Part shown: positions 1 to 64,000 of the stretch, in pieces
How the letters are laid out: each line of letters opens with the position of its first letter
Position numbering within the stretch: position 1 is the stretch's first letter
Origin: an uncultured Oscillospiraceae bacterium
GTDB taxonomy: Bacteria > Bacillota > Clostridia > Oscillospirales > Oscillospiraceae
Length of the DNA stretch: 64,000 nt
Direction of reading: 5' to 3'
Assembly: GCA_949841355.1 (NCBI GenBank)
Contig: CATKZP010000017.1
Coordinates: 1 to 64,000, forward strand
Notes under the pieces: model-generated
What the model saw: the letters and a program-made list of their open reading frames with translations, nothing else
The model's database searches: none
What the model was told of the DNA's origin: nothing
Program-made: the position numbers and the translations under genes

Positions 1-109
1 GTCAAATATTCGACAAATTCAGCGGGGCTTATGTATTATTTCCTTGTCAAGTAAACGCCTCATTTTCCAGAAACAGCAGCTCCCTCGCGGGCAAATTCTT
101 TTCATAAAA

Positions 110-134
110 AATGCGTCTCACGGTGAGACGCATT
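110..134. repeat. Palindromic repeat, copy 1
   Basis: Perfect palindrome: the arm ATGCGTCTCAC, one central base, then its reverse complement. It is one of six dispersed copies in the window, all in mobile DNA. Confidence 0.85.
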
Positions 135-608
135 AACGACAAATTTCGCGCTGGTTGGCGGTTTTATATTTCGTTGTTCACGATGTAAAAACAAAGGCAG
201 GATCAGACGGCGGCTGGCAGGGCCGCTCCATAGGATTTATTGTGCCTCCCCCCATTCCCGTGGCGGGGCGTCCTACGCTGTGACGCATAGCCGACGCAAG
301 TATCTCCCCTGTATGCGGTTCGTGGCCCGCTGCTGTGCCGTGGCAGCTTTACGGCGCTGGCCCTGTTCGCTCCGTCCTCCCGGTGTTCGGCCTCCTTTCA
401 CGGGGGATTCTCCCTGCGTACCCGCCGTCCGGCTCCGCGCATACAGAATGTATCTGATTGCCCTATTCACTTGTAGTCAAGCCCTTTTCCTGCCAAACGG
501 AAAATACCTGCTTCTACCCCTTAATATCCGTGAAAATCGGATTTTGCTCATTATTCGCAGGAATGGCCAAAACTTTCCAAAAGATTTTAGAAAACGACAG
601 CTTTCTTA

Positions 609-635
609 AAATGCGTTTCACCGTGAGACGCATTT
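609..635. repeat. Palindromic repeat, copy 2
   Basis: Same palindrome with one arm changed (GTTTCAC instead of GTCTCAC). It lies immediately beyond the stop codon of the HTH_16 gene, so it could also act as a 3'-end hairpin of that transcript. Confidence 0.85.
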
Positions 636-640
636 ATCGG

Positions 641-883
641 CTATGGCATAAAATCATCGGGCGGCTCTTTGAATTGAAAGCTGTCGATGGCTCTGAACAA
701 CGCGATCTCCGCTTGATAATGCAGATCATCGTCCACATGGAAATGTGTCCTTCCGTATTCATCATCGTAACGGCACAGGCAGCAGCTTGTGATAAAGCCC
801 TCAAAGTGCTGGAATACAAGCTGGACGACTTCAGCATCAAATCGCTTTGCCGCCTGGATAATGGCAAAAGGTACTCGTTTCAT
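641..883 (-). CDS. Helix-turn-helix domain protein of conjugative elements (HTH_16-like)
   Basis: An 80-residue protein resembling the small HTH_16 (PF12645) proteins encoded next to the sigma-like gene in Tn916-family and related conjugative transposons. It opens with the typical hydrophobic start (KRVPFAIIQAA), followed by HFEGFI and then CRYDDEYGRTHFHVD, as in the family's conserved core. The start was chosen at 883 because its ATG overlaps the TGA of the upstream sigma-like gene in an ATGA arrangement, implying translational coupling; a longer reading frame upstream is not supported. Presumed role: a DNA-binding regulator acting with the sigma-like protein on transfer or excision genes. 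The family is recognised by pattern only. Confidence 0.65.
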   Translation of the reverse strand: MKRVPFAIIQAAKRFDAEVVQLVFQHFEGFITSCCLCRYDDEYGRTHFHVDDDLHYQAEIALFRAIDSFQFKEPPDDFMP

Positions 884-1305
884 ATGGCATTTTCTATCAA
901 TTCCCGTAGTCGCATAATAGTGGCCCTTCTCCGTCTGGAAACAGCGGATGCGCTTAAATGTACCAGTGGGGCAATTTGCGTGTCTTTCAAGCCCTTGAAA
1001 AAGTAAAGCAAAATGATTTCCCGGTTTTTTGGCATTAAGTAGGACAACGCTTTGGACAACTTCAATCCGTAAACAGGGATATTCATTCCTTGAACGTGAA
1101 ATGTCTGGCATGATTCCTCCGACTGTTCCGCTTCATCGCTCTCTGCCGCCAAACTATAAAGTGCGGCGTCTGTCAGCGTAGAGAGGGATTGCTCCATCTG
1201 TCCCCGTTTAGATTTTTTCTGGCGTTCTTTTTTCGTGGCGTTGCGGACAGCCTTTTTGCAGTAGGCTTCAAACATGATCTCGTTGAATATTTCAAATCTT
1301 GACAT
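880..1305 (-). CDS. Sigma-70 region 4-like protein of a conjugative element
   Basis: A 141-residue protein whose C-terminal half (about residues 85-140) has a sigma-70 region 4 shape: LMPKNREIILLYFFKGLKDTQ, then a helix-turn-helix around PLVHLSASAVSRRRR. The N-terminal half is charged and lysine-rich, as in the sigma-like ORF7 family of Tn916-type elements. It heads a two-gene unit with the HTH_16 gene, stop and start overlapping at 880-883. Palindrome copy 3 lies about 100 bp upstream of its start. The expected role is transcriptional control of element functions. It lacks an obvious region 2, so it is probably an accessory regulator and not a complete sigma factor. Confidence 0.75.
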   Translation of the reverse strand: MSRFEIFNEIMFEAYCKKAVRNATKKERQKKSKRGQMEQSLSTLTDAALYSLAAESDEAEQSEESCQTFHVQGMNIPVYGLKLSKALSYLMPKNREIILLYFFKGLKDTQIAPLVHLSASAVSRRRRATIMRLRELIENAI

Positions 1306-1404
1306 TGAAAATCTGCCTCTCCATTTTTCAATATCTGCATAGCCAGATTTTATCCGTTGTTCACGGAAACTGTTAAAACTTCTATTAAGGTGGCACTTTT
1401 GGAG

Positions 1405-1431
1405 AAATGCGTCTCACCGTGAGACGCATTT
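1405..1431. repeat. Palindromic repeat, copy 3
   Basis: 27-bp palindrome with arms AAATGCGTCTCAC and reverse complement. It sits between the sigma-like gene and the UvrA-like gene and marks the left edge of the cargo block; copy 4 marks the right edge. Confidence 0.85.
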
Positions 1432-1483
1432 TTGATGCACATGATAAATTTAGTTCACATATTCTCTGAATTGCTGTTGGCTT

Positions 1484-3769
<2,286 letters not shown>

Positions 3770-3839
3770 TTTCTATGTCCTCCCGTTGATGGCTGCTCTG
3801 TCACTGTTATTCAAAATTTTCCCCGCTTTGGTTTTGCAT

Positions 3840-3868
3840 TGTATATGGCGTTTGTATATGGTCGGCAA
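3840..3868 (-). promoter_or_regulatory. Candidate promoter of the UvrA-like gene
   Basis: On the minus strand, TTGCCG (3863-3868) and TATACA (3840-3845) are separated by 17 bp, about 70 bp upstream of the start codon. Confidence 0.45.
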
Positions 3869-3896
3869 CGCCGACCTCGTTGCTGTACTGTCTATA

Positions 3897-3934
3897 AAAA
3901 CGGCGGCTTTGACTTGCTCAAAGCCGCCGTTTCC
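3897..3934 (-). terminator. Intrinsic terminator after the flavodoxin-like gene
   Basis: Stem AAACGGCGGCTTTGA with its complement, followed on the minus strand by a T run. It lies 80 bp beyond the stop codon of the gene at 4014. Confidence 0.8.
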
Positions 3935-4013
3935 TGGCGTGACAAGTTGTGGTTGCACGATAGCTTTTTCTTATGCCGTGTAGCAGTTTCAGAATTATGC
4001 GTCCTTTGAAGCC

Positions 4014-4559
4014 TCAAAACTTCTCGGCCAATTTTGCGGCCTGTTCACAACCATCTGTCTTGTCAATGTCACCAACACCTACCACCGCCGGAACCATCAC
4101 CGCCCCCACCATTTTCCAGTTCAACAGGGCGGCCGACCTCTCAATCGGAATGCGGACACCGTCAAAGACAGACACATCACTTTCCTCACAGCAGGAAATC
4201 AATGCGCATTCTTTGCCCGAAAGATCGACCTTTGCGTTGTAGAAGGAAAACAGCTTGTCGATCACCGCCTTGATTTGAGAAGGGATCGAGTACCAGTAAA
4301 CCGGCGTAGAAAAAACTACTGCGTCCGCTGCTTGGATAGCCGGTGCTATGGTATTGAAATCGTCGTTGAAGGAGCAGGGTTTCCCTGTCTTAAAACAGGT
4401 TTCACAGGCGTGGCATCCACTCACATTCATTTTGGCGGCGTCAAACCGGGTCACTGTATGTCCCTTTTTTTCCGCTGCCGCGATAAAAGCCTCTGTCATT
4501 GCAAAGCTGTTTCCCGCTTTGCGGGGGCTGCCGGTGATTACAACTATTTTTTTGCCCAT
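4014..4559 (-). CDS. Flavodoxin-like NAD(P)H-dependent FMN reductase family protein
   Basis: A 181-residue protein of the NADPH-dependent FMN reductase / iron-sulfur flavoprotein family. The N-terminal GSPRKAGNS is the FMN phosphate loop (residues 10-18). A cysteine cluster (CHACETCFKTGKPC, about 49-62) resembles that of related flavoproteins that bind an iron-sulfur centre or use thiols. STPVYWYSIPSQIKAVIDK is the conserved core. The ribosome site AGGAGGATG is strong. It is divergently transcribed from an HxlR-family regulator with a palindromic operator between them, the usual arrangement for redox- or quinone-responsive reductases. Probable role: flavin-dependent reduction of electrophiles or quinones; substrate unknown. 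Confidence 0.8.
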   Translation of the reverse strand: MGKKIVVITGSPRKAGNSFAMTEAFIAAAEKKGHTVTRFDAAKMNVSGCHACETCFKTGKPCSFNDDFNTIAPAIQAADAVVFSTPVYWYSIPSQIKAVIDKLFSFYNAKVDLSGKECALISCCEESDVSVFDGVRIPIERSAALLNWKMVGAVMVPAVVGVGDIDKTDGCEQAAKLAEKF

Positions 4560-4637
4560 AAAATCATCCTCCTATGTCGTGGGATTGACTTTTCCCATAC
4601 AAGATGGTAATATCATAACACAAGCGGGGGAAAAAGC

Positions 4638-4664
4638 AAGTACGCACATTTAGGTGCGATACTT
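4638..4664. promoter_or_regulatory. Candidate HxlR operator in the divergent region
   Basis: Interrupted inverted repeat: AAGTA-C-GCAC, a short spacer, then GTGC-GA-TACTT. It lies between the flavodoxin-like gene and hxlR. On the minus strand it overlaps the upstream edge of a promoter with TTGCTT and TATGAT. The TACGCACA core recurs at 6026 and 8480. Confidence 0.5.
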
Positions 4665-4702
4665 ACCTTTCGGTTATATACTAATATATTGGAGAGTGAA
4701 AC

Positions 4703-5035
4703 ATGAGCGAACGGCTTATTTCAAACGAGTGTTTTAAGAGTACAGGTTTCAGCTATACTCTATCACTAATCAGCGGGAAGTATAAAATGACAATACTGTA
4801 TGTTCTGGCAGAGTTCGGCGTTGTCCGCTTTAATGAAATGAAAAAATATATAGGGGAAATTTCCTATAAGACATTGAGTTCCACCTTAAAAGAATTAGAG
4901 GCAGATAAGTTAGTTCATAGGAAGGAATACCCGCAAATTCCGCCTAAAGTGGAATATAGTCTTACGGAACGTGGGAAATCCTTGATTCCCATTCTAAATG
5001 CAATTTGTGATTGGGGTGAGAATAACGAGTTATAG
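4703..5035 (+). CDS. HxlR-family transcriptional regulator
   Basis: A 110-residue winged-helix protein of the HxlR family (usual length 100-120). Landmarks are a conserved cysteine near the N terminus (ECFKSTGFSYTLSLISGKYK), the recognition region RFNEMKKYIGEISYKTLSSTLKELEAD, and the wing VEYSLTERGKSLIPIL. It is divergent from the flavodoxin-like reductase and probably represses it through the palindrome between them. The N-terminal cysteine is the position used for electrophile sensing in HypR/QorR-type members; whether it senses here is inference. It is AT-rich relative to the window's core genes, fitting mobile cargo. Confidence 0.88.
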   Translation: MSERLISNECFKSTGFSYTLSLISGKYKMTILYVLAEFGVVRFNEMKKYIGEISYKTLSSTLKELEADKLVHRKEYPQIPPKVEYSLTERGKSLIPILNAICDWGENNEL

Positions 5036-5037
5036 TC

Positions 5038-5290
5038 AAAACCTCCGGCTAAGCCGGAGGCTTGAGTAGGCCCTATAAGGGCCTGATACTGGCGGGCGTC
5101 TCAAGACGCATCGAATATCTTTCGCCTGCATCTCGTGCCCCGCCGCCCGTAAACGGGCAAATCATCTTCTATTTGAGACTTTTGCATAACTGTTACTTGG
5201 TAAGTTGTCAACTCGCTTCGCTCGTAGCTTTTTGCTAAAGCATACGAGGGAAGCCCACCAGCAGAGCTGGTGGTTCTTTCTACCCAAGGG
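5038..5290 (-). mobile_element. Possible IS200/IS605-like non-autonomous remnant
   Basis: A 250-bp gene-free stretch bounded by two hairpins: ACCTCCGGCT-AAGCCGGAGGC at 5041-5062 and CCACCAGC-AGAGCTGGTGG at about 5254-5272. A third hairpin (GGCCCTATAAGGGCC) lies inside. Subterminal hairpins without terminal inverted repeats are typical of IS200/IS605 ends, and no transposase frame remains. It may be a palindrome-associated non-autonomous derivative or a scar. Identification is by structure only. Confidence 0.35.
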
Positions 5291-5348
5291 AAGCAGGCTG
5301 AGATCGTTTCAGATTTCAGCCTGCTTTGGGCTTTAAGGGTAAATTGTA

Positions 5349-5939
5349 TCACTCACCCATACGGATATTTTTTACTGTTTTTTGCTCAAAGGCAAGGCCC
5401 GTATAAACTCTTATTCCGCCATTTCCAACGGGGGCCTGCGGCAACAGCCCTACTTTAACTGTTTCACCAGCGGGGAGGTTGAAGAATCTCATCATGTAGA
5501 AGTTTTTGCCGTCAACAGAATAATGGAAAGCAAAAGATTTTCCGCTTCTGCACACTTGCAGCCATACATCATTGCCGTCAATGTTGCACCCGTTCGCATC
5601 GTCCGATTCTCCGTTCCGCGCAATCACACTCACGACGGCATGTGTTCCAAAATCGGTCATTTCAAAACAGGCTTTTGCCCAATTCCGCATATCTTGCATC
5701 ACCATGATGGAAGCCGAGTCGTATGTATCTTTGAAGTCGTGGGCAACCTTTACCCGCATTACAAAATCGCCCGCAATTTCCGTATAGTAAAATGGGGCAT
5801 TACATAAAGATTCCGGGGTAATTCCCTCATCCCCGATTGCGCCATTGTTAAAGAAAAAGTCGCTCTGTGCCGGAGCAATCATTTCTATTTTATTGTTTTC
5901 CTCTTTCATCTGCCCCTCATTGAGCCATTTGAAGTCCAT
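5349..5939 (-). CDS. DUF1349 domain protein (concanavalin-like fold)
   Basis: A 196-residue protein matching the DUF1349 family, predicted to form a concanavalin-like beta sandwich. Features are the early FNNGAIGDEGITPESLCNAPFYYTEI, then GDFVMRVKV, DTYDSASIMVMQD and WAKACFEMTDFG, and a C-terminal FFNLPAGETVKVGLLPQAP. No signal peptide is visible, so it is likely cytoplasmic, unlike related glycan-binding modules on secreted enzymes. The ribosome site AAGGAG supports the start. Upstream at 6026-6052 is a sequence resembling the HxlR operator, which suggests co-control with the flavodoxin-like gene. DUF1349 genes are frequently seen beside HxlR regulators, but the biochemical role is not known. 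Confidence 0.8.
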   Translation of the reverse strand: MDFKWLNEGQMKEENNKIEMIAPAQSDFFFNNGAIGDEGITPESLCNAPFYYTEIAGDFVMRVKVAHDFKDTYDSASIMVMQDMRNWAKACFEMTDFGTHAVVSVIARNGESDDANGCNIDGNDVWLQVCRSGKSFAFHYSVDGKNFYMMRFFNLPAGETVKVGLLPQAPVGNGGIRVYTGLAFEQKTVKNIRMGE

Positions 5940-6025
5940 ACCAAAATTCTCCTTATTTAAGATAGGTATTTGAGCTGTAAATTTCAGCTTACGGAATCAT
6001 TATAGACCCACAGAAATGTATGTCA

Positions 6026-6052
6026 ACTACGCACATGATGGTAAGATACTCA
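6026..6052. promoter_or_regulatory. Operator-like sequence upstream of the DUF1349 gene
   Basis: Shares CTACGCACAT and then AAGATACTCAC with the operator at 4638-4664 in the same order and spacing. It is about 90 bp upstream of the DUF1349 start. Its match to an inverted repeat is weaker than at 4638. Confidence 0.4.
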
Positions 6053-6071
6053 CTTATAAGAAAGTACCCCC

Positions 6072-6944
6072 CTATTCACAGACCTCTTTCAGAAAATCAC
6101 CTATATCAACTCCAACGCAGACAGATCGACCCGATATTTCCCTTGGTGCAAATGCCTCTTGGAAGTTGATGCAGGCATAGAAAGCATTGGTGTTGTTGTG
6201 AGTATATTTCCAAAACGGATACTTGATAATGATCGGCGTATTACGCCCCACACCCAGTTCCAGGAAAACTACTCGCATCCCTTCATAACGCCGCAAAAAA
6301 TCCTGATAACGGCCTTGGGCATGATACCATCCCTCGTCCTGCACAAAGGTATCATCCGCCCGGAGGTTCATGGTCATGGGCTTGCCGCAGATAGGACAGC
6401 GGGGAATAAGCTCTGTCGGCACTTTCATATCCTGCTGCTCCGTGAACATCCGGCGCACAATTTCCTCATTGTCATAGGTGCGCTGATGGCAAGGCTCCGA
6501 ACATTGCCACAGGCCATAATCCCCTTGGGTGTAGAACAGCCGCTTCTTATCAAAGCCTGCAAGCTGGAATTGATGATCTACATTGGTTGTCAGCACAAAA
6601 TAGTCCTTACCTGCTACCAAATTCAGCAAATCATCATAGACCGGCTTTGGAGCGCGTTCGTAGCGGTTTACCATGATGTGACGGCTCCACCACGCCCAAT
6701 ATTCCTCCAACGATGCGAACGGATAGAAGCCCCCGGAGTACATATCCTGGATGCCATACTTATCAGCAAAATCCTTGAAATATGTTTCAAACCGTTCGCC
6801 GGAATAGGTCAACCCTGCCGAGGTGGACAGCCCAGCCCCAGCGCCGATCACCACCGCGTCAGCACCATCAATGGCCTGTTTCAGCCGTTCAATCTGCTTT
6901 GAGTATGCGGCGGTAGATTTGGGCATCAATATCCTTGAAAACAT
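6072..6944 (-). CDS. Class M sirtuin (SirTM), protein ADP-ribosyltransferase
   Basis: A 290-residue SIR2-fold protein. The NAD-binding GAGAGLSTSAGL sits near residues 34-45, followed by TTNVDHQFQLAG (the TxNxD-type catalytic segment) and a CxxC-type zinc site around CPICGKP. The N-terminal extension and the adjacent macrodomain gene identify the SirTM class, whose Staphylococcus and Streptococcus members ADP-ribosylate a lipoylated GcvH-L carrier protein. Here no GcvH-L or lipoate-protein ligase gene is adjacent. It overlaps the macrodomain gene by 36-56 nt depending on the start (ATG at 6944 or 6926, both with ribosome-like sites). It is probably cotranscribed with the macrodomain gene in a reversible ADP-ribosylation pair. 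Confidence 0.82.
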   Translation of the reverse strand: MFSRILMPKSTAAYSKQIERLKQAIDGADAVVIGAGAGLSTSAGLTYSGERFETYFKDFADKYGIQDMYSGGFYPFASLEEYWAWWSRHIMVNRYERAPKPVYDDLLNLVAGKDYFVLTTNVDHQFQLAGFDKKRLFYTQGDYGLWQCSEPCHQRTYDNEEIVRRMFTEQQDMKVPTELIPRCPICGKPMTMNLRADDTFVQDEGWYHAQGRYQDFLRRYEGMRVVFLELGVGRNTPIIIKYPFWKYTHNNTNAFYACINFQEAFAPREISGRSVCVGVDIGDFLKEVCE

Positions 6945-7680
6945 TGAAAATCACCTTCTTGATGGACGTATCCTGCCGGAGAAAATCTGTAACGGTTCTG
7001 ACCGCAATTTCAGCGGCCTCCTGGTTGGGAAAGTGAAATTCCCCAGTGGAGATGCAGCAGAACGCAATACTCTCCAATCCATGCTCCGCTGCCAGTTCCA
7101 GGCAGGAGCGGTAGCAGGAGGCAAGTTCCTCCCGATCCCTGGCGGTCACACGACCTTGGACAATAGGACCGACTGTGTGCAGAACATACCGGGCAGGGAG
7201 GTTGTAGCCTTTTGTCAGCTTGGCCCGGCCATTGGGTTCCGGGTGGCCCTGGGCCTGCATGATTTGACTGCACTCATCCCGAAGCTGGAGGCCCGCCGCC
7301 GAATGGATAGCGTTGTCAATGCAGCCGTGGCAGGGACAGAAACAGCCCAGCAGGGCGGAATTGTCAGCATCCATGATTGCATCCACTTTTAACCGGGTAA
7401 TGTCCCCTTTCCAGACGGCAATTCTCGGATGGCTGTTGACGGCAGGCAGCGCAGTTCCATCGACAACGCCCTTGCTGTCCCGTTCGGCGGACAGGAGATC
7501 GTCCTGCATGGCAAGAAATTCCCGTTTCAGCGGCATGGGCGGTCGGACATTCATCAGACTGCGGAGCAACCGCCGCTGGCTGGCCGCATCCTGGGGAAAT
7601 TTCTGCGCCTGCGGCTGGTATTCGGGCATCTCTGTCAGCAGCATTGCGTTGAGTTGTCGTATTTGTTCCAGATGTTCCAT
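6889..7680 (-). CDS. Zinc-containing macrodomain protein-ADP-ribose hydrolase
   Basis: A 263-residue protein with a helical N-terminal region (1-80) and a macrodomain (about 85-260). It carries the zinc-macrodomain signature LLGCFCPCHGCIDNAIHSAAG, with Cys/His ligands expected to coordinate catalytic zinc, and CCISTGEFHFP for ADP-ribose phosphate binding. In SirTM-linked members this enzyme removes the ADP-ribose added by the sirtuin. The usual VNAAN adenosine-ribose motif reads MDADN here, an unusual substitution near the catalytic loop. It is upstream of, and overlapping, the SirTM gene; a GGGGAGAA ribosome site precedes the start. Confidence 0.85.
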   Translation of the reverse strand: MEHLEQIRQLNAMLLTEMPEYQPQAQKFPQDAASQRRLLRSLMNVRPPMPLKREFLAMQDDLLSAERDSKGVVDGTALPAVNSHPRIAVWKGDITRLKVDAIMDADNSALLGCFCPCHGCIDNAIHSAAGLQLRDECSQIMQAQGHPEPNGRAKLTKGYNLPARYVLHTVGPIVQGRVTARDREELASCYRSCLELAAEHGLESIAFCCISTGEFHFPNQEAAEIAVRTVTDFLRQDTSIKKVIFNVFKDIDAQIYRRILKAD

Positions 7681-7714
7681 AAGCGGTTCTCCCCGGTTCC
7701 TGATTTTAAGTTAT

Positions 7715-7744
7715 AGGCCGTCCCGCATCACACGGGACGGCCCT
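7715..7744 (-). terminator. Hairpin after the NmrA-like gene
   Basis: Perfect stem GGCCGTCCCG with its complement, loop CATCACA, just beyond the NmrA-like stop codon. The T run is poor, so termination may be partial. Confidence 0.5.
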
Positions 7745-7757
7745 GTGCTGTTCCGGT

Positions 7758-8387
7758 TTACTTGCGCACTACGGAAATGCGCTCCTGGATGTGGCTCCTG
7801 CCCACGATCTCATTCACCATGGCGATGGCGTAGTCGGCGTAGCTGATGACGCTCTCGCCCTTGCTGTTCAGGGTCAATTCCTCGCCGCCCAGGATGTATT
7901 CCCCGGTGCGCTCACCCTCCGCCTGGAAATCCCCGGCAGGGCTGATATACGTCCACTTGACATCCTTGCGCTGGCGCAGCTCGCCCAGGGCCTTGGCCAT
8001 GGCGGCGGCCAGGGGTTTGAACATCTCCGGGAAGTCCGGGCCGTCGGACACGGTGGCGGTATGCTCGGGGTTGACATACAGGCTCCCGGCCCCTCCTACC
8101 ACCAGCAGGCGGGTATCCGTGCCGCTGAGGGTGTCGCACAGGTGCTTCAGCGTGGTGCTGTGCTGCTCCAGCGTCTCCGGCGTCCAGGCGCCAAACGCAT
8201 CCACCACCGCGTCAAAGCCCTTGAGGTCAGCGGCGGTCAGGTCAAACAGGTCTTTTGCGATCACCTTGCCGGCGGCGGACTTGTTCTCCCCGCGCACCAC
8301 GGCGGTAACATCCAGGTTGCGATCCATGGCCTCCTTGACAATCAGACGGCCAGCCTTTCCATTGGCGCAGATAACAGCGATTTTCAT
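7758..8387 (-). CDS. NmrA/SDR-family NAD(P)-binding oxidoreductase
   Basis: A 209-residue Rossmann-fold protein of the atypical SDR / NmrA-like group. The nucleotide loop is degenerate (AVICANGKAGRLIV, residues 3-16), then DLFDLTAADLKGFDAVVDAFG and LLVVGGAGSLYVNP. Members of this group are small NAD(P)H-binding or quinone-reductase-like proteins. The ATG at 8387 was chosen because GGAGG lies 8 nt upstream; the frame's earlier ATG contains that ribosome site itself. It is divergent from a second HxlR regulator, paralleling the flavodoxin-like/HxlR pair. An operator-like sequence sits at 8480-8504. The substrate is not predictable. Confidence 0.82.
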   Translation of the reverse strand: MKIAVICANGKAGRLIVKEAMDRNLDVTAVVRGENKSAAGKVIAKDLFDLTAADLKGFDAVVDAFGAWTPETLEQHSTTLKHLCDTLSGTDTRLLVVGGAGSLYVNPEHTATVSDGPDFPEMFKPLAAAMAKALGELRQRKDVKWTYISPAGDFQAEGERTGEYILGGEELTLNSKGESVISYADYAIAMVNEIVGRSHIQERISVVRK

Positions 8388-8479
8388 GTTGCGTACCTCC
8401 ATAGATTTTGATTTTTGTTTTGAACGCTGGGGTGTTTCCCTTCGTTGTCTGTATCATAGCAGACCTTTTGAGGGCTGTG

Positions 8480-8504
8480 AAGTACGCACAATATTGTGGC
8501 ATAG
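8480..8504. promoter_or_regulatory. Operator-like sequence upstream of the NmrA-like gene
   Basis: AGTACGCACAATATTGTG with a perfect inner palindrome CACAATATTGTG (8487-8498). It shares AGTACGCACA with the site at 4638 and lies in the divergent NmrA-like/HxlR region. Confidence 0.45.
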
Positions 8505-8605
8505 GCACCCGGAGGTAACGATTGGACAGTTACCGCGAGGAAACGATTGTGCGGTTTCAAGGGATTCCGGCTTTTTTGCCGGGAGAAAAAATTCTTTCTT
8601 TCACC

Positions 8606-8635
8606 TTGACCCCGACGGGGGAGATACAGTAAAAT
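8606..8635 (+). promoter_or_regulatory. Promoter of the second hxlR gene
   Basis: TTGACC (8606-8611), 18-bp spacer, TAAAAT (8630-8635), about 45 bp upstream of the start codon. Confidence 0.6.
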
Positions 8636-8678
8636 AGAGCTATACAGCATTTTAGAAACTAACAGATGGGAGGATACG

Positions 8679-9005
8679 ATGATGGAGGCCAAAACTTTAC
8701 CCGCCTGCCCCGTAGAAACAACGCTGACGCTCATCAGCGACAAGTGGAAGGTGCTTATTATCCGGGATCTGCTGCCGGGAACAAAACGGTTTGGGGAATT
8801 GAAAAAATCCATCGGCAACGTAAGCCAAAAGGTACTGACCTCCCAGCTTCGGCAAATGGAGGAAAGCGGCCTGCTGATCAGGACGGTCTTTCCAGAGGTT
8901 CCGCCGCGGGTGGAGTACACTTTAACGGAGCTAGGCCAGAGTTTGAAGCCGGTTTTGGATGCAATGTGGAATTGGGGTGAAGAATATAAAGCTAAAAACG
9001 CCTAA
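8679..9005 (+). CDS. HxlR-family transcriptional regulator (second copy)
   Basis: A 108-residue HxlR winged-helix protein. It has the conserved N-terminal cysteine (LPACPVETTLTLISDKWK), RFGELKKSIGNVSQKVLTSQLRQME as the recognition region, and RVEYTLTELGQSLKPVLD. Two adjacent ATGs (8679, 8682) are both usable with GGGAGG upstream. It is divergent from the NmrA-like gene and likely controls it. It differs clearly in sequence and GC content from the HxlR at 4703, so the two were probably acquired separately. Palindrome copy 4 follows its stop codon by 45 bp. Confidence 0.88.
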   Translation: MMEAKTLPACPVETTLTLISDKWKVLIIRDLLPGTKRFGELKKSIGNVSQKVLTSQLRQMEESGLLIRTVFPEVPPRVEYTLTELGQSLKPVLDAMWNWGEEYKAKNA

Positions 9006-9050
9006 AGTATATTCAAAAGAGATTGCCTACACTAATTTTTTAGTTTTGTA

Positions 9051-9083
9051 CATAAATGCGTCTCACGGTGAGACGCATTTATG
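9051..9083. repeat. Palindromic repeat, copy 4 (longest)
   Basis: 33-bp perfect palindrome with 16-bp arms around one central base. It marks the right edge of the cargo block. Confidence 0.88.
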
Positions 9084-9170
9084 AGAATGTCTGGACGCAT
9101 GAGCGTCTGCCACCCCCGGTAGCAATAACCTCCGCACGTTCCGGGAAACGCTGACGCTACCCATAACAGA

Positions 9171-9340
9171 AAAACCGGCGCAAGCCGGTTTTGGGGTATG
9201 CCCCCCTTAACCACCAAAAGCACCGGCGGCCTTTGGCTGTCAAGGCCCGCGCCGGACGCTTGCGCCCGGCGCGGCTCGCCTTGGCCTTGACGGACAAAGG
9301 GCGGTGGTGTAAAATCTGTTCCACCGAGGGGGCATACCCC
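9171..9340. repeat. Nested inverted-repeat structure next to mobC
   Basis: A hairpin with 9-bp arms AAAACCGGC (9171-9192) is followed by outer 13-bp perfect arms GGGGTATGCCCCC (9193-9205) and complement (9328-9340). Inside these are imperfect 26-bp arms (9221-9246 and 9284-9309) and a GC-rich innermost hairpin. It has no credible gene. It lies directly downstream of mobC, where a relaxase gene would be expected. Candidate origin of transfer, structured RNA or recombination scar. Confidence 0.65.
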
Positions 9341-9361
9341 GGATATTGCTGCTTTATCATG

Positions 9362-9670
9362 TTACAGCGTCTCTTTCACCAGACGCCACGCCTGCCGGAT
9401 GAGCATGGCGGCTTCTGCAAGCTCTGCTTTGTTGATGCTTTTGGTGGCATTGGCCCAATATACAATCTGATTCAAATTGTTGCCAATAGCCGACAACTCC
9501 CGCAACAGGTCGGCATAGGTGTCGGGCGGTTTGGGCTGAATGTTCACGCCCATAACGCTGTGCCGGATCAGGGCGCTGGCATTGAGGCCGGACAAAGTGC
9601 ATTGTTTCAGCAGGTGCTTATGCTCTGTATCATCCAGCCATAAGCCGATAAAATGTTCGCGTTTTCGCAT
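9362..9670 (-). CDS. mobC: MobC-like mobilization (relaxosome) protein
   Basis: A 102-residue protein of the plasmid mobilization MobC / ribbon-helix-helix type. It runs from HFIGLWLDDTEHKHLLKQ through LSGLNASALIRHSVMGV to the family core LLRELSAIGNNLNQIVYWANA and a C-terminal helix. Such proteins help a relaxase nick oriT. The start at 9670 has AAGGAG 8 nt upstream; the frame's longer reading runs back into palindrome copy 5, so that extension is artefactual. No relaxase (mobA) follows, so the mobilization unit is truncated. It is probably regulated through the palindrome immediately upstream. Confidence 0.82.
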   Translation of the reverse strand: MRKREHFIGLWLDDTEHKHLLKQCTLSGLNASALIRHSVMGVNIQPKPPDTYADLLRELSAIGNNLNQIVYWANATKSINKAELAEAAMLIRQAWRLVKETL

Positions 9671-9688
9671 GGCAGTCTCCTTTTTCGT

Positions 9689-9713
9689 AATGCGTCTCAT
9701 GGTGAGACGCATT
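9689..9713. repeat. Palindromic repeat, copy 5
   Basis: Palindrome with the central base pair region reading CATGGTG. It lies 19 bp upstream of the mobC start codon, just before its ribosome site, which is a good position for an operator. Confidence 0.85.
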
Positions 9714-9788
9714 TTTCATAGGCTAGGGGTTTTAAGGGGGCTGCGCCCCCTAACAAGGGTCGTTTGTGTTTAACAAATGACATACTTG

Positions 9789-9832
9789 CTCGGACAGCAC
9801 CGCCTTTCGGCTCGGACAGCACCGCCTTTCGG
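9789..9832. repeat. Two tandem 22-bp repeats plus inverted partial copy
   Basis: CTCGGACAGCACCGCCTTTC-GG occurs twice head to tail, followed by GGCGCTGTCCG, an inverted partial copy that can fold back on either unit. Confidence 0.8.
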
Positions 9833-9900
9833 CGGCGCTGTCCGCTGTAGTGCTGCTGGGTAGATGATTCCTTTTTTAACGGCGCTTTTTTCACAAAAGT

Positions 9901-9925
9901 AATGCGTCTCACCGTGAGACACATT
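9901..9925. repeat. Palindromic repeat, copy 6
   Basis: Palindrome with one mismatch in the right arm (GAGACACATT instead of GAGACGCATT), between repA and mobC. Confidence 0.82.
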
Positions 9926-10017
9926 TCCCCAACATCGTGCTGAACAGTGGAAGGACTGTAAATGCTCATAACACATACTATTTTCTCTGGGTTCCTCTCT
10001 TAACTCGTATCTATCCA

Positions 10018-10605
10018 TCACCGTTTGTTTTGTGCTGGGGGTAGGGGGATAGATGGATTGATTAGTATGGATAAAATCAGTTTGGTTTTTATCAGTATAA
10101 TTTGGGTTTGCTCTTGAAACCTCAAGACGTCGATTTTCCCGACGCCTTGAAGTCGATTTTTCCGACCTCTGGACGTCGGAAAATCAGCCGGTGAAGTAGG
10201 CGTGGCAGGGCCTTGGCCGGGTGCCTCTGTATTTTCCTGCACAGTAATCCGCTTGACAAAAATCCTGTCTGGCTTGCCCTGACCCTGTTTGACGCGCTCA
10301 ATCAGGCCGATGCCCTTGCTGGTGTCCAGTTCTGCCAATAACCGCATGGCCTTGTTTCGCCCGCAGCCTATGGCTTTGCAAACCTCGTTTACAGTGAAGT
10401 AAATATAAACCCGCCCGGTGTTGTCGCGCCAGCCATTTTTTGCGGACAGGCTCATGCGGTTTAGCAGCATACCATATAACAACTTGGCATCTGCGGACAG
10501 GGGCTTAAAGCGGGGATGGGTGATAAGCTGGCGGGGGATGCGGAAGTGTGAAAACCGTATTTCTTCATCGCCGCAATAATAGTCTGATAAAGTTACGCTC
10601 GGCAT
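10018..10605 (-). CDS. Replication initiator RepA-like protein
   Basis: A 195-residue protein like the RepA_N / replication initiator A proteins of Firmicute plasmids and integrative elements. The N-terminal half has RFSHFRIPRQLITHPRFKPLSADAKLLYGMLLNRMSLS, then YIYFTVNEVCKAIGCGRNKAMRLLAEL, a winged-helix DNA-binding module. The C-terminal half is low-complexity (PGQGPATPTSPADF and a polar tail) and shorter than in full plasmid initiators. The start at 10605 has AAAGGAG 8 nt upstream; a longer frame upstream runs through a terminator-like hairpin. It lies next to tRNA-Pro, suggesting a decayed integrated replicon. Confidence 0.8.
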   Translation of the reverse strand: MPSVTLSDYYCGDEEIRFSHFRIPRQLITHPRFKPLSADAKLLYGMLLNRMSLSAKNGWRDNTGRVYIYFTVNEVCKAIGCGRNKAMRLLAELDTSKGIGLIERVKQGQGKPDRIFVKRITVQENTEAPGQGPATPTSPADFPTSRGRKNRLQGVGKIDVLRFQEQTQIILIKTKLILSILINPSIPLPPAQNKR

Positions 10606-10627
10606 CGATTGCTCTCCTTTCCAAGAA

Positions 10628-10671
10628 TGAAAAAAGCACGATTGACGTTGATTGTCAAATCGTGCTTTTTT
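10628..10671. terminator. Perfect bidirectional hairpin upstream of repA
   Basis: AAAAAAGCACGATTGAC, loop GTTGATT, and its perfect complement, with A/T runs on both sides. It lies 23 bp upstream of the repA start, so it may insulate repA or act as an attenuator or binding site. Confidence 0.6.
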
Positions 10672-10825
10672 CTGCCTGTTTGATTTTGTCACAAAGGTTC
10701 CTATTTTCGGCAACTGCCTTATTATATGTTGTTTTTGGTCTTGTCCTTTATGCGTACTGACCTTAAGGACAGGAATTGGTGTTCCTGCCCTTGGCTGTCA
10801 AAGTATGTTCATGATAGAAATGATA

Positions 10826-10872
10826 AATCCGAACACGTCCCCCACTTGGAGGACAGCGTTCGGATTATCATG
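10826..10872 (-). terminator. Hairpin downstream of tRNA-Pro
   Basis: GATAATCCGAAC pairs with GTTCGGAT-type complement around an inner GTCC/GGAC stem, directly beyond the 3' end of tRNA-Pro. Probable tRNA terminator; no strong T run. Confidence 0.4.
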
Positions 10873-10875
10873 AGT

Positions 10876-10951
<76 letters not shown>

Positions 10952-10980
10952 ATATGAAATTTTTGATTGGGAGCGCGTAT

Positions 10981-11020
10981 GCTCCCAAAACAGGCGCGCT
11001 GCCAACTGCGCAACACCCCA
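10981..11020 (-). pseudogene. Truncated 5' half of a tRNA-Pro
   Basis: Forty nt matching about 36 of the first 40 positions of the intact tRNA-Pro, including D-arm and anticodon loop, and stopping inside the anticodon arm. The acceptor 5' end is altered. It lies 29 bp upstream of the intact gene and its GGGAGC end forms a small inverted repeat with the spacer. Probably a recombination scar. Confidence 0.85.
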
Positions 11021-11062
11021 GCGGAGCCGGAAGCGTGAACGCAACTATTATACCTGATTTCC

Positions 11063-11091
11063 TTGCGCTTGGCAAGAGGTTATGGTATGAT
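11063..11091 (+). promoter_or_regulatory. Promoter of the trmB-GNAT gene
   Basis: TTGCGC (11063-11068), 17-bp spacer, TATGAT (11086-11091), 28 bp before the start codon. Confidence 0.7.
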
Positions 11092-11118
11092 ATCGGCAAA
11101 ACAAATGAGGTGACACAG

Positions 11119-12282
11119 ATGCGCATGCGGAAAAAGAAAAACCTATCCGCCCGGATGGATGCCTGCGGGGCGCTGCTGGTGCGGGAACCCGCCCTGGAAA
11201 AGGGGCGCTGGCGGGATCGAAAGCCGGATGCGGCGCGGCTTCGTCTGGAATTGGGCTGCGGCAAGGGCCGCTTCACCGCTGAGACCGCTGCCGCCCACCC
11301 CGAGGACCTGTATGTGGCGGTGGAGCGGGTGCCTGACGCCATGGTCATCGCCATGGAGCGATGCCAGGCCCTGGGGCTCACCAACGTGTTTTTCATCGAC
11401 GGGGACGCCGCCGCTCTGGAGCAGTACTTCGCCCCCGGCGAGGTGGACCTCATCTACATCAATTTCTGCGATCCCTGGCCGTCGGTGAAGCACTCCCGCC
11501 GCCGCCTCACCCACGAGGGGTTCCTGCGGGGATACCGCCGGGTGCTCCGGGAGGGGGGGCAGATTCACTTCAAGACCGACAACCGCGCTCTGTTTGACTG
11601 GTCTCTGTTCCAGTTCCCCAAGGCGGGATTTGCCCTGTCGGAGGTCACCCGGGATCTCCACGCCCACGGCGTCCAGGGGGTCATGACCGACTACGAGGAA
11701 AAATTCCACACCCTGGGCACCCCTATCAACCGCTGCGTGGGCGCCATGGGGCCGCTGCCCGACGTGCCGCTGCTGGAGGGCCTGGTCCAGCGCCTGCCCG
11801 GCTGGGAAGTGCGCGCCGCCGGCGGGAACGACGTGCTTCCCGTACTGTCCCTGCTCCAGAGTGACCCGGCCTATTTTGATTTGGAGCGCCGCCAGCCCAC
11901 CGCTCAATCTGTGGGAGACGACATGGCTCTGCTGCCGCCCCGGTGTGTGCCGGAGCAAAAGCACTATCTCGCCCTGTGGCGGGACGGCGCGCCCCAGGCG
12001 GTGCTGGACCTGGTGGAGGGCTATCCCCGGGAGCGCACTCTGTATGTGGGCTTCTGCTTCCTGGCGCCCACCCTGCGGCGGCAGGGATTGGGCCGGGAGA
12101 TCATGGACGCGGTGCTTCAGGCGGCAGGGGACGCGGGGATGGACAGCGCCCGGCTGGCCTGCCTGGTTCAGAACGAGGCTGGCCACGCCTTCTGGCGGTC
12201 CCTGGGCTTCGGTGACCTGCGCCGGGGCGAGACCATTGGGGAGCACTCCAACCCCGTGTGGGTGATGGAGCGGCTGGTATAA
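11119..12282 (+). CDS. trmB: TrmB tRNA (guanine-46-N7) methyltransferase fused to a GNAT acetyltransferase
   Basis: A 387-residue two-domain protein. Residues 1 to about 215 are TrmB, which uses S-adenosylmethionine to make m7G46 in tRNA: SAM motif LELGCGKGRF, the substrate-binding INFCDPWPSVKHSRRRL and HFKTDNRALF. Residues about 230-387 form a GNAT domain with the acetyl-CoA motif LAPTLRRQGLGREIM and a C-terminal NEAGHAFWRSLGF. Ordinary TrmB is 210-240 residues, so the tail is a true fusion in one frame. The start at 11119 follows GAGGTG; the frame extends upstream through the tRNA region, which is not coding. A terminator follows at 12291. Acetylation target unknown. Confidence 0.9.
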   Translation: MRMRKKKNLSARMDACGALLVREPALEKGRWRDRKPDAARLRLELGCGKGRFTAETAAAHPEDLYVAVERVPDAMVIAMERCQALGLTNVFFIDGDAAALEQYFAPGEVDLIYINFCDPWPSVKHSRRRLTHEGFLRGYRRVLREGGQIHFKTDNRALFDWSLFQFPKAGFALSEVTRDLHAHGVQGVMTDYEEKFHTLGTPINRCVGAMGPLPDVPLLEGLVQRLPGWEVRAAGGNDVLPVLSLLQSDPAYFDLERRQPTAQSVGDDMALLPPRCVPEQKHYLALWRDGAPQAVLDLVEGYPRERTLYVGFCFLAPTLRRQGLGREIMDAVLQAAGDAGMDSARLACLVQNEAGHAFWRSLGFGDLRRGETIGEHSNPVWVMERLV

Positions 12283-12290
12283 TAACAACG

Positions 12291-12325
12291 AGGCCCGTCC
12301 GGGTAAGCCCCCGGACGGGCCTTAT
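12291..12325 (+). terminator. Intrinsic terminator of trmB-GNAT
   Basis: Stem GGCCCGTCCGGG with complement, then TTATCTT. Confidence 0.75.
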
Positions 12326-12336
12326 CTTGTCCGCGC

Positions 12337-13293
12337 TTAGCCTTCGGCGGACAGGTCCGGCGTGAGCACGAATCCGGGTTCCCGCTCCGCCTCCAGCTCA
12401 AACAGGCCGGAGATGCAGATTAGCTCGCAGTCAAACCAGAAGTAGCCCGAATGCGGCAGCCCGTCCTCTTCCCCGGTGAAGGAGTACCAGATCAGCATGT
12501 TATCCCCATCCGGGCCCCATTGGATGAAGTCATAGTCCACCGCCAGCATCCCCCAGCTGCCGTCCTCCTCCCAGGGGATGCCATGCCGCGTCAGCTCGCT
12601 GTTCCCCACGGCCATGTCCAGATAGGCGTTCAGATTGCTGGAATGACTCTGCGGCAGATTAACCAGCGAAAGCCCGGTTTTGCCGTCATAATCCAGCGCC
12701 AGCACATACTTTTCGCTGTCCGGAGACCACCACAGCCCCCGGTAGGCGCAGTCCCCGTAGATGGCGCGCCATTCAGGGCCTCCCGACGCGCTGTCGATGA
12801 CCGACACCGCGTCCTTCCAGGAAAATCCCTGGCCCGCCAGCTCTTTGCGGTACACCGTGGACTCATAACCCCCATCGGGGGAGGACTGCCGGTCCAGCAC
12901 GAATAAGGCTCCCGTCCGCCAGCAGAACGCGCCCGCCGCCAGCAAAACCGCCAGCAGGCAGGCCGCGGCGGTGAGGAGGGCCATTCCCCGGCTTCTGGAC
13001 GTGGTGCGCCGCACCTCCCAGCGGGAGTAGACCAGGAGCTCCCGGGCCTGCTCCGCCAGGGCGGGGGTGTGCTCCTCCTGGGGCAGGCGCTCCCCGCGGA
13101 TCAGCTCCGCCACCGACACCCCCAGCAGCTCCGCCAGCGGCTCCAGCAGGTCGATCCCCGGGGCGCTCAGCCCCCGCTCCCACTTCGATACCGCCCGGTC
13201 GGTGATGTGCAGCCGCTCCGCCAGCTCCCGCTGGGTCCAGCCCAGCTCCGTCCGCAGGGCCCTGATAAAGGCCCCGGTTTTTCCATTGTCCAC
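12337..13293 (-). CDS. XRE-family regulator with a membrane anchor and extracellular domain
   Basis: A 318-residue protein. Residues about 5-60 are a Cro/C1 helix-turn-helix (IRALRTELGWTQRELAERLH, ITDRAVSKWERG). A basic linker and one hydrophobic segment (GMALLTAAACLLAVLLAAGAFCW) follow, then a soluble domain rich in tryptophan and aspartate (GLWWSPDSEKYVLALDYDG, GPDGDNMLIWYSF). The start is taken as GTG at 13293, with AAGGGGG 8 nt upstream. HTH-TM-sensor proteins of this type are common in Clostridia and probably couple an envelope signal to transcription. The C-terminal domain was not recognised. Confidence 0.75.
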   Translation of the reverse strand: MDNGKTGAFIRALRTELGWTQRELAERLHITDRAVSKWERGLSAPGIDLLEPLAELLGVSVAELIRGERLPQEEHTPALAEQARELLVYSRWEVRRTTSRSRGMALLTAAACLLAVLLAAGAFCWRTGALFVLDRQSSPDGGYESTVYRKELAGQGFSWKDAVSVIDSASGGPEWRAIYGDCAYRGLWWSPDSEKYVLALDYDGKTGLSLVNLPQSHSSNLNAYLDMAVGNSELTRHGIPWEEDGSWGMLAVDYDFIQWGPDGDNMLIWYSFTGEEDGLPHSGYFWFDCELICISGLFELEAEREPGFVLTPDLSAEG

Positions 13294-13370
13294 AGTAAGC
13301 GCCCCCTTCTGATGGGAAAATGATAGCACATCTGGGCGGATTTTGCACCAAACCATCGGTGGAGTGGAGC

Positions 13371-13416
13371 AAAAAAGCCTCCGTCCAGGCCAAACGGTCC
13401 GGGCGGAGGCTTTTTT
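13371..13416 (-). terminator. Terminator of the hemolysin III gene
   Basis: Stem GCCTCCG...CGGAGGC with A run and T run on opposite sides (usable in both directions), 23 bp beyond the hemolysin III stop. Confidence 0.75.
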
Positions 13417-13438
13417 GATGGATTGTTTCACGTAAAAC

Positions 13439-14164
13439 CTACAGCGGCAGCAGCACGCCGAACATCATCACAAAGTGGGCGATGGAGCCCAGCACAATGA
13501 ACACGTGGAACACCTCATGGCAGCCGAACCGGGGATTATCCCGTCCCGGCCACTTCAGCGCGTACAGCACGCCGCCCACGGTATACAGCACGCCCCCCGC
13601 CAGCAGCCAGCCCACGCCCCGGGCGCCGATGGCCTGCCACAGGGGGTAGAGGGCGAACACCGCCACCCAGCCCATGGCGATATAGACGGTGGAGGTCACC
13701 ACCCGGGGGCAGTTGATCCAGATGAGGCTCATCACCAGTCCGGCGATGGCCAGCGCCCAGATGATGCCGAACAGGCTCCAGCCCCACGCCCCCCGCAGGG
13801 CGATGAGGCACACCGGCGTGTACGATCCGGCGATCAAAAAGTAGATGGACGCGTGGTCCAGCTTCCGCAGGGCCACCCGCCCCTTCACCGTGGTGTTGAC
13901 GCAGTGATAGAGGGTGGACGCGGTATAGAGCGCCGTCATGGACAGCCCGTAGATGGCGAAGGACACGATCTTCCACACGTCGCCCCGCCCGGCCGCGCCG
14001 GCCACCAGCACCGCCGTGGCGATCACGCCCAGCGCCGCCCCCACTCCGTGGGTGATGGCGGACCAGGGCCGCAGGCCGTCGTAGGGGTCCCGCCCCTTTT
14101 CCACCGGGCGCTCCCGGCGGCGGGGAATGCTGTCAAAGGGATCGCGATATAATACCTGCTCCAT
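13439..14164 (-). CDS. Hemolysin III / PAQR-family membrane protein
   Basis: A 241-residue integral membrane protein of the HlyIII/YqfA (PAQR) family with about seven hydrophobic segments. Family landmarks are WSAITHGVGA near the first segment, STLYHC in the second, LDHASIYFLIAGSYTPV, and HEVFHVFIVLGSIAHF in the last. These histidines and aspartate form the presumed metal site. Start chosen at ATG 14164, preceded by AAAGGCGGTG; a longer frame begins upstream without a ribosome site. Physiological role is uncertain; PAQR proteins act in membrane homeostasis or hydrolysis. It is a single gene with its own terminator. Confidence 0.88.
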   Translation of the reverse strand: MEQVLYRDPFDSIPRRRERPVEKGRDPYDGLRPWSAITHGVGAALGVIATAVLVAGAAGRGDVWKIVSFAIYGLSMTALYTASTLYHCVNTTVKGRVALRKLDHASIYFLIAGSYTPVCLIALRGAWGWSLFGIIWALAIAGLVMSLIWINCPRVVTSTVYIAMGWVAVFALYPLWQAIGARGVGWLLAGGVLYTVGGVLYALKWPGRDNPRFGCHEVFHVFIVLGSIAHFVMMFGVLLPL

Positions 14165-14294
14165 AGGAACACCGCCTTTCTTGTCTATTAGTATAATACA
14201 AACCACCTGTCACGTCAAGTCGAAAATCATGAAATATAATTATTAAAATTATATTTGGACGGAACGTTCTTCCGCGACGCCTCCACAAGGGGGA

Positions 14295-14323
14295 TTGAAT
14301 CTTGGCGCAAAACAGAGTATAAT
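14295..14323 (+). promoter_or_regulatory. Promoter of hemW
   Basis: TTGAAT (14295-14300), 17-bp spacer, consensus TATAAT (14318-14323). Confidence 0.75.
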
Positions 14324-14368
14324 ATCATCACATCGTGGGCGCACGCGCCAGTTTTGAGGGGGTCAACC

Positions 14369-15574
14369 ATGGAAAACTCGTTGGGCCTGTATGTGCACAT
14401 CCCGTTCTGCCGGAGCAAGTGCGACTATTGTGATTTCTATTCCCTGGCGGGCCAGGACGACCGGATGGACGATTACCAGCACGCGCTGCTCCAGCAGATT
14501 TTGGACACCGCCCCCCGCACCAAAAAGCAGGTGGTAAACAGCGTCTACATCGGCGGTGGCACCCCCACCTGGTACGGCGAAAAGCGCCTGCTGGAGCTGA
14601 TCTCGGCGCTGAAAAAGCGCTTCAGCCTGTCCAAGGACGTGGAGTTCACCCTGGAGGCCAACCCGGACAGCGTGGACGAGAAGATGCTGCGCCGTCTGCG
14701 CCGGGCAGGGGTGAACCGGCTGTCCATGGGGATGCAGTCCGCCTGCGACCGGGAGCTGGCCGCCGTCCGCCGTCCCCACACCTTCAAGCAGGTGGAGCAG
14801 GCAGTGAAGGCCGCCCGGGCCGCCAAGATCAAAAACCTGAATCTGGACCTCATCTACGGCCTGCCCGGTCAGACCTCGGAGAGCTGGCGCGCCTCGGTGG
14901 AGGCCGCGCTGGCACTGGAGCCGGAGCACCTGTCCTGCTACGGCCTGACGGTGGAGGAGGGCACGCCTCTGGCCCGGCGTGTGGCGGAAGGCGAGGTCCT
15001 TCCCAGCGACGACGAGCAGGCCGAGCGCTACCTCTGGACGGTGGAGCGGCTGGCCCAGGCGGGGCTGGAGCAGTATGAGGTGTCCAATTTCTCCCGCACG
15101 GGCTACCAGTCCCGGCACAACCTGAAATACTGGATGGGCCGGCCCTACGTTGGCCTGGGCGCGGCGGCCCACTCCGACTTCGGCGGCTGCCGGTATTCCT
15201 TTGTCCGGGACCTGGACGGCTATATCCGGGGGGTGCTGGGGGACAGTAAGCTGCTGGACGACATGGACGAGATCCCCCGCCGGGAGCGGGGCAGCGAGTA
15301 CCTCATGCTCCGCCTGCGCACCACCCACGGCGTGGAGGAATGGGAGTACCGCCGGGAGTACTATATGAATTTCGATCCCCTTGCCGCCAAGCTGTCCGAG
15401 TACGAGCAGAAGGGCTGGGCTGCGCGGACGGGCCGACGCTGGCATTTTACCCCGGAAGGCTTCCTGTTATCCAACCGCCTCATCGGTGAGCTGCTGGAGC
15501 TTCAGGAGGTGGAGACCCTGGAGGGCACGCTGGAAAAGATCCGGGGCGGCCGTCTCCCCAAGCGGGAGTCCTAG
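14369..15574 (+). CDS. hemW: Radical SAM heme chaperone HemW
   Basis: A 401-residue radical SAM protein of the HemW (coproporphyrinogen oxidase-like) group. The cluster motif CRSKCDYC (CxxxCxxC) lies at about residues 15-22 after YVHIPF. The SAM-binding region shows YIGGGTPTW, EANPDS, RLSMGMQS and DLIYGLPGQT, and the C-terminal HemN domain follows. HemW inserts heme into respiratory proteins; it lacks the second SAM site that true HemN needs. Start at 14369 with GAGGGGG 7 nt upstream; the frame's earlier ATG has no ribosome site and lies upstream of the promoter. Length is normal for HemW (380-400). Confidence 0.88.
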   Translation: MENSLGLYVHIPFCRSKCDYCDFYSLAGQDDRMDDYQHALLQQILDTAPRTKKQVVNSVYIGGGTPTWYGEKRLLELISALKKRFSLSKDVEFTLEANPDSVDEKMLRRLRRAGVNRLSMGMQSACDRELAAVRRPHTFKQVEQAVKAARAAKIKNLNLDLIYGLPGQTSESWRASVEAALALEPEHLSCYGLTVEEGTPLARRVAEGEVLPSDDEQAERYLWTVERLAQAGLEQYEVSNFSRTGYQSRHNLKYWMGRPYVGLGAAAHSDFGGCRYSFVRDLDGYIRGVLGDSKLLDDMDEIPRRERGSEYLMLRLRTTHGVEEWEYRREYYMNFDPLAAKLSEYEQKGWAARTGRRWHFTPEGFLLSNRLIGELLELQEVETLEGTLEKIRGGRLPKRES

Positions 15575-15597
15575 CGGTCCGGACCAAAACAGATATC

Positions 15598-15640
15598 AAA
15601 AACCGCCCGCTTATCAAACCGATAAGCGGGCGGTTTCTTA
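15598..15640. terminator. Bidirectional terminator between hemW and the DUF5655 gene
   Basis: Stem ACCGCCCGCTTATC with complement, flanked by A run on the left and TTTCTTATTT on the right. It serves both convergent genes. Confidence 0.8.
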
Positions 15641-16030
15641 TTTGAGCAGCGCGAAATCATGGGCCTCCCGGAGCCAGTCCATCAGCTCGCCGTCAATCTC
15701 GTCCGCCTCCGCCGCCGTCACGTGGTGGGTCCAGCGGTTGGGATAGGGCTCCACAGCCATGGCGATGCGGGGGGACTCCGCCCGGCGGGACAGGCCGAAG
15801 GTGACCAGCAGGCACCGTTCCGGCCAGCCCTTCCTGCGCCGCGCCGGCAGAGAGGCGGCGGCAAACAGGTGCTTGTCATAAAAGCTGATCTGACTTTTTT
15901 GGACCTTGACCCAGCCCTCGGGAAAGGCCTCGTCCAGCTGCCGGAACAGCGCCTCATACACCGCCAGCTCCGCCGGATGCCCCTGAAAAAAGGCCAGCAC
16001 GTCCGATTGGTAGTATTCCGGTGTTTTCAT
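15638..16030 (-). CDS. DUF5655 domain protein
   Basis: A 130-residue protein consisting of a DUF5655 domain. Landmarks are LAVYEALFRQLDE, VKVQKSQISFYDKHLFAAASLPARRR, SFGL-type FGLSRRAESPRIAMAVEPYP and a C-terminal WLREAHDF. The family occurs alone or fused to DUF4287 and has no established function. Start at 16030 with GAGGAC upstream. It begins 10 nt after the GH112 stop on the same strand, so it is the last gene of the carbohydrate operon transcript, though probably not functionally tied to it. Confidence 0.75.
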   Translation of the reverse strand: MKTPEYYQSDVLAFFQGHPAELAVYEALFRQLDEAFPEGWVKVQKSQISFYDKHLFAAASLPARRRKGWPERCLLVTFGLSRRAESPRIAMAVEPYPNRWTHHVTAAEADEIDGELMDWLREAHDFALLK

Positions 16031-16040
16031 GCGGCGGTCC

Positions 16041-18218
16041 TCACGCCTGGACCTCGATGTCAAACCACTTGATTTCGTTGGCGGCCAGATCCAGCGGGAA
16101 GCCCTCGCCGCCGTCGGTCCAGACGGTGGTGGACTGGGGCTGGTAGGTGTTGTTCACCACGCAGAACTTGCCGTTGGCCACAAAGGCGTGGACCTCCACA
16201 TTCACATTGGAGGAGAACCAGCGGTGAAGCTCCCCCTCCCCGTGGGCGGCCCACAGGATGGCCCGGTAGAGCAGGCGGCTGTTTTCAAAGCTGTAGGGCA
16301 GTCCGGACAGGTAGACCCCCCGGCCCGCGCCGTACTCGTTCACCGCCAGATGGACCTCCCGGTCCCGCTGTACCAGCACCTGGGCGCCCTCCAGGGCGTA
16401 GATATCCCGGGCGCCGTGGCCGAAGTCGATGTCGCCGGAGCGGTCGGCCAGAATGAAGTGGTCCGGGTGCTCCTCCCAGTTGTATTTGTCGTAGCCCAGG
16501 GTGAGCCCGGTCTCCTTTTCCACTCCCAGCACGCCGGAGAGCTGGAGGCAGCGCCCCTGATACTGGTGGCCGGAGGGCTCGCCCACGCCGATGAGGCCGC
16601 CGCCCTGATAGACGAAGCGCTTCACCGCGGCGGACACATCCGGGTCCTCCCAGACCGCGCCGCCGGTGTGGGCGGTGTCGCCGCCGCCCACGTTGATGAG
16701 CACATCCACCCCGTCCAGCGCGCGGGGATCGGCTTTCAGATCGTCGAAGCTGAGGAAGCGCACGTCAAAGGGCGCGCCGGACAGCGCCTCGATCACCCCG
16801 GCATAGGCGTAATTCTGCTTGTGGTACAAGGCGTGGTGGACCATATGGCACCCCCAGGACCGGGCGCGGCCCCAGGCGTTGAGCACGCCCACAGTCTTGA
16901 CGCAGTAGGGGGTGGTCCCCTTGATGTTGGCGTAGAGCTGGCGGAACTCGGTGCACACCGACTCCACGTAGTCCAAAAACTCGGGGAACTGGCAGGCCAG
17001 CTTCAAATAGCCGCCATAGCCGATGCGGTCGATGGGCTTGCGCAGAATGGCCCGGCGGGCGGTGACCCAGTTCTCTTTGGCCTCCCGCACCGGATCGCCC
17101 CCCTCGTGGAAGGTGTCCGGGAAGAAGTAGGGCAGGAAGCGCCCCTCGGTGTACCTCACCCCGGGGATGTCGGAGATGAGGCGCAGGGTGGAGCCATTGC
17201 CCACCGACCCCACCACCGCGTCCAGCCCGATGGTCTTGAACTCGTCCATGTAGGGCTCGGTGCCGATGAAGTGGTCGCCCAGGAACATCATGGCCTCCTT
17301 GCCCAGCTCGTGGGTGATGTCCACCATCTCCCGGGCCAGCGCGGCCACCTCCCGGCGCTGGAAGGCCATGAAGTCCTTGAACTGCTTGGAGGGGGTGCGG
17401 TACTGGTTGTTGTAATACCCCTGGTCGATGATGAACTCAGGGCGGAACTTGTACCCCGCCTCCTGCTCAAACTTCTTCAGGATGTAGGGGGACACGGAGG
17501 CGGAATAGCCGTACCAGTCCACGTATTTCTCCCGCTTGAGCTCATCGAAGATGAGGGTGAACTGGTGGAAGAAGGTGGTGTAGCGAATCACGTCCACATA
17601 AGGGTGGTCAGCGATGAATCTGCGCAGCCGCTCCATGGTGAACTTGTGGGTTTTGGGCTGGCGCACATCGAAGGTGATCTGGTGCTCAAAGTCCGTCCAG
17701 CCGTTGGTGACGGCGTTATACATGTGCACCGGGTCCCAGATGAGGTAGGCCAGGAAGCTCACCGTGTAATCGTGGAATTCCTCCGGGGCGGGGATGACCA
17801 CGCAGCCCGTGCCCTCGTCATACCGCCAGCCGTCCGGGGAGAGGGGCTGGCCGGTGGTGCGGTCCATCACCTCCCACCAGCGCTTCAGGTCGTCCCGGGT
17901 GTTCACCTGCAAAAGCTCGGAGGAGATCCCCTTCATCAGGGGGATGGACAGCGGTCCGCCCACGGCGGTGTGGAAGGCTGTGACGATATAGCACTGCTGC
18001 ACCTCGTCGGGATTGGCCTTCGCCCAGGCGTTATCCTTGCGGGTGGTGTAATAGGTGGAGTATACTTTGGCGTCCACGCCCTTGAGCGCCTCGGGATAGT
18101 CGGTGCCGTCGCAGTCGCGGATGGCGTCGGCGCCCCAGCGCTTGAGCAGCTCCAGGGTCTCGGGGACCACGTCCACATCGGTGGGAATCGTGACGCGGCC
18201 GAAATGCTGTTTTTCCAT
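16041..18218 (-). CDS. lnpA: GH112 beta-1,3-galactosyl-N-acetylhexosamine phosphorylase
   Basis: A 725-residue protein of glycoside hydrolase family 112, the usual length for the family. These cytoplasmic enzymes phosphorolyse galacto-N-biose or lacto-N-biose to galactose 1-phosphate and N-acetylhexosamine. Recognised segments include GRVTIPTDVDVVPET, DCDGTDYP, YYTTRKDNAW, GWRYDEGTGCVVIPAPEEFHDYTV, FFHQFTLIFD and a C-terminal glutamine-amidotransferase-like part (DVLINVGGGDTAHTGG). Start at 18218 with AGAGGAA upstream. Neighbouring GalE and N-acetylhexosamine 1-kinase complete most of the known lnp pathway, which favours galacto/lacto-N-biose over the galactosyl-rhamnose activity also found in GH112. 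Confidence 0.88.
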   Translation of the reverse strand: MEKQHFGRVTIPTDVDVVPETLELLKRWGADAIRDCDGTDYPEALKGVDAKVYSTYYTTRKDNAWAKANPDEVQQCYIVTAFHTAVGGPLSIPLMKGISSELLQVNTRDDLKRWWEVMDRTTGQPLSPDGWRYDEGTGCVVIPAPEEFHDYTVSFLAYLIWDPVHMYNAVTNGWTDFEHQITFDVRQPKTHKFTMERLRRFIADHPYVDVIRYTTFFHQFTLIFDELKREKYVDWYGYSASVSPYILKKFEQEAGYKFRPEFIIDQGYYNNQYRTPSKQFKDFMAFQRREVAALAREMVDITHELGKEAMMFLGDHFIGTEPYMDEFKTIGLDAVVGSVGNGSTLRLISDIPGVRYTEGRFLPYFFPDTFHEGGDPVREAKENWVTARRAILRKPIDRIGYGGYLKLACQFPEFLDYVESVCTEFRQLYANIKGTTPYCVKTVGVLNAWGRARSWGCHMVHHALYHKQNYAYAGVIEALSGAPFDVRFLSFDDLKADPRALDGVDVLINVGGGDTAHTGGAVWEDPDVSAAVKRFVYQGGGLIGVGEPSGHQYQGRCLQLSGVLGVEKETGLTLGYDKYNWEEHPDHFILADRSGDIDFGHGARDIYALEGAQVLVQRDREVHLAVNEYGAGRGVYLSGLPYSFENSRLLYRAILWAAHGEGELHRWFSSNVNVEVHAFVANGKFCVVNNTYQPQSTTVWTDGGEGFPLDLAANEIKWFDIEVQA

Positions 18219-18232
18219 GCTCGAAATTCCTC

Positions 18233-18442
18233 TCAGCGGGATTTTTTGCCACGCTCCTCCGCGAAGCGGGTGTTGTAAAAGTACAGGGTCGCCAGCAGCA
18301 GGGCCACACCGGCCAGCATGATGCCCAGCCCCTTGAGCTGGCCGGTCATCCGCCAGCCGCCGATCAGCAGGGCGATGCCCGCGATGAAGGTGACGATCAT
18401 CAGAGCCATGCGCAGCTCGCGGTGTTCTTTCCAAAACTTCAT
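18233..18442 (-). CDS. Small two-helix membrane protein
   Basis: A 69-residue protein with two hydrophobic segments (MALMIVTFIAGIALLIGGW and LGIMLAGVALLLATLYFY) joined by a short basic turn, with charged ends. It has AAGGATAAGGTG upstream, formed partly from the end of the permease gene, and lies 9 nt after that gene and 14 nt before GH112. It is therefore translated within the operon. No family was recognised. A membrane partner of the importer is possible but unproven. Confidence 0.6.
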   Translation of the reverse strand: MKFWKEHRELRMALMIVTFIAGIALLIGGWRMTGQLKGLGIMLAGVALLLATLYFYNTRFAEERGKKSR

Positions 18443-18451
18443 ATCCGCACC

Positions 18452-19342
18452 TTATCCTTTCAGACCGCCCACGGTCATGCCCTGGGTGAGCTTTCTCTGC
18501 ACGCACATGTAGAGGATCAGGGTGGGCAGCATCACCAGCACCAGACCGGCGTACATGCGGCCGAATTCCGCCTTCGCCTGGGCGCCCTGCATCAGGTTGA
18601 GCAGGCCCACGGGGAGGGTTTTGGAGCCGGTGGAGCTGCTCATCAGCGTCATTGAAATGATGTACTCGTTCCAGAAGGACAGGAAGTTAAACAGGATGAT
18701 GGTGATGATGGAGGGCTGAGCCATGGGGAAGATGACCTTGACCATGGTGGTGCCGTAACCGGCGCCGTCGATATACGCCGCCTCCTCAAAGTCGTGGGGC
18801 AGGGTGGCAAAGTAGCCGGACAGCAGGTAGATGGTGAAGGGCAGGGCGGTGGAGGCGTACACCACGGCCAGCACAAACAAATTGTTGAGCAAAAAGGGAC
18901 TGCCGATGACCTTTTTGAGCCATACGTCACCGTCCTTCAGCATTAGGAAGATGGGCACCACGATATAGTTCACGTTGATGAACAGCCCCGCCATGAAGCA
19001 TACGTTGAGCGCCTTGCTCCCCCAGAACTTGAACCGGGAGAGGCAGTAGGCTGCGGGGAGGGCTACCACCAGCAGAATGCCCAGGGCCAAAGCGGTGACG
19101 GTGACGGAGTTGAGCATATACGCTCCCATTTTGGCCGCGGTCCAGGCGTCCACAAAGTTCTGCCAGTAGAATGCGGCGGGGAGCGTCCAGGGATTGCCGT
19201 AAAACTCGCTGTTCTGCTTGACGCTGGCCAGGAACACCCAGGCCACCGGCACGATGATGACCACAGCCAGGGCGATAAGCACCACATAGATAAACGCCTT
19301 GTAAATCACGTCTGCCGAGCTGCGCATTTTCTGTTTTTCCAT
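18452..19342 (-). CDS. ABC sugar transporter permease (MalG type)
   Basis: A 296-residue inner-membrane permease of the CUT1 carbohydrate ABC family with six predicted helices. The first begins at about residue 15 (AFIYVVLIALAVVIIVPVAWVF). The cytoplasmic EAA loop reads EEAAYIDGAGYGTTMVKVIFP, where the ATPase docks. The C-terminal RKLTQGMTVGGLKG is typical of MalG-like subunits. It pairs with the permease at 19355, 12 nt upstream, and the lipoprotein at 20337. Given the adjacent GH112 and kinase genes, the substrate is probably galacto-N-biose or lacto-N-biose. No ATPase is encoded here, so a shared MsmK-like ATPase is expected. Confidence 0.9.
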   Translation of the reverse strand: MEKQKMRSSADVIYKAFIYVVLIALAVVIIVPVAWVFLASVKQNSEFYGNPWTLPAAFYWQNFVDAWTAAKMGAYMLNSVTVTALALGILLVVALPAAYCLSRFKFWGSKALNVCFMAGLFINVNYIVVPIFLMLKDGDVWLKKVIGSPFLLNNLFVLAVVYASTALPFTIYLLSGYFATLPHDFEEAAYIDGAGYGTTMVKVIFPMAQPSIITIILFNFLSFWNEYIISMTLMSSSTGSKTLPVGLLNLMQGAQAKAEFGRMYAGLVLVMLPTLILYMCVQRKLTQGMTVGGLKG

Positions 19343-19354
19343 GCCGCCGCCCCC

Positions 19355-20230
19355 TTACATCTGGAGTACGTCCCGCTTGGTGAACTGGTTCACCAGCGCG
19401 GACAGGGCAAAAGAGAATAGGAAGATGACCACACCGGCGGCCATGGAGTAGCCGTAGAGGCCGGCGTCCTTTTGGTTATACATGAAGCTCAGGCCCACGT
19501 CAAGCATACCGGGGGCCACCATGGACTTGATGAACAGGAAGGCCATGTTGATGGTGGAGATGATGAAAAAGGTCAGCGTGGTGCGGATGTTGGTCCAGAT
19601 TAGGGGCATGGTGATCTCAAAGAACTGGTCCAGCCGGCCCGCGCCGTCCAGTCCGGCGCTCTCGTAGAGGTCCACGGGCACCGCGGACATGGAGGCCATA
19701 TACATCACCATGTAGTAGCCGATGGCCTGCCACACCATGGCGATGATGACGCTGACCACGATTATGGGCTGATCCTTCCACAAAATCATGATGTTCCGGC
19801 CGGAGATCATGGAGAAAATGCTGTTGAGCATTCCGTTTTCCGGCTTGTAAACGGCGGAGAAAATGCCGGCGATGACTACGATAGACAGAATATTGGGGAT
19901 GTAGAAGATGATGCGGAAGAAATTCTGCCCCTTGATCTTCTCCCGGGTGAGGATGGCGGCGAACACGATGGCGAAGAAGAAGGTGATCAGGGTGACCACC
20001 ACGATGAGCAGAATGGTGTTCTGCATGGAGGTGATAAACTTCGTGTCATTGAACAGGATCTTGAAGTTGTTGAGGCCCACAAAGGTCTCAGTGGGGGAGT
20101 AGGCCCCCCGCTCAAACAGGGACATGCGGAATACGTTCAGCGTGGGTATGATCATGAAGATGGTGAACAGCAAGGCTGCGGGGGCCACACACAGGGCGAT
20201 GAACCGGCTGCGTCCTTTGCTTCGGAGCAT
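19355..20230 (-). CDS. ABC sugar transporter permease (MalF type)
   Basis: A 291-residue CUT1 permease with about six membrane segments, the first at IALCVAPAALLFTIFMIIPTL and the last near the C terminus (MAAGVVIFLFSFALSALV). The EAA loop reads DLYESAGLDGAGRLDQFFEITMP. Start chosen at ATG 20230 because AAAGGAG lies 8 nt upstream; a longer frame begins 24 nt earlier. A strong stem-loop separates it from the upstream binding-protein gene and probably reduces permease expression relative to the binding protein. Together with the next gene it forms the heteromeric channel. Confidence 0.9.
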   Translation of the reverse strand: MLRSKGRSRFIALCVAPAALLFTIFMIIPTLNVFRMSLFERGAYSPTETFVGLNNFKILFNDTKFITSMQNTILLIVVVTLITFFFAIVFAAILTREKIKGQNFFRIIFYIPNILSIVVIAGIFSAVYKPENGMLNSIFSMISGRNIMILWKDQPIIVVSVIIAMVWQAIGYYMVMYMASMSAVPVDLYESAGLDGAGRLDQFFEITMPLIWTNIRTTLTFFIISTINMAFLFIKSMVAPGMLDVGLSFMYNQKDAGLYGYSMAAGVVIFLFSFALSALVNQFTKRDVLQM

Positions 20231-20261
20231 ATTGTGATCTCCTTTCTCTCGCAAAACGTGA

Positions 20262-20298
20262 CAGGCGGCGGCGCGCAGATCCTGCTCGCCGCCGCCTG
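20262..20298 (-). promoter_or_regulatory. Stem-loop between binding-protein and permease genes
   Basis: CAGGCGGCGGCG pairs with CGCCGCCGCCTG around a 13-nt loop and has no T run. It lies in the 106-nt gap of the operon, typical of processing or stabilising hairpins that set binding-protein excess. Confidence 0.65.
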
Positions 20299-20336
20299 CT
20301 TGAAGGACTTATGCTTTTCTGTATGGGTTTGTGCGA

Positions 20337-21743
20337 TCAGCCGACCAGGTGCGCGCGGTACTGATCGTTGGCGTCCTTGATGCCGGAGATCCAGGCGTCC
20401 TTGGTGGAGGGATCGCTGACCAGGGTGTTCACGGGATCGAAGAACACTTCCATGATGCTGCCCAGACCGGCCACGGACTCGGTGGTGGCGAAGCCGCCCA
20501 TGGCGGCGTCGGCGCCGTTGTCATAGATGGAGTAGAACATCTTGTTGTCGCCGTCCAGCTTGTCGGTGATGCCCTCGATGGGCTGCACCGCGCCGCCCTT
20601 CAGGAAGATCTCGGCGGCCTTGTCGCTATACATGAAGGCCACAAACTGCTTGCCGCCGTCCACGTTCTCAGCGCCCTGGGGAACCCAAATCTGCTCGATC
20701 CAGCAGAAGCTGGAGCCGTTGCCGCCGGACTGAGAGGCGGGCAGGGCGGTCATGCCCCAGGCGAAGCCGTCAACGCGGGGGGAGTCGGCCATCTCGCCCA
20801 CGATCCAGGTGCCGTTGGGCATGAACAGGGCCTTGTCGTCCAGAACCAGCTGCTGGTTCATCTTGAAGTCGTTGTTGTTGGCCTGAGCGGGGGTGACGGG
20901 GTTGGTGTAGGAGGCCAGCTTGGCCACGATCTCCAGGCACTGCTTGCCCTCGTCGGTGTCCCAGATGCCCTCTTCATATGCGGTGGCCTTGTTGAAGAAG
21001 TCGGGGCCGAAGGAGCGCATCAGGGCGTAGAAGAACGCGTCGAAGTAGCCGGCGGTGGGGTAGGTGAAGAGGTACTGACCCTCGGGGAGCTGGTCGGCCA
21101 GAGCCCACATCTCGTCCCAGGTGGTGGGCACGGTCCAGCCGTTCTTAGCGAACAGGTCGGCGTTGTAGAACAGGCCGCAGGGGCTGTAGAACATGGGGGC
21201 CAGATAGGTCTTGCCGTCGCCGTACGGATTGGTGAGGGTGGTGTCGGTGAAGCCGCCCAGCAGCTTGTCGGATACCTTCTTGTCCTCGCCGGGGACGTTC
21301 ATGGACAGCACGTCGGTGATGTCGGCAATGAGCTTATCCTTGATGAACTGCTCGGTCAGGCCGTCGGGACGGCCGGTGGCGCACAGCACGGCGTCGGGAT
21401 AGTCGCCGCCCTGCATGGACGGGCCGATGACGGCTTCCAGGTTCTTCTCCAGAACCAGCTCCACCTTGGCGCCGGTCTCTTCCTCAAAGGCGGCGCACAC
21501 CTCGGCCCACATCTCGGGGTAGGCGTCGATGTAGCCGGAGGACAGGGCGGCGACCTTAACGGTCTGGCCCTCCAGGGGCTTGCCGGCGGGCTCGTTGACG
21601 GGCTCGGACTGGGCGGCGTCAGGGGCCTTGGTGGGGTCGGAGTCGGGGGCCTTGCTGCCCTCGCCGCCGGGATTGTTGCTGCAGCCGGCGAGCATACCCA
21701 GCACCATGACGGCGGCCAGGAGAGCGCTCAGGATCTTTTTCAT
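20337..21743 (-). CDS. ABC sugar-binding lipoprotein (extracellular solute-binding family 1)
   Basis: A 468-residue lipoprotein. The signal peptide MKKILSALLAAVMVLGMLAGC ends in the lipobox LAGC (Cys21), followed by a disordered linker rich in Gly, Pro, Asp and Ser (about 22-60) and a family 1 binding domain. Typical features are WAEVCAAFEEETGAKVELVLE near the start of the domain, DAVLCATGRPDGL, PCGLFYNADLFAKNGW and PTTWDEMW. It is first in the minus-strand operon ahead of two permeases, GH112 and DUF5655. Likely ligand is a galactosyl-N-acetylhexosamine disaccharide from mucin or milk glycans, inferred from neighbours. Confidence 0.9.
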   Translation of the reverse strand: MKKILSALLAAVMVLGMLAGCSNNPGGEGSKAPDSDPTKAPDAAQSEPVNEPAGKPLEGQTVKVAALSSGYIDAYPEMWAEVCAAFEEETGAKVELVLEKNLEAVIGPSMQGGDYPDAVLCATGRPDGLTEQFIKDKLIADITDVLSMNVPGEDKKVSDKLLGGFTDTTLTNPYGDGKTYLAPMFYSPCGLFYNADLFAKNGWTVPTTWDEMWALADQLPEGQYLFTYPTAGYFDAFFYALMRSFGPDFFNKATAYEEGIWDTDEGKQCLEIVAKLASYTNPVTPAQANNNDFKMNQQLVLDDKALFMPNGTWIVGEMADSPRVDGFAWGMTALPASQSGGNGSSFCWIEQIWVPQGAENVDGGKQFVAFMYSDKAAEIFLKGGAVQPIEGITDKLDGDNKMFYSIYDNGADAAMGGFATTESVAGLGSIMEVFFDPVNTLVSDPSTKDAWISGIKDANDQYRAHLVG

Positions 21744-22102
21744 TTCATTTCCTCCATTCCAAATATGTATTCGGATGCGGCGGGGAGACCTCCCCGCTCC
21801 TTACAAGTTATAAGGTAAACGCTTCGACGGCATATAACAATCCGATTGTTGCTTCAGTTTTTAGCTTTATTGTTCTTTTTGCATTTTGTTGAAAGAGGGA
21901 ATGTGTGTTCACTCGGTTTTCGGCAAAATCTATAATTTTGCCCAGGTCAATTTCCTATATCAAGAAAACAAGCCGCTCCCTTCCGCCTCTGCACAAATTT
22001 TATTTGTGGAGAGTTGCACAAAACCAAAAAAGAAGCTATAATAAGTTTTGGCAGACCCGTACCCCATTTGTGAAATATTGTGCCGGACGGAGGGGGAGCG
22101 CC
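21744..22102. promoter_or_regulatory. Divergent control region of the importer operon and AraC gene
   Basis: No gene is supported in these 359 bp. They contain a GGGGAG/CTCCCC hairpin at about 21782-21796 and the palindrome AACAATC-C-GATTGTT at 21836-21850, a candidate AraC-family or repressor operator. An AT-rich stretch follows. No promoter pair stands out clearly for the importer, which would suit activator dependence. Confidence 0.45.
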
Positions 22103-22954
22103 GTGAGCAGTCATCAATATATCCTGGCCGAAACGGATCGCGCTCCCGCCGGGAGCGCGCAGCGCAGCCGGGCCCGGCTGCGTTATGTGACTTACACCCG
22201 CTACAGCCGGGAATGGACCTCCCAGCTGCACTCCCATACCTGCGCGGAACTTTTTTTCATCACCGGCGGCCATGGAGACTTCCAGATCCGCCAGGACCGG
22301 TTCCCCGTGGCCGTCAACGATCTGGTGGTGGTCAACGCGGGCATCCCCCACACCGAGACCAGCCAGGACGGCAGCCCTATGGAATATGTGGTGCTGGGGG
22401 TGGAGGGGCTGGAGGTCAGCGCCGACGCCAGCGGCTGCGTGCTGGTCCACCTGTTTGTGGAGGAGGCCGTTTCCAACTGCCTGCGCACCCTGGTTCAGGA
22501 GACCCGGGAGCCACGGGCGGGGTGTGACGAGATTTGCCAGCACCTGCTGGAGATCATTCTGCTGCGTTTGGGACGGCGCAGCGATTTTGCCCTGTCCGGG
22601 GCCGTCCCCGCCGGACCCAGGTCCAGCCGGGAGTGCGGCCTGGTGCGGCGGTATATCGACAACCACTTCAAGGAAAACCTCACCCTGGAGCAGCTGGCCG
22701 GGCTGGTGCACATCAATAAATATTACCTCTCCCACGCCTTCCGCAAGGAGTTCAACACCTCGCCCATCAGCTACCTCATCTCCCGGCGCATTCAGGAGAG
22801 CCGCTTTCTGCTCACCGAAACCGACCATTCCCTGTCCCAGATCGCCCAGATCCTGGGGTTTTCCTCGCTGAGCTACTTCTCCCAGTGCTTCCGCCGGCAG
22901 GAGGGCATGAGCCCCATGGAGTACCGCCGCCAGCGGCGCTCCGGCGGGAGCTGA
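22103..22954 (+). CDS. AraC-family transcriptional regulator
   Basis: A 283-residue regulator with an N-terminal cupin-like ligand domain (HSHTCAELFFITGGHGDFQI..., VVNAGIPHTE) and a C-terminal AraC double helix-turn-helix of about 100 residues. The latter shows YIDNHFKENLTLEQLAGLVH, YYLSHAFRKEFNTSPISYL and IAQILGFSSLSYFSQCFRR. The start is taken as GTG 22103 with GGAGGGGGAG upstream; the frame extends further 5' through AT-rich non-coding sequence. It is divergent from the sugar importer operon, which it probably activates in response to the imported sugar. Confidence 0.88.
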   Translation: MSSHQYILAETDRAPAGSAQRSRARLRYVTYTRYSREWTSQLHSHTCAELFFITGGHGDFQIRQDRFPVAVNDLVVVNAGIPHTETSQDGSPMEYVVLGVEGLEVSADASGCVLVHLFVEEAVSNCLRTLVQETREPRAGCDEICQHLLEIILLRLGRRSDFALSGAVPAGPRSSRECGLVRRYIDNHFKENLTLEQLAGLVHINKYYLSHAFRKEFNTSPISYLISRRIQESRFLLTETDHSLSQIAQILGFSSLSYFSQCFRRQEGMSPMEYRRQRRSGGS

Positions 22955-23116
22955 GCCCATTGCGGCAATAATCTGCAAATGGAACGCAAGAAATCCCGTT
23001 CCCTTTTTTGGAAGGTTCGGGTATAATAACGGCATACACCGGGGAGCAGCCCGTCCCTTTGCGGGCGGAGCGCCTGTCCCGGCGGGCAAATAAAACCATA
23101 AAAGGAGCGCGTGATC

Positions 23117-24136
23117 ATGTCTATTCTGGTTTGCGGCGGCGCCGGATATATCGGCAGCCACACCTGCGTGGAGCTTCTCAACGCGGGCTATGACATCGTG
23201 GTGGCGGACAATCTCTACAATTCCTGCGAGGAGGCCCTGGCCCGGGTGGAGAAGATCACCGGGAAAAAGGTCCCCTTCGTCAAGACGGAGCTGTGCCATG
23301 AGGACGAGGTGGAGGCCCTGTTCACCAGCTACCCCAGCATCGACGCGGTGATTCACTTCGCCGGGCTCAAGGCGGTGGGGGAGAGCGTGGCCAAACCCCT
23401 GGAGTACTACTCCAACAACCTCATCAGCACCCTGTACCTGCTCCAGGCCATGCGCCGCCACGGGGTGAAGAACTTTGTGTTCTCCTCCTCCGCCACGGTG
23501 TACGGCGACCCCGCCACCGTCCCCATCCGGGAGGACTTCCCCACCGGCGGCACCACCAACCCGTACGGCACCTCCAAGCTGTTCCAGGAGCGCATTCTGT
23601 CCGATATCTGCGCCGCCGACCCTGAGCTGAACGTAGCGCTGCTGCGCTACTTCAACCCCATCGGCGCCCACGAGTCCGGCCTGATGGGGGAGGACCCCAA
23701 CGGCATCCCCAACAACCTGGTGCCCTACATCGCCAAGGTGGCGGTGGGCCAGCTGGAAAAGCTCCACGTCTACGGCGACGACTACCCCACCCCCGACGGC
23801 ACCGGCGTGCGGGACTATATCCACGTGGTAGACCTGGCCCGGGGCCACGTGGCGGCGCTGAAGAAGCTGGAGACCCGCTGCGGCCTGTTTGTCTGCAATC
23901 TGGGCACCGGCAAGGGCTACAGCGTGCTGGACGTGCTCCACGCCTATGAGAAGGCCTGCGGCAAGACCCTGCCCTATGTCATCGAGACCCGCCGGCCCGG
24001 CGATATCGCCGTGTGCTACGCCGACCCGGTGAAGGCCCGGGAGGAGCTGGGCTGGGAGGCGCAGCTGGGCATTGAGGAGATGTGCGCCTCCTCCTACAAA
24101 TGGCAGTCCACCAACCCCAACGGCTACAAGGGATAA
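23117..24136 (+). CDS. galE: UDP-glucose 4-epimerase GalE
   Basis: A 339-residue extended SDR enzyme interconverting UDP-glucose and UDP-galactose (and often the N-acetyl forms). The NAD loop GGAGYIGSH is at residues 7-15, then HFAGLKAVGES, the catalytic SSSATVYG serine and YGTSK tyrosine/lysine, and RYFNPIGAH. Start at 23117, where AAAGGAG is 9 nt upstream; a GTG two codons earlier is too close to that site. A consensus TATAAT at 23022-23027 heads the unit. With the kinase gene 40 nt downstream it supplies the epimerase step of galacto/lacto-N-biose catabolism. Confidence 0.93.
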   Translation: MSILVCGGAGYIGSHTCVELLNAGYDIVVADNLYNSCEEALARVEKITGKKVPFVKTELCHEDEVEALFTSYPSIDAVIHFAGLKAVGESVAKPLEYYSNNLISTLYLLQAMRRHGVKNFVFSSSATVYGDPATVPIREDFPTGGTTNPYGTSKLFQERILSDICAADPELNVALLRYFNPIGAHESGLMGEDPNGIPNNLVPYIAKVAVGQLEKLHVYGDDYPTPDGTGVRDYIHVVDLARGHVAALKKLETRCGLFVCNLGTGKGYSVLDVLHAYEKACGKTLPYVIETRRPGDIAVCYADPVKAREELGWEAQLGIEEMCASSYKWQSTNPNGYKG

Positions 24137-24176
24137 TAAAAAAGGCGGGCCACCCGCCGGGAGGAGACGATATAGC

Positions 24177-25295
24177 ATGGCACAGGCAGAGCAGACCTTA
24201 CAGGAAGTGCTGGCCGCCTATGATTTCGGCGGCGCGGTGGAGTGCGCGGTCCGCTTCGGGGAGGGGCACATCAACGACACCTTCCGGGTGGACGCCCGGT
24301 TGCCGGACGGAAGCCTGCGGCGCACCGTCCTGCAGCGCATCAGCCCCGTGGCCTTCAAGGAGCCGGACAAGCTGATGGAGAACATTGTCAACGTCACCGA
24401 GCACCTCAGCTGGGAGATCGCCCGGCAGGGCGGCGACCCCGCCCGGGAAACCCTGTCCGTCCTGCGCACGCGAGCGGGCGCTGCCAGCGTCACCGACAGC
24501 GCGGGCGGCGTGTGGCGCGCCTTCCCCTTTGTGGAGGGCACGGTGTGCTATCAGTCCGCCGAGACGCCGGAGCTGTTCGCCGCCTCCGGCCGGGCGTTCG
24601 GCCGGTTCCAGCGGCTGCTGCGGGACTATCCCGCCCACACCCTGCACGAGACCATTCCCCGCTTCCACGACACGGAGAACCGCCTGCAAAACCTGAAAAA
24701 CGCCGTGGCCGCCGATCCCCTGGGCCGGGCCAAGGACTGCCGGGCGGACATCGAGTTTATGCTGGCCCGGGAGACGGACTGCTCCGCCGCCCTCAGCGCC
24801 CTGCGGGAGGGTGTCCTCCCCCTGCGGGTGACTCACAACGACACCAAGCTGAACAACGTGCTCATGGACGAGCAGACGGGGGAGGCCCTGTGCGTCATCG
24901 ACCTGGACACGGTGATGCCCGGGCTGTCCATCAACGACTTCGGGGACTCCATCCGCTTCGGCGCCAACCACAGCGCGGAGGACGAGCCAGACCTGAGCAA
25001 AGTGAACCTGGACGTGGGGCTGTTCGAGACCTATGCCGCCGCCTTTTTACAGGAGGCGGGGGACGCCCTCACCGAGGCGGAGATCCGCTACCTCCCCTGG
25101 GGGGCCAAGCTGATGACGCTGGAGTGCGGTATTCGCTTCCTCACCGACTACCTGGAGGGGGACGTCTACTTCCACACCACCCGCCCAGGGCAGAACCTGG
25201 ACCGAGCGCGCACCCAGTGCAAGCTGGTGTCGGATATGGAGGCCCATTGGGACGAGCTGAGCGCCATCGTGGAGCGGCACATTCCCAGCCGATAA
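24177..25295 (+). CDS. nahK: N-acetylhexosamine 1-kinase
   Basis: A 372-residue kinase of the APH/choline-kinase fold, the NahK (LnpB) type that phosphorylates the anomeric hydroxyl of GlcNAc and GalNAc. Landmarks are the N-terminal GEGHINDTFRV, LQRISPVAFKEPDKLMENI, the catalytic THNDTKLNNVLMD with the Brenner-type HxD replaced by HND, and CVIDLDTVMPG for metal binding. GGAGGAG precedes the ATG. It follows galE directly. Together with GH112 phosphorylase it gives hexosamine 1-phosphate and galactose 1-phosphate; a galT-type uridylyltransferase is not in the window. Confidence 0.88.
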   Translation: MAQAEQTLQEVLAAYDFGGAVECAVRFGEGHINDTFRVDARLPDGSLRRTVLQRISPVAFKEPDKLMENIVNVTEHLSWEIARQGGDPARETLSVLRTRAGAASVTDSAGGVWRAFPFVEGTVCYQSAETPELFAASGRAFGRFQRLLRDYPAHTLHETIPRFHDTENRLQNLKNAVAADPLGRAKDCRADIEFMLARETDCSAALSALREGVLPLRVTHNDTKLNNVLMDEQTGEALCVIDLDTVMPGLSINDFGDSIRFGANHSAEDEPDLSKVNLDVGLFETYAAAFLQEAGDALTEAEIRYLPWGAKLMTLECGIRFLTDYLEGDVYFHTTRPGQNLDRARTQCKLVSDMEAHWDELSAIVERHIPSR

Positions 25296-25301
25296 AAGCA
25301 A

Positions 25302-25336
25302 AAAAGAGCGGGGCCGGCATTGCCGGCCCCGCTTTG
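25302..25336. terminator. Bidirectional terminator between nahK and the chemoreceptor gene
   Basis: Stem AGCGGGGCCGGCA with complement, flanked by AAAAAG and TTTGTCTGTCTTTT. Confidence 0.8.
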
Positions 25337-25344
25337 TCTGTCTT

Positions 25345-27018
25345 TTACCGCGCCGCGCTGAAATGGTGGGCTTCCTTCAGCTTGAAGCGCTTGGTCTCGT
25401 CCTCCAGCACGCGCACCTGCTCGAACAGCTCCGAGCTGACGGCGGCGGACTCCTCGCTGCTGGCGGAGTTGGTCTGCACCACCGACGAGATCTGGCCAAT
25501 GCCCTCGGACACCTGAGCCAGGGAGCCGGCCTCCTCCTTGATGGCCTCAGCGATGGTGGCGATAGCCTCGTTGGACTGCACCACCAGCTCCTGGGTCTTT
25601 TTCAGCGAGCTGGACACCTCGCCCACGATCTGGCTGCCCCGCTGGGTGGCCAGGATGGAGTTCTCAATGAGGTCCTTGGTGGCCTTGGCCGCCTCGTCGG
25701 ACTTGGAGGCCAGGTTGCGCACCTCGTCGGCCACCACGGCGAAGCCCTTGCCCGCGGTGCCCGCCCGGGCGGCCTCCACCGCGGCGTTCAGAGCCAGAAT
25801 GTTGGTCTGGAACGCGATGTTCTCGATGGTGGCGATGATTTTGCCGATCTGCTCCGAGGCGTCGGCAATATCCGCCATGGCGGACACCATCTGCTCCATC
25901 TGGCCGCTGCTCACGTTCACCTGCTCGCTGGTGAGCCGGGCGCTCTCCTGAGCGCCTGCGGCGGTGGCGGCATTGCGGTCGGCGCTCTTGGACAGGTCGT
26001 CCACCGTGGCGTACAGCTCCTGCACCGCGCTGGCCTGCTCCGTGGCGCCCTGGGCCAGGGCCTGAGCGCCGCTGGAGAGCTGCTCGGCGTGGCTGCTCAC
26101 CCGCTGCTCCGCCTGGACCACATTGCCCATGGCGTCGGACACGGCGGCGGTAAAACGATCCAGCGCGGTTTCGATGGACTGGAAGTCACCGATATACCGG
26201 GTGGAGGTGGACACATCGAAATTACCCTGAGACAGCTCGCCCATCACGCGGTCGATGTCGTTTACATACTCGTGGATGCGGCCCAGGGACTCCTCCAAGG
26301 TCTGCGCGAGCTGGCCCAGCTCGTTTTTGGAGCTGTAGCCCATCTCCAATGTGAGGTTGCCGTCCTGAAGGGGCCGGACCTTCCCCGTGATGAGAAGCAG
26401 CGGCTTAATCACATAGACAAGCACATACTGCACCAAACTGATCATGCAGATCAAGTTGATTACAAGGCAGACGCTGGTAATCAGGTGCATCTGGGACACG
26501 GTGGCGCGCATGCTGTCGTTATACCCCGTGCTGAGGTCCTGGCCGCGGGTCACCACCTGATCCAGCAGGCCAACCAGAGTGGTGAGGTTAGTTTGAATGG
26601 TTTCCTGGTAATACTGCTGAGCCTGAGCGCGGCTGTTGGCGTACATATCCAGCGCGGTGCCGGCGGAGGCGTGAAGCTCCTTGTGCAACGGCTCAATCCG
26701 GCCGCGCAGCTGGTCGATGGAGTCGTCATGCAGGCTCATCTCGCTGTAGAGCCACTGGCCCAGCACACAGCTGGTGTGGTCGAGGCTGCCGGTGAACTCA
26801 GTTCCGGCATACAGCGCGTTGCTCAGGTTAGCCGACCACTTGTAATGGGCTATCTCCGCCCGCTGGATGCTGTCCAGCATGGTATTGGCCTGAATACCGT
26901 CGGCCTGTGTGCCCTCGATGCGCAGGATGTTCGCAGTGGTCACAACGCTGAACAGAAGTACCGCGACGATGGCGCAGGCAATGCGAATACTGACGGATCT
27001 TTTGATACTTTTACCCAT
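25345..27018 (-). CDS. Methyl-accepting chemotaxis protein
   Basis: A 557-residue transmembrane receptor. It has a first membrane helix at about 11-31 ([19 protein letters not shown]), a periplasm-side four-helix sensor domain with [15 protein letters not shown] and a second helix near residue 180 ([20 protein letters not shown]). A HAMP segment follows, then the cytoplasmic signalling domain with the hairpin tip [30 protein letters not shown] and [13 protein letters not shown]. The HNxQ-like sensor ([10 protein letters not shown]) resembles CZB/4HB zinc-binding types but is not certain. No chemotaxis kinase is nearby. GGAGGAC precedes the start and a consensus promoter lies at 27114-27142. 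Confidence 0.92.
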
Positions 27019-27113
27019 GGTGTAAGTCCTCCTTCATTGATTGTGCGAGGGTGCGCAGAATGCTGTGCCGGGGCCCTCCGTCCACGTCGGAAAGCAAAAC
27101 TCATACTACACCT

Positions 27114-27142
27114 ATTATATCGAAGAATACGCCCAATTGCAA
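27114..27142 (-). promoter_or_regulatory. Promoter of the chemoreceptor gene
   Basis: On the minus strand TTGCAA (27137-27142), 17-bp spacer, TATAAT (27114-27119). Confidence 0.75.
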
Positions 27143-27256
27143 CAGGCAGTATGGTCTTTATGGGAGAGGAAAATTATTCCTGCCGCGCCCAAATTCACGC
27201 AGAGCGCGCCAGGTCTGCGGGGCGGCTTCGCACTGTAAGCTTGCGGGGTTTCGCGT

Positions 27257-28189
27257 TCAGAAGGTGAGCACCTCCTGCCTGGGTTTTTCTGCGGGGCTGA
27301 CTGCGGTGACGCGGAGCACCGGGCCCTTTTCCCCCTCGTAGGCTTTGTGGGCCTCCATGCGCACCACGCCGGACACCTGCGCCCAGGAGCGGTTTTCGAA
27401 GGCGTCGAAGCTGTCCCCCCTGGCCACCAGGCCCAGGAAGGTGATGTCGTCCTCGCAGCAGGTCATGGCGAAGCGGCCCAAAACCGTGTCGTCGGGGTAC
27501 TGGGGCAGATGGCACACCACCGTCTTGGCGCGGATGGTCCGGCCCTCGTACCGCTCGGGGTGCTCCATCACGTCCACGTACCAGATGCCGAAGTCATCGT
27601 CGGGGATGTCGATGACATCCTGGTCCAAATCGAAGGGGCACACCGTGTCGTCGGCGTAGTCCTCGCTGGTGCCGTCCAGGTTCTCCAGGTAGATGTTGGC
27701 CCGGCGGTTTACCATCTTCAGATTGCGCTGCCGCAGGGAGGCGCGCAGGGCCTCGTCACAGCGGTTAAATACGATCATGTCCGCGTTGGTGAGCTTTTCC
27801 ATCATGATCTGGCCCAGGTTTTTGGCGTAGGTGTCGAAGGTGCCCGCCTCCACCATGGTCATGATCTGATAGAGCACCCAGTTGTCCGGCAGCGCCTTCT
27901 GGTACAGCCGCGCCAGGGACCACATGCCGTTGAACTCTATGAGCACCTGCTTGGGCCGGTGCTTTTTCTCCAGCTGCTTGAGGCGGGCGGGGGTGAGGTC
28001 CTCTTCCGCCTCCACCGTCACCACCGTGACGTTGCGCAGCGCCTTGGGGTCGTATTCCACCTCGCCCTCCTCGCAGCAGATCAGCAGGGTGCGCTCTTGA
28101 ATGGCGAAGCCGTCCTGAAGGATGCCGTTGATGAAGGTGGTTTTGCCGCCGTCCAGAAATCCGGCGAAGAGATAGACAGGGATATCCAT
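27257..28189 (-). CDS. CobW/G3E-family GTPase with altered P-loop and fused C-terminal domain
   Basis: A 310-residue COG0523-like GTPase. The P-loop reads GFLDGGKTT (residues 10-18) where the family has GFLGAGKTT. The family CxCC metal motif is missing; the equivalent region reads LLICCEEGE. VFNRCDE is a variant of the guanine-specificity NKxD. The C-terminal part (about 215-310, HPERYEGRTIRAKTVVCHLP... FAMTCCEDDITFLG) resembles the DUF1980/TIGR03943 domain that accompanies metal-transport permeases. It begins 15 nt after the other CobW gene in the same operon. Probably a metal-trafficking partner protein; metal unknown. Confidence 0.75.
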   Translation of the reverse strand: MDIPVYLFAGFLDGGKTTFINGILQDGFAIQERTLLICCEEGEVEYDPKALRNVTVVTVEAEEDLTPARLKQLEKKHRPKQVLIEFNGMWSLARLYQKALPDNWVLYQIMTMVEAGTFDTYAKNLGQIMMEKLTNADMIVFNRCDEALRASLRQRNLKMVNRRANIYLENLDGTSEDYADDTVCPFDLDQDVIDIPDDDFGIWYVDVMEHPERYEGRTIRAKTVVCHLPQYPDDTVLGRFAMTCCEDDITFLGLVARGDSFDAFENRSWAQVSGVVRMEAHKAYEGEKGPVLRVTAVSPAEKPRQEVLTF

Positions 28190-28204
28190 GGCTGTCCCGT
28201 CCCT

Positions 28205-29350
28205 TTACAGGCCGAACAGGGCGGCCAGCTTATCCTCTTTTAGCTCCGCGCCGATGACGCACAGACGGCCGGTGTAGTCCGCCGGACCGGTGCGCACCTC
28301 GTGCTCCTCGGGAACGTAGTCGAAGTGGAGCCAGCTGCCGTCCCCGCCGGGGACGATGCCCTTGGCCCGCAGGATGGCGCCGCACTCGCCCAGGTCCAGC
28401 TCGGCCAGGATGCGCTCCAGCTCCTCCTTGGCGAAGGGTTTCACGGTTTCCCGGCCCCAGCTGGCAAACACCTCGTCGGCGTGGTGATGATCGTGGTGGT
28501 CGTGGCCGCAGCAGCCGCAGGAGCACCCCTCCCCGTGGTCGTGGTGGTGCTCGTGCTCATGGTGGTGCTGATGTTCCTCATGGCTGTGGCCGCAGTGCTC
28601 CCCGTGGTCATGGTGGTGGTGTCCCTCGTCATGGCCGTGGTGGTGCTCGTGCGCCTCATGATCGTGGTCATGGCCGTGGTGATGGTGGGCATGGGCCGCC
28701 TCTTCGGCGGCGTGGCCGGCCCGGATGCGCGCCAGAAGCTCCTCCTCCAGGGAGGTCTTTTCAATGGCGGACAGGATGGTCTTGCCGTCCAGCTGGTCCC
28801 AGGGGGTGGTGAGGATGACGGCGGCGGGGTTTTTGCCCCGCAGCAGCTCCACCGCCCCCTCCAGCTTGTCCTGGCTCAGGCTCTGGGTGCGGGAGAGCAG
28901 GATGGTCCCCGCGTGCTCCACCTGGTTATTGTAGAACTCACCGAAGTTCTTCATATACATCTTCACCTTGGACGCGTCCGCCACGGTGACGAAGGAGTTG
29001 AGCTTCAGCGCCGGGTCCTCTCCGGCGGCCTTCTCCACCGCGGCCACCACGTCGGACAGCTTGCCCACCCCGGAGGGCTCGATGAGGATGCGGTCGGGGT
29101 GGAAGCGCTCCTCCACCTCGTGCAGAGCCTTGCCAAAGTCCCCCACCAGGGAGCAGCAGATACAGCCGGAGGACATCTCGGAGATCTCAATGCCGGCGTC
29201 CTTTAAAAACCCGCCGTCCACGCTGATTTCACCGAACTCGTTCTCGATGAGCACCAGCTTTTCCCCCTGGTACGCCTCTGAGAGCAGCTTTTTGATCAGG
29301 GTGGTTTTGCCCGCCCCCAAAAATCCTGAAACGATGTCGATTTTTGCCAT
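28205..29350 (-). CDS. CobW/G3E-family metallochaperone GTPase with a long histidine-rich insert
   Basis: A 381-residue GTPase of the CobW/COG0523 zinc-chaperone family. The P-loop GFLGAGKTT is at residues 9-17 and the metal-binding CICC at 63-66. Between the GTPase domain and the CobW C-terminal domain lies a histidine/aspartate/glutamate-rich stretch (about 213-290) with over 35 histidines, an obvious metal buffer. Start at 29350 with AAAGGA upstream; the frame extends further 5' through a low-complexity non-coding region. Likely transfers zinc (or a related metal) to client proteins. It is first in a two-gene operon with the altered CobW protein at 27257. No Zur-type operator was recognised. 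Confidence 0.88.
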   Translation of the reverse strand: MAKIDIVSGFLGAGKTTLIKKLLSEAYQGEKLVLIENEFGEISVDGGFLKDAGIEISEMSSGCICCSLVGDFGKALHEVEERFHPDRILIEPSGVGKLSDVVAAVEKAAGEDPALKLNSFVTVADASKVKMYMKNFGEFYNNQVEHAGTILLSRTQSLSQDKLEGAVELLRGKNPAAVILTTPWDQLDGKTILSAIEKTSLEEELLARIRAGHAAEEAAHAHHHHGHDHDHEAHEHHHGHDEGHHHHDHGEHCGHSHEEHQHHHEHEHHHDHGEGCSCGCCGHDHHDHHHADEVFASWGRETVKPFAKEELERILAELDLGECGAILRAKGIVPGGDGSWLHFDYVPEEHEVRTGPADYTGRLCVIGAELKEDKLAALFGL

Positions 29351-29506
29351 TGGGAAATCATTTCCTTTACTTAAAGAATTTCCCCCTATTCTACCGCCGA
29401 AGGGCGGGAAAGTCAAGGGGGCGGAGCCGGCGGGACAGCTGAGACTTATGTTCCTGAGAATTTGCGCCGATATATTACTCAAAGGATATGGAGGAGGGCG
29501 TTTTTT

Positions 29507-30616
29507 ATGGATGGCGTAACCAACAACCCATTTTCCGGGCAGAAATACATCAAGTACGGAAAGTACACCTTTGAGAATATCACCGACCAGCTTCACGTGA
29601 CTCCGCACTCTGAGGATCACGCGGTGAAGTATGTGGTGGACATGAGCGTGGAGCGTCAAGTGTCGGCGTGTAAGAAGTATTTCAGCGACGCTGCGCTGGC
29701 CCAAAGCCCCGTGGCCGGGGTCAAGCAGGAGGTGGACGCCCGGACCGCCGATGTCATCAACGGCTTTTTTGACGGCACGGTGTCCGAGGAGAAGCTGGCC
29801 GATACCTTCCAGGCCCTGGCAGGGAAGCTCTCCAGAGCCTGTGAGGAGGCCGGTTATCCCATTCCGCTTCGGTCGGTGGGCGCCACCCAGGCGCTGACCG
29901 AGACCTTTTACAGCGAGTTTCGCCGCAAAATCCTGGACATCGCCGTCCAGCGCGGCAACCAGGAGGGAAAGCAGTATGTCACCGGTGAGATGAACGCCCA
30001 GCGCAATTGGAAATATTATAACTCCGACTACTATTTCAAAAGCGAGGCGGCCATATCCGCCATCTCCGGCGGCTTGAACGAGCTGGCGCAAGGGCCCGCC
30101 TACGAGGGCTTCACCCTACGCGATTACAAGGCGGAGGGGCTGAACCTCTATTACAACTATAACACCGCCTTCTCCAACAGCATTTCGATGGACGAGCAGT
30201 TCCTGCTGAACCCGGACATGGTTCCGCCCAGGGATTTCCAGTGGTTTTACCAGTCCGGCGGAGACAGCGCGAAGCGGGTATTCGACGCGGATTCGTTGAC
30301 CGTCAGCCGCCCCGATGGGACGGTGGAGGCGTTCTATGACTACCGGCCCACCAGCTTCGACCCCACAGATTCCAGGACAGCCGCCACATGGGCCCGCTAT
30401 CGGGACGCCCAGGGGAATCAGCACCTTGTCTCCGCGGATTTCTTTTACAATTTCTCTAAGGACGACCTGCGCAATGTGTCGGAGCTGCTGAGCTTCACCC
30501 AGGGCGATCCAGCCCAAGACGCCGCCGCCAACCGCTTCTTGAAAAATTTGCAGGTATACAGCAAGGGGCATTTTTCCCGCTTCCCCCAGCGGAAGGGCTT
30601 CAGCTGCCGCATATGA
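29507..30616 (+). CDS. Uncharacterised 369-residue protein
   Basis: Not recognised. Residues 1-30 have the tyrosine/lysine-rich start NNPFSGQKYIKYGKYTFENI. Central segments include ARTADVINGFFDGTVSEEKL and FYSEFRRKILDIAVQRGNQEGKQY. The C-terminal half is aromatic (LNLYYNYNTAFSNS, FQWFYQSGG). No signal peptide or membrane helix is visible, so it is probably cytoplasmic or exported by a non-Sec route. GGAGGAGGG precedes the ATG at 29507. It is convergent with another unknown gene (30734) across a terminator. Its base composition matches the core, so it is not obviously foreign. Confidence 0.65.
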   Translation: MDGVTNNPFSGQKYIKYGKYTFENITDQLHVTPHSEDHAVKYVVDMSVERQVSACKKYFSDAALAQSPVAGVKQEVDARTADVINGFFDGTVSEEKLADTFQALAGKLSRACEEAGYPIPLRSVGATQALTETFYSEFRRKILDIAVQRGNQEGKQYVTGEMNAQRNWKYYNSDYYFKSEAAISAISGGLNELAQGPAYEGFTLRDYKAEGLNLYYNYNTAFSNSISMDEQFLLNPDMVPPRDFQWFYQSGGDSAKRVFDADSLTVSRPDGTVEAFYDYRPTSFDPTDSRTAATWARYRDAQGNQHLVSADFFYNFSKDDLRNVSELLSFTQGDPAQDAAANRFLKNLQVYSKGHFSRFPQRKGFSCRI

Positions 30617-30694
30617 GCGGACGGCCGAGCGCCGTCAGCCCGAAGGCGCGCAGCTGGCGCAGAGCGGCATACCTCACCCGAATTTCAGAATAGG

Positions 30695-30731
30695 CAAAAA
30701 ACCGGCCCCTCCCAACGGGAGGGGCCGGACC
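30695..30731 (-). terminator. Terminator between two unknown convergent genes
   Basis: Stem CCGGCCCCTCCC with complement; the minus-strand side ends in a long T run, serving the gene at 30734. Confidence 0.75.
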
Positions 30732-30733
30732 GT

Positions 30734-31366
30734 TTAGCACAATTCCAACAATTCCTTCACCAGCCCGATGACTTTCTCATGGGCGTCAACCTGCCTGGTG
30801 AGGTGTGAGGTGTCGTATTTCGTCCCGTCCGGCTGGCAAAGCCGGTTCGCATCGTCCCGCCAGCTGCGGATGGCCTCCAGCCACTGGTCGATGAACTGGA
30901 GCGGATCGCCCGTCCACTCCACGAAGGGTTGGAGGCTTCCCGTCCAGACTCCGTCATGGGACTGGGCCGTGCCGCAGGGCTCGGCAACGGAGCTGAAGGG
31001 GTAGAGGACCAGCTTACCGCTGCTGTCCGTGTAACCCAAAATGGCGATGTTGGGGTCCGAGCGGAAGAACTCGTCCTGGCTGATGAGCCCGGCGTCCCGC
31101 AGCTCCCTGCGCAGGGCGGTCCACTCATCCCTGGAGACGTTGGTTTCCCCCGCCTTGATCCGGTTCAGCACCGCCTTGGACGGGGCGGACAGCCGTTCAT
31201 AGGCGGCTTTCAGCTCCGGGCTGCCGGAGGCCGCCATGGAAGCGGCCTCCGCCGTCTGCCTCAGCTCGGCGGCAAAGCCGGACGAGGCCGTCTTTTCGGG
31301 GCTGGAGGACCGGTTCTGCACCACGGCCCGCATTCCATTGTCCAATGTCACTGTGTGAAGGTTCAT
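30734..31366 (-). CDS. Uncharacterised 210-residue protein
   Basis: Not recognised. It starts MNLHTVTLDNGMRAVVQNRS, a short beta-like N terminus, then helical regions (AAELRQTAEAASMAASG, LKAAYERLSAPSKAVLNRIKAG), a central LRRELRDAGLISQDEFFRSDPNIAILGY and a C-terminal QPFVEWTGDPLQFIDQWLEAI. No export signal or membrane segment. The start at 31366 is chosen for the change in composition; the ribosome site is weak (GGGA) and an upstream in-frame ATG exists. It is convergent with the other unknown gene at 29507, and the two could be functionally related. Confidence 0.6.
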   Translation of the reverse strand: MNLHTVTLDNGMRAVVQNRSSSPEKTASSGFAAELRQTAEAASMAASGSPELKAAYERLSAPSKAVLNRIKAGETNVSRDEWTALRRELRDAGLISQDEFFRSDPNIAILGYTDSSGKLVLYPFSSVAEPCGTAQSHDGVWTGSLQPFVEWTGDPLQFIDQWLEAIRSWRDDANRLCQPDGTKYDTSHLTRQVDAHEKVIGLVKELLELC

Positions 31367-31624
31367 TTGAGAATTCCCACTTTCCCGTGCGTCCCTGCAC
31401 CTCTCTTTTAGATTTGTGCTAAGGCTTGTTTGAAAATTGACGATGTGCCCAAACGACGAGTCTTTTTCAAACAGAGCCCAATTCCCTACACTTATTTTAA
31501 AATATCGGCGGTTTTTTCTCACGGATAAGGGGAAGAGGAAAATATTGCGCGTCCCCCGGCCGCAGAGGGGGGCTTGGGTTTACGAGCTTCCCTTGCCTCT
31601 GCCGTCCAGGCCGGTCCCGGGCTG

Positions 31625-32269
31625 TCAAAGGTAGGGGGCCAGGGCCAGGCCGCGTTTGGCCAGTCCCTGGCTTTGGCTCCACTCCTCCGCTCGGCGCTGG
31701 AAGGTGGCGCGGGATACGCCCAGCGCCCTCCCGGCCTGTACGGCGCTGACCCGCCCATGCCACCAGTCGATGGCCAGCGCCTCAAATTCCTCCGGCATAG
31801 GGATGCGCGCCCGGCCAAAACGGATGCCCCGCGCCTTGGCCGCGGCGATGCCCTCCGCCTGGCGCTGGCGGATGTATTCTCGTTCCGTCTGGGCCACATA
31901 GCTGAGCAGCTGGAGGACGATGTCCGCCACCAGAACGCCCGTCAGGTCCCGGTGCTCTCGGGTGTCCAGCAGCGGCATGTCCAGCACCACGATGGCCACC
32001 CGCTTTTCTTTGGTCAGACAGCCCCACTGATCCAGAATCTCCGCGTAGTTGCGCCCCAGCCGGTCGATGCTTTTGACGACCAGCACATCCCCCCGCCGCA
32101 GCGAGCGCACCAGCCGGAGATAGGCCGGCCGCTCGAAGTCCTTGCCGGACTGCTTTTCCACCACGATGCGCTCCGGCGGCACGCCGAATTCCCGCATGGC
32201 GATCAGCTGCCGGTCCTCGTTCTGTGTCCGAGTGGATACGCGGACATAGCCGTAGGTTTTTCCTGACAT
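31625..32269 (-). CDS. Serine recombinase of the resolvase/invertase family
   Basis: A 214-residue small serine recombinase. The N-terminal catalytic domain has GYVRVSTRTQNEDRQ with the nucleophilic serine at residue 12, RGDVLVVKSIDRLGRN with the catalytic arginines, and the long E-helix region ending AEGIAAAKARGIRFGR. The C-terminal helix-turn-helix (VSAVQAGRALGVSRATFQRR) is typical of resolvases and invertases. AAGGAGGT directly precedes the ATG at 32269. It stands alone with no transposase or relaxase nearby. It could be a relic of a mobile element or a DNA invertase; no inverted-repeat switch was found by eye. Confidence 0.85.
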   Translation of the reverse strand: MSGKTYGYVRVSTRTQNEDRQLIAMREFGVPPERIVVEKQSGKDFERPAYLRLVRSLRRGDVLVVKSIDRLGRNYAEILDQWGCLTKEKRVAIVVLDMPLLDTREHRDLTGVLVADIVLQLLSYVAQTEREYIRQRQAEGIAAAKARGIRFGRARIPMPEEFEALAIDWWHGRVSAVQAGRALGVSRATFQRRAEEWSQSQGLAKRGLALAPYL

Positions 32270-32356
32270 TCTAGTACCTCCTTGTGAAATCTGTCGAATA
32301 TCAGTATATTTTATCGAAAACCGGCCCCCGCGTATATAAGATTGCAACGATTTAGA

Positions 32357-32394
32357 GAAAAAAGGCCCGCTGAAATGACTTCAGCGGGCCTTTT
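32357..32394 (-). terminator. Terminator of the flotillin gene
   Basis: Stem AAAGGCCCGCTGAA with complement and a T run on the minus strand. Confidence 0.8.
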
Positions 32395-32446
32395 GAGCAC
32401 TTTTTCAACAATCGGATGAAAAATTCCGTACCGCTCCCGGCTCCGG

Positions 32447-33958
32447 TCAGTCTACACCTTTATCCTGCTCGGAGGCGGGGGATTCGGGGCCGCCGGCGGG
32501 GGGCGGGCTCTGGATGATGATGGTTTTATCCTCGCCGCCGGCCAGCTTGCCGCCCAGCATACCGGCCACCAGGGATTTTACGTCGATGCCCATGCTCTGG
32601 GTGATGCCCTCGGTGACCTGGGCGGTGCCGGTGATGATGTCCTCCAGCAGCTTGGCGCTGTTCCCCTCGCCGTACATGGTGATCTTGTCCACCTTGGACA
32701 GGGGCTCAGCCACGTGCCGGGCGATCTCAGGCAGGGCCTGCATCACCATTTCGATGACGGCGGCCTCGCCGTATTTCCGCATGGCCTCCGCCTTTTTGTC
32801 GATGCCCTGGGCCTCCGCCAGGGCCTTGGCGCGGATGGCCTCGGCCTCCGCCTTACCCACGGCGGCGATGCCCTCCGCCTCCTGCTCCTTGGCGTACTTT
32901 TGGGCCTCGGCAATCTTCATCTCCGCCTGTGCCCGCTGCTCCTGCTCATAGCGGGCGGCCTCGGCGTCCTTCTGGCGTTTAAACAGGGCGGCCTCCGCCT
33001 CCTGCTGCTGGCGGTAGCGCTCAGCGTCCGCCTTGGCGCGGATTTCCGCCTCCAGCTTCTGCTTCTCCACCTCGACCTCGTACTGTTTCAGCTCGGCCTG
33101 GCGCTGGGTCTTGGCGATCTCGGCGTTGACGGTGGCGGTCTCAATGCTCTTGCGCTGCCCCTGGCTCTGGATCTCGTAGGCGGCGTCCGCCTCCGCCTTT
33201 TTGCTGTCGGCCATGATTTTCAGCTCCGCCCGGCGGATTTCCAGCTCGGTCTGCTTCTGGGCGATCTGGGTGTCCGCCAGCACCCGGGCCTCGTTGGACT
33301 CCCGCTCCGCCTGGGCCTGGGCGATGGCGATGTCGCGGTCGGCCTGAGCCTTGGCGATGGCGGCGTTTTTCTTGATGAGGCTGGTGTTATCCGCACCCAG
33401 GTCCTTGATGAGGCCGTTTTCGTCGGTGACGTTCTGGATATTGCAGGAAAGTATTTCAATGCCCAGCTTATCCATGTCCTTGCTGGCCTTCTGCATCACC
33501 TGGTCGGAGAAGGAATCCCGGTCGGTATTGATCTCCTTGAGGGACAGGGTGCCGATGATCTCGCGCATATTGCCCTGGAGGGAGTCCTGGAGGTCCCGGG
33601 TGATCTCCGCCGGGCGCTTGTTCAGGAAGTTCTTGGCCGCCAGCTTGATGCCGTCCGCCTGGGGGGATATGCGCACCTTGGCCACGGCGTCCACGTTCAC
33701 ATTGATGAAATCGCTGGTGGGGACGGACTGCTCGGTCTTGATGTCCACGGTCATCTGGCCCAGGTACAGCCGGTCCAGGCGCTCCAGGAAGGGGACGCGG
33801 ATTCCGGCCCGGCCGATGAGCACCTTGCTCTCCCGCTTGAGGCCGGAAATGATGTACGCCTGATCGGGCGGGGCCTTGACATAGCCCAGCATGATGACGA
33901 CGAGGACGACGACAGCGATGCCGATAAAGGGAAGCGCGTTGATGATGAAATCAAGCAT
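32447..33958 (-). CDS. floT: Flotillin-family membrane scaffold protein
   Basis: A 503-residue SPFH/flotillin protein. A single N-terminal membrane segment (FIINALPFIGIAVVVLVVIML, about 4-24) is followed by the SPFH domain (AYIISGLKRESKVLIGRAG..., LYLGQMTVDIKTEQSVPTSDFI). A long alanine/glutamate/lysine-rich coiled coil spans about 200-420, and a C-terminal oligomerisation region ends in QSPPPAGGPESPASEQD. Flotillins organise membrane microdomains and associate with secretion and signalling proteins. AAGGAGGAG precedes the ATG at 33958. It lies 85 bp downstream of a RelB-headed helical protein on the same strand, possibly cotranscribed. Confidence 0.92.
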   Translation of the reverse strand: MLDFIINALPFIGIAVVVLVVIMLGYVKAPPDQAYIISGLKRESKVLIGRAGIRVPFLERLDRLYLGQMTVDIKTEQSVPTSDFINVNVDAVAKVRISPQADGIKLAAKNFLNKRPAEITRDLQDSLQGNMREIIGTLSLKEINTDRDSFSDQVMQKASKDMDKLGIEILSCNIQNVTDENGLIKDLGADNTSLIKKNAAIAKAQADRDIAIAQAQAERESNEARVLADTQIAQKQTELEIRRAELKIMADSKKAEADAAYEIQSQGQRKSIETATVNAEIAKTQRQAELKQYEVEVEKQKLEAEIRAKADAERYRQQQEAEAALFKRQKDAEAARYEQEQRAQAEMKIAEAQKYAKEQEAEGIAAVGKAEAEAIRAKALAEAQGIDKKAEAMRKYGEAAVIEMVMQALPEIARHVAEPLSKVDKITMYGEGNSAKLLEDIITGTAQVTEGITQSMGIDVKSLVAGMLGGKLAGGEDKTIIIQSPPPAGGPESPASEQDKGVD

Positions 33959-34043
33959 GGGGACTCCTCCTTTCAAATGGAACACGTTGCCTCTCTGAAT
34001 TATATATGACAAGCCGGGCGCTGTTCCGCGGCTTGGAATTTTC

Positions 34044-35081
34044 TCAGCCCTCCGGCTTGACGCTGCCAGCGGCGTCCCCACGCATGGCGGCCAGACGCTC
34101 CAGGGCCTCCACCTCCGCTTCCAGGCTCCGATCAGTCCACTCCCGGCGGGCTTGGCTGCCCTCCGACACCACCTGAAGCAGCACATTCACCGCACGCAGG
34201 CACAGCGCGGCCTTTCCGCCCACGTCCCCGGCCTCCCGCTCCGCCTGGCTCAGCTCCCGCAGGGTGAGCTCCAGCGTTTGGAGATAGTCGGCTTCGACGC
34301 GGACACGGGTCCGCTCTTCCAGGGAATCGTATTGCCGGAGGACCAGGCCCTCCAGATTGTCCAGCGCCGCCAGGACATAGCCTGTTTCCACGGCAGCCGC
34401 AGCCTTCCGAAGCCGGGCCCGGACGGCATGGGCGCCGCTGGCGGCGGAGTGCAGAAAGCGTTCCAGCACTGGGGCGAGGGCGTCGAATTCCTGGGACGCC
34501 GCAGCCAGCGCCTGCTCGCAGGGCTCAAAGCCGCCGCTATCCCCGTCCCGCCGGGACTTCATGGCGGGAATCAGGGCGCGCTCTACCTCTTGAAGCTGCT
34601 GGGCGATGGCCGAAAGGCCGTCCAGGTACTCGTCCAGCACGCCCAGGTCCCGGTTTTGCAGGGCGCCCGCGTTTCTGCCGGAAAACAGGGCTCCGGCAGA
34701 TTTTGCAGCCTCGGCGGTCTTCTCCTTGAGCTCGTCGCCGCACAGCAGCCGGATGCGCTCCATGGTCAGCCCCGTGATGGAGGCGGGAATGGCGGTGTGG
34801 ATGGCGGTAAGCGTCCGGCGGATATCCCCACACAGCTCTTCCAGCCGCTCCTGCCTGCGCTGGAGGGCGGAGGCGGCATCCTCCCGGGCGCGCTGTCGGA
34901 GGCAGTCCGCCGCAGCGTGGGGCTGTGCGGTTATTTCGAAGGGAATCCGTTTTTCCCTGCTCACCTTGGCGGCGAAAATAGTAAAGGCGGCCGTCATGCT
35001 CAGTCCCATCTCCTTGCAAGCCTGCTCCATATGTTTCTTGAGGTCCTCATCCATGCGAAAATTGACCATGACCTGGGCCAT
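34044..35081 (-). CDS. RelB/DinJ-type ribbon-helix-helix domain fused to a long helical protein
   Basis: A 345-residue protein. Residues 1-52 match the RelB/DinJ antitoxin family ([37 protein letters not shown], then REKRIPFEI). Instead of ending at 90-100 residues it continues with about 290 residues of predicted helix and coiled coil rich in Glu, Ala, Leu and Arg ([42 protein letters not shown]). No RelE-type toxin gene is adjacent, so it does not look like an ordinary toxin-antitoxin pair. It may be a DNA-binding scaffold or regulator. It is upstream of flotillin on the same strand. Confidence 0.7.
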
Positions 35082-35169
35082 GAATACCGCCTCCTTTCTT
35101 TCTAGGTTTATTATATCACATGTAAAGCAAAATACAACATATTTCTTTACACGGAGCGGACAAAATGGA

Positions 35170-35228
35170 AAAGCCGCACCGGCATCCCAGACGCGTCCGC
35201 GTGTGCCGGGCTGCCGGTACGGCTCTTT
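35170..35228 (-). terminator. Candidate terminator of the ABC exporter operon
   Basis: Imperfect long hairpin with arms AAAAGCCGCACCGGCA and TGCCGGTACGGCTCTTT, beyond the ATPase stop codon at 35256. Confidence 0.5.
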
Positions 35229-35255
35229 ACTTGGAATGCCCGGCGTGTCGGGAGC

Positions 35256-35927
35256 TCATTCTTCCTCCGCGATTCTGCCGTCCTTGATGCGCACAACGCG
35301 GTCAGTCTGCTGGGCCAGCTCCATGTCGTGGGTGACCACCACGACGCACCGCTGCCGCTCATGGGCCAGCTCCTGGAGGATAGTGAAAATATTCCGGCTG
35401 TTTTCATCGTCCAGGTTGCCGGTGGGCTCGTCTGCGAGGATGAGCTCGCTGCCCGCCGCCAGCGCCCGGGCGATGGCTACCCGCTGCTGCTCGCCGCCGG
35501 ACAGCATCCGGGGACAGCGCCCGAACTGGTCGGGCTGTATGCCCACTGCGGCCAGCTGGGCGGCGGCCTCCGCCTCCGCCTCCTTCTTGGGGCGCTTTTG
35601 GAGGTAGAGGGGATAGGCCGCGTTTTCCAGCGCCGTCAGATGGGCGAAGAGGTTAAAGTTCTGGTAGATCACCGACACGTTTTCCAGCCGCCACCCGTCC
35701 CGGTCCAGCTCTGCGGTGGACTGCCCTCGGAACCGGATGCTGCCCTTTGTGGGCACGTCCAGCCCCGCCAGCAGGGACAGCAGGGTGGTTTTGCCGCTGC
35801 CCGAAGTGCCCACGATGGCGGTCATCTGTCCGGACTCAAAGGCACAGTCCACCCCGCGCAGGGCGTAAACGGTTTGGTATTTGGTCTGATAGGTGTATTC
35901 TACCTGTTCCGCCGTCAGGATCGCCAT
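35256..35927 (-). CDS. ABC exporter ATPase (MacB/LolD type)
   Basis: A 223-residue nucleotide-binding protein. Walker [11 protein letters not shown] is at about 39-48, the signature [16 protein letters not shown] and Walker [13 protein letters not shown] follow, and the H-loop histidine lies in [11 protein letters not shown]. Length and signature match the MacB/LolD/FtsE subfamily that serves FtsX-like permeases. It is last in a three-gene unit with two such permeases (4-nt gap to the preceding one). These systems do mechanotransmission or export of peptides and antibiotics; in Firmicutes they often give bacitracin-type resistance, but no BceRS-like two-component pair is present. Confidence 0.92.
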
Positions 35928-35931
35928 AACG

Positions 35932-37110
35932 TCATTCCTCCGTTTTCATCAATTTCATCACGCTGCCGCTGGCGGCCACCGTCGCGCATACCGCCGCGCC
36001 CAGCAGGAACATCCCGGCCACCGCCCCGGAGAAGGCCAATCCGCCTGAGTGTACTTCCATTCCCGTGGCCAGGGCGGCGCACAGCCCCGCAAGGCCGCCC
36101 GCCAGTCCCAGCGCCAGCTGTTCTCCCAGCACCTGGGCGAAAATGGCCCGCCGGCGCAGGCCCAGGCAGCGCATCACGGCAAATTCCCGCTTGCGGCGGC
36201 GGTTCACCAGGAACCCGGCGAAGAAGCTGATGCCGCCCATCAGCGCCAGCAGCAGCGGCTGCAAAAGCCGGAGCATATCTAGATTGGAGCGCAGCTCCTC
36301 CAGCGTTTTCAAATACACCTCGTCGTGGACCAGCACCCCCGTCAGAAAGCCGTCGGGCCTAGCGTCCATGGACGGCGGGGCGAAGAAGGGGGTGGAAAAC
36401 AGCTTCGCCTTGCATTCCTCCAGTCGGGCGGCGTCCCGGATATCGAAGGTACACGCCTGTATGGTGAACGCGTGGCTCAGTCCGTCCCCCCAGCCCATGA
36501 AGAAGGGGCAGTAAATCACGTTGTCCGGCCCGCCGGAGTAGCGGCCGATCACCTTCAGCGAGAGGCTGTTTTCCCGCTGGGTTGGCAGGATGTCCACGTA
36601 CTCGCCGGCCTCCATGCCCTCGGGGATGATGCAGACCAGCTCGTCCCATTGGAAATCCTCCTCGGTCCAGCCCGGGTCCAGATGGACCTGCGCGCCCTCC
36701 AGCCGTTCGTCGCTGGTGAAGCTCAGCAGGCGGCACAAGATCATATCAAAGGGGCGGACCAGCTCCCAATCCGCTTTGGCCTTGACGTTGGTCACCGCCT
36801 TGTCCATGTCCGCGAGGCTGGGGTCCCGGTGAGCCCGGCGGCCCAGCAGCGACTCCACATAGGTGGAGTTGAGGTTCAGATTGTCGGCGTTCATCCCCCG
36901 CACGTCGGTGACGGTGCAGTGGATGACGGTGTTGTTCACCGCGTCCTCCATGGCCCGCTGCTGCTGGAGGGCAAGGCTGTGCAGAGCGCAGCCCGCGTAA
37001 ACCCCCAGCGCCGCCACCGCCGCCAGCAGCAGGCTGGACCCCGCCCGGCGCAGCAGCACCCGCAGGGACAGCACCGGCAGATACCCCGGCCCGCGCCGCT
37101 TTTCGCTCAT
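35932..37110 (-). CDS. FtsX-like ABC permease (short subunit)
   Basis: A 392-residue permease. It has an N-terminal membrane helix (SLLLAAVAALGVYAGCAL, about 25-43), a large extracytoplasmic domain (about 45-260), then three C-terminal helices of the FtsX/MacB fold (LLALMGGISFFAGFLV, LGLAGGLAGLCAALATG, FSGAVAGMFLLGAAVCATVAASG). RKREFAVMRCLGLRRRAIFAQ between them is the typical coupling loop. Start at 37110 with GGAGGAGG upstream; the longer frame begins in sequence of the previous gene's end. It is cotranscribed with a 677-residue paralogue and the ATPase; the two permeases probably form a heterodimer. Confidence 0.85.
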   Translation of the reverse strand: MSEKRRGPGYLPVLSLRVLLRRAGSSLLLAAVAALGVYAGCALHSLALQQQRAMEDAVNNTVIHCTVTDVRGMNADNLNLNSTYVESLLGRRAHRDPSLADMDKAVTNVKAKADWELVRPFDMILCRLLSFTSDERLEGAQVHLDPGWTEEDFQWDELVCIIPEGMEAGEYVDILPTQRENSLSLKVIGRYSGGPDNVIYCPFFMGWGDGLSHAFTIQACTFDIRDAARLEECKAKLFSTPFFAPPSMDARPDGFLTGVLVHDEVYLKTLEELRSNLDMLRLLQPLLLALMGGISFFAGFLVNRRRKREFAVMRCLGLRRRAIFAQVLGEQLALGLAGGLAGLCAALATGMEVHSGGLAFSGAVAGMFLLGAAVCATVAASGSVMKLMKTEE

Positions 37111-37129
37111 TTCAAATGCCTCCTCCCAC

Positions 37130-39163
37130 CTATTTACGCCGCATGAGGCTGCGCCTGGCGGTGAGGGCGGCCCAAACGGCCTCCGCCGCGCCCAGCACGG
37201 CCAGTTGCAAGAGCGCGCATACCGCCAGCCCAACCCAGTCCGGGGCGAGGACCTGGGACAAGACGAGCTGGCACACCTGTCCGTACAGCAATCCGCCCAG
37301 CACGCCGCCCATCAGCACCCCCGCCGCCGTCAGCGGCACCAGAGCGCAGAGCATGTCCTGCGTCACCCTGCGGGAATTGGCCCCCAGCAGCCGCAGGCTC
37401 CGCGCCGAAGGCGACATGCGCGCGAAGCTGGCCAGCAGAAATACCGCCGCGCCGATCAAAAACGCCGCCCCGCCCAGCACCGCCAGCCGCAGAGCGCCCT
37501 CCCCCATGGACTCTAGGGAGGACCTGATCTCGGTGTAGCCGTAGTCGTGGTAGCGGAAGCGTTTTGCCGCACCGTTTTCCGCCATATACGCCTCGAATTC
37601 CTCGATTGAGCCGTTTTTCAGCACCAGCGTGTTTAAAAGCGGCGTCACCTTGTCCTCCTCGGCGGCATTGACCACCTCGGGAGCCGACGCTTTGGGTGCC
37701 AGCACCGTGTCCCCCCGGAAGCCGTGACCATCCGGGTCCAGCGGCCGGGCGGGGACGGTATACAGCCCCACAATGGTGTAATCCCGCACCACGTCCAGCC
37801 GGTTTTCGTCCACCAGCGGCATACAGCAGGTGTAGTTTACCACTGCGCCGTTGGGGCCCTGCCACACCTGACCGAAGGTGGAAAAATAGGCGGGCTTGTA
37901 GAGGTCCAGGGTGATGGTATCCCCTACCTGGAGGTCGTTATACAGCGCGTAGTCTGCCCCTACCATGCACACGGCCGCCCCGGAATCGTACTCCTCCCGG
38001 GTGATGAAGCGGCCCTCCAGCAGGGCGGATTCCTCCTGGCAGAACTGGGACAGGCTCTGGATATTGTCGGTGAGCAGCACGGCCGCAGAGTCGTGGCTGC
38101 GCTCATAGCAGGGGATAATTTCCTCCTTCCATACCCGGCCCTCCTCGGTTTCCAGGAAGTCCCGCCAGTCCCCCTCGTACTCCGCGTACAGCGGCCAGCT
38201 GCCCTCCGGGAGAACGAGTCTGCACTTCCACGGGGAGCTGTCGTCCCATCTGACAGAATCCAGGTAAAAGTTTGGCACCAGCGGGTAAGGGCGCCCCAGT
38301 GTGTCCTGAGGGGTGAGGTTGCTTCCTTCCCACTGCTGCGGCAGCGATATGTCCAAGATCTGCCACGGGGTGTCACTCAAGTGCTGCGTGGGGTTGAGCG
38401 TGGGGTCCACATCGGGCTTCAGCTCGCGCAGGTAATCCTGAGTATAGCGGTACCAGCCCCACCCCTCCTCTTCTGATATATACCAAAACTGTGTTTCAAA
38501 GTCTATAAAGGTCCCCCGGAGCAGGTAGGTCTTGCCCGGCTCGAAAGGGATGCGGATGGTTCCGTTTTCGTCGGTAAAGAGGCTGTTGCCGGGATATGAA
38601 AAACGGATCACCCGGGAGTGCTCCGGGAGGTCGTAAGCCGCCATCCGGCACACCGGGTCGATCCACTCAAACCAGATGAAATCAGACGATTCAGAATTTG
38701 GATTGTCCTCCACCGACAGGCAGCGCATGGCCACCACCGACTGAGCGTAACGGCCCTCGTCATAGGCTTTCATGTAGGTCAGCGGGTCCGCAGCGCCGGA
38801 GCTCATCCCCTTGAGGCCGGGGGTGTGGGCGGCGGTGAGCACATTGGTATCGCGGCGGAGGAATCCCGGCGCGCTGTCCGCCAGGCGCTCCAGGCGCTGG
38901 GGGCTGGAGCGGATGGTCCCGTCCTCAAAAAGAATGGAGCCGTCGTCCATGTATTCCTCCACGGGGGGATCATATATCGTGGTCCACATATTGTTGTCAA
39001 TATTGTAGGCCACAGTCGTATAATTGGCTTCCAATGCCGCCAGCTGCCGCTGGAAGGAGATCCAGCCGGACAGGCCGATGCAGGAAAAGGCGGAGGTCAG
39101 CGCCAGCAGCAGAGCCAGCAGGATAACGGCCAAGGGCTGGCGGGCGTTTTGCTTGTGGAACAT
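37130..39163 (-). CDS. FtsX-like ABC permease (long subunit)
   Basis: A 677-residue permease. The N-terminal helix AVILLALLLALTSAFSCIGL is followed by a very large extracytoplasmic region (about 40-560) rich in Asp, Tyr and Trp, with MacB-like core elements such as LLEGRFITREEYDSGAAVCMVG and LQVGDTITLDLY. Three C-terminal helices carry the FtsX signature (LRLAVLGGAAFLIGAAVFLLASF, LRLLGANSRRVTQDMLCALVPLTAAGVLMGGVLGGLL). First gene of the exporter operon. The size of the outer domain suggests direct binding of an extracellular substrate or partner. A GC-rich hairpin lies 28 bp upstream of its start. Confidence 0.85.
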   Translation of the reverse strand: MFHKQNARQPLAVILLALLLALTSAFSCIGLSGWISFQRQLAALEANYTTVAYNIDNNMWTTIYDPPVEEYMDDGSILFEDGTIRSSPQRLERLADSAPGFLRRDTNVLTAAHTPGLKGMSSGAADPLTYMKAYDEGRYAQSVVAMRCLSVEDNPNSESSDFIWFEWIDPVCRMAAYDLPEHSRVIRFSYPGNSLFTDENGTIRIPFEPGKTYLLRGTFIDFETQFWYISEEEGWGWYRYTQDYLRELKPDVDPTLNPTQHLSDTPWQILDISLPQQWEGSNLTPQDTLGRPYPLVPNFYLDSVRWDDSSPWKCRLVLPEGSWPLYAEYEGDWRDFLETEEGRVWKEEIIPCYERSHDSAAVLLTDNIQSLSQFCQEESALLEGRFITREEYDSGAAVCMVGADYALYNDLQVGDTITLDLYKPAYFSTFGQVWQGPNGAVVNYTCCMPLVDENRLDVVRDYTIVGLYTVPARPLDPDGHGFRGDTVLAPKASAPEVVNAAEEDKVTPLLNTLVLKNGSIEEFEAYMAENGAAKRFRYHDYGYTEIRSSLESMGEGALRLAVLGGAAFLIGAAVFLLASFARMSPSARSLRLLGANSRRVTQDMLCALVPLTAAGVLMGGVLGGLLYGQVCQLVLSQVLAPDWVGLAVCALLQLAVLGAAEAVWAALTARRSLMRRK

Positions 39164-39190
39164 GAAAACACCTCCCAGGGTAGAAAGAGG

Positions 39191-39220
39191 CCCGGCGGCG
39201 GGATTCCGCCGCCGGGCCGA
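39191..39220 (-). promoter_or_regulatory. GC-rich hairpin in the exporter operon leader
   Basis: Perfect stem GGCCCGGCGGCGG with complement, loop ATTC/GAAT-type. On the minus strand it is followed by TCTTTCT and then the ribosome site of the first permease. It could be a terminator for upstream transcription or an attenuator. Confidence 0.5.
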
Positions 39221-39377
39221 CGAAACTTCGCAGGATTATTTTACCACGCTAAAGCGATCTTGTCAAGCTCGATTTAGCAGTAAATGGCAAAAATCCGCAT
39301 GAACCTGCAAACTGCGCAGAGAAAAAGCAAAGCAATTTTTGGATATTTTGACGAATTCATCCAGCTGAAGCTGCGCC

Positions 39378-39406
39378 TTGCAAAAAGGGTGCGGCCCTGC
39401 TATAAT
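39378..39406 (+). promoter_or_regulatory. Promoter of the FapA-domain gene
   Basis: TTGCAA (39378-39383), 17-bp spacer, consensus TATAAT (39401-39406), 40 bp before the start. Confidence 0.8.
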
Positions 39407-39445
39407 AGCGATATCATGTGCCACATGGAAGGGAGGCGTCATGCT

Positions 39446-41185
39446 ATGTCGATCAAAAAGAAGATCGCAGCAATCCTGTTTGGCCAAAAATCGGAGGAGA
39501 CGAAGGAGGAGCGCCCCCGCCCGCAGGCGGAACAGCCGGAGCAGGAGCCCGCTGAGACCTTGGACTTTGTTCAGGAGGACCCGGCGCTGATTAAGCTGCC
39601 GGGGGAGCATCCCCTGTATCAGCTCTATAACCTGCGTCGGAAGGAGGCGGGCAGGCTTCCCGCGCCCAGGCTGAGCATGGACGAGGACGGGGTTCTCCCG
39701 GCGGAGATGATTCGCAAAGAAAAGTCCCGGCTGGAATCAGCGCTGAAAAACGCGTGTAATTTCCGCTTGAAATCCACAAAAAACAACGGGAATAAGCGAA
39801 AAAAGGAGAAAAAAGAGGAGGAAGAGGAGGAGGCCAAGCCCCAGGGCCTGGATGCGTTCCCATGGTTCTTTCTCTCGTCCGACAAGCTGTATGCGTGGAT
39901 GATGGTTCTGCCTCCCACCGGCCAGGGGCGGCCGCTGTCCCGAGACATCCTCTTCCAGAGCCTGGATGAGCAGGGGATCTCCTATGGGGTGGACGAGCGG
40001 CTGGTGGACCGGCTGTCCCACGACGAAAACCGGTACTTTACACTGTTTTTGATCGCCAAGGGCAAGCCCGCTTTCGACGGGAAAAACGGCAATATCGTGG
40101 ATTATTTCCCCCGGGTGATAGAGCGGGTGCTGGAGGTGGATGAGTACGACCAGGTGGACTATACCGCGCTGAACCTGATTCACAACGTGAAAGAAGGCCA
40201 GGAGATCTGCCGCCTGATCCGGCCCACGGAGGGCGAGCCGGGCCGCACGGTGCTGGACCAGGAGATTCCGGCCAAGAGCGGCAAGTCCGTCCCCCTGCCA
40301 AAGGGGCGCAACACGGAGATCAGCGAGGACGGGGACGCGCTGGTGGCGCTGTCCTCCGGCCATGTGGAGTTCACCGGGCGCAGCTTTCAGGTCAAGCCGG
40401 TGCTGGACATCGACGGAGATGTGGACTTCTCCACCGGGAATATCAAGTTTCTGGGGGACGTGAACATCAAGGGCGATGTGCTCAGCGGCTTCACGGTGCG
40501 GGCCATGGGCAGCGTCTGGGTTGGCGGCGTCATTGAGGCAGGCAGCACTGTGGAGGCTGGCGGCGATCTCACCGTGGTCAAGGGCATTTTGGGGGACGGC
40601 ACAACCACCGTCAGGTCCCACCGGTGCATTTTCTCCAAGTACGTGGAAAACGCCACCATCTATGTAAAAGAGAATCTGCAAACCGACGCGATTATCAACG
40701 GAAACATCTACTGCGACGGGGATATCCTGGTCCGCTCCGGCCGGGGCACCATCATGGGCGGCCGGGTGTGGGCGGCCAAAAAGGTGAGCGCCACAGCCGT
40801 AGGCTCCAAGTCGGAATGCCGGACGGCCGTCACCTTGGGCGGACTGCCCTGCACCAACTTCGAGCGGGAGCAGGTTCAGCGGGAGCTGAAAAGCCTGGAG
40901 ATGGAGCTGGAAAAGCTGGAGTGTCAGCTGGACAGCCCGGTAAAGGCCAGCCTGCTCAGCAAGGTCCGCGTGAAGCTGAACACGGCGGAGCTGCGGCTTC
41001 AGCAGCTGGAGGAGGACCTTCAGGATATCCAGGAGGAATTGAAGGAGGGAGAAGAGGGCCGGCTGGAGTGCGGCGTGGCCTATGCGGGGACGGAGATCTC
41101 AATTGAGGACGAAATGATCCGTCTGCGGCATGAAGAGCGGCAGTGCGTCGCTAAAATGGTGTGCGGCGAAATTATCGTGATGTGA
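39446..41185 (+). CDS. FapA (DUF342) domain protein
   Basis: A 579-residue protein. Residues 1-60 are charged; a lysine/glutamate-rich patch follows at about 110-130. Then comes an N-terminal FapA region (GISYGVDERLVDRL, then NGNIVDYFPRVIERV) and a beta-helical DUF342 repeat (about 320-460) with stepwise units such as VDFSTGNIKFLGDVNIKGDV and VWVGGVIEAGSTVEAGGDLTV. A C-terminal coiled coil (REQVQRELKSLEMELEKLE...) ends it. The family was named from Vibrio FapA, which links FlhF-type polar flagellar assembly to glucose signalling, but Firmicute members often occur without flagella. A CheY-like gene follows 54 nt later. Confidence 0.85.
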   Translation: MSIKKKIAAILFGQKSEETKEERPRPQAEQPEQEPAETLDFVQEDPALIKLPGEHPLYQLYNLRRKEAGRLPAPRLSMDEDGVLPAEMIRKEKSRLESALKNACNFRLKSTKNNGNKRKKEKKEEEEEEAKPQGLDAFPWFFLSSDKLYAWMMVLPPTGQGRPLSRDILFQSLDEQGISYGVDERLVDRLSHDENRYFTLFLIAKGKPAFDGKNGNIVDYFPRVIERVLEVDEYDQVDYTALNLIHNVKEGQEICRLIRPTEGEPGRTVLDQEIPAKSGKSVPLPKGRNTEISEDGDALVALSSGHVEFTGRSFQVKPVLDIDGDVDFSTGNIKFLGDVNIKGDVLSGFTVRAMGSVWVGGVIEAGSTVEAGGDLTVVKGILGDGTTTVRSHRCIFSKYVENATIYVKENLQTDAIINGNIYCDGDILVRSGRGTIMGGRVWAAKKVSATAVGSKSECRTAVTLGGLPCTNFEREQVQRELKSLEMELEKLECQLDSPVKASLLSKVRVKLNTAELRLQQLEEDLQDIQEELKEGEEGRLECGVAYAGTEISIEDEMIRLRHEERQCVAKMVCGEIIVM

Positions 41186-41239
41186 CTGCGCCCCGCGCAG
41201 GGGCAGATAAGGAACTAACAAAAAGAGGGGACGGCTTTT

Positions 41240-41602
41240 ATGAAGAAAAGGATCATGGTGGTGGATGACTCCCGGATGATGGAGCTCCAGATCCGCAAAC
41301 TGCTGGAGGGGACCGACTATGAGGTGGCGGCTTACTGTGAAAACGGGGAGGACGCCATTGCCCGCTACGAGGAGGTCCAGCCGGATGTGGTAACCATGGA
41401 CATCATTATGCCGGGGATTGACGGGCTGGAGGCGGCCCAGGTTCTCATGTATGAGCATGACGAAGCCAGAATCGTTATGATCTCCTCGCTGGGAGATGAC
41501 GAAATGCTTCAGGAGGTCTACGGAATTGGCGCGCAGGCGGTGCTTTTCAAGCCGCTCACCCGGGAGGCGCTGCTGGGTGCGCTGAAAAGGGTGGCGCCCT
41601 GA
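41240..41602 (+). CDS. CheY-like single-domain response regulator
   Basis: A 120-residue receiver domain with no output domain. The acidic pocket is VVDDSR at 8-13 and the phosphoacceptor is in VVTMDIIMPGIDGLEAA (Asp54 region). The switch residues Ser/Thr (VMISSLGDD) and Lys (LFKPLT) are present. The MPGIDG and KP motifs are intact, so phosphorylation is likely. It follows the FapA-domain gene, in keeping with CheY-like proteins often encoded beside DUF342 proteins. No histidine kinase is nearby. Confidence 0.92.
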   Translation: MKKRIMVVDDSRMMELQIRKLLEGTDYEVAAYCENGEDAIARYEEVQPDVVTMDIIMPGIDGLEAAQVLMYEHDEARIVMISSLGDDEMLQEVYGIGAQAVLFKPLTREALLGALKRVAP

Positions 41603-41646
41603 GCGGCGCACCTGCGGCAGAGACCGGAATTGATCCATAAAAACAA

Positions 41647-41682
41647 AACAGCGGAGCATCTTGCGTGGATGCTCCGCTGTTC
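41647..41682. terminator. Bidirectional terminator after the CheY-like gene
   Basis: Stem AACAGCGGAGCATC with complement, then TCTTATTTT; shared with the convergent GGDEF-like gene. Confidence 0.82.
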
Positions 41683-41687
41683 TTATT

Positions 41688-43031
41688 TTACCAATCCTCA
41701 AACTCAAAGGCGCTGCGCTGCTTGCGCTGCTGCTTTCGCTTTTTCTGCTGAATGAGGGTTTCCGCTTCCTTGAGCAGGCTGTCAAGATTGAGCATGTTGG
41801 TCTGGCCTTCCACCTCGATGATGCTGTACTTGAAATTACACTCGTGGCAGAATACCCGGTCGTCGTTCCGCTGGAAGGTGGTGAGGATCTCGTCCATCTT
41901 CCGCTCGATGAGATGCTTGACGTTGCCGGTCAGCACCAGGCAGAACCTGTCGTCCTGGATTCGGGCGAATGTGTCGCCGCTGCGGAAATTTTTCCGAACG
42001 ATCTCCACAAAATTCTGGATATAGGCGTCCCCCACCTTCCGCCCGTAAGCGGTGTTGATGTCCGCCACGCCCTCCAGGTCCAGATAGCACAGGGTGACGT
42101 CCTGCCGCTCCTGAAGCACGTGCCCCATAAATTCCTCCAGGAACAGGCGGTTGTGAATGCCGGTGTCCATGTCCTGGTAAATCCGGTCGCTGAGATGGCG
42201 GGCGTTCATCTTTTCCTTGGTGATGTCCATGACAATGTGGATGCAGGAGGGCCGGTCCTTCCACTCAATGGGGAAGGAGATGATGCGGTAGCATTTGCCC
42301 CGCTCATCCTCCTGCTCCCAGACACGATAGCGCTCCGAGGAATCCCATTCCAGCAGCTTGGGCCGGATGGACAGGCGGTGCTGGCAGCTGCCGCAGTACG
42401 AGCCGTCCTCGTGGTCGGACTGGGTGCGCTTATTGCAGTGGACGACCTCCCGGGTCTCCTGATCCACCACCAGCAGCCACTCGTCCCGCTGGTCCAGCAG
42501 ATCCACCAGCATCTCAGTATAGCTTTCGATGATTCCGGCCCGGCGCTGGGCCCGCTGGATTTCCTGCTTCAGCTGCGTCTCCCGTTCCAGCAGCTGCTGG
42601 GTCATGGTGTTAAACGCCTCGGAAAACTCGCCCAGATGGGACACGTGCTGAGAATAATCCCCCTTTGTCACCTGCTTGGCCTGCCAGGTAAGGTGCTTGA
42701 GGTTGGCGTGGAGATTTTTCAGCCCGTTGTAGAGGCAGCTGCCGCTCTCCGGGAAGGCCTGGGACAGGCCGCCCTTGGACAGCTGGGTGGAATAGGACAC
42801 CAGCTCCTCCGCCAGGCTCTGGAAGGAGCGCAGGGCCTCGCCCAGCTCCCGGCAGGGCTGGCTGAGACGGCTCATGTCCAGGCGGGCCTGGCTGGCGTCG
42901 CGCAGAATGTCCTCTAAGTATTTGCTCAGCAGGAGGCAGCTCTCCTCCACGCTCAGAGGTTGGGCGTCCTCCGGCGGCTGGGGCGCAGGACTCTGTTCCG
43001 GCAGGTTCACTTCCTTGATTTCCTGATCCAT
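41688..43031 (-). CDS. Sensor protein with PAS-like domain and degenerate GGDEF domain
   Basis: A 447-residue soluble protein. The N-terminal 150 residues are helical with a HAMP-like segment (LKHLTWQAKQVTKGDYSQHVSHLGEFSEAFNTMTQQL). A PAS-like domain (about 180-290: VDLLDQRDEWLLVVDQETREVVHCN) contains CNKR...CGSCQHRL cysteines that could bind metal. A GGDEF fold (about 300-420) follows: DMDTGIHNRLFLEEFM, YLDLEGVADINTAYG and, at the active site, RIQDDRFCLVL instead of GGDEF. Catalytic loss is therefore likely and the domain may be regulatory or nucleotide-binding. It starts 4 nt after the V4R gene and forms an operon with it. Confidence 0.82.
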   Translation of the reverse strand: MDQEIKEVNLPEQSPAPQPPEDAQPLSVEESCLLLSKYLEDILRDASQARLDMSRLSQPCRELGEALRSFQSLAEELVSYSTQLSKGGLSQAFPESGSCLYNGLKNLHANLKHLTWQAKQVTKGDYSQHVSHLGEFSEAFNTMTQQLLERETQLKQEIQRAQRRAGIIESYTEMLVDLLDQRDEWLLVVDQETREVVHCNKRTQSDHEDGSYCGSCQHRLSIRPKLLEWDSSERYRVWEQEDERGKCYRIISFPIEWKDRPSCIHIVMDITKEKMNARHLSDRIYQDMDTGIHNRLFLEEFMGHVLQERQDVTLCYLDLEGVADINTAYGRKVGDAYIQNFVEIVRKNFRSGDTFARIQDDRFCLVLTGNVKHLIERKMDEILTTFQRNDDRVFCHECNFKYSIIEVEGQTNMLNLDSLLKEAETLIQQKKRKQQRKQRSAFEFEDW

Positions 43032-43035
43032 TTAG

Positions 43036-43578
43036 TCACGACCCTTCATCTACTTCCGCCTGGAAGCGGCATACCCGGTCGCCGGTGGCCCAGCAATTCA
43101 CTTCCACCGCGCTGTAGGGCTTTTGCGTATAGGCGGTGAGCACTCCCGCCAAAAAGCCTTCGTCATAATTGCAGACCGTTTCCCCCAGCGTAGGAAGGCC
43201 GGAACAGTCTGCGTCCTCCGCAAGGGTGAGGACCATTTTGCCGGTATCCGCTTCGGCTTCCTCCACCCGGAGCACGCCGATCTTCATTTCCTCCAGCTTC
43301 CTTTGCAGCTGGGCGATGAAATCAGACAGCTCCAGCGTCAGGTCCAGATAGTGCTTGGCAAAGAAGGTCCCTGCCCGGCAGCCGGCGCCCCGGAAGATCT
43401 GAATTTGAGCCTCTTTTCCGAACCGCTCGGTGAGCTCATCCTTGAAAGAATATTCCAAGAGGCGGTACACCGCCACAGGCAGGTCTGCGCCCAGGTTCTC
43501 CCGCCCGCTGTCCTGAAGTCCGGCGCAGCCCGACAGCTTTAGACTGCCTTCGCCGGACAAAAATCCGCTGTATTCCAT
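43036..43578 (-). CDS. V4R (4VR) domain ligand-binding protein
   Basis: A 180-residue protein with a C-terminal V4R domain (FLAGVLTAYTQKPYSAVEVNCWATGDRVCRFQAE), a small-molecule or heme-type sensor fold related to those in phenol- and chlorophyll-linked regulators. An N-terminal helical region precedes it (FRGAGCRAGTFFAKHYLDLTLELSDF). Start chosen at ATG 43578, where AAGGAGC lies 6 nt upstream; longer in-frame starts at 43602 and 43659 have poorer sites. It is encoded immediately before the degenerate GGDEF sensor, suggesting the two work as a sensing pair. The ligand is unknown. Confidence 0.78.
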   Translation of the reverse strand: MEYSGFLSGEGSLKLSGCAGLQDSGRENLGADLPVAVYRLLEYSFKDELTERFGKEAQIQIFRGAGCRAGTFFAKHYLDLTLELSDFIAQLQRKLEEMKIGVLRVEEAEADTGKMVLTLAEDADCSGLPTLGETVCNYDEGFLAGVLTAYTQKPYSAVEVNCWATGDRVCRFQAEVDEGS

Positions 43579-43878
43579 GAAATGCTCCTTATCAAATGAC
43601 ATTTTCCCAATATTGTCCTTCCGCAAGGATGTCGAAGCGGAAAATTGAGATTCCGGCACATTATACCATAGATTGCTGGAAAGTTCAATATGCTTCTTGG
43701 CGCATCATTAGGACGAATTGGATGAGATGGACTCAGATGGGGACCGCTGGACCTCTCTGTGAGCGCTGTTTGAAAGTTGTGAATTCTCACAAATGATTCA
43801 ATCTATTTTCTCAATTTATGAGATGAATAGCACAGATTGAGCGTGCTATGATAAAACCATAAACTGGAGGACAGGCAG
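43579..43878 (+). promoter_or_regulatory. Control region of the glycyl-radical island
   Basis: No gene in 300 bp. It contains two inverted repeats: TTGTGA-ATTC-TCACAA at 43778-43793, and CTATTTTCTCA (43803-43813) with TGAGATGAATAG (43819-43830). A TATGATAAA -10-like element at 43847 follows with no good -35 element, which would suit an activator-dependent promoter. A PucR-type regulator is encoded in the same island. Confidence 0.5.
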
Positions 43879-44841
43879 GTGAACAAGGTCATGGGAACTG
43901 TGACTGAGGAGCTGACGGGGCTGATATTTGATGTCCAGCGCTACTCGATACACGACGGGCCGGGGATTCGGACGCTGATTTTCATGAAGGGCTGTCCTCT
44001 GCGCTGCCGGTGGTGCTCCAACCCGGAGGGCCTGACGGGCGGAATGGATATTTTGTCCGAGCCGCAAAAGTGCATCGGGTGCGGGAAGTGCCGGGAGGAA
44101 TGCCCAAGCGGCGCGATTTCACTGAACGCGGAAACCGGGTTTCAGATCGACCGCCAGCGCTGCCAGCGCTGCGGCATCTGCGCGCAGACGTGCCCATCCG
44201 GCTCCAAAGAGGCGGTGGGCAGGCGCGTCACTGTGCGCGAGGCAGTCCATATCATCCAGCGGGAGGCCGCTTTTTACAAAGACAGCGGCGGCGGGGCCAC
44301 TTTGGGCGGCGGAGAGATCCTGATGCAGCCCGAGTTTGTGTATGAGGTGCTCCAGGGCTGCCATGCGCAGGGAATCAATACTGCGGTGGAAACCAGCGGG
44401 TACGGCCAGTGGAGTTGGCTGAAGCGGATCATATCCGCCGCAGACACGGTGTTTATGGACTTGAAAGCGGCAAACGATCGGACCCATCGAGAGATAACCG
44501 GGGTTTCGAATGAACTGATTCTGGACAATCTCAAGCGGACGGACGAATGCTTTGGGACGCCGGAGTATGCGGGAAAGGATTTTATTATCCGTATGCCGGT
44601 CATTCCCGGAATGAATGACAGCGAGGCGGACGCCGCAGCTGCGTCGAGATTTTTAAAAACGCTGCATCATTGCCGGGGAATTGAGATTCTTCCGTTCCAC
44701 AATTTCGGAGAGAGAAAATATGCCAAGCTGGACCGCTGCTACGAATTTGCCGGAAGGCCTAACAGCGGGGAGGAGGACGTAACGCAGTTTCAGCGAGTCC
44801 TCTCAGTGTGCGGTCACAGGGTATGGGTGGGGAAAATCTGA
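43879..44841 (+). CDS. Glycyl-radical enzyme activating protein (radical SAM)
   Basis: A 320-residue activase. The radical SAM motif is CPLRCRWC (CxxxCxxC, residues 39-46). Two ferredoxin-like 4Fe-4S motifs follow (CIGCGKCREECP and CQRCGICAQTCP, about 63-110), as in activases of non-PFL glycyl-radical enzymes; PFL activase lacks that insert. VTVREAVHIIQREAAFYKDSGGG, GGEILMQPEFV and AVETSGYG are standard. GTG at 43879 is used, with GGAGG 7 nt upstream. It uses SAM and an electron to put the glycyl radical on the enzyme encoded 149 bp downstream. Confidence 0.92.
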   Translation: MNKVMGTVTEELTGLIFDVQRYSIHDGPGIRTLIFMKGCPLRCRWCSNPEGLTGGMDILSEPQKCIGCGKCREECPSGAISLNAETGFQIDRQRCQRCGICAQTCPSGSKEAVGRRVTVREAVHIIQREAAFYKDSGGGATLGGGEILMQPEFVYEVLQGCHAQGINTAVETSGYGQWSWLKRIISAADTVFMDLKAANDRTHREITGVSNELILDNLKRTDECFGTPEYAGKDFIIRMPVIPGMNDSEADAAAASRFLKTLHHCRGIEILPFHNFGERKYAKLDRCYEFAGRPNSGEEDVTQFQRVLSVCGHRVWVGKI

Positions 44842-44990
44842 CCCTGGAGGTTCCGGGCGGCACATGTTTAGCGGGGCATACACAGCGGAAAAGGAGGTGT
44901 CCGCAAGAATCCGGTGCAGGAACAGCCAGAGCCAGGACGAAATAGCTGCTTTTGCGGCACAAAAAGTGATGTGCAGAAAAGGAGGAAATT

Positions 44991-47402
44991 ATGTTTTACG
45001 AAGCCACTGACAGAGTGAAAAGACTCAGAGAGAGGTTCCTGACCTACAAGCCCAACGTGGATATCGAGCGGGCGGTGATTTACACCCGGCTGTTCAAGGA
45101 ATCGGATGAGCTGAAGGGGTATCCCCAGATCATTGCCGGAGCGAAGGCCTTCGCGGCGTTTTTGAAGGAACGCACCATCTACATTGAGGAGGACCAGCTT
45201 TTCGCCGGCTCCTTCGGGCGCAAGCCGCGGGCGTTCCCCATCTATCCGGAGACCTTGGGCGATGATATGGTGGCAGAGTACCGCAAGCTGCCCACCCGTC
45301 CCATCGACCCATTTGAGTACTCTGAGGAGGACCGGGTTGTGCTGGAAGAGAAGCTCCGCAAGTGGCATGGCGCGGGGATGCGTTCCTTTGTGTTCGGTGA
45401 TATGCCGCTGGAGGACAAGCGCTTTTTCCTGAAGGACCCGGAGCACAACATCGTGGGCGGTACCTATATTTTCTCTCTGGATGTTCCGCTGAACGGCCCC
45501 GCAGGACATATCAGCCCCGATTATCAGGCGATCATGGAGCTGGGCTTCCAGGGGATCAAGCGCAAGGCTGAGCTGCGCTTGGAGGAGGCCCTGGCAGAGA
45601 AGGACGAGGAGGGAGTCAATTTCCTCAAAGCGGTTATCATCTGCTGTGACGCGATCACCGATTTCGGCCACCGCTATGCCGCCCTGGCGCGGGAGATGGC
45701 CGGACAGGAGCAGGATGAGCATCGCCGGAAGGAACTGCTGGATCTGGCCGAGATATGCGACCGGGTGCCCGGCCTGCCGCCCCGCACCTTCCGGGAGTGC
45801 CTACAGACGGTGTGGTTCACCTTTGTAGGCATTCAGATGGAGGCGTTTGAGCGCTGCTTCAGCTGCAGCCGCCTGGACCAGTACGCCTACCCCTTCCTGA
45901 GAGCCGATCTGGACGCGGGGCGCATCACCGAGGCCCAGGCGCAGGAGATGCTGGACTGCCTGTGGATGAAGTTCCCCGAGACCAACTACATCAATTCCGA
46001 GCACCAGAGCTATGTGGTGTCCGGGTTCCCGTCTCAGCAGCAGATCATTGTGGGCGGCCAGACGCCGGACGGTGAGGACGCCACCAACCTGCTGAGCTAC
46101 ATGTGCATACAGGCGTCTATCAACACACTGCTGCACCAGCCCAGCATTTCGGTGCGCTACTTTGAAGGAACGCCGGACGCTCTGATTGAACAGGCCTGCC
46201 GCCTGGCGCGGATGGGCGCGGGGCATCCCTCGTTCTTCAATGACCTGCGCTGTGTGCCCGCATTGGTGTTTAAGGGTATTAAGCTGGAGGACGCCCGGGA
46301 CTACTGCTCGGTGGGCTGCGCCAGCGTTCAGCCCACCCGCAAGGATAAGGGCACGCACAACTGCGGCTATATCAATGTGGCCTCGGCGCTGGAATTCGCT
46401 CTGCGTGACGGTTTCTGGAAGAAGGGAAATTCTCAGGTCAGCATCCACACCGGCGACGCGGCCCAGTTCAAGAGCTTCGACGAGGTAATGAACGCCTTTG
46501 AAAAGCAGCTGGCCTATATGATCGGCATATACTCCCGCAGCGCGGTTAAGGTGGAGCAGGCCCACAAGGCGATCTGTCCCACGCCGTATATCTCCAGTTT
46601 TGTTCAGGACTGCATCGGCAAGGCGCGGGACAAGAGCGCTGGCGGCGCGCTCATCAACTCCGGCCCCACCCCGCGGGGCATCGGTCTGGCCGACGTGGCA
46701 GACTCGCTGGCCGCGCTGAAAAAGTGGGTGTTTGAGGAAAAGAAGTACACTATGCAGCAGGTCCTGGACGCCATGGACCGGAACTTTGAGGGCGACGAGG
46801 AGATGCGCCAGGTGCTGGCCAACAAGACGCCGCGCTACGGCAATGACGACGAGTATGTGGATGAGATCGCAAAGCGGGTGGTGGAGATCTATGGCGGCGA
46901 GACGGATAAGTACCGCAGCCTGTTCGGAGGCCGCTTCCATCCCGGCTTCAGCTCGGTGTCCGCCAACGTACCCTATGGCACCTCTGTGTGCGCGCTGCCC
47001 GATGGCCGCAGGGAATACACCCCCCTGTCCGACGGGAATTCGCCCTGCCACGGCGCAGATGTGAACGGTCCTACCGCCGCGGCGATCTCCTGCGGCAAGC
47101 TGCGCCATGAGCTGATGAGCGGCGGCTCTATTTTGAATATCAAGTTCACGCCCTCCACGCTGGAAGGAGAGGCAGGGCTGAAGAATTTTGTGGAATACGT
47201 CAAGGGCGCTATGAACGCCGGGGTCTGGCATGTCCAATTCAATGTGGTGGACGCTGATACGCTCAGAGACGCGCAGGTCCACCCGGAGGAGCACAATGAT
47301 CTGATCGTCCGCGTGGCGGGCTACAGCGCGTTCTTTACCGGCCTGAGCGACATGCTGCAGGAGGACGTGATCGGCCGCACAGAGCATGTAATCCGGCGCT
47401 GA
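44991..47402 (+). CDS. Glycyl-radical enzyme, unassigned subclass
   Basis: An 803-residue enzyme of the pyruvate formate-lyase / diol dehydratase superfamily. The glycyl-radical loop VRVAGYSAF gives Gly777, 26 residues from the end. The active-site cysteine is Cys443 in VGCASVQP. Most dehydratase and decarboxylase members carry Cys-X-Glu there; this one has Ser at the Glu position, so the usual general acid/base is missing. Other family elements are present: GHPSFFND, SGPTPRGIGLADVADSLAALKKWVFEEKK and SANVPYG with DGRREYTPLSDG. AAAGGAGG precedes the start. Neighbours encode CoA-linked beta-oxidation. Possible reactions include C-C bond formation to fumarate, or C-C, C-O or C-N cleavage; not assignable from sequence alone. 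Confidence 0.9.
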   Translation: MFYEATDRVKRLRERFLTYKPNVDIERAVIYTRLFKESDELKGYPQIIAGAKAFAAFLKERTIYIEEDQLFAGSFGRKPRAFPIYPETLGDDMVAEYRKLPTRPIDPFEYSEEDRVVLEEKLRKWHGAGMRSFVFGDMPLEDKRFFLKDPEHNIVGGTYIFSLDVPLNGPAGHISPDYQAIMELGFQGIKRKAELRLEEALAEKDEEGVNFLKAVIICCDAITDFGHRYAALAREMAGQEQDEHRRKELLDLAEICDRVPGLPPRTFRECLQTVWFTFVGIQMEAFERCFSCSRLDQYAYPFLRADLDAGRITEAQAQEMLDCLWMKFPETNYINSEHQSYVVSGFPSQQQIIVGGQTPDGEDATNLLSYMCIQASINTLLHQPSISVRYFEGTPDALIEQACRLARMGAGHPSFFNDLRCVPALVFKGIKLEDARDYCSVGCASVQPTRKDKGTHNCGYINVASALEFALRDGFWKKGNSQVSIHTGDAAQFKSFDEVMNAFEKQLAYMIGIYSRSAVKVEQAHKAICPTPYISSFVQDCIGKARDKSAGGALINSGPTPRGIGLADVADSLAALKKWVFEEKKYTMQQVLDAMDRNFEGDEEMRQVLANKTPRYGNDDEYVDEIAKRVVEIYGGETDKYRSLFGGRFHPGFSSVSANVPYGTSVCALPDGRREYTPLSDGNSPCHGADVNGPTAAAISCGKLRHELMSGGSILNIKFTPSTLEGEAGLKNFVEYVKGAMNAGVWHVQFNVVDADTLRDAQVHPEEHNDLIVRVAGYSAFFTGLSDMLQEDVIGRTEHVIRR

Positions 47403-47444
47403 GAAGCGGTCCGAAAAGCCGGGAAATAAAACTGGTTTAGGGAA

Positions 47445-47485
47445 ATCGTCTTACGCCGGTGTGAAATACGCCGGCGTAAGACGAT
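47445..47485 (+). repeat. 15-bp perfect inverted repeat between GRE and beta-oxidation genes
   Basis: Arms ATCGTCTTACGCCGG (47445-47459) and complement (47471-47485), loop of 11 nt, with no T run after it. It sits in the 131-bp gap between the radical enzyme and the first crotonase. A processing or stability hairpin or a regulator site. Confidence 0.8.
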
Positions 47486-47533
47486 AAAAGGGGACTTTTG
47501 CAATACAGCCGCCGAGCTGAGGGAGAGGAAATT

Positions 47534-48337
47534 ATGGAAGAGTATAAAGAGATATTGTTTGAGGTGGAACGGTATGTTGCGACGATCACGCTCAACCGTC
47601 CCGAGGCGTATAACGCGCTCTCCGATGTGATGCGTGCCGATCTGCGCAGGGCGGTGGCGTATATCAACGCCCATGAGGATGAGATCCGGATTGTGGTCAT
47701 TACCGGCGCGGGAAAGGCCTTTTGCGCCGGCGGGGATATCAAGCTGATGAAGAAGCGCATTGAGGACGGAACGAGCTATGACCAGCGGCTGGACACCTAC
47801 CGGCGGGATGTGGCGGATATGGTGCTGCTGCTGCGCGGCATCCGCCAGCCGGTAATTGCTGCGCTGAACGGGGCGGCATACGGTGCGGGATGCAGCATCG
47901 CTATGCTGTGCGATATCCGGGTGGCTGCGGACTGCGCCAGATTCGGCCTGCCCTTCGGCAGGCGGGGGCTCATCCCGGACTGGGGCGCCACCTACTTCCT
48001 GCCCCGGATTGTGGGGCCGGCCAAGGCCATTGAGCTGTCGTCCACAGGAAACTCGTTTGGAGCACAGGAGGCGAAGGAAATGGGGCTGGTCAATCTGGTG
48101 GCGTCGGCGGATCAGCTCCGGGCACAGGTGCGCCGGCTCTGTGATGACATGCTGCTCACCAGCCCGGAGTCGCTGCGCCTGGGCAAAGCCGCCATTTATG
48201 GCAGCATGAGCATAGGTTTGGCGGAGGCGTTGGAGGCGGAGGGGGCTGCCCAGAGCGCCTGCTACACCTCGGACGACCATAGAGAGGGTGTGGACTGCTT
48301 CCTGGAGAAACGGCCGCCGGTTTTCACCGGAAAGTAG
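47534..48337 (+). CDS. Crotonase-superfamily protein, PaaG-like isomerase type
   Basis: A 267-residue crotonase. The acyl-CoA oxyanion-hole motifs are present (GAGKAFCAGGDIKLMK; NGAAYGAGCSIAMLCDIRVA). Both hydratase glutamates are replaced: Ser121 and Phe141 occupy their positions. Instead FGRRGLIPDWGATYFLPRIVG carries Asp149 in the PD motif seen in PaaG-type enoyl/epoxy-CoA isomerases and some ring-modifying crotonases. It therefore probably isomerises or rearranges a CoA thioester and does not hydrate a double bond. GAGAGG lies just upstream of the ATG. It is the first CoA gene after the radical enzyme. Confidence 0.85.
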   Translation: MEEYKEILFEVERYVATITLNRPEAYNALSDVMRADLRRAVAYINAHEDEIRIVVITGAGKAFCAGGDIKLMKKRIEDGTSYDQRLDTYRRDVADMVLLLRGIRQPVIAALNGAAYGAGCSIAMLCDIRVAADCARFGLPFGRRGLIPDWGATYFLPRIVGPAKAIELSSTGNSFGAQEAKEMGLVNLVASADQLRAQVRRLCDDMLLTSPESLRLGKAAIYGSMSIGLAEALEAEGAAQSACYTSDDHREGVDCFLEKRPPVFTGK

Positions 48338-48402
48338 GCGTGCGGCCGCGTCGGAGACTGTGTGGTACCCTTATGAAATTACATGATGCGAGGAAACGAG
48401 AA

Positions 48403-49626
48403 ATGATGAAAAACAGACAGGTGGTAATTACCCACGGCGTGCGCACTGCGATTGGCAAGATCGGCAAATCGCTGAAGGATGTCTGCGATACGGATTTGGC
48501 AGTGACCGTACTCAACGATCTGATCGACCACCGGGCCAAAATCGGCCGCGGAGAGATCGACCAGGTGATTTTGGGGGAGGTCAAGCAGAAGGCCGACCCG
48601 GCCAATGTGGCCCGCGTGGCGGCACTGCGGGCCGGGTTTCCGGAGGAGGTGCCGTGCTATACGGTCAACCGCCAGTGCGGTTCCGGGCTCCAGGCGATTA
48701 TAGACGCCTGTGAGATGATTGCGGCAGACGAAGCGGAAGTGATCGTGGCGGGCGGTGTGGAGAATATGAGCCAGTCGGTCTACTTCATGCGCGGCGCCCG
48801 CGAGGGCCTGGGAAACGGTGCGTATTCCATTGAGGATTCCTTGACCGATGGCGGGCCGGGCGCAATTCCTGCGCAGCGCTACGGTTATCATCCCATGGGA
48901 ATTACCGCAGAGAAGCTGGCCGGGATATATGGGCTGACCCGGCGGCAGCAGGACGAATTCGCCATGAACAGCCAAGTCAAAATGGCGCAGGCCATCCAGA
49001 GCGGACGCTTTCGGGAACAGATCGTCCCCGTCACCGTGGGCGAGGGGGACGCGCGCCGTGTGTTTGAGGTGGATGAGCACCCATTTTTGTCCTCCATGGA
49101 AAAGCTGGGGGCGCTGAAGCCGGCGTTTAAAAAGGACGGCTCAGTGACGGCTGGGAACTCCTCCGGCCGCAACGACGGCGCGTCGGCTGTGCTGATGATG
49201 TCGGAGGAAAAGATGATGGCCTTGGGGTACCGGCCCATGGCCAAGGTGATCGGCGTGGGGAGCAGCGGCTGCGATCCCACGGTGATGGGCCTGGGGCCGG
49301 TAGAGAGCTCGCGGCTGGCGATGAGCCGGGCGGGAGTGAGCATCCATGACCTGGATGTGATTGAGCTGAACGAGGCGTTCGCGGCCCAGTCGCTGGCGGT
49401 GATTGAGGAGTGGAAAAAGCTGGGTATTGAGGAAGCGCAGCTGCTGGCGAAGATCAACCCCAACGGCGGCGCCATTGCTCACGGGCACCCGCTGGGCTGC
49501 ACCGGCTGCGCGCTGACCGTCAAATGCATGTATGAACTGCACAGACGCCCGGAGGCGAGGTATGGATTGATTACGCTGTGCTGCGCCGGCGGGCTGGGCG
49601 TGGCTGTGGTCATTGAGAAATGTTGA
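48403..49626 (+). CDS. Acetyl-CoA C-acyltransferase (thiolase), catalytically complete
   Basis: A 407-residue thiolase with the full catalytic set: nucleophile Cys92 in NRQCGSGLQ, NEAFAAQ, His362 in GGAIAHGHPLGC, and the acid/base Cys393 in CCAGGLG (a variant of CxGGG). Length is normal (390-410). It cleaves a 3-ketoacyl-CoA to acetyl-CoA (or succinyl-CoA) and a shortened acyl-CoA, or condenses them. AGGAAA precedes the ATG at 48403; an ATG follows immediately in frame. It is directly followed, 11 nt later, by a second thiolase-fold gene that lacks the catalytic residues. Confidence 0.92.
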   Translation: MMKNRQVVITHGVRTAIGKIGKSLKDVCDTDLAVTVLNDLIDHRAKIGRGEIDQVILGEVKQKADPANVARVAALRAGFPEEVPCYTVNRQCGSGLQAIIDACEMIAADEAEVIVAGGVENMSQSVYFMRGAREGLGNGAYSIEDSLTDGGPGAIPAQRYGYHPMGITAEKLAGIYGLTRRQQDEFAMNSQVKMAQAIQSGRFREQIVPVTVGEGDARRVFEVDEHPFLSSMEKLGALKPAFKKDGSVTAGNSSGRNDGASAVLMMSEEKMMALGYRPMAKVIGVGSSGCDPTVMGLGPVESSRLAMSRAGVSIHDLDVIELNEAFAAQSLAVIEEWKKLGIEEAQLLAKINPNGGAIAHGHPLGCTGCALTVKCMYELHRRPEARYGLITLCCAGGLGVAVVIEKC

Positions 49627-49637
49627 GGAGTGGGACG

Positions 49638-50759
49638 ATGAACAAGGTTTTGATCGCAGGGTCCGCCCGAACCCCGATTGGTATTTACGACGGCAGGCTT
49701 AAGGACCACAGGGAGCAGTCGCTGGCCGTGATTGCCGCGAAGGCCGTGCTGGAGCGGACAGGGATCGGCGGGGAGGATGTGGACGAGCTGATTGTGGGCA
49801 TTGCCAAGCAGACCAGTTCGCCCTCCAACGCCGCGCGTTACATCGGTCTGGCGGCGGATATTCCGGAGCCGGTGCCCGCCTATACGGTGCAGCGCCAGGG
49901 CGCTTCCGGAATGCAGGCGGTGATAAACGGATTTATGAAAATTCGAGCGGGCAGCGCCGGTGTCATTCTGGCTGGCGGGGCTGAGAGCATGACGCAGATA
50001 CCCTATGAGATTCAAAACGCCAGGTACAGCTTTTCGCCGGATAAGATCGTAATGGACCCCATCGGGGCTATGGTGGCCGGTGGTCAGCCGGAAGAGCGGT
50101 ATGGCCGCCTGACCATCGGGCAGATGAACGATGCGGTGGCGGCGGCCCATGGCTATTCGCTGGCGGCTCAGCGGGCCTATGCCCAGGCGAGTCTGGAAAA
50201 GGCCGGAGTGCCGGGGCTGGACGAAGCGCTGACTCCTGTGGCGGTCAAGGTGAAAAAAACTCAGGAACTGGTCACGGAGGATGAGCTGTACGCCCAGGCG
50301 AATGTGACCGCAGGACCGGCGGACGCGGCGGCTATGTGCGTGCTGATGGACGGGAACACCGCGCAGCGGCGGGGAATCAGAGGGGCAGCGGAACTGGTAT
50401 CCGTAGGGATCAGCGCCGGCTCGCCCGGCGGCGCAGGCATGGTGGGCACGCGGGCCATCCGGGAGGCGCTGAAAAAGGCTGGGAGGACGGCCGCAGATAT
50501 GGACATGATTGAGATTAACGAAATCACCGCGGCGCAGGCAATGGCGGCCATTGAGGAGCTGGGACTGCCGGAAGGGGCAAGGGAGAGGGTCAATCCCTTT
50601 GGTGGAGCACTGGCAACAGGGAACGCCTGGGGAGCGTCCGGCTGCATCGCGCTGCACAGACTGCTGTATGGACTGAGGGCCAGAGGCGGCCGGTGGGGCC
50701 TGGCGGTGTGCGGCGCGGAGGGCGGACAGGCGCTGGCGGCGGTCATCCGCATTTGTTAA
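49638..50759 (+). CDS. Thiolase-fold protein lacking catalytic Cys and His
   Basis: A 373-residue thiolase paralogue. The nucleophilic cysteine is replaced (RQGASGMQ, Gly88 where RQCGSG is expected), NEAFA reads NEITA, and the GHP histidine is Asn in GGALATGNAWGASG; only the C-terminal cysteine (VCGAEGG) remains. The fold is otherwise intact, with a full-length frame, GAGGAG ribosome site and no stop, so it is maintained and is not a simple pseudogene. It may be a structural or regulatory partner of the upstream thiolase, or bind acyl-CoA without cleavage. It is also about 30 residues shorter than the active copy. Confidence 0.88.
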   Translation: MNKVLIAGSARTPIGIYDGRLKDHREQSLAVIAAKAVLERTGIGGEDVDELIVGIAKQTSSPSNAARYIGLAADIPEPVPAYTVQRQGASGMQAVINGFMKIRAGSAGVILAGGAESMTQIPYEIQNARYSFSPDKIVMDPIGAMVAGGQPEERYGRLTIGQMNDAVAAAHGYSLAAQRAYAQASLEKAGVPGLDEALTPVAVKVKKTQELVTEDELYAQANVTAGPADAAAMCVLMDGNTAQRRGIRGAAELVSVGISAGSPGGAGMVGTRAIREALKKAGRTAADMDMIEINEITAAQAMAAIEELGLPEGARERVNPFGGALATGNAWGASGCIALHRLLYGLRARGGRWGLAVCGAEGGQALAAVIRIC

Positions 50760-50774
50760 ACGGGAGGGAAAAAC

Positions 50775-51662
50775 ATGTCTGTCAAAAAACTGGCCGTAAT
50801 TGGAGAGGGGCGAATGGGTTCCGGCATCGCGCAGCACATCGCGGCGTGCGGCATACCGGTGGTGCTGGACGGTATTTCTGAGCAGAGCGTATCCAACGCC
50901 CTTGGGATGATTGAAAAAAATTATGCCCGCAATGTCGAAAAAGGCCGTATGTCAGAAGAGGAAAAGGGGCGGGCGCTGGAGAATATCACGATCACCAGCA
51001 AACTGGAGGACACCGCAGACTGTGAATTCATCATCGAATGTGTCTATGAGGACGCCCAACTGAAAACCGGCATCTTTGCCAAACTCAATGAGATATGTCC
51101 GGAGAGCACGATTTTCGCCAGCAATACGTCAGCCATTCCCATCAGCACCCTGGCCAACGGCTGCGGGCGGCCCGACCGGTTGGTGGGCACACACTTCTTC
51201 AACCCCGCGCCGGTGATGAAGCTGGTGGAGATCGTCCGAGGCTTCAAAACGTCGGACGAAACGCTGAACACGGCCAAACAGCTCGTCGCGGAGCTGGGTA
51301 AAGTGGGGGTGGTGGTGTCGGACACGCCCGGGTTCCTGGTAAACCGGCTGATGCACGCGTTCCGCAATGAGGCGCTGATCTGCCTGCAGGAGGGCGTGGC
51401 CACTATGGAGGACATTGATACCGCCGTGGAGCTGGGCCTCGGGCATCCGATGGGACCCTTTGCCCTCAATGATTTTGCGGGGCTGGACATTGGCCTGTCC
51501 GCTGCGGCCACTCTTTATGATAATTTCAAAGATCCCAAGTGGCGTCCCAATCTGATGGTCAAAAAGCTGGTGGAGGCGGGCGATTTGGGCCGGAAAACCG
51601 GAAAGGGCTGGTATGACTATACCTCCGGCAAAAAAGAACTGAGAACGGATATTCATTTTTGA
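50775..51662 (+). CDS. 3-hydroxyacyl-CoA dehydrogenase
   Basis: A 295-residue NAD-dependent dehydrogenase of the 3-hydroxybutyryl-CoA type, usual length about 280-300. The N-terminal Rossmann loop is altered slightly (AVIGEGRMGSGIAQH, residues 7-21). The catalytic region shows ASNTSAIPIS and THFFNPAPVMKLVEIV with the active histidine, and VSDTPGFLVNRL and GPFALNDFAGLD complete the domain. It oxidises (S)-3-hydroxyacyl-CoA to 3-ketoacyl-CoA. It stands between the thiolase pair and the enoyl-CoA hydratase, giving the order expected for anaerobic beta-oxidation. GGGAGGG precedes the start. Confidence 0.93.
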   Translation: MSVKKLAVIGEGRMGSGIAQHIAACGIPVVLDGISEQSVSNALGMIEKNYARNVEKGRMSEEEKGRALENITITSKLEDTADCEFIIECVYEDAQLKTGIFAKLNEICPESTIFASNTSAIPISTLANGCGRPDRLVGTHFFNPAPVMKLVEIVRGFKTSDETLNTAKQLVAELGKVGVVVSDTPGFLVNRLMHAFRNEALICLQEGVATMEDIDTAVELGLGHPMGPFALNDFAGLDIGLSAAATLYDNFKDPKWRPNLMVKKLVEAGDLGRKTGKGWYDYTSGKKELRTDIHF

Positions 51663-51701
51663 ACGGTTATGTTCTGCCAAATATGATTTGCAGGGAAGAG
51701 G

Positions 51702-52508
51702 GTGAGCAAAACGGTGACTTACTTGGAAAAAAATTATCACACCCTTCGCGTAGAGCGGAAAGACGGCATTGCGGTGGTGCGTTTCAACAGGCCGGAGGCC
51801 ATGAACGCGGCAAATATTGAGATGAGCATGGAACGCGTGGAACTCTACGCGGGCTTGGCCTATGATCCTGACGTAAAGGTGGTGATCATCACCGGGAATG
51901 AAACGGCATACTGCGCCGGCGGAGATCTGGCGGCCTTTTCCCGGTTTGACCAGGCTGAGGCGAAGGCGTTCGCCATGCGCGGACTGGACTATCAGAAGCT
52001 GCTGATGGACATGCCCAAGCCCACCATTGCGGCGGTGGCAGGCTACGCCTATGGCGGTGGAATGGAAAACGTGCTGCTGTGCGATCTGCGCATCGCGGCG
52101 GAAAACGCCAGGTTTGCCCTTCCGGAGATTAAGGTCGGCATATTCCCCGGCGGAGGGGGGACGCAGCGTCTGGTGCAGAATACGTCCATCTGTAAGGCCA
52201 AAGAGATGATTTTCTTCGGGGAACCCATTGACGCCCAGGAGGCGTACCGGATGGGGATTGTCAACAAGGTCGTTCCCACCGGGGAGTTGATGGATGCGGC
52301 GATGGACTGGGCGAAACGGCTGTGCAGACGGCCGCCTGCCGCTCTGCGCGAGGCGAAAAAGGCGGTCAATGCGGCGTGGGGCTCGGACATCTATGCGGGA
52401 ATGGAGCGGGAAATTGAGGCGTGGTCGGGCCTGTATGGGACGGCCGATCAAAAGGAAGGGATGAGCGCTTTCTTGGAGAAGAGGCGCGCAAACTTCACCG
52501 GCGGCTAA
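51702..52508 (+). CDS. Enoyl-CoA hydratase (canonical crotonase)
   Basis: A 268-residue enoyl-CoA hydratase. Both catalytic glutamates are present: Glu122 in GGGMENVLLCD and Glu142 in ALPEIKVGIFPGGGGTQRL. The first oxyanion-hole loop reads GNETAYCAGGDL. It hydrates a trans-2-enoyl-CoA to the 3-hydroxyacyl-CoA used by the dehydrogenase encoded 39 nt upstream. GTG at 51702 is used, with AGGGAAGAGG adjacent; a GTG 12 nt further is an alternative. Together with the PaaG-like crotonase at 47534 it gives two functionally distinct crotonases in the island. Confidence 0.92.
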   Translation: MSKTVTYLEKNYHTLRVERKDGIAVVRFNRPEAMNAANIEMSMERVELYAGLAYDPDVKVVIITGNETAYCAGGDLAAFSRFDQAEAKAFAMRGLDYQKLLMDMPKPTIAAVAGYAYGGGMENVLLCDLRIAAENARFALPEIKVGIFPGGGGTQRLVQNTSICKAKEMIFFGEPIDAQEAYRMGIVNKVVPTGELMDAAMDWAKRLCRRPPAALREAKKAVNAAWGSDIYAGMEREIEAWSGLYGTADQKEGMSAFLEKRRANFTGG

Positions 52509-52525
52509 AGAAAGAGAGGGTACGC

Positions 52526-53938
52526 ATGGAAGGCATTACATTATCAATCATTATCGGAATTTTGGTCGTTTTCATTGGCATGGCAGTTTTGGGCATCATC
52601 TCCGTGAGGAAGATCAAAAACGCGGAGGATTTTGTGGTAGCAGGCAAGCGGGCCTCCCCGGTGATGATCGCTGGTACCATTTTGTGTGCCATCGTGGGCT
52701 CCGGCGGCACCATCGGTACGGCGCAGACTGCGTTTACCTATGGCATTGTGGGGTGGTGGCAGACGCTGGGACTGTCCATCGGGTGCTTTATCCTGGGCTG
52801 CTGCCTATCGCAGTTTATCTATAAGATGACCACGGCGCAGACGATTTCCCAAATCATGAAGCACACCTACGGCAAAAAAATCGTCGCGGTGACTGCAGTG
52901 TTCAGCTCCATCGCCATTTTCTTTTCCATTCTGTCCCAGTCCAAGGGATTCATCCCGCTGATTACGTCTATCATGGACGTGTCGAACTACACTGCTGCGG
53001 GGATCTGCTTCGTACTGGTATGCGCTTTTGTGGTGTTTGGCGGTATCTTTGCCAACAGTGTGGGCGGCCTAGTGAAAATGGCCCTGGTCTATATCGGGGT
53101 GATCCTCAGCGCGGCTATTGCCATGATTTCGGTGGGGGGCTTCTCCGGCATAACCGAAAAGCTGGGCAGCGATGTATGGAGCCTGTTCGCCCGCAGTACA
53201 GGGAAGAACGGCAGCTTTTATGATATTGGTATCGGCGTGGGCTTTATTCTTGGTGTGCTGGTCACCCAAACCTACATTCAAGCTGTCCTGTCCGCACGAG
53301 ATGCAAAAGCGGCCCGAAACAGGTGTATCTTGGGCGGAGCGCTGTGCCTGCCCGTGGGCTTCCTGTGCGCGCTGATCGGCATGTATATGAAGGTCAATTT
53401 CCCCGACATGGAGGCCAGCCGCGTCCTGCCCATGTTTATGGTCCAGCACTATCCGGGGGTGATCGCCGGCATTTTCATCGGGGGATTGATGCTGGCTGCG
53501 CTGACCTCCAACGCGGGTCTTTCGCTGAGCGTGGCGACGCTGCTCCAGCGGGATGTGATCTGCCGCAATAAGCCGGATATGGACCAGAAAAAGCAGCTGG
53601 TTATCCTGCGTGTTCTGATCGTTGTGATTGTGGCGCTGAGCTGCGTGTTCTCAGTGACTACATTGGGCACCTATATTCAGACGTTTATCTTCCTCTCCTA
53701 TGGGATGCGCACCACGGTATTTTTGGTGCCCATGCTGGCGGCGTTCTTTTACAAGGGGAGGCTGACCAAGAGTGCCGGAATCGCGGCGGCCATTGCGGGC
53801 CCTGTGATGGACATTATCGCCTACTTCGTTCTGGGCAAGAGCGGTACGCATGTGTTCTGGGGACTGGGCGCATCCCTGATTGTATTCATTGTGGTCAATC
53901 TGCTGGCAAAGGATGTTGTGGAAAACCGGGAGCTGTAA
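52526..53938 (+). CDS. Sodium:solute symporter (SSS family)
   Basis: A 470-residue membrane transporter of the SSS/PutP family with about 12-13 hydrophobic segments. Landmarks are NAEDFVVAGKRASPV after the first helix, CAIVGSGGTIGTAQTAFTYGI with the sodium-site serine/glycine run, and SNAGLSLSVATLLQRDV, equivalent to the sodium-binding loop. It probably imports the island's substrate with sodium. Relatives carry proline, pantothenate, short carboxylates and related solutes, so the substrate is not predictable. It starts 17 nt after the hydratase, so it belongs to the same transcript. Confidence 0.9.
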   Translation: MEGITLSIIIGILVVFIGMAVLGIISVRKIKNAEDFVVAGKRASPVMIAGTILCAIVGSGGTIGTAQTAFTYGIVGWWQTLGLSIGCFILGCCLSQFIYKMTTAQTISQIMKHTYGKKIVAVTAVFSSIAIFFSILSQSKGFIPLITSIMDVSNYTAAGICFVLVCAFVVFGGIFANSVGGLVKMALVYIGVILSAAIAMISVGGFSGITEKLGSDVWSLFARSTGKNGSFYDIGIGVGFILGVLVTQTYIQAVLSARDAKAARNRCILGGALCLPVGFLCALIGMYMKVNFPDMEASRVLPMFMVQHYPGVIAGIFIGGLMLAALTSNAGLSLSVATLLQRDVICRNKPDMDQKKQLVILRVLIVVIVALSCVFSVTTLGTYIQTFIFLSYGMRTTVFLVPMLAAFFYKGRLTKSAGIAAAIAGPVMDIIAYFVLGKSGTHVFWGLGASLIVFIVVNLLAKDVVENREL

Positions 53939-54021
53939 GGTATGAGGGACTGCCGCGCCCGGCTGTCAGATAGACGGCCGGGCAGCGGGACATCAAGAGT
54001 ATAACGAGGAGGTAGTATGCT

Positions 54022-55206
54022 ATGGCGTGCCCATTGCAGGGTATACGTGTATTTGAGCTGACGCATGTGATTTCCGGGTCCGTGGCCGGTATGCTGCTGG
54101 GCGATCTGGGGGCGGAAGTAATCAAGGCGGAACGTCCGGGCGTGGGAGAGTTTTACCGGGAGGAAGCGCTGAAAAACGAGGCGGGAATCAGCATCGTCTT
54201 TCCGACTTATAACCGGAACAAAAAGGGGATTACACTGAACCTGAAGGCGCCGGAAGCCAGGGAGATCGTGCACAGGTTGGTGCGGGAAAGCGACATCATG
54301 CTGGAAAATTACCGCCCTGGGGTGCTGGACAGCATGGGTTTGGGCTATGAGGCACTGAAGGAGATCAATCCCAGGTTGGTTATGGTGTCCATTTCCGGGT
54401 TCGGACAGACCGGTCCATACGCCTCAAAACCGGCCTATGACATGACGATCTCCGCCATCAGCGGCTTTATGTCCATGAACGGACCGCCCGGTCAGCCAAC
54501 GAAAAACGGACCTGCGGTTTCCGATTTTCTGTCCGGCATCTATGGCTGCCTGGCGGCTATGGCCGCGCTGCGCCACCGCGACCGCACCGGTGAGGGACAG
54601 CACGTGGACGTGTCCATGATGGATTGCGGCATGTCGTTGCTGGACGCATTCTTTGCCCAATACCGTTTTACCGGCGTGGAGCCCAAGTGCTGCGGGAACC
54701 GACGGGATAATTACGCGCCGGTCAACGCCTATCCCACTGCAGACGGCTATATCTATATCGCCGCCACGCTGAATAAGCACTGGACAGCCCTGGCAAAGAC
54801 GATGGGGCGGGGGGCTCTGGCGCAGGCGCCGGAAAATGAGACCGGTTCCCGGAGGAAAAGCCACGAAGAGGAGCTGGAGGGGATTGTTGCGCAGTGGGCC
54901 AAGGGTTATACTACTGTTCAACTGGTAAAGATGTTGGAGGCCGCCAATGTGCCGTGCGCCCCCGTGCAGAGTATCTCTCAGGTTATGGAGGACCCCCAGG
55001 TCAAGGCGAGGCAGTCGATTCTGGAATTTGAGTATCCAGGCCTGGGCTCCTATCCCGTCACCGCATTTGTGCCCAAGTTTTCCACCATCGAAGTGCCGAA
55101 GAAGCGCGCGCCGCTGCTGGGTGAAAACAATGAGGAGGTATATTGCGGTATGCTGGGCTACACGCATGAGCAATTTGAGCGGCTGAAGCAGTGTGGAACG
55201 GTTTGA
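54022..55206 (+). CDS. Family III acyl-CoA transferase (CaiB/BaiF type)
   Basis: A 394-residue CoA-transferase of the CaiB/BaiF/Frc family. N-terminal RVFELTHVISGSVAGMLLGDLGAEVIKAERPG is characteristic, followed by NRNKKGITLNL. The catalytic aspartate is Asp168 in AVSDFLSGIYG. C-terminal VPCAPVQSISQVMEDPQV is standard. The enzyme moves CoA from a donor thioester to a carboxylate without ATP. In this setting it probably activates the acid made or imported by the island. AGGAGG lies 9 nt before the ATG. Relatives with comparable roles are those for carnitine, benzylsuccinate and bile acids. Confidence 0.92.
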   Translation: MACPLQGIRVFELTHVISGSVAGMLLGDLGAEVIKAERPGVGEFYREEALKNEAGISIVFPTYNRNKKGITLNLKAPEAREIVHRLVRESDIMLENYRPGVLDSMGLGYEALKEINPRLVMVSISGFGQTGPYASKPAYDMTISAISGFMSMNGPPGQPTKNGPAVSDFLSGIYGCLAAMAALRHRDRTGEGQHVDVSMMDCGMSLLDAFFAQYRFTGVEPKCCGNRRDNYAPVNAYPTADGYIYIAATLNKHWTALAKTMGRGALAQAPENETGSRRKSHEEELEGIVAQWAKGYTTVQLVKMLEAANVPCAPVQSISQVMEDPQVKARQSILEFEYPGLGSYPVTAFVPKFSTIEVPKKRAPLLGENNEEVYCGMLGYTHEQFERLKQCGTV

Positions 55207-55296
55207 CAGGAGAGCGCACGGCATTTCCGGCCATAGGTTTATTGCCCTGCGCTGGTGCAGGCATAGGCGGCCCAGGGGAAGGAAGCGGGTATTGGC

Positions 55297-56901
55297 ATGA
55301 ACATTACACTAAGAAAGTTTTTACAGGATCATCGCAACAGGGACCTTATACTAGTGGCGGGCAGCGAAGGAATGGACAATGTGGTCGCGCGGGTGACCGT
55401 GCTTGACGCGCCGGATGGGCCGAGCTGGCTCAAGGGTGGCGAGCTGATCCTGACCTCTACGTTCCTGTTCAACAACGACCCGGACAGGCTTTGCTCCTTT
55501 TGTGAGCAGCTGATTCATATTAAGGCCTGCGGCTTCGGTTTGAAAATGGGCCGGTATCTCACCAAGGTGCCCCAGAGCCTGATTGATCTGTGCGACCGGA
55601 ACAACTTCCCGCTGATTATCATTCCTTACTCCTTTGTGTGGACAGACCTGATCTCCATTTTTTATGAAATGAGCTATAACCTGGAGCGAGAGGGGAAGTA
55701 CAGCACGCTGAAATCAAAGCTGGTTGGGCAAATCCGCGTCAGCGCCAATCAGGGGCTGGAATGGATTGGGGAGAAGGTCCATCTCTTCTTTGACACCCCC
55801 ATGCTGTTTCTGGACCAGCGGTGGACTCCTCTGGCCTGCTGCGGTTCGCAGGCGGAGCAGCAGGAGCTGAAACAGACCACCCTGGAGCTGCTTCGGGAAA
55901 TGCCCGATCTGTGGAGCAAAAAGCTGATCAGCGGAAGATATTACCAGTGCTGCCGCTGCATTCTGGAAAAGTTCGGGGCGCACTACGTGGTGTTTTCCTC
56001 CGACTCCCCAAATATCATCGGTGAGCTGAAAGATATCCTGATAGACGCGCGCATCATTCGGGATGACGAGAGGCTTATGCTGGGGTCAGAGGACGACATG
56101 ATCGGTCAGGCCCTGCCGCTGCTGATGGTGGGAGAGCAGATCTCGCCGGGTTTGTTGGAAAACCTGGAGCAGTGCATTAAGCAGACAGGCGGATATTACT
56201 GCATGCTGAACATTGAGGCATGCGCCACACAAAAGATCGTGGACGAGCTGAAGGATATTATCAGAAGCTGCCGCTTTGACACCAAGGTGTTTGCTGTTTA
56301 TCATTTGGAGAAGCTGCGGGCGGTGGTGCTGCTCCGGTTCCACAAGCTGAAGCAGCACTGCGATGCGGCGATACAGCTGCGCCAGATTATGCACGGTGCG
56401 GGGGAGTATCTGCTGGATGAGGAGACACATGAATCTATATTTGTCAGCAATGTCTACGACGCCTACAAAAAACTGGGGCAGTGTTGGCAGGAGGCCAGAC
56501 TAGCTGAGCAGTACGGAAGGCATATGTGGCCGCTGCGGCGGCTGTGCTATTTTGAAGAGGTGTTTCCCTATTATCTGATGATGAACAGCGACATTTCCCC
56601 CACATATCTGGATGGGCTGGAAAAGCTCCGGCAGGAGGCGGGAAATACGTCCTTCGACTGCCTGCAAACCCTGGAGGCATACCTGCGCTACGGCACATTC
56701 AAGCAGGCCGCACAGGAGCTGTTCATCCATGAGAATACGCTGCGCTACCGGATCAAAAAAATAGGAGACCTGCTGTACGCGGATTTTGACGACATCGCCA
56801 CCAGGCAGAACTATGTGATCCGCATGAATATGTGGAAGCTGAAGCAGGGGCTCACAGGGACAGGCGACACGGCGCCGGATGGAAAAATGCCGGAACTGTA
56901 G
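55297..56901 (+). CDS. PucR-family transcriptional regulator
   Basis: A 534-residue regulator. Residues 1-130 form a PucR N-terminal domain (LILVAGSEGMDNVVARVTVLDAPDGPSWLKGGELILTST, LIDLCDRNNFPLIIIP). A GGDEF-like middle domain without catalytic residues follows. The C-terminal HTH_30 (SFDCLQTLEAYLRYGTFKQAAQELFIHENTLRYRIKKIGDLL) is diagnostic. Members activate catabolic operons in response to a pathway substrate. It lies inside the island between CoA-transferase and carboxylate transporter and is the natural candidate to control it. The inverted repeats upstream of the activase are possible targets. The ribosome site is weak. Confidence 0.9.
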   Translation: MNITLRKFLQDHRNRDLILVAGSEGMDNVVARVTVLDAPDGPSWLKGGELILTSTFLFNNDPDRLCSFCEQLIHIKACGFGLKMGRYLTKVPQSLIDLCDRNNFPLIIIPYSFVWTDLISIFYEMSYNLEREGKYSTLKSKLVGQIRVSANQGLEWIGEKVHLFFDTPMLFLDQRWTPLACCGSQAEQQELKQTTLELLREMPDLWSKKLISGRYYQCCRCILEKFGAHYVVFSSDSPNIIGELKDILIDARIIRDDERLMLGSEDDMIGQALPLLMVGEQISPGLLENLEQCIKQTGGYYCMLNIEACATQKIVDELKDIIRSCRFDTKVFAVYHLEKLRAVVLLRFHKLKQHCDAAIQLRQIMHGAGEYLLDEETHESIFVSNVYDAYKKLGQCWQEARLAEQYGRHMWPLRRLCYFEEVFPYYLMMNSDISPTYLDGLEKLRQEAGNTSFDCLQTLEAYLRYGTFKQAAQELFIHENTLRYRIKKIGDLLYADFDDIATRQNYVIRMNMWKLKQGLTGTGDTAPDGKMPEL

Positions 56902-57010
56902 CAGCGGTAATCTCCTGCGCGGGACGCAAGCAGTGGAATAATGTCTTTCCATGCGGCTCCTCACCGGCGAGCGGGAAGGACAGCCGTACTGATGAAAAGG
57001 AGCGAATAGA

Positions 57011-58318
57011 ATGACTCCTGAGCAGTGGAGTATCGTAATCCTTGTGATCGTGATGGTGCTGTATGCTACGGAGGCCGTCCCGCTGGCGGTCACCGCGCTG
57101 GGCTCCTGCGCCGCGCTTGCAGTGATGGGGCTGGCCCCGGCGCCGGTGGTCTGGTCCGGCCTTGCGGCGGATACGACGCTGGTGGTGGCGGGTATGGTGG
57201 TGGTGGGCAATGCCCTCATTGAGACCGGTGCGGCGGTGAGCGTGGGTGATTGGATTCTGCGCCGTACGGGCGGAAGGCCGTATCTGTCCTGCTTCTGTCT
57301 GACCACAGTGGCTATGGTGCTGTCTGGGTTTATGAACAACTCCGCCGCCGTGGCCACCATGATGCCGGTAATGATCGGCCTTGCGGCGACTTCCGGCGGC
57401 CAGATTCACGAAAAGCGGTGGCTGCTCCCCATGGCCGCAGCCACAAACGCTGGAGGGATGCTGTCGTTGATTGGGACCACCTCGCAGATGATCGTGCAAA
57501 ACGCTTTGGAGGACCAGGGCTATGCCACATTTTCCTTTTTCGAGTTTGCCTGGATCGGTGTGCCGCTATGTCTGCTGTTTGTGCTTTATATGGGCACCAT
57601 CGGCAAGTGGGGTGGGAGGCGGCTGTGGCCGGAAGGAATACCGCACACCCAGGCGGTGCGCGAATTTGTCCCCGCTAGCCCAAAAGATATGGACGGTTGG
57701 GATCAAAAAAATATCCGCTGCAAGCAGGGGATAACCGCAGCGATCATGGCGGCGGCAATCTGCCTGATGGTGGCGGACGTGGGTATTTCCAACGGGACGA
57801 TTGCCATGACGGCGGCCGGACTGTGCGTGGCGGCGGGGTGCATTTCCCTCAAACACGTCTATCTGCGCTTTGACTGGAATACCATTTTCGTTCTGGCGGG
57901 AGGGATCGGGTTTGCCAACGGGCTGAGTCACTGCGGGGGCGGAGAGTTGATCGCCGGATGGCTTATGGGATTGTTCCGGGGTGCGCTGACCCCGCGCACA
58001 GTGTTTTTCATGTTCGTCGTCACAGCCGCGCTGCTCACCCAGTTTATGTCCAACACCGCTGTCGCCGCCATGCTGACCCCCATTGCACTCCCCTTTGTCA
58101 GCCAGCTAGGCGTCAACCCGGCGGCTCTGCTGATGGGGATATGCGCCGCTACAAATCTTTCCTTTTCCACGCCCATCGCCACACCGTCTATGACGCTGGT
58201 ATTGGGGCCAGGGGAGTACCGGTTCATTGTTTACGTAAAATGGTGCGGCCCCTTTAATCTGGTTTGCATCCTTTCCATTCTATGGATCGTACCGAAGGTG
58301 TGGCCGCTTATCCCATGA
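57011..58318 (+). CDS. SLC13/DASS-type carboxylate transporter
   Basis: A 435-residue membrane protein of the divalent anion:sodium symporter (CitT/SLC13-like) family with about 11-12 hydrophobic segments. Two Ser-Asn-Thr-type substrate motifs are visible in duplicated halves: MNNSAAVATMMPVMI and MSNTAVAAMLTPIALPF. The pair fixes sodium and carboxylate in VcINDY-like transporters. Likely cargo is a di- or tricarboxylate such as fumarate, succinate or malate; this is inference from the family. It is the last gene of the island, followed by a terminator. Confidence 0.85.
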   Translation: MTPEQWSIVILVIVMVLYATEAVPLAVTALGSCAALAVMGLAPAPVVWSGLAADTTLVVAGMVVVGNALIETGAAVSVGDWILRRTGGRPYLSCFCLTTVAMVLSGFMNNSAAVATMMPVMIGLAATSGGQIHEKRWLLPMAAATNAGGMLSLIGTTSQMIVQNALEDQGYATFSFFEFAWIGVPLCLLFVLYMGTIGKWGGRRLWPEGIPHTQAVREFVPASPKDMDGWDQKNIRCKQGITAAIMAAAICLMVADVGISNGTIAMTAAGLCVAAGCISLKHVYLRFDWNTIFVLAGGIGFANGLSHCGGGELIAGWLMGLFRGALTPRTVFFMFVVTAALLTQFMSNTAVAAMLTPIALPFVSQLGVNPAALLMGICAATNLSFSTPIATPSMTLVLGPGEYRFIVYVKWCGPFNLVCILSILWIVPKVWPLIP

Positions 58319-58328
58319 GCACCGACGC

Positions 58329-58363
58329 AAAAAACGCCCGCCGGGCGGCCGGCAGGCGTTTTC
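58329..58363 (+). terminator. Terminator of the catabolic island
   Basis: Stem AAAACGCCCGCCGG with complement and GTTTTCC, just past the DASS stop codon. Confidence 0.75.
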
Positions 58364-58486
58364 CGATACGCAGATTGGGAAGAACCCCGCTGCAAAAAAG
58401 CGGCCATCCTCCCCAATTCCCGTTTCCAGCGCGCTGGGATTGTGGTATACTGGGTCTTGTAATCTTTCAAGGGAGGCGCGAAATTT

Positions 58487-59104
58487 ATGAAAGTCCTCAT
58501 GCTCAACGGGAGCCCCCGCGCCGGGGGCAATACTTCCATCGCCCTGGGCGAGATGGAGCGGATTTTTCAATCCGAGGGAATCGAAACCGAGACCGTCCAG
58601 GTGGGCGGTGAGGTCATCCGGGGCTGTGCGGCCTGCGGCGGATGCGCCAAGCTGGGTAAGTGTGTGTTCGACGACGCGGTGAACCAGCTGGCCCCGAAGC
58701 TGGAGGCCTGTGACGGCCTGGTGGTGGGCAGCCCCGTGTACTACGCGTCCGCCAACGCCACGCTGGTGGCGCTGCTGACCCGGCTGTTCTACAGCACCCA
58801 CTTCGACAAAACCATGAAGGTGGGGGCCAGCGTGGTGGTGGCCCGCCGGGGCGGGCTGTCCGCCACCTTCGACGAGCTGAACAAGTTCTTCACCATCTCA
58901 GGGATGCCGGTGGCCTCCAGCCAGTACTGGAACAGCGTCCACGGCCGCCTGCCCGGGGAGGGCGCCCAGGATGCGGAGGGCCTCCAGACCATGCGGGCGC
59001 TGGCCCGGAACATGACGTTCCTGATGAAGAGCATCGCGCTGGGCCGGGAGGCCTTCGGCCTGCCGGAAAAGGAGCCACGCCAGTCCACCAACTTCGTGCG
59101 CTGA
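58487..59104 (+). CDS. Flavodoxin-like NAD(P)H-dependent oxidoreductase
   Basis: A 205-residue flavoprotein of the same broad family as the gene at 4014 but distinct in sequence. The FMN loop is GSPRAGGNTS (8-17). The cysteine cluster CAACGGCAKLGKC (about 46-58) is close to that of iron-sulfur flavoproteins. VVGSPVYYASANATLVALLTRLFY is the core helix. An AAGGGAGG-type ribosome site precedes the ATG. Probable electron-transfer or quinone/nitro-reductase role. It is a single gene after the island's terminator, so it is not evidently linked to it. Confidence 0.82.
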   Translation: MKVLMLNGSPRAGGNTSIALGEMERIFQSEGIETETVQVGGEVIRGCAACGGCAKLGKCVFDDAVNQLAPKLEACDGLVVGSPVYYASANATLVALLTRLFYSTHFDKTMKVGASVVVARRGGLSATFDELNKFFTISGMPVASSQYWNSVHGRLPGEGAQDAEGLQTMRALARNMTFLMKSIALGREAFGLPEKEPRQSTNFVR

Positions 59105-59140
59105 GGGGCCGGGATACATAGGCCGGAGCGGTTTTGATGT

Positions 59141-59803
59141 TCAATTCCGGGGCTTTTGCCGCATTTGAGCGGCGAAGGCCCCGGTTTCCCGTTCCAGCGC
59201 CTCAAAAAACGCCCCGATGTGAACCCCGTCCACTAGCGCGTGGTTGACCAACACAGTCACCGGCATGACGGCCCGCCCGTCCCGCTCCTCAAACCGGCCC
59301 CAGGTGAGCCGGGGATTGCTGTCCGCGGGGGTGGGCACCGGCTGGCGGAGGGCGGTGTAGCCCACCCAGGGCAGGGTGGAGACAAAAAACAGGCTCACCG
59401 CGTCCTCCCCGTCGTCCAGCCCGCCGCGCTCCTTGGCCTGCTCCTGAGCGGCCAGAGCGGCGGGAAGGTAGCGTTCAAAGGGCTGCATGCAGTCCAGGCG
59501 GCAGTAGCTGTAGGTGCCGTCGTCCCGCATCACCGTGTGGGAGGTGTCGCAGGAGTCGAACTGCACCGGCGCGCCGTCTATGATGCGCTGGCGCAGCTGG
59601 GGCACGGCGTTGGCGGCCCGTCCGGCGCAGTAGAGAAAGCTGAGGAAGAAGGGAAGCCGTGCCTCCCGGCAGGCAGCCAGAAAGCGGGTGATGTCCACCT
59701 GCACCGTCACCCCGGCATAAGGGTCGGCCATGGCGCTGAAATAGGCGAAATGCTCCCGGCGGGGCCAGCCCTCCAGGTCGATGGGACGGCAGCTTGCGCT
59801 CAT
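59141..59803 (-). CDS. Chloramphenicol acetyltransferase-like protein
   Basis: A 220-residue protein of the CAT family. Landmarks are the early REHFAYFSAMADPYAGVTVQVDITRF, FFLSFLYCAGRAANAVPQLRQRI and the catalytic histidine segment NHALVDGVHIGAFFE (HHAxxDG in classical CAT). Several active-site neighbours differ from typical type A CAT, and such CAT-like proteins are often not resistance factors. Start ATG 59803 overlaps the TGA of the upstream gene (ATGA), implying translational coupling. Acetyl-CoA is the expected donor; acceptor unknown. Confidence 0.82.
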   Translation of the reverse strand: MSASCRPIDLEGWPRREHFAYFSAMADPYAGVTVQVDITRFLAACREARLPFFLSFLYCAGRAANAVPQLRQRIIDGAPVQFDSCDTSHTVMRDDGTYSYCRLDCMQPFERYLPAALAAQEQAKERGGLDDGEDAVSLFFVSTLPWVGYTALRQPVPTPADSNPRLTWGRFEERDGRAVMPVTVLVNHALVDGVHIGAFFEALERETGAFAAQMRQKPRN

Positions 59804-60456
59804 GGCTTCTGCGCTCCTTTCTCCTCCAGGGGTTCGCCGCCGATGGCGCCCAGCAGGGGGCGGGCATAGGGTAGGTCTAAAATGGCGGCGCACAGCACAT
59901 GCCACTCGTCCAGCTTATGGTGCCTGCGGGCGTAGTAGATGCCGGCCAGCACCTCGTAGTTCAGGGTGACGGTGCGCATCTGGTTATAGCTGGAGGGGAG
60001 CAGCTGAATCAGGTCGTACCAGTCCGCCCGGTCCCCCTGGTCTGCGAAGCGCTGCCGGACCGTCTCCAGATAGGCCACATACCGCTGAAACTCCGCCATG
60101 GAGGCGGGGGTGAGGTGGTCGGTGGAGAAGTCGGCCAGCTCCAGCGGCCGGGCGTGGAGCTTATGCATGGTGGAGGTGGAGTTGGCCACGGTGCCGATTT
60201 TATAGGTGTCGAACTCCTTCCACCAGTACAAAGGGGCGGTGATGTCCATGGACACGAAAATTTGGCGGATGAACTTGCGGTGGTCGCTGCCTGCGGCGCA
60301 CAGGCGGACAGCCAGAGCGAGGTCGTTCTCCCCCAGCAGGTATTCTCCCCGCTCGTCATACCGGCTGTCCGAGCGGGCCCAGCTGTTCATGGGGTTGCGG
60401 GCGCCCCGCATGGCGTTTTCCAGATTCATGACGCTGATACGCTCCACGTTCAGCAT
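59800..60456 (-). CDS. Uncharacterised conserved protein coupled to a CAT-like gene
   Basis: A 218-residue protein with a distinctive central block: DHRKFIRQIFVSMDITAPLYWWKEFDTYK, then GTVANSTSTMHKLHARPLELADF. The C-terminal half is helical (YNQMRTVTLNYEVLAGIYYARRHHKLDEW). The arrangement is faintly reminiscent of flavin-dependent thymidylate synthase, but the ThyX RHRxxSxNxxS motif is absent, so no enzymatic role is claimed. GGAGGG precedes the ATG. It ends in a 4-nt overlap with the CAT-like gene, so the two are coexpressed. Homologues occur in Firmicutes and their phages, as I recall the family, but this needs confirmation. Confidence 0.6.
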   Translation of the reverse strand: MLNVERISVMNLENAMRGARNPMNSWARSDSRYDERGEYLLGENDLALAVRLCAAGSDHRKFIRQIFVSMDITAPLYWWKEFDTYKIGTVANSTSTMHKLHARPLELADFSTDHLTPASMAEFQRYVAYLETVRQRFADQGDRADWYDLIQLLPSSYNQMRTVTLNYEVLAGIYYARRHHKLDEWHVLCAAILDLPYARPLLGAIGGEPLEEKGAQKP

Positions 60457-60473
60457 GGCAGACCCTCCTCAAA

Positions 60474-60509
60474 AAATAGGAGCGCCGCCCGCCGGGGCGG
60501 CGCTCCTGT
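60474..60509 (-). terminator. Terminator of the SH3-domain protein gene
   Basis: Stem AGGAGCGCCGCCC with complement, T run on the minus strand. Confidence 0.82.
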
Positions 60510-60513
60510 GTGG

Positions 60514-61641
60514 TTAATCGGTGGAAATGTACTCGCCCAGGACGTAGCCGTACATAGTGGCTCCGTTCACGTCGATGTAGCTGATCTGGTACCAGCCGTT
60601 TCCGGCCTCCGCCACTACGTGGACGGGATTGCTGTTGACCAGGCTGCCTATGACCTCGTTGGAGGTGCCCGGACCGGAGCGCACCCGCAGGCCGCTGTCG
60701 GCGCCCACGACGACGCCGTCCTTGCCCACGGTCACGGAGCCGCCGGGGGCCTGGCTGGCGGGGGGCTCGCTGGCCGGGGGCTGGGACTCGGAGGGAGCCG
60801 CCGAGTGAACGGGATTGGACCCCGCCAGCGCGCGGACGATACACTGCACGGACACGCCGCCGGCCTCGGCGGTGATGTATACGTTGTGGAACGCGCCGCT
60901 GCTGTTCACGTTGGAGACGTAGCCGGTGCTGCTCACAGTGACCCACTCGGGGTTGGTGGAGCTCCAGGTCACCGGACCGGTCCAGTCGGCGGGGGTGAAC
61001 TCAGCGGTGAGCTGCTCGCCCTGGCCAACCGCCAGGGTGAAGTCGGTGGTGGCCTGTCCATAGGAGGTTTTCAGCACAATGCCGGACAGGGTGGGCTGAA
61101 CCGGGTCCACAGGGGCGGAGGGCTGGACCGGGTCCACGGGAGCGGTGGGCTGGGTGATATCCGGCGTGGGCAGGACCGGCCCCTGGCTGACGGGAGACTG
61201 GGACGGGGAGGTGGTGGGCTTGTCCTTGTTTTCGTGAAGCTGTGGGTAGAGCGAGGTGAACACGATGACCAGCGCAGCCACGATGATGACCAGCGAGCAC
61301 AGGAAGGTGATGAGCCGGGGCCAGTTGACGGGAGGCAGGTCGAAGCCGCCGCTCTGCTTGGGGGCCAGCCGCTTGCCGCCCTTGGGCCGGGGGGCGTAAT
61401 ATTCCTCCTCCGGCTCGTCGTCAAAGGCGTCCTGGCCGTCGAAGATGAAGCCGTCGTCCAGCTCCTCCTCGTTTCGCTCCCGGGCGCGGGAGCGGGAGGG
61501 AGGGGGGGCCTCGTCACGGGCGGGGGCGCGGCGGGGGTCGTTGCGCTCCCCGCAGAAGGGGCAGCGCCGGTAGGTGGCGCTGTAGTCCTCGCCGCAGGCG
61601 GCGCAGTGAATCAGGGTGTCACGGGAAGACTTGGACGGCAT
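60514..61641 (-). CDS. Zinc-ribbon membrane protein with Ig-like and SH3 domains
   Basis: A 375-residue protein. An N-terminal cytoplasmic zinc ribbon (CAACG...CPFCG, residues 13-33) is followed by an acidic, basic and tyrosine-rich linker and a single membrane helix (LITFLCSLVIIVAALVIVFTSL, about 110-131). A Pro/Thr/Ser/Gln-rich stalk with repeats of PVDPVQPSA/T leads to an Ig-like BIG_2 domain (about 190-270). A second Pro-rich spacer and a C-terminal bacterial SH3 domain (VVGADSGLRVRSGPGTSNEVIGSL..., about 310-375) complete it. Layout suggests an envelope-anchored protein binding peptidoglycan or peptides outside. A promoter with TTGACG/TAAGAT lies upstream. Confidence 0.8.
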   Translation of the reverse strand: MPSKSSRDTLIHCAACGEDYSATYRRCPFCGERNDPRRAPARDEAPPPSRSRARERNEEELDDGFIFDGQDAFDDEPEEEYYAPRPKGGKRLAPKQSGGFDLPPVNWPRLITFLCSLVIIVAALVIVFTSLYPQLHENKDKPTTSPSQSPVSQGPVLPTPDITQPTAPVDPVQPSAPVDPVQPTLSGIVLKTSYGQATTDFTLAVGQGEQLTAEFTPADWTGPVTWSSTNPEWVTVSSTGYVSNVNSSGAFHNVYITAEAGGVSVQCIVRALAGSNPVHSAAPSESQPPASEPPASQAPGGSVTVGKDGVVVGADSGLRVRSGPGTSNEVIGSLVNSNPVHVVAEAGNGWYQISYIDVNGATMYGYVLGEYISTD

Positions 61642-61691
61642 ATTGGGATTCCTCCTTGGCCGGGAAAACTCGAAACTTGTCGGTTATCCCT

Positions 61692-61720
61692 ATCTTACAC
61701 GTTTTGCACCCGTTCGTCAA
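61692..61720 (-). promoter_or_regulatory. Promoter of the SH3-domain protein gene
   Basis: Minus strand TTGACG (61715-61720), 17-bp spacer, TAAGAT (61692-61697). Confidence 0.7.
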
Positions 61721-61754
61721 TCCCTTTATTATGTAACCCTGCTGCGTTTTGCCC

Positions 61755-61783
61755 TTGCGGGCCGGGCGGAAATGGAGTATAAT
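61755..61783 (+). promoter_or_regulatory. Promoter of the CbbX-type ATPase gene
   Basis: TTGCGG (61755-61760), 17-bp spacer, consensus TATAAT (61778-61783). Confidence 0.72.
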
Positions 61784-61845
61784 CGGATCAATCAGTTTCA
61801 CGCCCGGGCCCGCCCGGGCGGATATAGAGAAGGAGCGTGCCAGCC

Positions 61846-63318
61846 ATGTCCCAGCCCATGACCCCAGCCGCCGTACATAAGCAATACGACGAGGCGATGA
61901 CCGCCTTCCGCCGCCAGATTGCCGACCCCGCCGCCCGGGTGGCCTTCGGCCGGGAGGCTGACGGCTTTATGCGCCAGTGCGCCTGCGGCGTTTGGCACGC
62001 CGACCAGGGGCTTACCCCCCTCCACGTGGAGTACTATAACGCCCTTTATTCCAAGGGGAACCCGGTGCCCACCGCTTTGTACTGGGAGCTGGCCTCCGCG
62101 GTGGCGGAGTTCCCCGGGTTTGCGCTGCCCAGCTTCTTCCGCCGCCTGGTCCAGGCGGACTTGGAGGGCGGGCGCAGCCAGAGCCGCCGCTTTGTGGACA
62201 CATTCACCCTGATGGCGCTGCTCTTCGCCGCGGTGGACGGCAAGGTGAGCGAGGCGGAGGCGGGGTTTGTCAATGCCTGCGCCGACTCCCTGTCGGCCTA
62301 CTGCGACCACGCCGGGGTGAGAGGCGGCAAGTCCGGGCTGGACGTGAACGAGTTTGTGGCCCGCCGCACCGACGGCGCGCCGGTCAAGACGGGCAGGCCG
62401 GAGGATGAGGCAGTATCTCCGGCCCCCGCCCAGACTGAGGCCGCCGGAACCGAGCCCCCCGCCGAGCAGGCGCCCTCCTTGGAGGAGCTGCTGGCCGAGC
62501 TGGACGGGCTGTGCGGGCTGGCCAAGGTGAAGGAGGACGTGAAGGGGCTCATCAACCTGGTGAAGGTGCGCAAGCTGCGTCAGGAGGCGGGGCTGCCCGT
62601 GCCGCCCATGTCGCTGCATCTGGTGTTTATGGGCAACCCGGGTACCGGCAAGACCACCGTGGCCCGGCTGCTGTCCAAGATCTACCACGCGGTGGGCGTA
62701 TTGAGCAAGGGGCAGCTGGTGGAGGTGGACCGCTCGGGACTGGTGGCCGGCTTTGTGGGCCAGACCGCCCTCAAGACCCAGGAGGCCATCGACAAGGCTC
62801 TGGGCGGCGTGCTGTTCATCGACGAGGCCTACGCCCTGGCCAATCAGGACAACGCCAACGACTTCGGCCGGGAGGCCATCGAAGTGCTGCTCAAGGGGAT
62901 GGAGGACCACCGGGACGACCTGATCGTCATTGTGGCCGGATATACCGACCTGATGGGAGATTTTATCCACGCCAACCCTGGTCTGGAGAGCCGGTTCAAC
63001 AAGTATTTTTACTTTGAGGACTATGACGGGGAGCAGCTGGCGGAGATTTTCCGATCCATGTGCCGGAAGAACGGCTATGAGCTGGACGAGGCGGCGGACA
63101 AGGCGGCCGCCGAGGCGTTTCAGCTGCTGTATCAGCGCCGGGACGAGAATTTCGGCAACGCCCGGGACGTGCGCAACGTGTTCGAGGCGGCGGTGGCCAG
63201 CCAGGCCAACCGGGTGGCGGCCATGGAGGCGCCGGAGAGAAAGGACCTGATGGCCCTCACCGTGGCGGACCTGGACCTGGAGGACGGAGAAGAAAATTCG
63301 GAAAAAGAGAGCGGTTGA
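61846..63318 (+). CDS. CbbX/CfxQ-type AAA+ ATPase with N-terminal helical domain
   Basis: A 490-residue protein. Residues 1-175 form an uncharacterised helical domain with a TerB-like feel (FTLMALLFAAVDGKVSEAEAGFV). A Pro/Ala linker follows, then a CbbX-family AAA+ module (about 212-440) with Walker A GNPGTGKTT (263-271), Walker B GVLFIDEAYAL, and sensor/arginine-finger region NPGLESRFNKYFYF. CbbX-type ATPases remodel protein complexes (rubisco in autotrophs; ESX or sporulation-related factors elsewhere). Start ATG 61846 with AAGGAG 10 nt upstream; a GTG 9 nt earlier is too close to that site. It is a single gene. Confidence 0.88.
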   Translation: MSQPMTPAAVHKQYDEAMTAFRRQIADPAARVAFGREADGFMRQCACGVWHADQGLTPLHVEYYNALYSKGNPVPTALYWELASAVAEFPGFALPSFFRRLVQADLEGGRSQSRRFVDTFTLMALLFAAVDGKVSEAEAGFVNACADSLSAYCDHAGVRGGKSGLDVNEFVARRTDGAPVKTGRPEDEAVSPAPAQTEAAGTEPPAEQAPSLEELLAELDGLCGLAKVKEDVKGLINLVKVRKLRQEAGLPVPPMSLHLVFMGNPGTGKTTVARLLSKIYHAVGVLSKGQLVEVDRSGLVAGFVGQTALKTQEAIDKALGGVLFIDEAYALANQDNANDFGREAIEVLLKGMEDHRDDLIVIVAGYTDLMGDFIHANPGLESRFNKYFYFEDYDGEQLAEIFRSMCRKNGYELDEAADKAAAEAFQLLYQRRDENFGNARDVRNVFEAAVASQANRVAAMEAPERKDLMALTVADLDLEDGEENSEKESG

Positions 63319-63321
63319 CCC

Positions 63322-63350
63322 TTGCGCTCTCGAAGAAAACGTGGTATGAT
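63322..63350 (+). promoter_or_regulatory. Promoter in front of the broken tRNA-Leu
   Basis: TTGCGC (63322-63327), 17-bp spacer, TATGAT (63345-63350), 12 bp before the truncated tRNA 5' end. It probably drives transcription through to the intact tRNA-Leu. Confidence 0.7.
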
Positions 63351-63362
63351 TCCTTTGCACCT

Positions 63363-63430
63363 GCCGGTGTGATGGAATTGGTAGACGTACTTGACTCAAA
63401 AGCGAGTACGCCTGCCGTTTCCAACCCCCG
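63363..63430 (+). pseudogene. Truncated tRNA-Leu (5' part)
   Basis: Its first 27 nt are identical to those of the intact tRNA-Leu 204 bp downstream (acceptor 5' strand and D-arm). The anticodon loop CTCAAAA is recognisable but its stem no longer pairs properly and the T-arm and CCA end are lost. Disruption begins at the anticodon arm, a common integrase crossover region. Confidence 0.85.
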
Positions 63431-63487
63431 CTTAACCCTTGATTTTTCAACGGTTTTGCGTTATGATGGGTTCGGCAGTTTTACGAG

Positions 63488-63531
63488 TTCTCTCCTTGGT
63501 TCTCTCCTGTCACTTGAGACGGGAGAGAACC
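63488..63531 (+). repeat. GTTCTCTCCT repeat pair and hairpin (left cluster)
   Basis: GTTCTCTCCT occurs twice at about 63488-63509; the second copy forms a hairpin with GGGAGAGAACC at 63521-63531. Similar units lie on the other side of the intact tRNA-Leu. Confidence 0.7.
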
Positions 63532-63566
63532 GGGACTCCAAAATGGAAAGGTGCGCACAACCACGT

Positions 63567-63654
63567 GCCGGTGTGATGGAATTGGTAGACGTAGCGGATT
63601 CAAAATCCGCCGGGCTAATCCCCCGTGTGGGTTCGAGTCCCACCACCGGCACCA
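63567..63654 (+). tRNA. tRNA-Leu (CAA anticodon)
   Basis: A complete 88-nt class II tRNA: acceptor GCCGGTG/CACCGGC, D-arm TGGTAGAC, anticodon stem GCGGA/TCCGC with loop TTCAAAA (anticodon CAA), long variable arm, T-loop GTTCGAGTC and an encoded CCA end. Its 3' end faces an integrase fragment, the typical integration geometry. Confidence 0.96.
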
Positions 63655-63662
63655 TTGGAAAC

Positions 63663-63697
63663 ACCCGGTTTCCCGGTTTTTGGGAGCCGGGTTTTTC
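63663..63697 (+). terminator. Terminator after tRNA-Leu
   Basis: ACCCGGTTTCCC pairs with GGGAGCCGGGT, then a TTTTTC run. Confidence 0.7.
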
Positions 63698-63710
63698 ATG
63701 CCCTTTTTGC

Positions 63711-63738
63711 CGGTTCTCTCCTGTAGTTCTCTCCTACC
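63711..63738 (+). repeat. GTTCTCTCCT repeat pair (right cluster)
   Basis: GGTTCTCTCCTGTAGTTCTC and TCCT: two direct copies of the unit seen at 63488, in the same orientation, between tRNA-Leu and the integrase fragment. Confidence 0.7.
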
Positions 63739-63750
63739 TCTCTCAAATTC

Positions 63751-63945
63751 TTAGAGGCCGGGGCGGATACCAGGGGAGATGCTGAAGGACTCATTCATTC
63801 GTGCAGCGGAGGTGTTTTTAGCGCTGGTATCCAGGTGGGCATAGATGTTCGCCGTGGTAGAGAAGTTGCTGTGGCCCAGCCATTCCTGGATTTCTTTCAT
63901 GGATACCCCGTTCTTCAACAGCAGACTGGCACAAGTATGCCCTTA
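63751..63945 (-). pseudogene. 3' fragment of a tyrosine-recombinase integrase
   Basis: The minus-strand reading from 63939 to 63751 gives HTCASLLLKNGVSMKEIQEW, then LGHSNFSTTANIYAHLDTSA and a normal C-terminal end. It contains the conserved His of HxxR, the LGH histidine and the catalytic tyrosine (NIYAHLD). Immediately upstream the frame meets a stop; dropping one G at 63940 restores a DIR-H reading, and another stop lies 45 nt further. It is therefore a decayed or frameshifted end of an integrase gene whose 5' part is absent or beyond the window. It points toward tRNA-Leu. Confidence 0.75.
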
Positions 63946-64000
63946 TGTCATAATAAGGACAAATCGGAAAACCCTTGCGGTGCAAGGCTTAATAGTGACA

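Follow-up and report, generated by a model that had tools for sequence, protein, structure and literature searches.

A glycyl-radical enzyme subfamily with an altered active site in an operon that points to the degradation of an acid to acyl-CoAs

We describe a subfamily of glycyl-radical enzymes (GREs) with an altered active site, encoded in an uncultured Oscillospiraceae bacterium by an operon whose content points to the degradation of an acid to acyl-CoAs. In our preferred reading, to which we give a probability of about 0.45, the genes form a rare operon devoted to catabolism that has apparently spread between lineages and in which an imported carboxylate, probably a dicarboxylate, would undergo a GRE step followed by CoA transfer and β-oxidation. 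New GRE subfamilies have repeatedly yielded unexpected anaerobic chemistry, such as the skatole formation described in PMC6181972 and the conversion of taurine to hydrogen sulfide described in PMC6386719. As the original prediction held, the substrate cannot be read from the sequence.

The operon lies in a window of 64,000 nucleotides, the whole stretch of DNA that was analysed, and comprises 11 genes, all on the same strand (43879-58318, + strand), with Pfam matches far above chance level:

43879..44841, + strand: GRE activase, a radical SAM protein with two ferredoxin-type clusters (Radical_SAM 4e-17; TIGR02494 328.8 bits)
44991..47402, + strand: glycyl-radical enzyme, new subfamily (PFL-like 649 bits, Gly_radical 108.5 bits)
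47534..48337, + strand: crotonase 1, ech1 (ECH_1 1e-61; alignment of 5 copies)
48403..49626, + strand: thiolase 1, thl1 (thiolase Pfam 5e-74; TIGR01930 425.6 bits; alignment)
49638..50759, + strand: thiolase 2, thl2, a pseudo-thiolase (thiolase Pfam 1e-35; alignment)
50775..51662, + strand: 3-hydroxyacyl-CoA dehydrogenase, hbd (3HCDH_N 7e-62)
51702..52508, + strand: crotonase 2, ech2 (ECH_1 3e-68; alignment of 3 copies)
52526..53938, + strand: sodium:solute symporter, SSF (SSF 5e-19)
54022..55206, + strand: class III CoA-transferase (CoA_transf_3 3e-121)
55297..56901, + strand: PucR-family regulator (PucR 3e-26, HTH_30 1e-14)
57011..58318, + strand: CitMHS/DASS-type carrier, di- or tricarboxylate type (CitMHS 1e-53, Na_sulph_symp 4e-19)

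Judged by their translations, from which the revised start sites were taken, some listed open reading frames probably begin too early, namely those of ech1 (start at ~47534), thl1 (~48403), thl2 (~49638) and SSF (~52526). An Rfam search of the window returned two tRNAs and nothing else, and no clear sign of an operon emerged from scans for promoters and terminators. The Pfam matches bear out the predicted set of GRE, activase, crotonases, thiolase folds, dehydrogenase, CoA-transferase, carriers and PucR regulator, including the pairing of two crotonase with two thiolase-fold genes, but one member of each pair departs from its name. In ech1, both hydratase glutamates are absent while the Asp of the PDWGA motif is retained, and the protein is probably an enoyl-CoA isomerase of the PaaG type, as judged from its residues. 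In the PDB, a 1,2-epoxyphenylacetyl-CoA isomerase ranks third among its matches, behind two entries with hydratase/dehydratase labels, and these labels count against the preferred reading. The ech2 product is of the enoyl-CoA hydratase type, with both catalytic glutamates present. Thl1 has intact catalytic residues and resembles BktB and 3-oxoadipyl-CoA thiolase, whereas in thl2 the nucleophilic Cys, the His and the second Cys are unaligned in six of six copies (window, L023, L024, L025, L028 and G517); it is a probable partner subunit of Thl1. L058, a match to the thl2 model from the BSS-bearing genome G571, keeps the catalytic residues and was set aside as an ordinary thiolase. The best NCBIfam match of the CoA-transferase is succinate-glutarate CoA-transferase (277.9 bits, below the cutoff of 750), and its best PDB match is succinate-hydroxymethylglutarate CoA-transferase (237 bits). 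The operon had been described as holding a complete β-oxidation set, which was too strong: no acyl-CoA dehydrogenase gene occurs among its 11 genes, and this missing first oxidation step is its most informative feature.

Conservation of the gene order outside the host genome, on which the original prediction had partly depended, was found as far as the Enterococcaceae. The order is shared over 10 genes with an uncultured member of the Eubacteriales, over 9 with Vagococcus allomyrinae and over 6, up to the contig end, with a metagenome-assembled Peptococcaceae genome; the operon is apparently rare and spread between lineages. Clostridium transplantifaecale (L024) carries a reduced form with activase, GRE, thl1, thl2, CoA-transferase and dehydrogenase. 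The latter two resemble their counterparts at a distance (27% and 34%), hence functions rather than particular genes seem to be kept. No match to ech1 or ech2 was found within this 22-kb locus, so that the enoyl-isomerase route would not be general unless a crotonase is encoded elsewhere. Carriers of the CitMHS/DASS type occur in the window, L024 and L026, with one more near a GRE-less operon, and no CitMHS gene is present in the examined stretches of L023 and L025. In the 53% subclade of the GRE family, no thiolase or CoA-transferase was found adjoining the GRE, and its genome G039 lacks a close relative of thl2 (134 bits at best, versus 595-650 in the four operon-bearing genomes); both observations count against the preferred reading. 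Among 72,556 plasmid records, 150 have a GRE match, with identities below 60% throughout, and the best long match reaches ~37% among the 40 matches listed; at such identities, a plasmid-borne family member was not seen. The locus is present in two strain-level genome records, those of Vagococcus allomyrinae BWB3-3 and Clostridium transplantifaecale Marseille-P8228, so that growth and expression experiments could be used to look for the substrate.

The enzyme itself has the hallmarks of the GRE superfamily, with a C-terminal radical glycine motif (RVAGY, G777), an active cysteine and an adjoining activase. The active cysteine, C443, is single and follows a Gly, in contrast to the two adjacent cysteines of pyruvate formate-lyase (CC in the PflB control), and S445 occupies the position two residues further on (Cys+2). 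The activase contains the CX3CX2C motif (CPLRCRWC) and two ferredoxin-type cysteine clusters; it exceeds the TIGR02494 cutoff (328.8 versus 174 bits) and falls below those of the specific activase equivalogs among the best 25 of 69 families listed. The AlphaFold model of the GRE is poor (mean pLDDT 51.9).

The GRE, sole PF02901 match in the host assembly (44 contigs, 94.6% complete), does not cluster with a characterised family. It scores below every equivalog cutoff among the 12 NCBIfam families matched, including those for choline and hydroxyproline enzymes (examples are 608 versus 1000, 588 versus 1100 and 551 versus 1050 bits), and by these curated cutoffs identities as CutC, HypD, HpsG/HpfG, PflD, IAD, HPAD and PFL were rejected. 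A quick tree with 37 rows places the GRE family in a clade of its own on a long stem (SH-aLRT 100), separate from the clade of X-succinate synthases (TutD, MasD and L039; support likewise 100), with the deeper branching left unsettled. The partial GRE of L027 was counted at Cys+2, and is not in the tree or in residue counts past position 464. The best four solved-structure matches are a choline lyase (582 bits), 9rco (580 bits, named merely glycyl radical protein), a diol dehydratase (568 bits) and a glycerol dehydratase (566 bits), and the nearest non-family GREs found, the uncharacterised L040-L042 (40.5-42.5%), possess an eliminase-type GCVEP...HD loop. These eliminase-type relatives count against the preferred reading.

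They favour instead the strongest, though still doubtful, alternative, according to which a divergent dehydratase, or a lyase releasing an amine or sulfonate, works with another base and passes a keto acid or unsaturated acid on to the CoA module; such an enoyl- or keto-level product would also suit the absence of an acyl-CoA dehydrogenase. Against it stands the active site. The Glu at Cys+2, present in 22 of 24 non-family GRE rows (the exceptions being Val in L032 and Asp in L017) and in 16 of 18 rows of another alignment with TutD, MasD and L039 set aside, is lost in all seven family members, which have Ser (4/7) or Gly (3/7), not followed by Pro; the Asp of the HD motif has become Asn. Among the comparison sequences, Ser is found at Cys+2 in TutD, MasD, L039 and the PflB control, and Glu in the YbiW control. 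This Glu takes part in the thiyl dyad of HPAD and IAD, as described in PMC6181972, and deprotonates the substrate hydroxyl in isethionate lyase according to PMC6453916. The basic residues R/K288, R450, K453 and R562 are conserved in the family, against 0 or 1 of 21 rows from outside it. An Arg/Lys of the family aligns with what we take, in role and numbering, to be the substrate His of glycerol dehydratase, which also argues against an eliminase. The Cys+2 change concerns one position, with Gly in three of seven members, and this counts against the preferred reading; speaking for it are the clade of its own, the Cys+2 change as such, the basic residues and the gene order kept in other families.

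Fumarate addition by a second X-succinate-synthase-like enzyme, joining for example a substrate with a carbinol C-H to fumarate, we consider unlikely. The resulting hydroxy-substituted succinate would need just CoA transfer, dehydrogenase and thiolase, matching the reduced set of C. transplantifaecale, and the Ser at Cys+2 in four of seven members, as in TutD and MasD, would fit. So would a CoA-transferase closest to dicarboxylate types and the conserved R562, which aligns with benzylsuccinate synthase (BSS) Asn615 (Thr in MasD); the Asn-to-Thr exchange between BSS and MASS shifts fumarate, as described in PMC12358834. That alignment, however, requires a gap, and the fumarate-binding Arg508 of BSS (Cys+15) aligns with Gly454, in a gapped loop alignment with other conserved basic residues nearby, while BSS Trp613 and Gln707 have no match. 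Small accessory subunits do not adjoin the GRE, and the flanking gaps of ~149 and 131 bases by ORF coordinates leave no room for BssB/C-like subunits. Given its clade, the unmatched Arg508 and the lack of such subunits in the operon, the GRE was not assigned to the X-succinate synthases. The predicted benzylsuccinate analogy holds in part: the Ser/Gly cysteine loop and a CoA-transferase nearest to dicarboxylate types fit it, but the clade, Arg508, the accessory subunits and the acyl-CoA dehydrogenase do not.

A GRE-less operon (G517, L063) bears on how acids enter the module. It contains relatives of thl1 (65%), thl2 (44%), hbd (59%) and ech2 (68%), with the same order of thl1, pseudo-thl2, hbd and ech2. 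An SSF gene accompanies them, and a CitMHS gene lies close by on the opposite strand. It differs in its entry, by a class I CoA-transferase and an acyl-CoA dehydrogenase, and in an extra FadH-like OYE and FadA-like thiolase. Because the G517 module enters via acyl-CoA dehydrogenase, the GRE and CoA-transferase probably stand in for the first β-oxidation step in the operon studied here, acting on an imported, perhaps dicarboxylic, acid. The G517 CoA-transferase is of monocarboxylate type, which weakens the dicarboxylate inference. The GRE-less operon, the succinate-hydroxymethylglutarate/glutarate-like CoA-transferase and the CitMHS/DASS carriers speak for the preferred reading. That the GRE is a radical mutase rearranging the carbon skeleton of an imported dicarboxylate, unsaturated or branched, is improbable: by chemical reasoning such an enzyme needs no general base, and it would suit the dicarboxylate-type carrier and CoA-transferase and the isomerase-type crotonase that comes after the GRE in the window, L023, L025, L028 and L026, but direct sequence evidence is absent and we know of no GRE mutase. 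Least probable is that the thiolase, dehydrogenase and crotonase, enzyme types of the butyrate pathway, run reductively with the GRE only providing an intermediate, as the module is accompanied by importers and a CoA-transferase, is paired in G517 with acyl-CoA dehydrogenase, OYE and FadA-like thiolase, and coexists in the host genome with two more thiolases (contigs 10 and 14) and three acyl-CoA dehydrogenase matches, one of them ~2.5 kb from the contig-14 thiolase.

Under the preferred reading of a dedicated catabolic operon, (1) the acid would be taken up by the SSF and/or CitMHS carrier. (2) The activase would generate the radical on G777 and thereby a thiyl radical on C443, as the intact residues suggest, and the GRE would turn the acid into a product that has already reached the oxidation level of an enoyl or 3-hydroxyacyl compound, C-C bond chemistry appearing more likely than elimination of water or an amine. 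(3) The class III CoA-transferase would form the CoA ester, probably from succinyl-CoA, to go by its nearest relatives. (4) Ech1 would move the double bond, Ech2 hydrate, Hbd oxidise, and Thl1 with the non-catalytic Thl2 cleave to two acyl-CoAs. Steps 3 and 4 are predicted from the families to which the proteins belong and from their conserved residues. The novelty of the pathway lies in step 2, which is also its least certain part. Tentatively, and going further, Bacillota may harbour a further, independently evolved group of GREs that form or rearrange C-C bonds, act on dicarboxylates and feed a CoA pathway whose thiolase is heteromeric and half-dead, with radical chemistry replacing the first dehydrogenation of β-oxidation. 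Formate elimination from glutarate-type diacids was dropped on the basis of a rough energy balance drawn up from formation energies, and carnitine cleavage to acetoacetate was considered, to which the sequences give no pointer.

Compared with known systems, the operon shares with the benzylsuccinate/X-succinate synthase pathway, of which the limonenylsuccinate operon (PMC12583861) is described as a further example, a GRE with activase, a CoA-transferase and β-oxidation with dehydrogenase and thiolase, as well as, in four of seven family members, Ser at Cys+2; it differs in the clade of its GRE and the unmatched Arg508 and, relative to bss-bbs, lacks accessory subunits and acyl-CoA dehydrogenase and has acid carriers and a pseudo-thiolase partner. 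The GRE eliminases (glycerol/propanediol dehydratase, choline TMA-lyase, hydroxyproline dehydratase, and the isethionate and sulfopropanediol enzymes) provide its best-scoring named solved relatives and likewise have a single active Cys, whereas here the Cys+2 Glu and the HD Asp are replaced, basic residues are gained, and no alcohol or aldehyde dehydrogenase occurs among the 11 genes. With the lower, diacid β-oxidation part of the phenylacetate (Paa) pathway, the operon has in common a PaaG-like isomerase, a PaaF-like hydratase, a PaaH-like dehydrogenase and a BktB/PcaF-like thiolase. It departs from that pathway in that all four of these proteins fall below the equivalog cutoffs, a pseudo-thiolase is added, and entry is by a GRE and a CoA-transferase.

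The eleven same-strand genes that the original prediction had placed at 43879-58318 were confirmed there, on the + strand, by open reading frames and Pfam matches. The glycyl-radical enzyme (GRE) contains both of its Pfam domains together with the radical glycine motif and a single active cysteine (C443), the activase (Act) motif is intact, and the GRE is the only PF02901 match in the window assembly. Directly upstream, on the opposite strand, a V4R-domain protein lies next to a GGDEF protein (41688-43659, - strand); a 627-aa ORF with no Pfam matches, adjoining an AAA protein, occupies 59899-61782. No published description of such an operon was found among titles and abstract starts, which is weak evidence as subscription papers mostly fall outside this coverage.

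A census with two peptide patterns against the genome contigs of 84,980 species, a lower bound given the restriction imposed by the patterns, yielded at least six loci with relatives, which were compared by blast of 12 window proteins:

L023, uncultured Eubacteriales: GRE 86%; act, GRE, ech1, thl1, thl2, hbd, ech2, SSF, CoA-transferase and PucR in order (the sequence examined stops soon after PucR).
L025, Vagococcus allomyrinae: GRE 69%; first nine genes in order, a PucR gene (27%) upstream.
L028, Peptococcaceae MAG: GRE 71%; first six genes kept, the contig end falling within hbd.
L024, Clostridium transplantifaecale: GRE 76%; LysR, CitMHS, act, GRE, thl1, thl2, then distant versions of CoA-transferase (27%) and dehydrogenase (34%); no ech1 or ech2 match by blast within the locus.
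L026, apparently on the same contig as locus L022 of G039, a genome of the window's genus: GRE 53%; DASS carrier, act, GRE, ech1-like crotonase, CitMHS and a 689-aa OYE/FadH-like flavoenzyme.
L027: GRE 53%; a partial protein with matching NAD/FAD domain, then act and GRE, truncated by the contig end.

The scanned flanking genes of L025 and L028 look unrelated. Wider sampling points to a rare operon: at 1e-200 the GRE is matched in two of 42 genomes of the genus (the window genome and G039) and in 5/391 of the class sample, and at 1e-225 in 4/398 of the phylum sample, the window genome being counted each time. The remaining class and phylum matches are GREs scoring 700-788 bits, against 1511-1647 for family members, and in the taxonomic family of C. 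transplantifaecale only that species itself matches (1/200 genomes). Since gene order is conserved between Clostridia-type genomes and Enterococcaceae despite this sparse occurrence, horizontal spread is suggested.

The window GRE exceeds the general subfamily cutoff TIGR01774 (689.9 vs 678.2) and passes none of the NCBIfam equivalog cutoffs. Its best solved relatives (566-583 bits) are choline lyase, 'glycyl radical protein' 9rco, diol dehydratase and glycerol dehydratase, and the nearest non-family GREs among those compared (L040-L042; 40.5-42.5% identity) have Glu two residues after the active Cys (Cys+2). A quick maximum-likelihood tree (37 rows) groups the six family members of full length in a single clade with SH-aLRT 100, on a stem of 0.84 changes per column and separate from PflB and the X-succinate clade; which clade is nearest is not settled by this tree.

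At Cys+2 the seven family members (the window GRE and L023-L028) have Ser (four) or Gly (three). Glu occupies this position in 22 of the 24 non-family rows of a first alignment, the exceptions being Asp (L017) and Val (L032), in 16/18 rows of a second alignment when the X-succinate references TutD, MasD and L039 are left uncounted, and in all of the eight non-family class and phylum GREs except L032; the three references have Ser, as does the control PflB (CCVSPM), while the control YbiW has Glu. According to the literature, this Glu contributes to the thiyl dyad of both HPAD and IAD (IAD Cys500/Glu502; PMC6181972) and deprotonates the substrate hydroxyl in isethionate lyase (PMC6453916), and the X-succinate synthases BSS and MASS hold fumarate with an Arg and the oxyanion hole of the Cys loop (PMC12358834; for Arg508 also PMC11194802). 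The alignment gave no family match to Arg508, and family R562 aligns with BSS Asn615. R562 is among the family-conserved residues present in at most one of 21 other rows, together with R/K288, C289, Q349, R450, K453 and N457; these point to a different reaction, without naming it, and perhaps to an anionic substrate that they likewise leave unnamed. Separately, L032 (G120; GCVVPH) is a further Glu-less GRE outside the family; L015 (G056:C1) has RVASYT instead of RVxGY, thus Ser at the radical glycine position, and resembles the aminoacyl radical enzymes described in PMC11528403; and L039 (G571:C41:25000-33551) is a true benzylsuccinate synthase alpha subunit in a Bacillota genome (1295 bits to TutD), with a BssD-like activase and two proteins resembling the class III CoA-transferase.

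We propose, at a probability of roughly 0.45, that the GRE turns an imported, perhaps dicarboxylic, acid into an enoyl- or 3-hydroxyacyl-level product, more likely by C-C chemistry, followed by CoA transfer and beta-oxidation; this estimate partly overlaps with those for the two alternatives below. Because Glu is lost and Ser or Gly stands at Cys+2, the residue evidence favours C-C chemistry, be it fumarate addition or a skeletal change. The same loss speaks against an eliminase using another base, but since the nearest relatives are either eliminases or eliminase-like, this is a possible though less probable reading. True fumarate addition, one of the C-C chemistries favoured by Ser/Gly, appears unlikely. 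As for the GRE product, the enoyl or 3-hydroxyacyl level would be the simplest assumption since the operon lacks an acyl-CoA dehydrogenase, although three matches to such enzymes elsewhere in the genome could in principle perform the first oxidation instead.

In the CoA module, Ech2 retains both hydratase Glu, whereas Ech1 lacks both and has the Asp of PaaG-type isomerases; the best solved-structure matches of Ech1 carry hydratase labels. Thl1 retains its catalytic residues, while in all five operons the Cys, His and second Cys do not align in Thl2. A Thl2 model matches 6/348 phylum genomes at 1e-75, including the window genome; four of these (L058-L061) keep the thiolase residues, and the close relative in G517 (440 bits), like Thl2 itself, lacks the catalytic residues. 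In G039, which carries the 53% GRE, no close relative of Thl2 is present (134 bits at best, against 595-650 in the four operon genomes), and its pathway must therefore differ. The G517 relative lies in a further operon:

L063 (G517:C3:77000-96900): SSF, class I CoA-transferase, thl1 65%, thl2 44%, hbd 59%, ech2 68%, acyl-CoA dehydrogenase, OYE (41% to the L026 flavoenzyme) and FadA-like thiolase; no GRE among its ORFs; a CitMHS gene past the operon on the opposite strand.

A methylmalonyl-CoA decarboxylase alpha-like gene also lies near this operon. As L063 combines the same module with an acyl-CoA dehydrogenase and no GRE, thl/hbd/ech is a beta-oxidation module with two possible entries, the GRE together with the operon's CoA-transferase apparently standing in for entry by way of the acyl-CoA dehydrogenase.

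A di- or tricarboxylate is the favoured substrate because CitMHS/DASS carriers recur and because of the type of CoA-transferase. However, the G517 operon has a monocarboxylate-type CoA-transferase, and L023 and L025 have no CitMHS within the stretches examined, so that carriers and transferases should not be over-read. The nearest PDB match of the operon CoA-transferase is succinate-hydroxymethylglutarate CoA-transferase, at 237 bits, whereas the benzylsuccinate CoA-transferase subunits score 145 and 124 bits.
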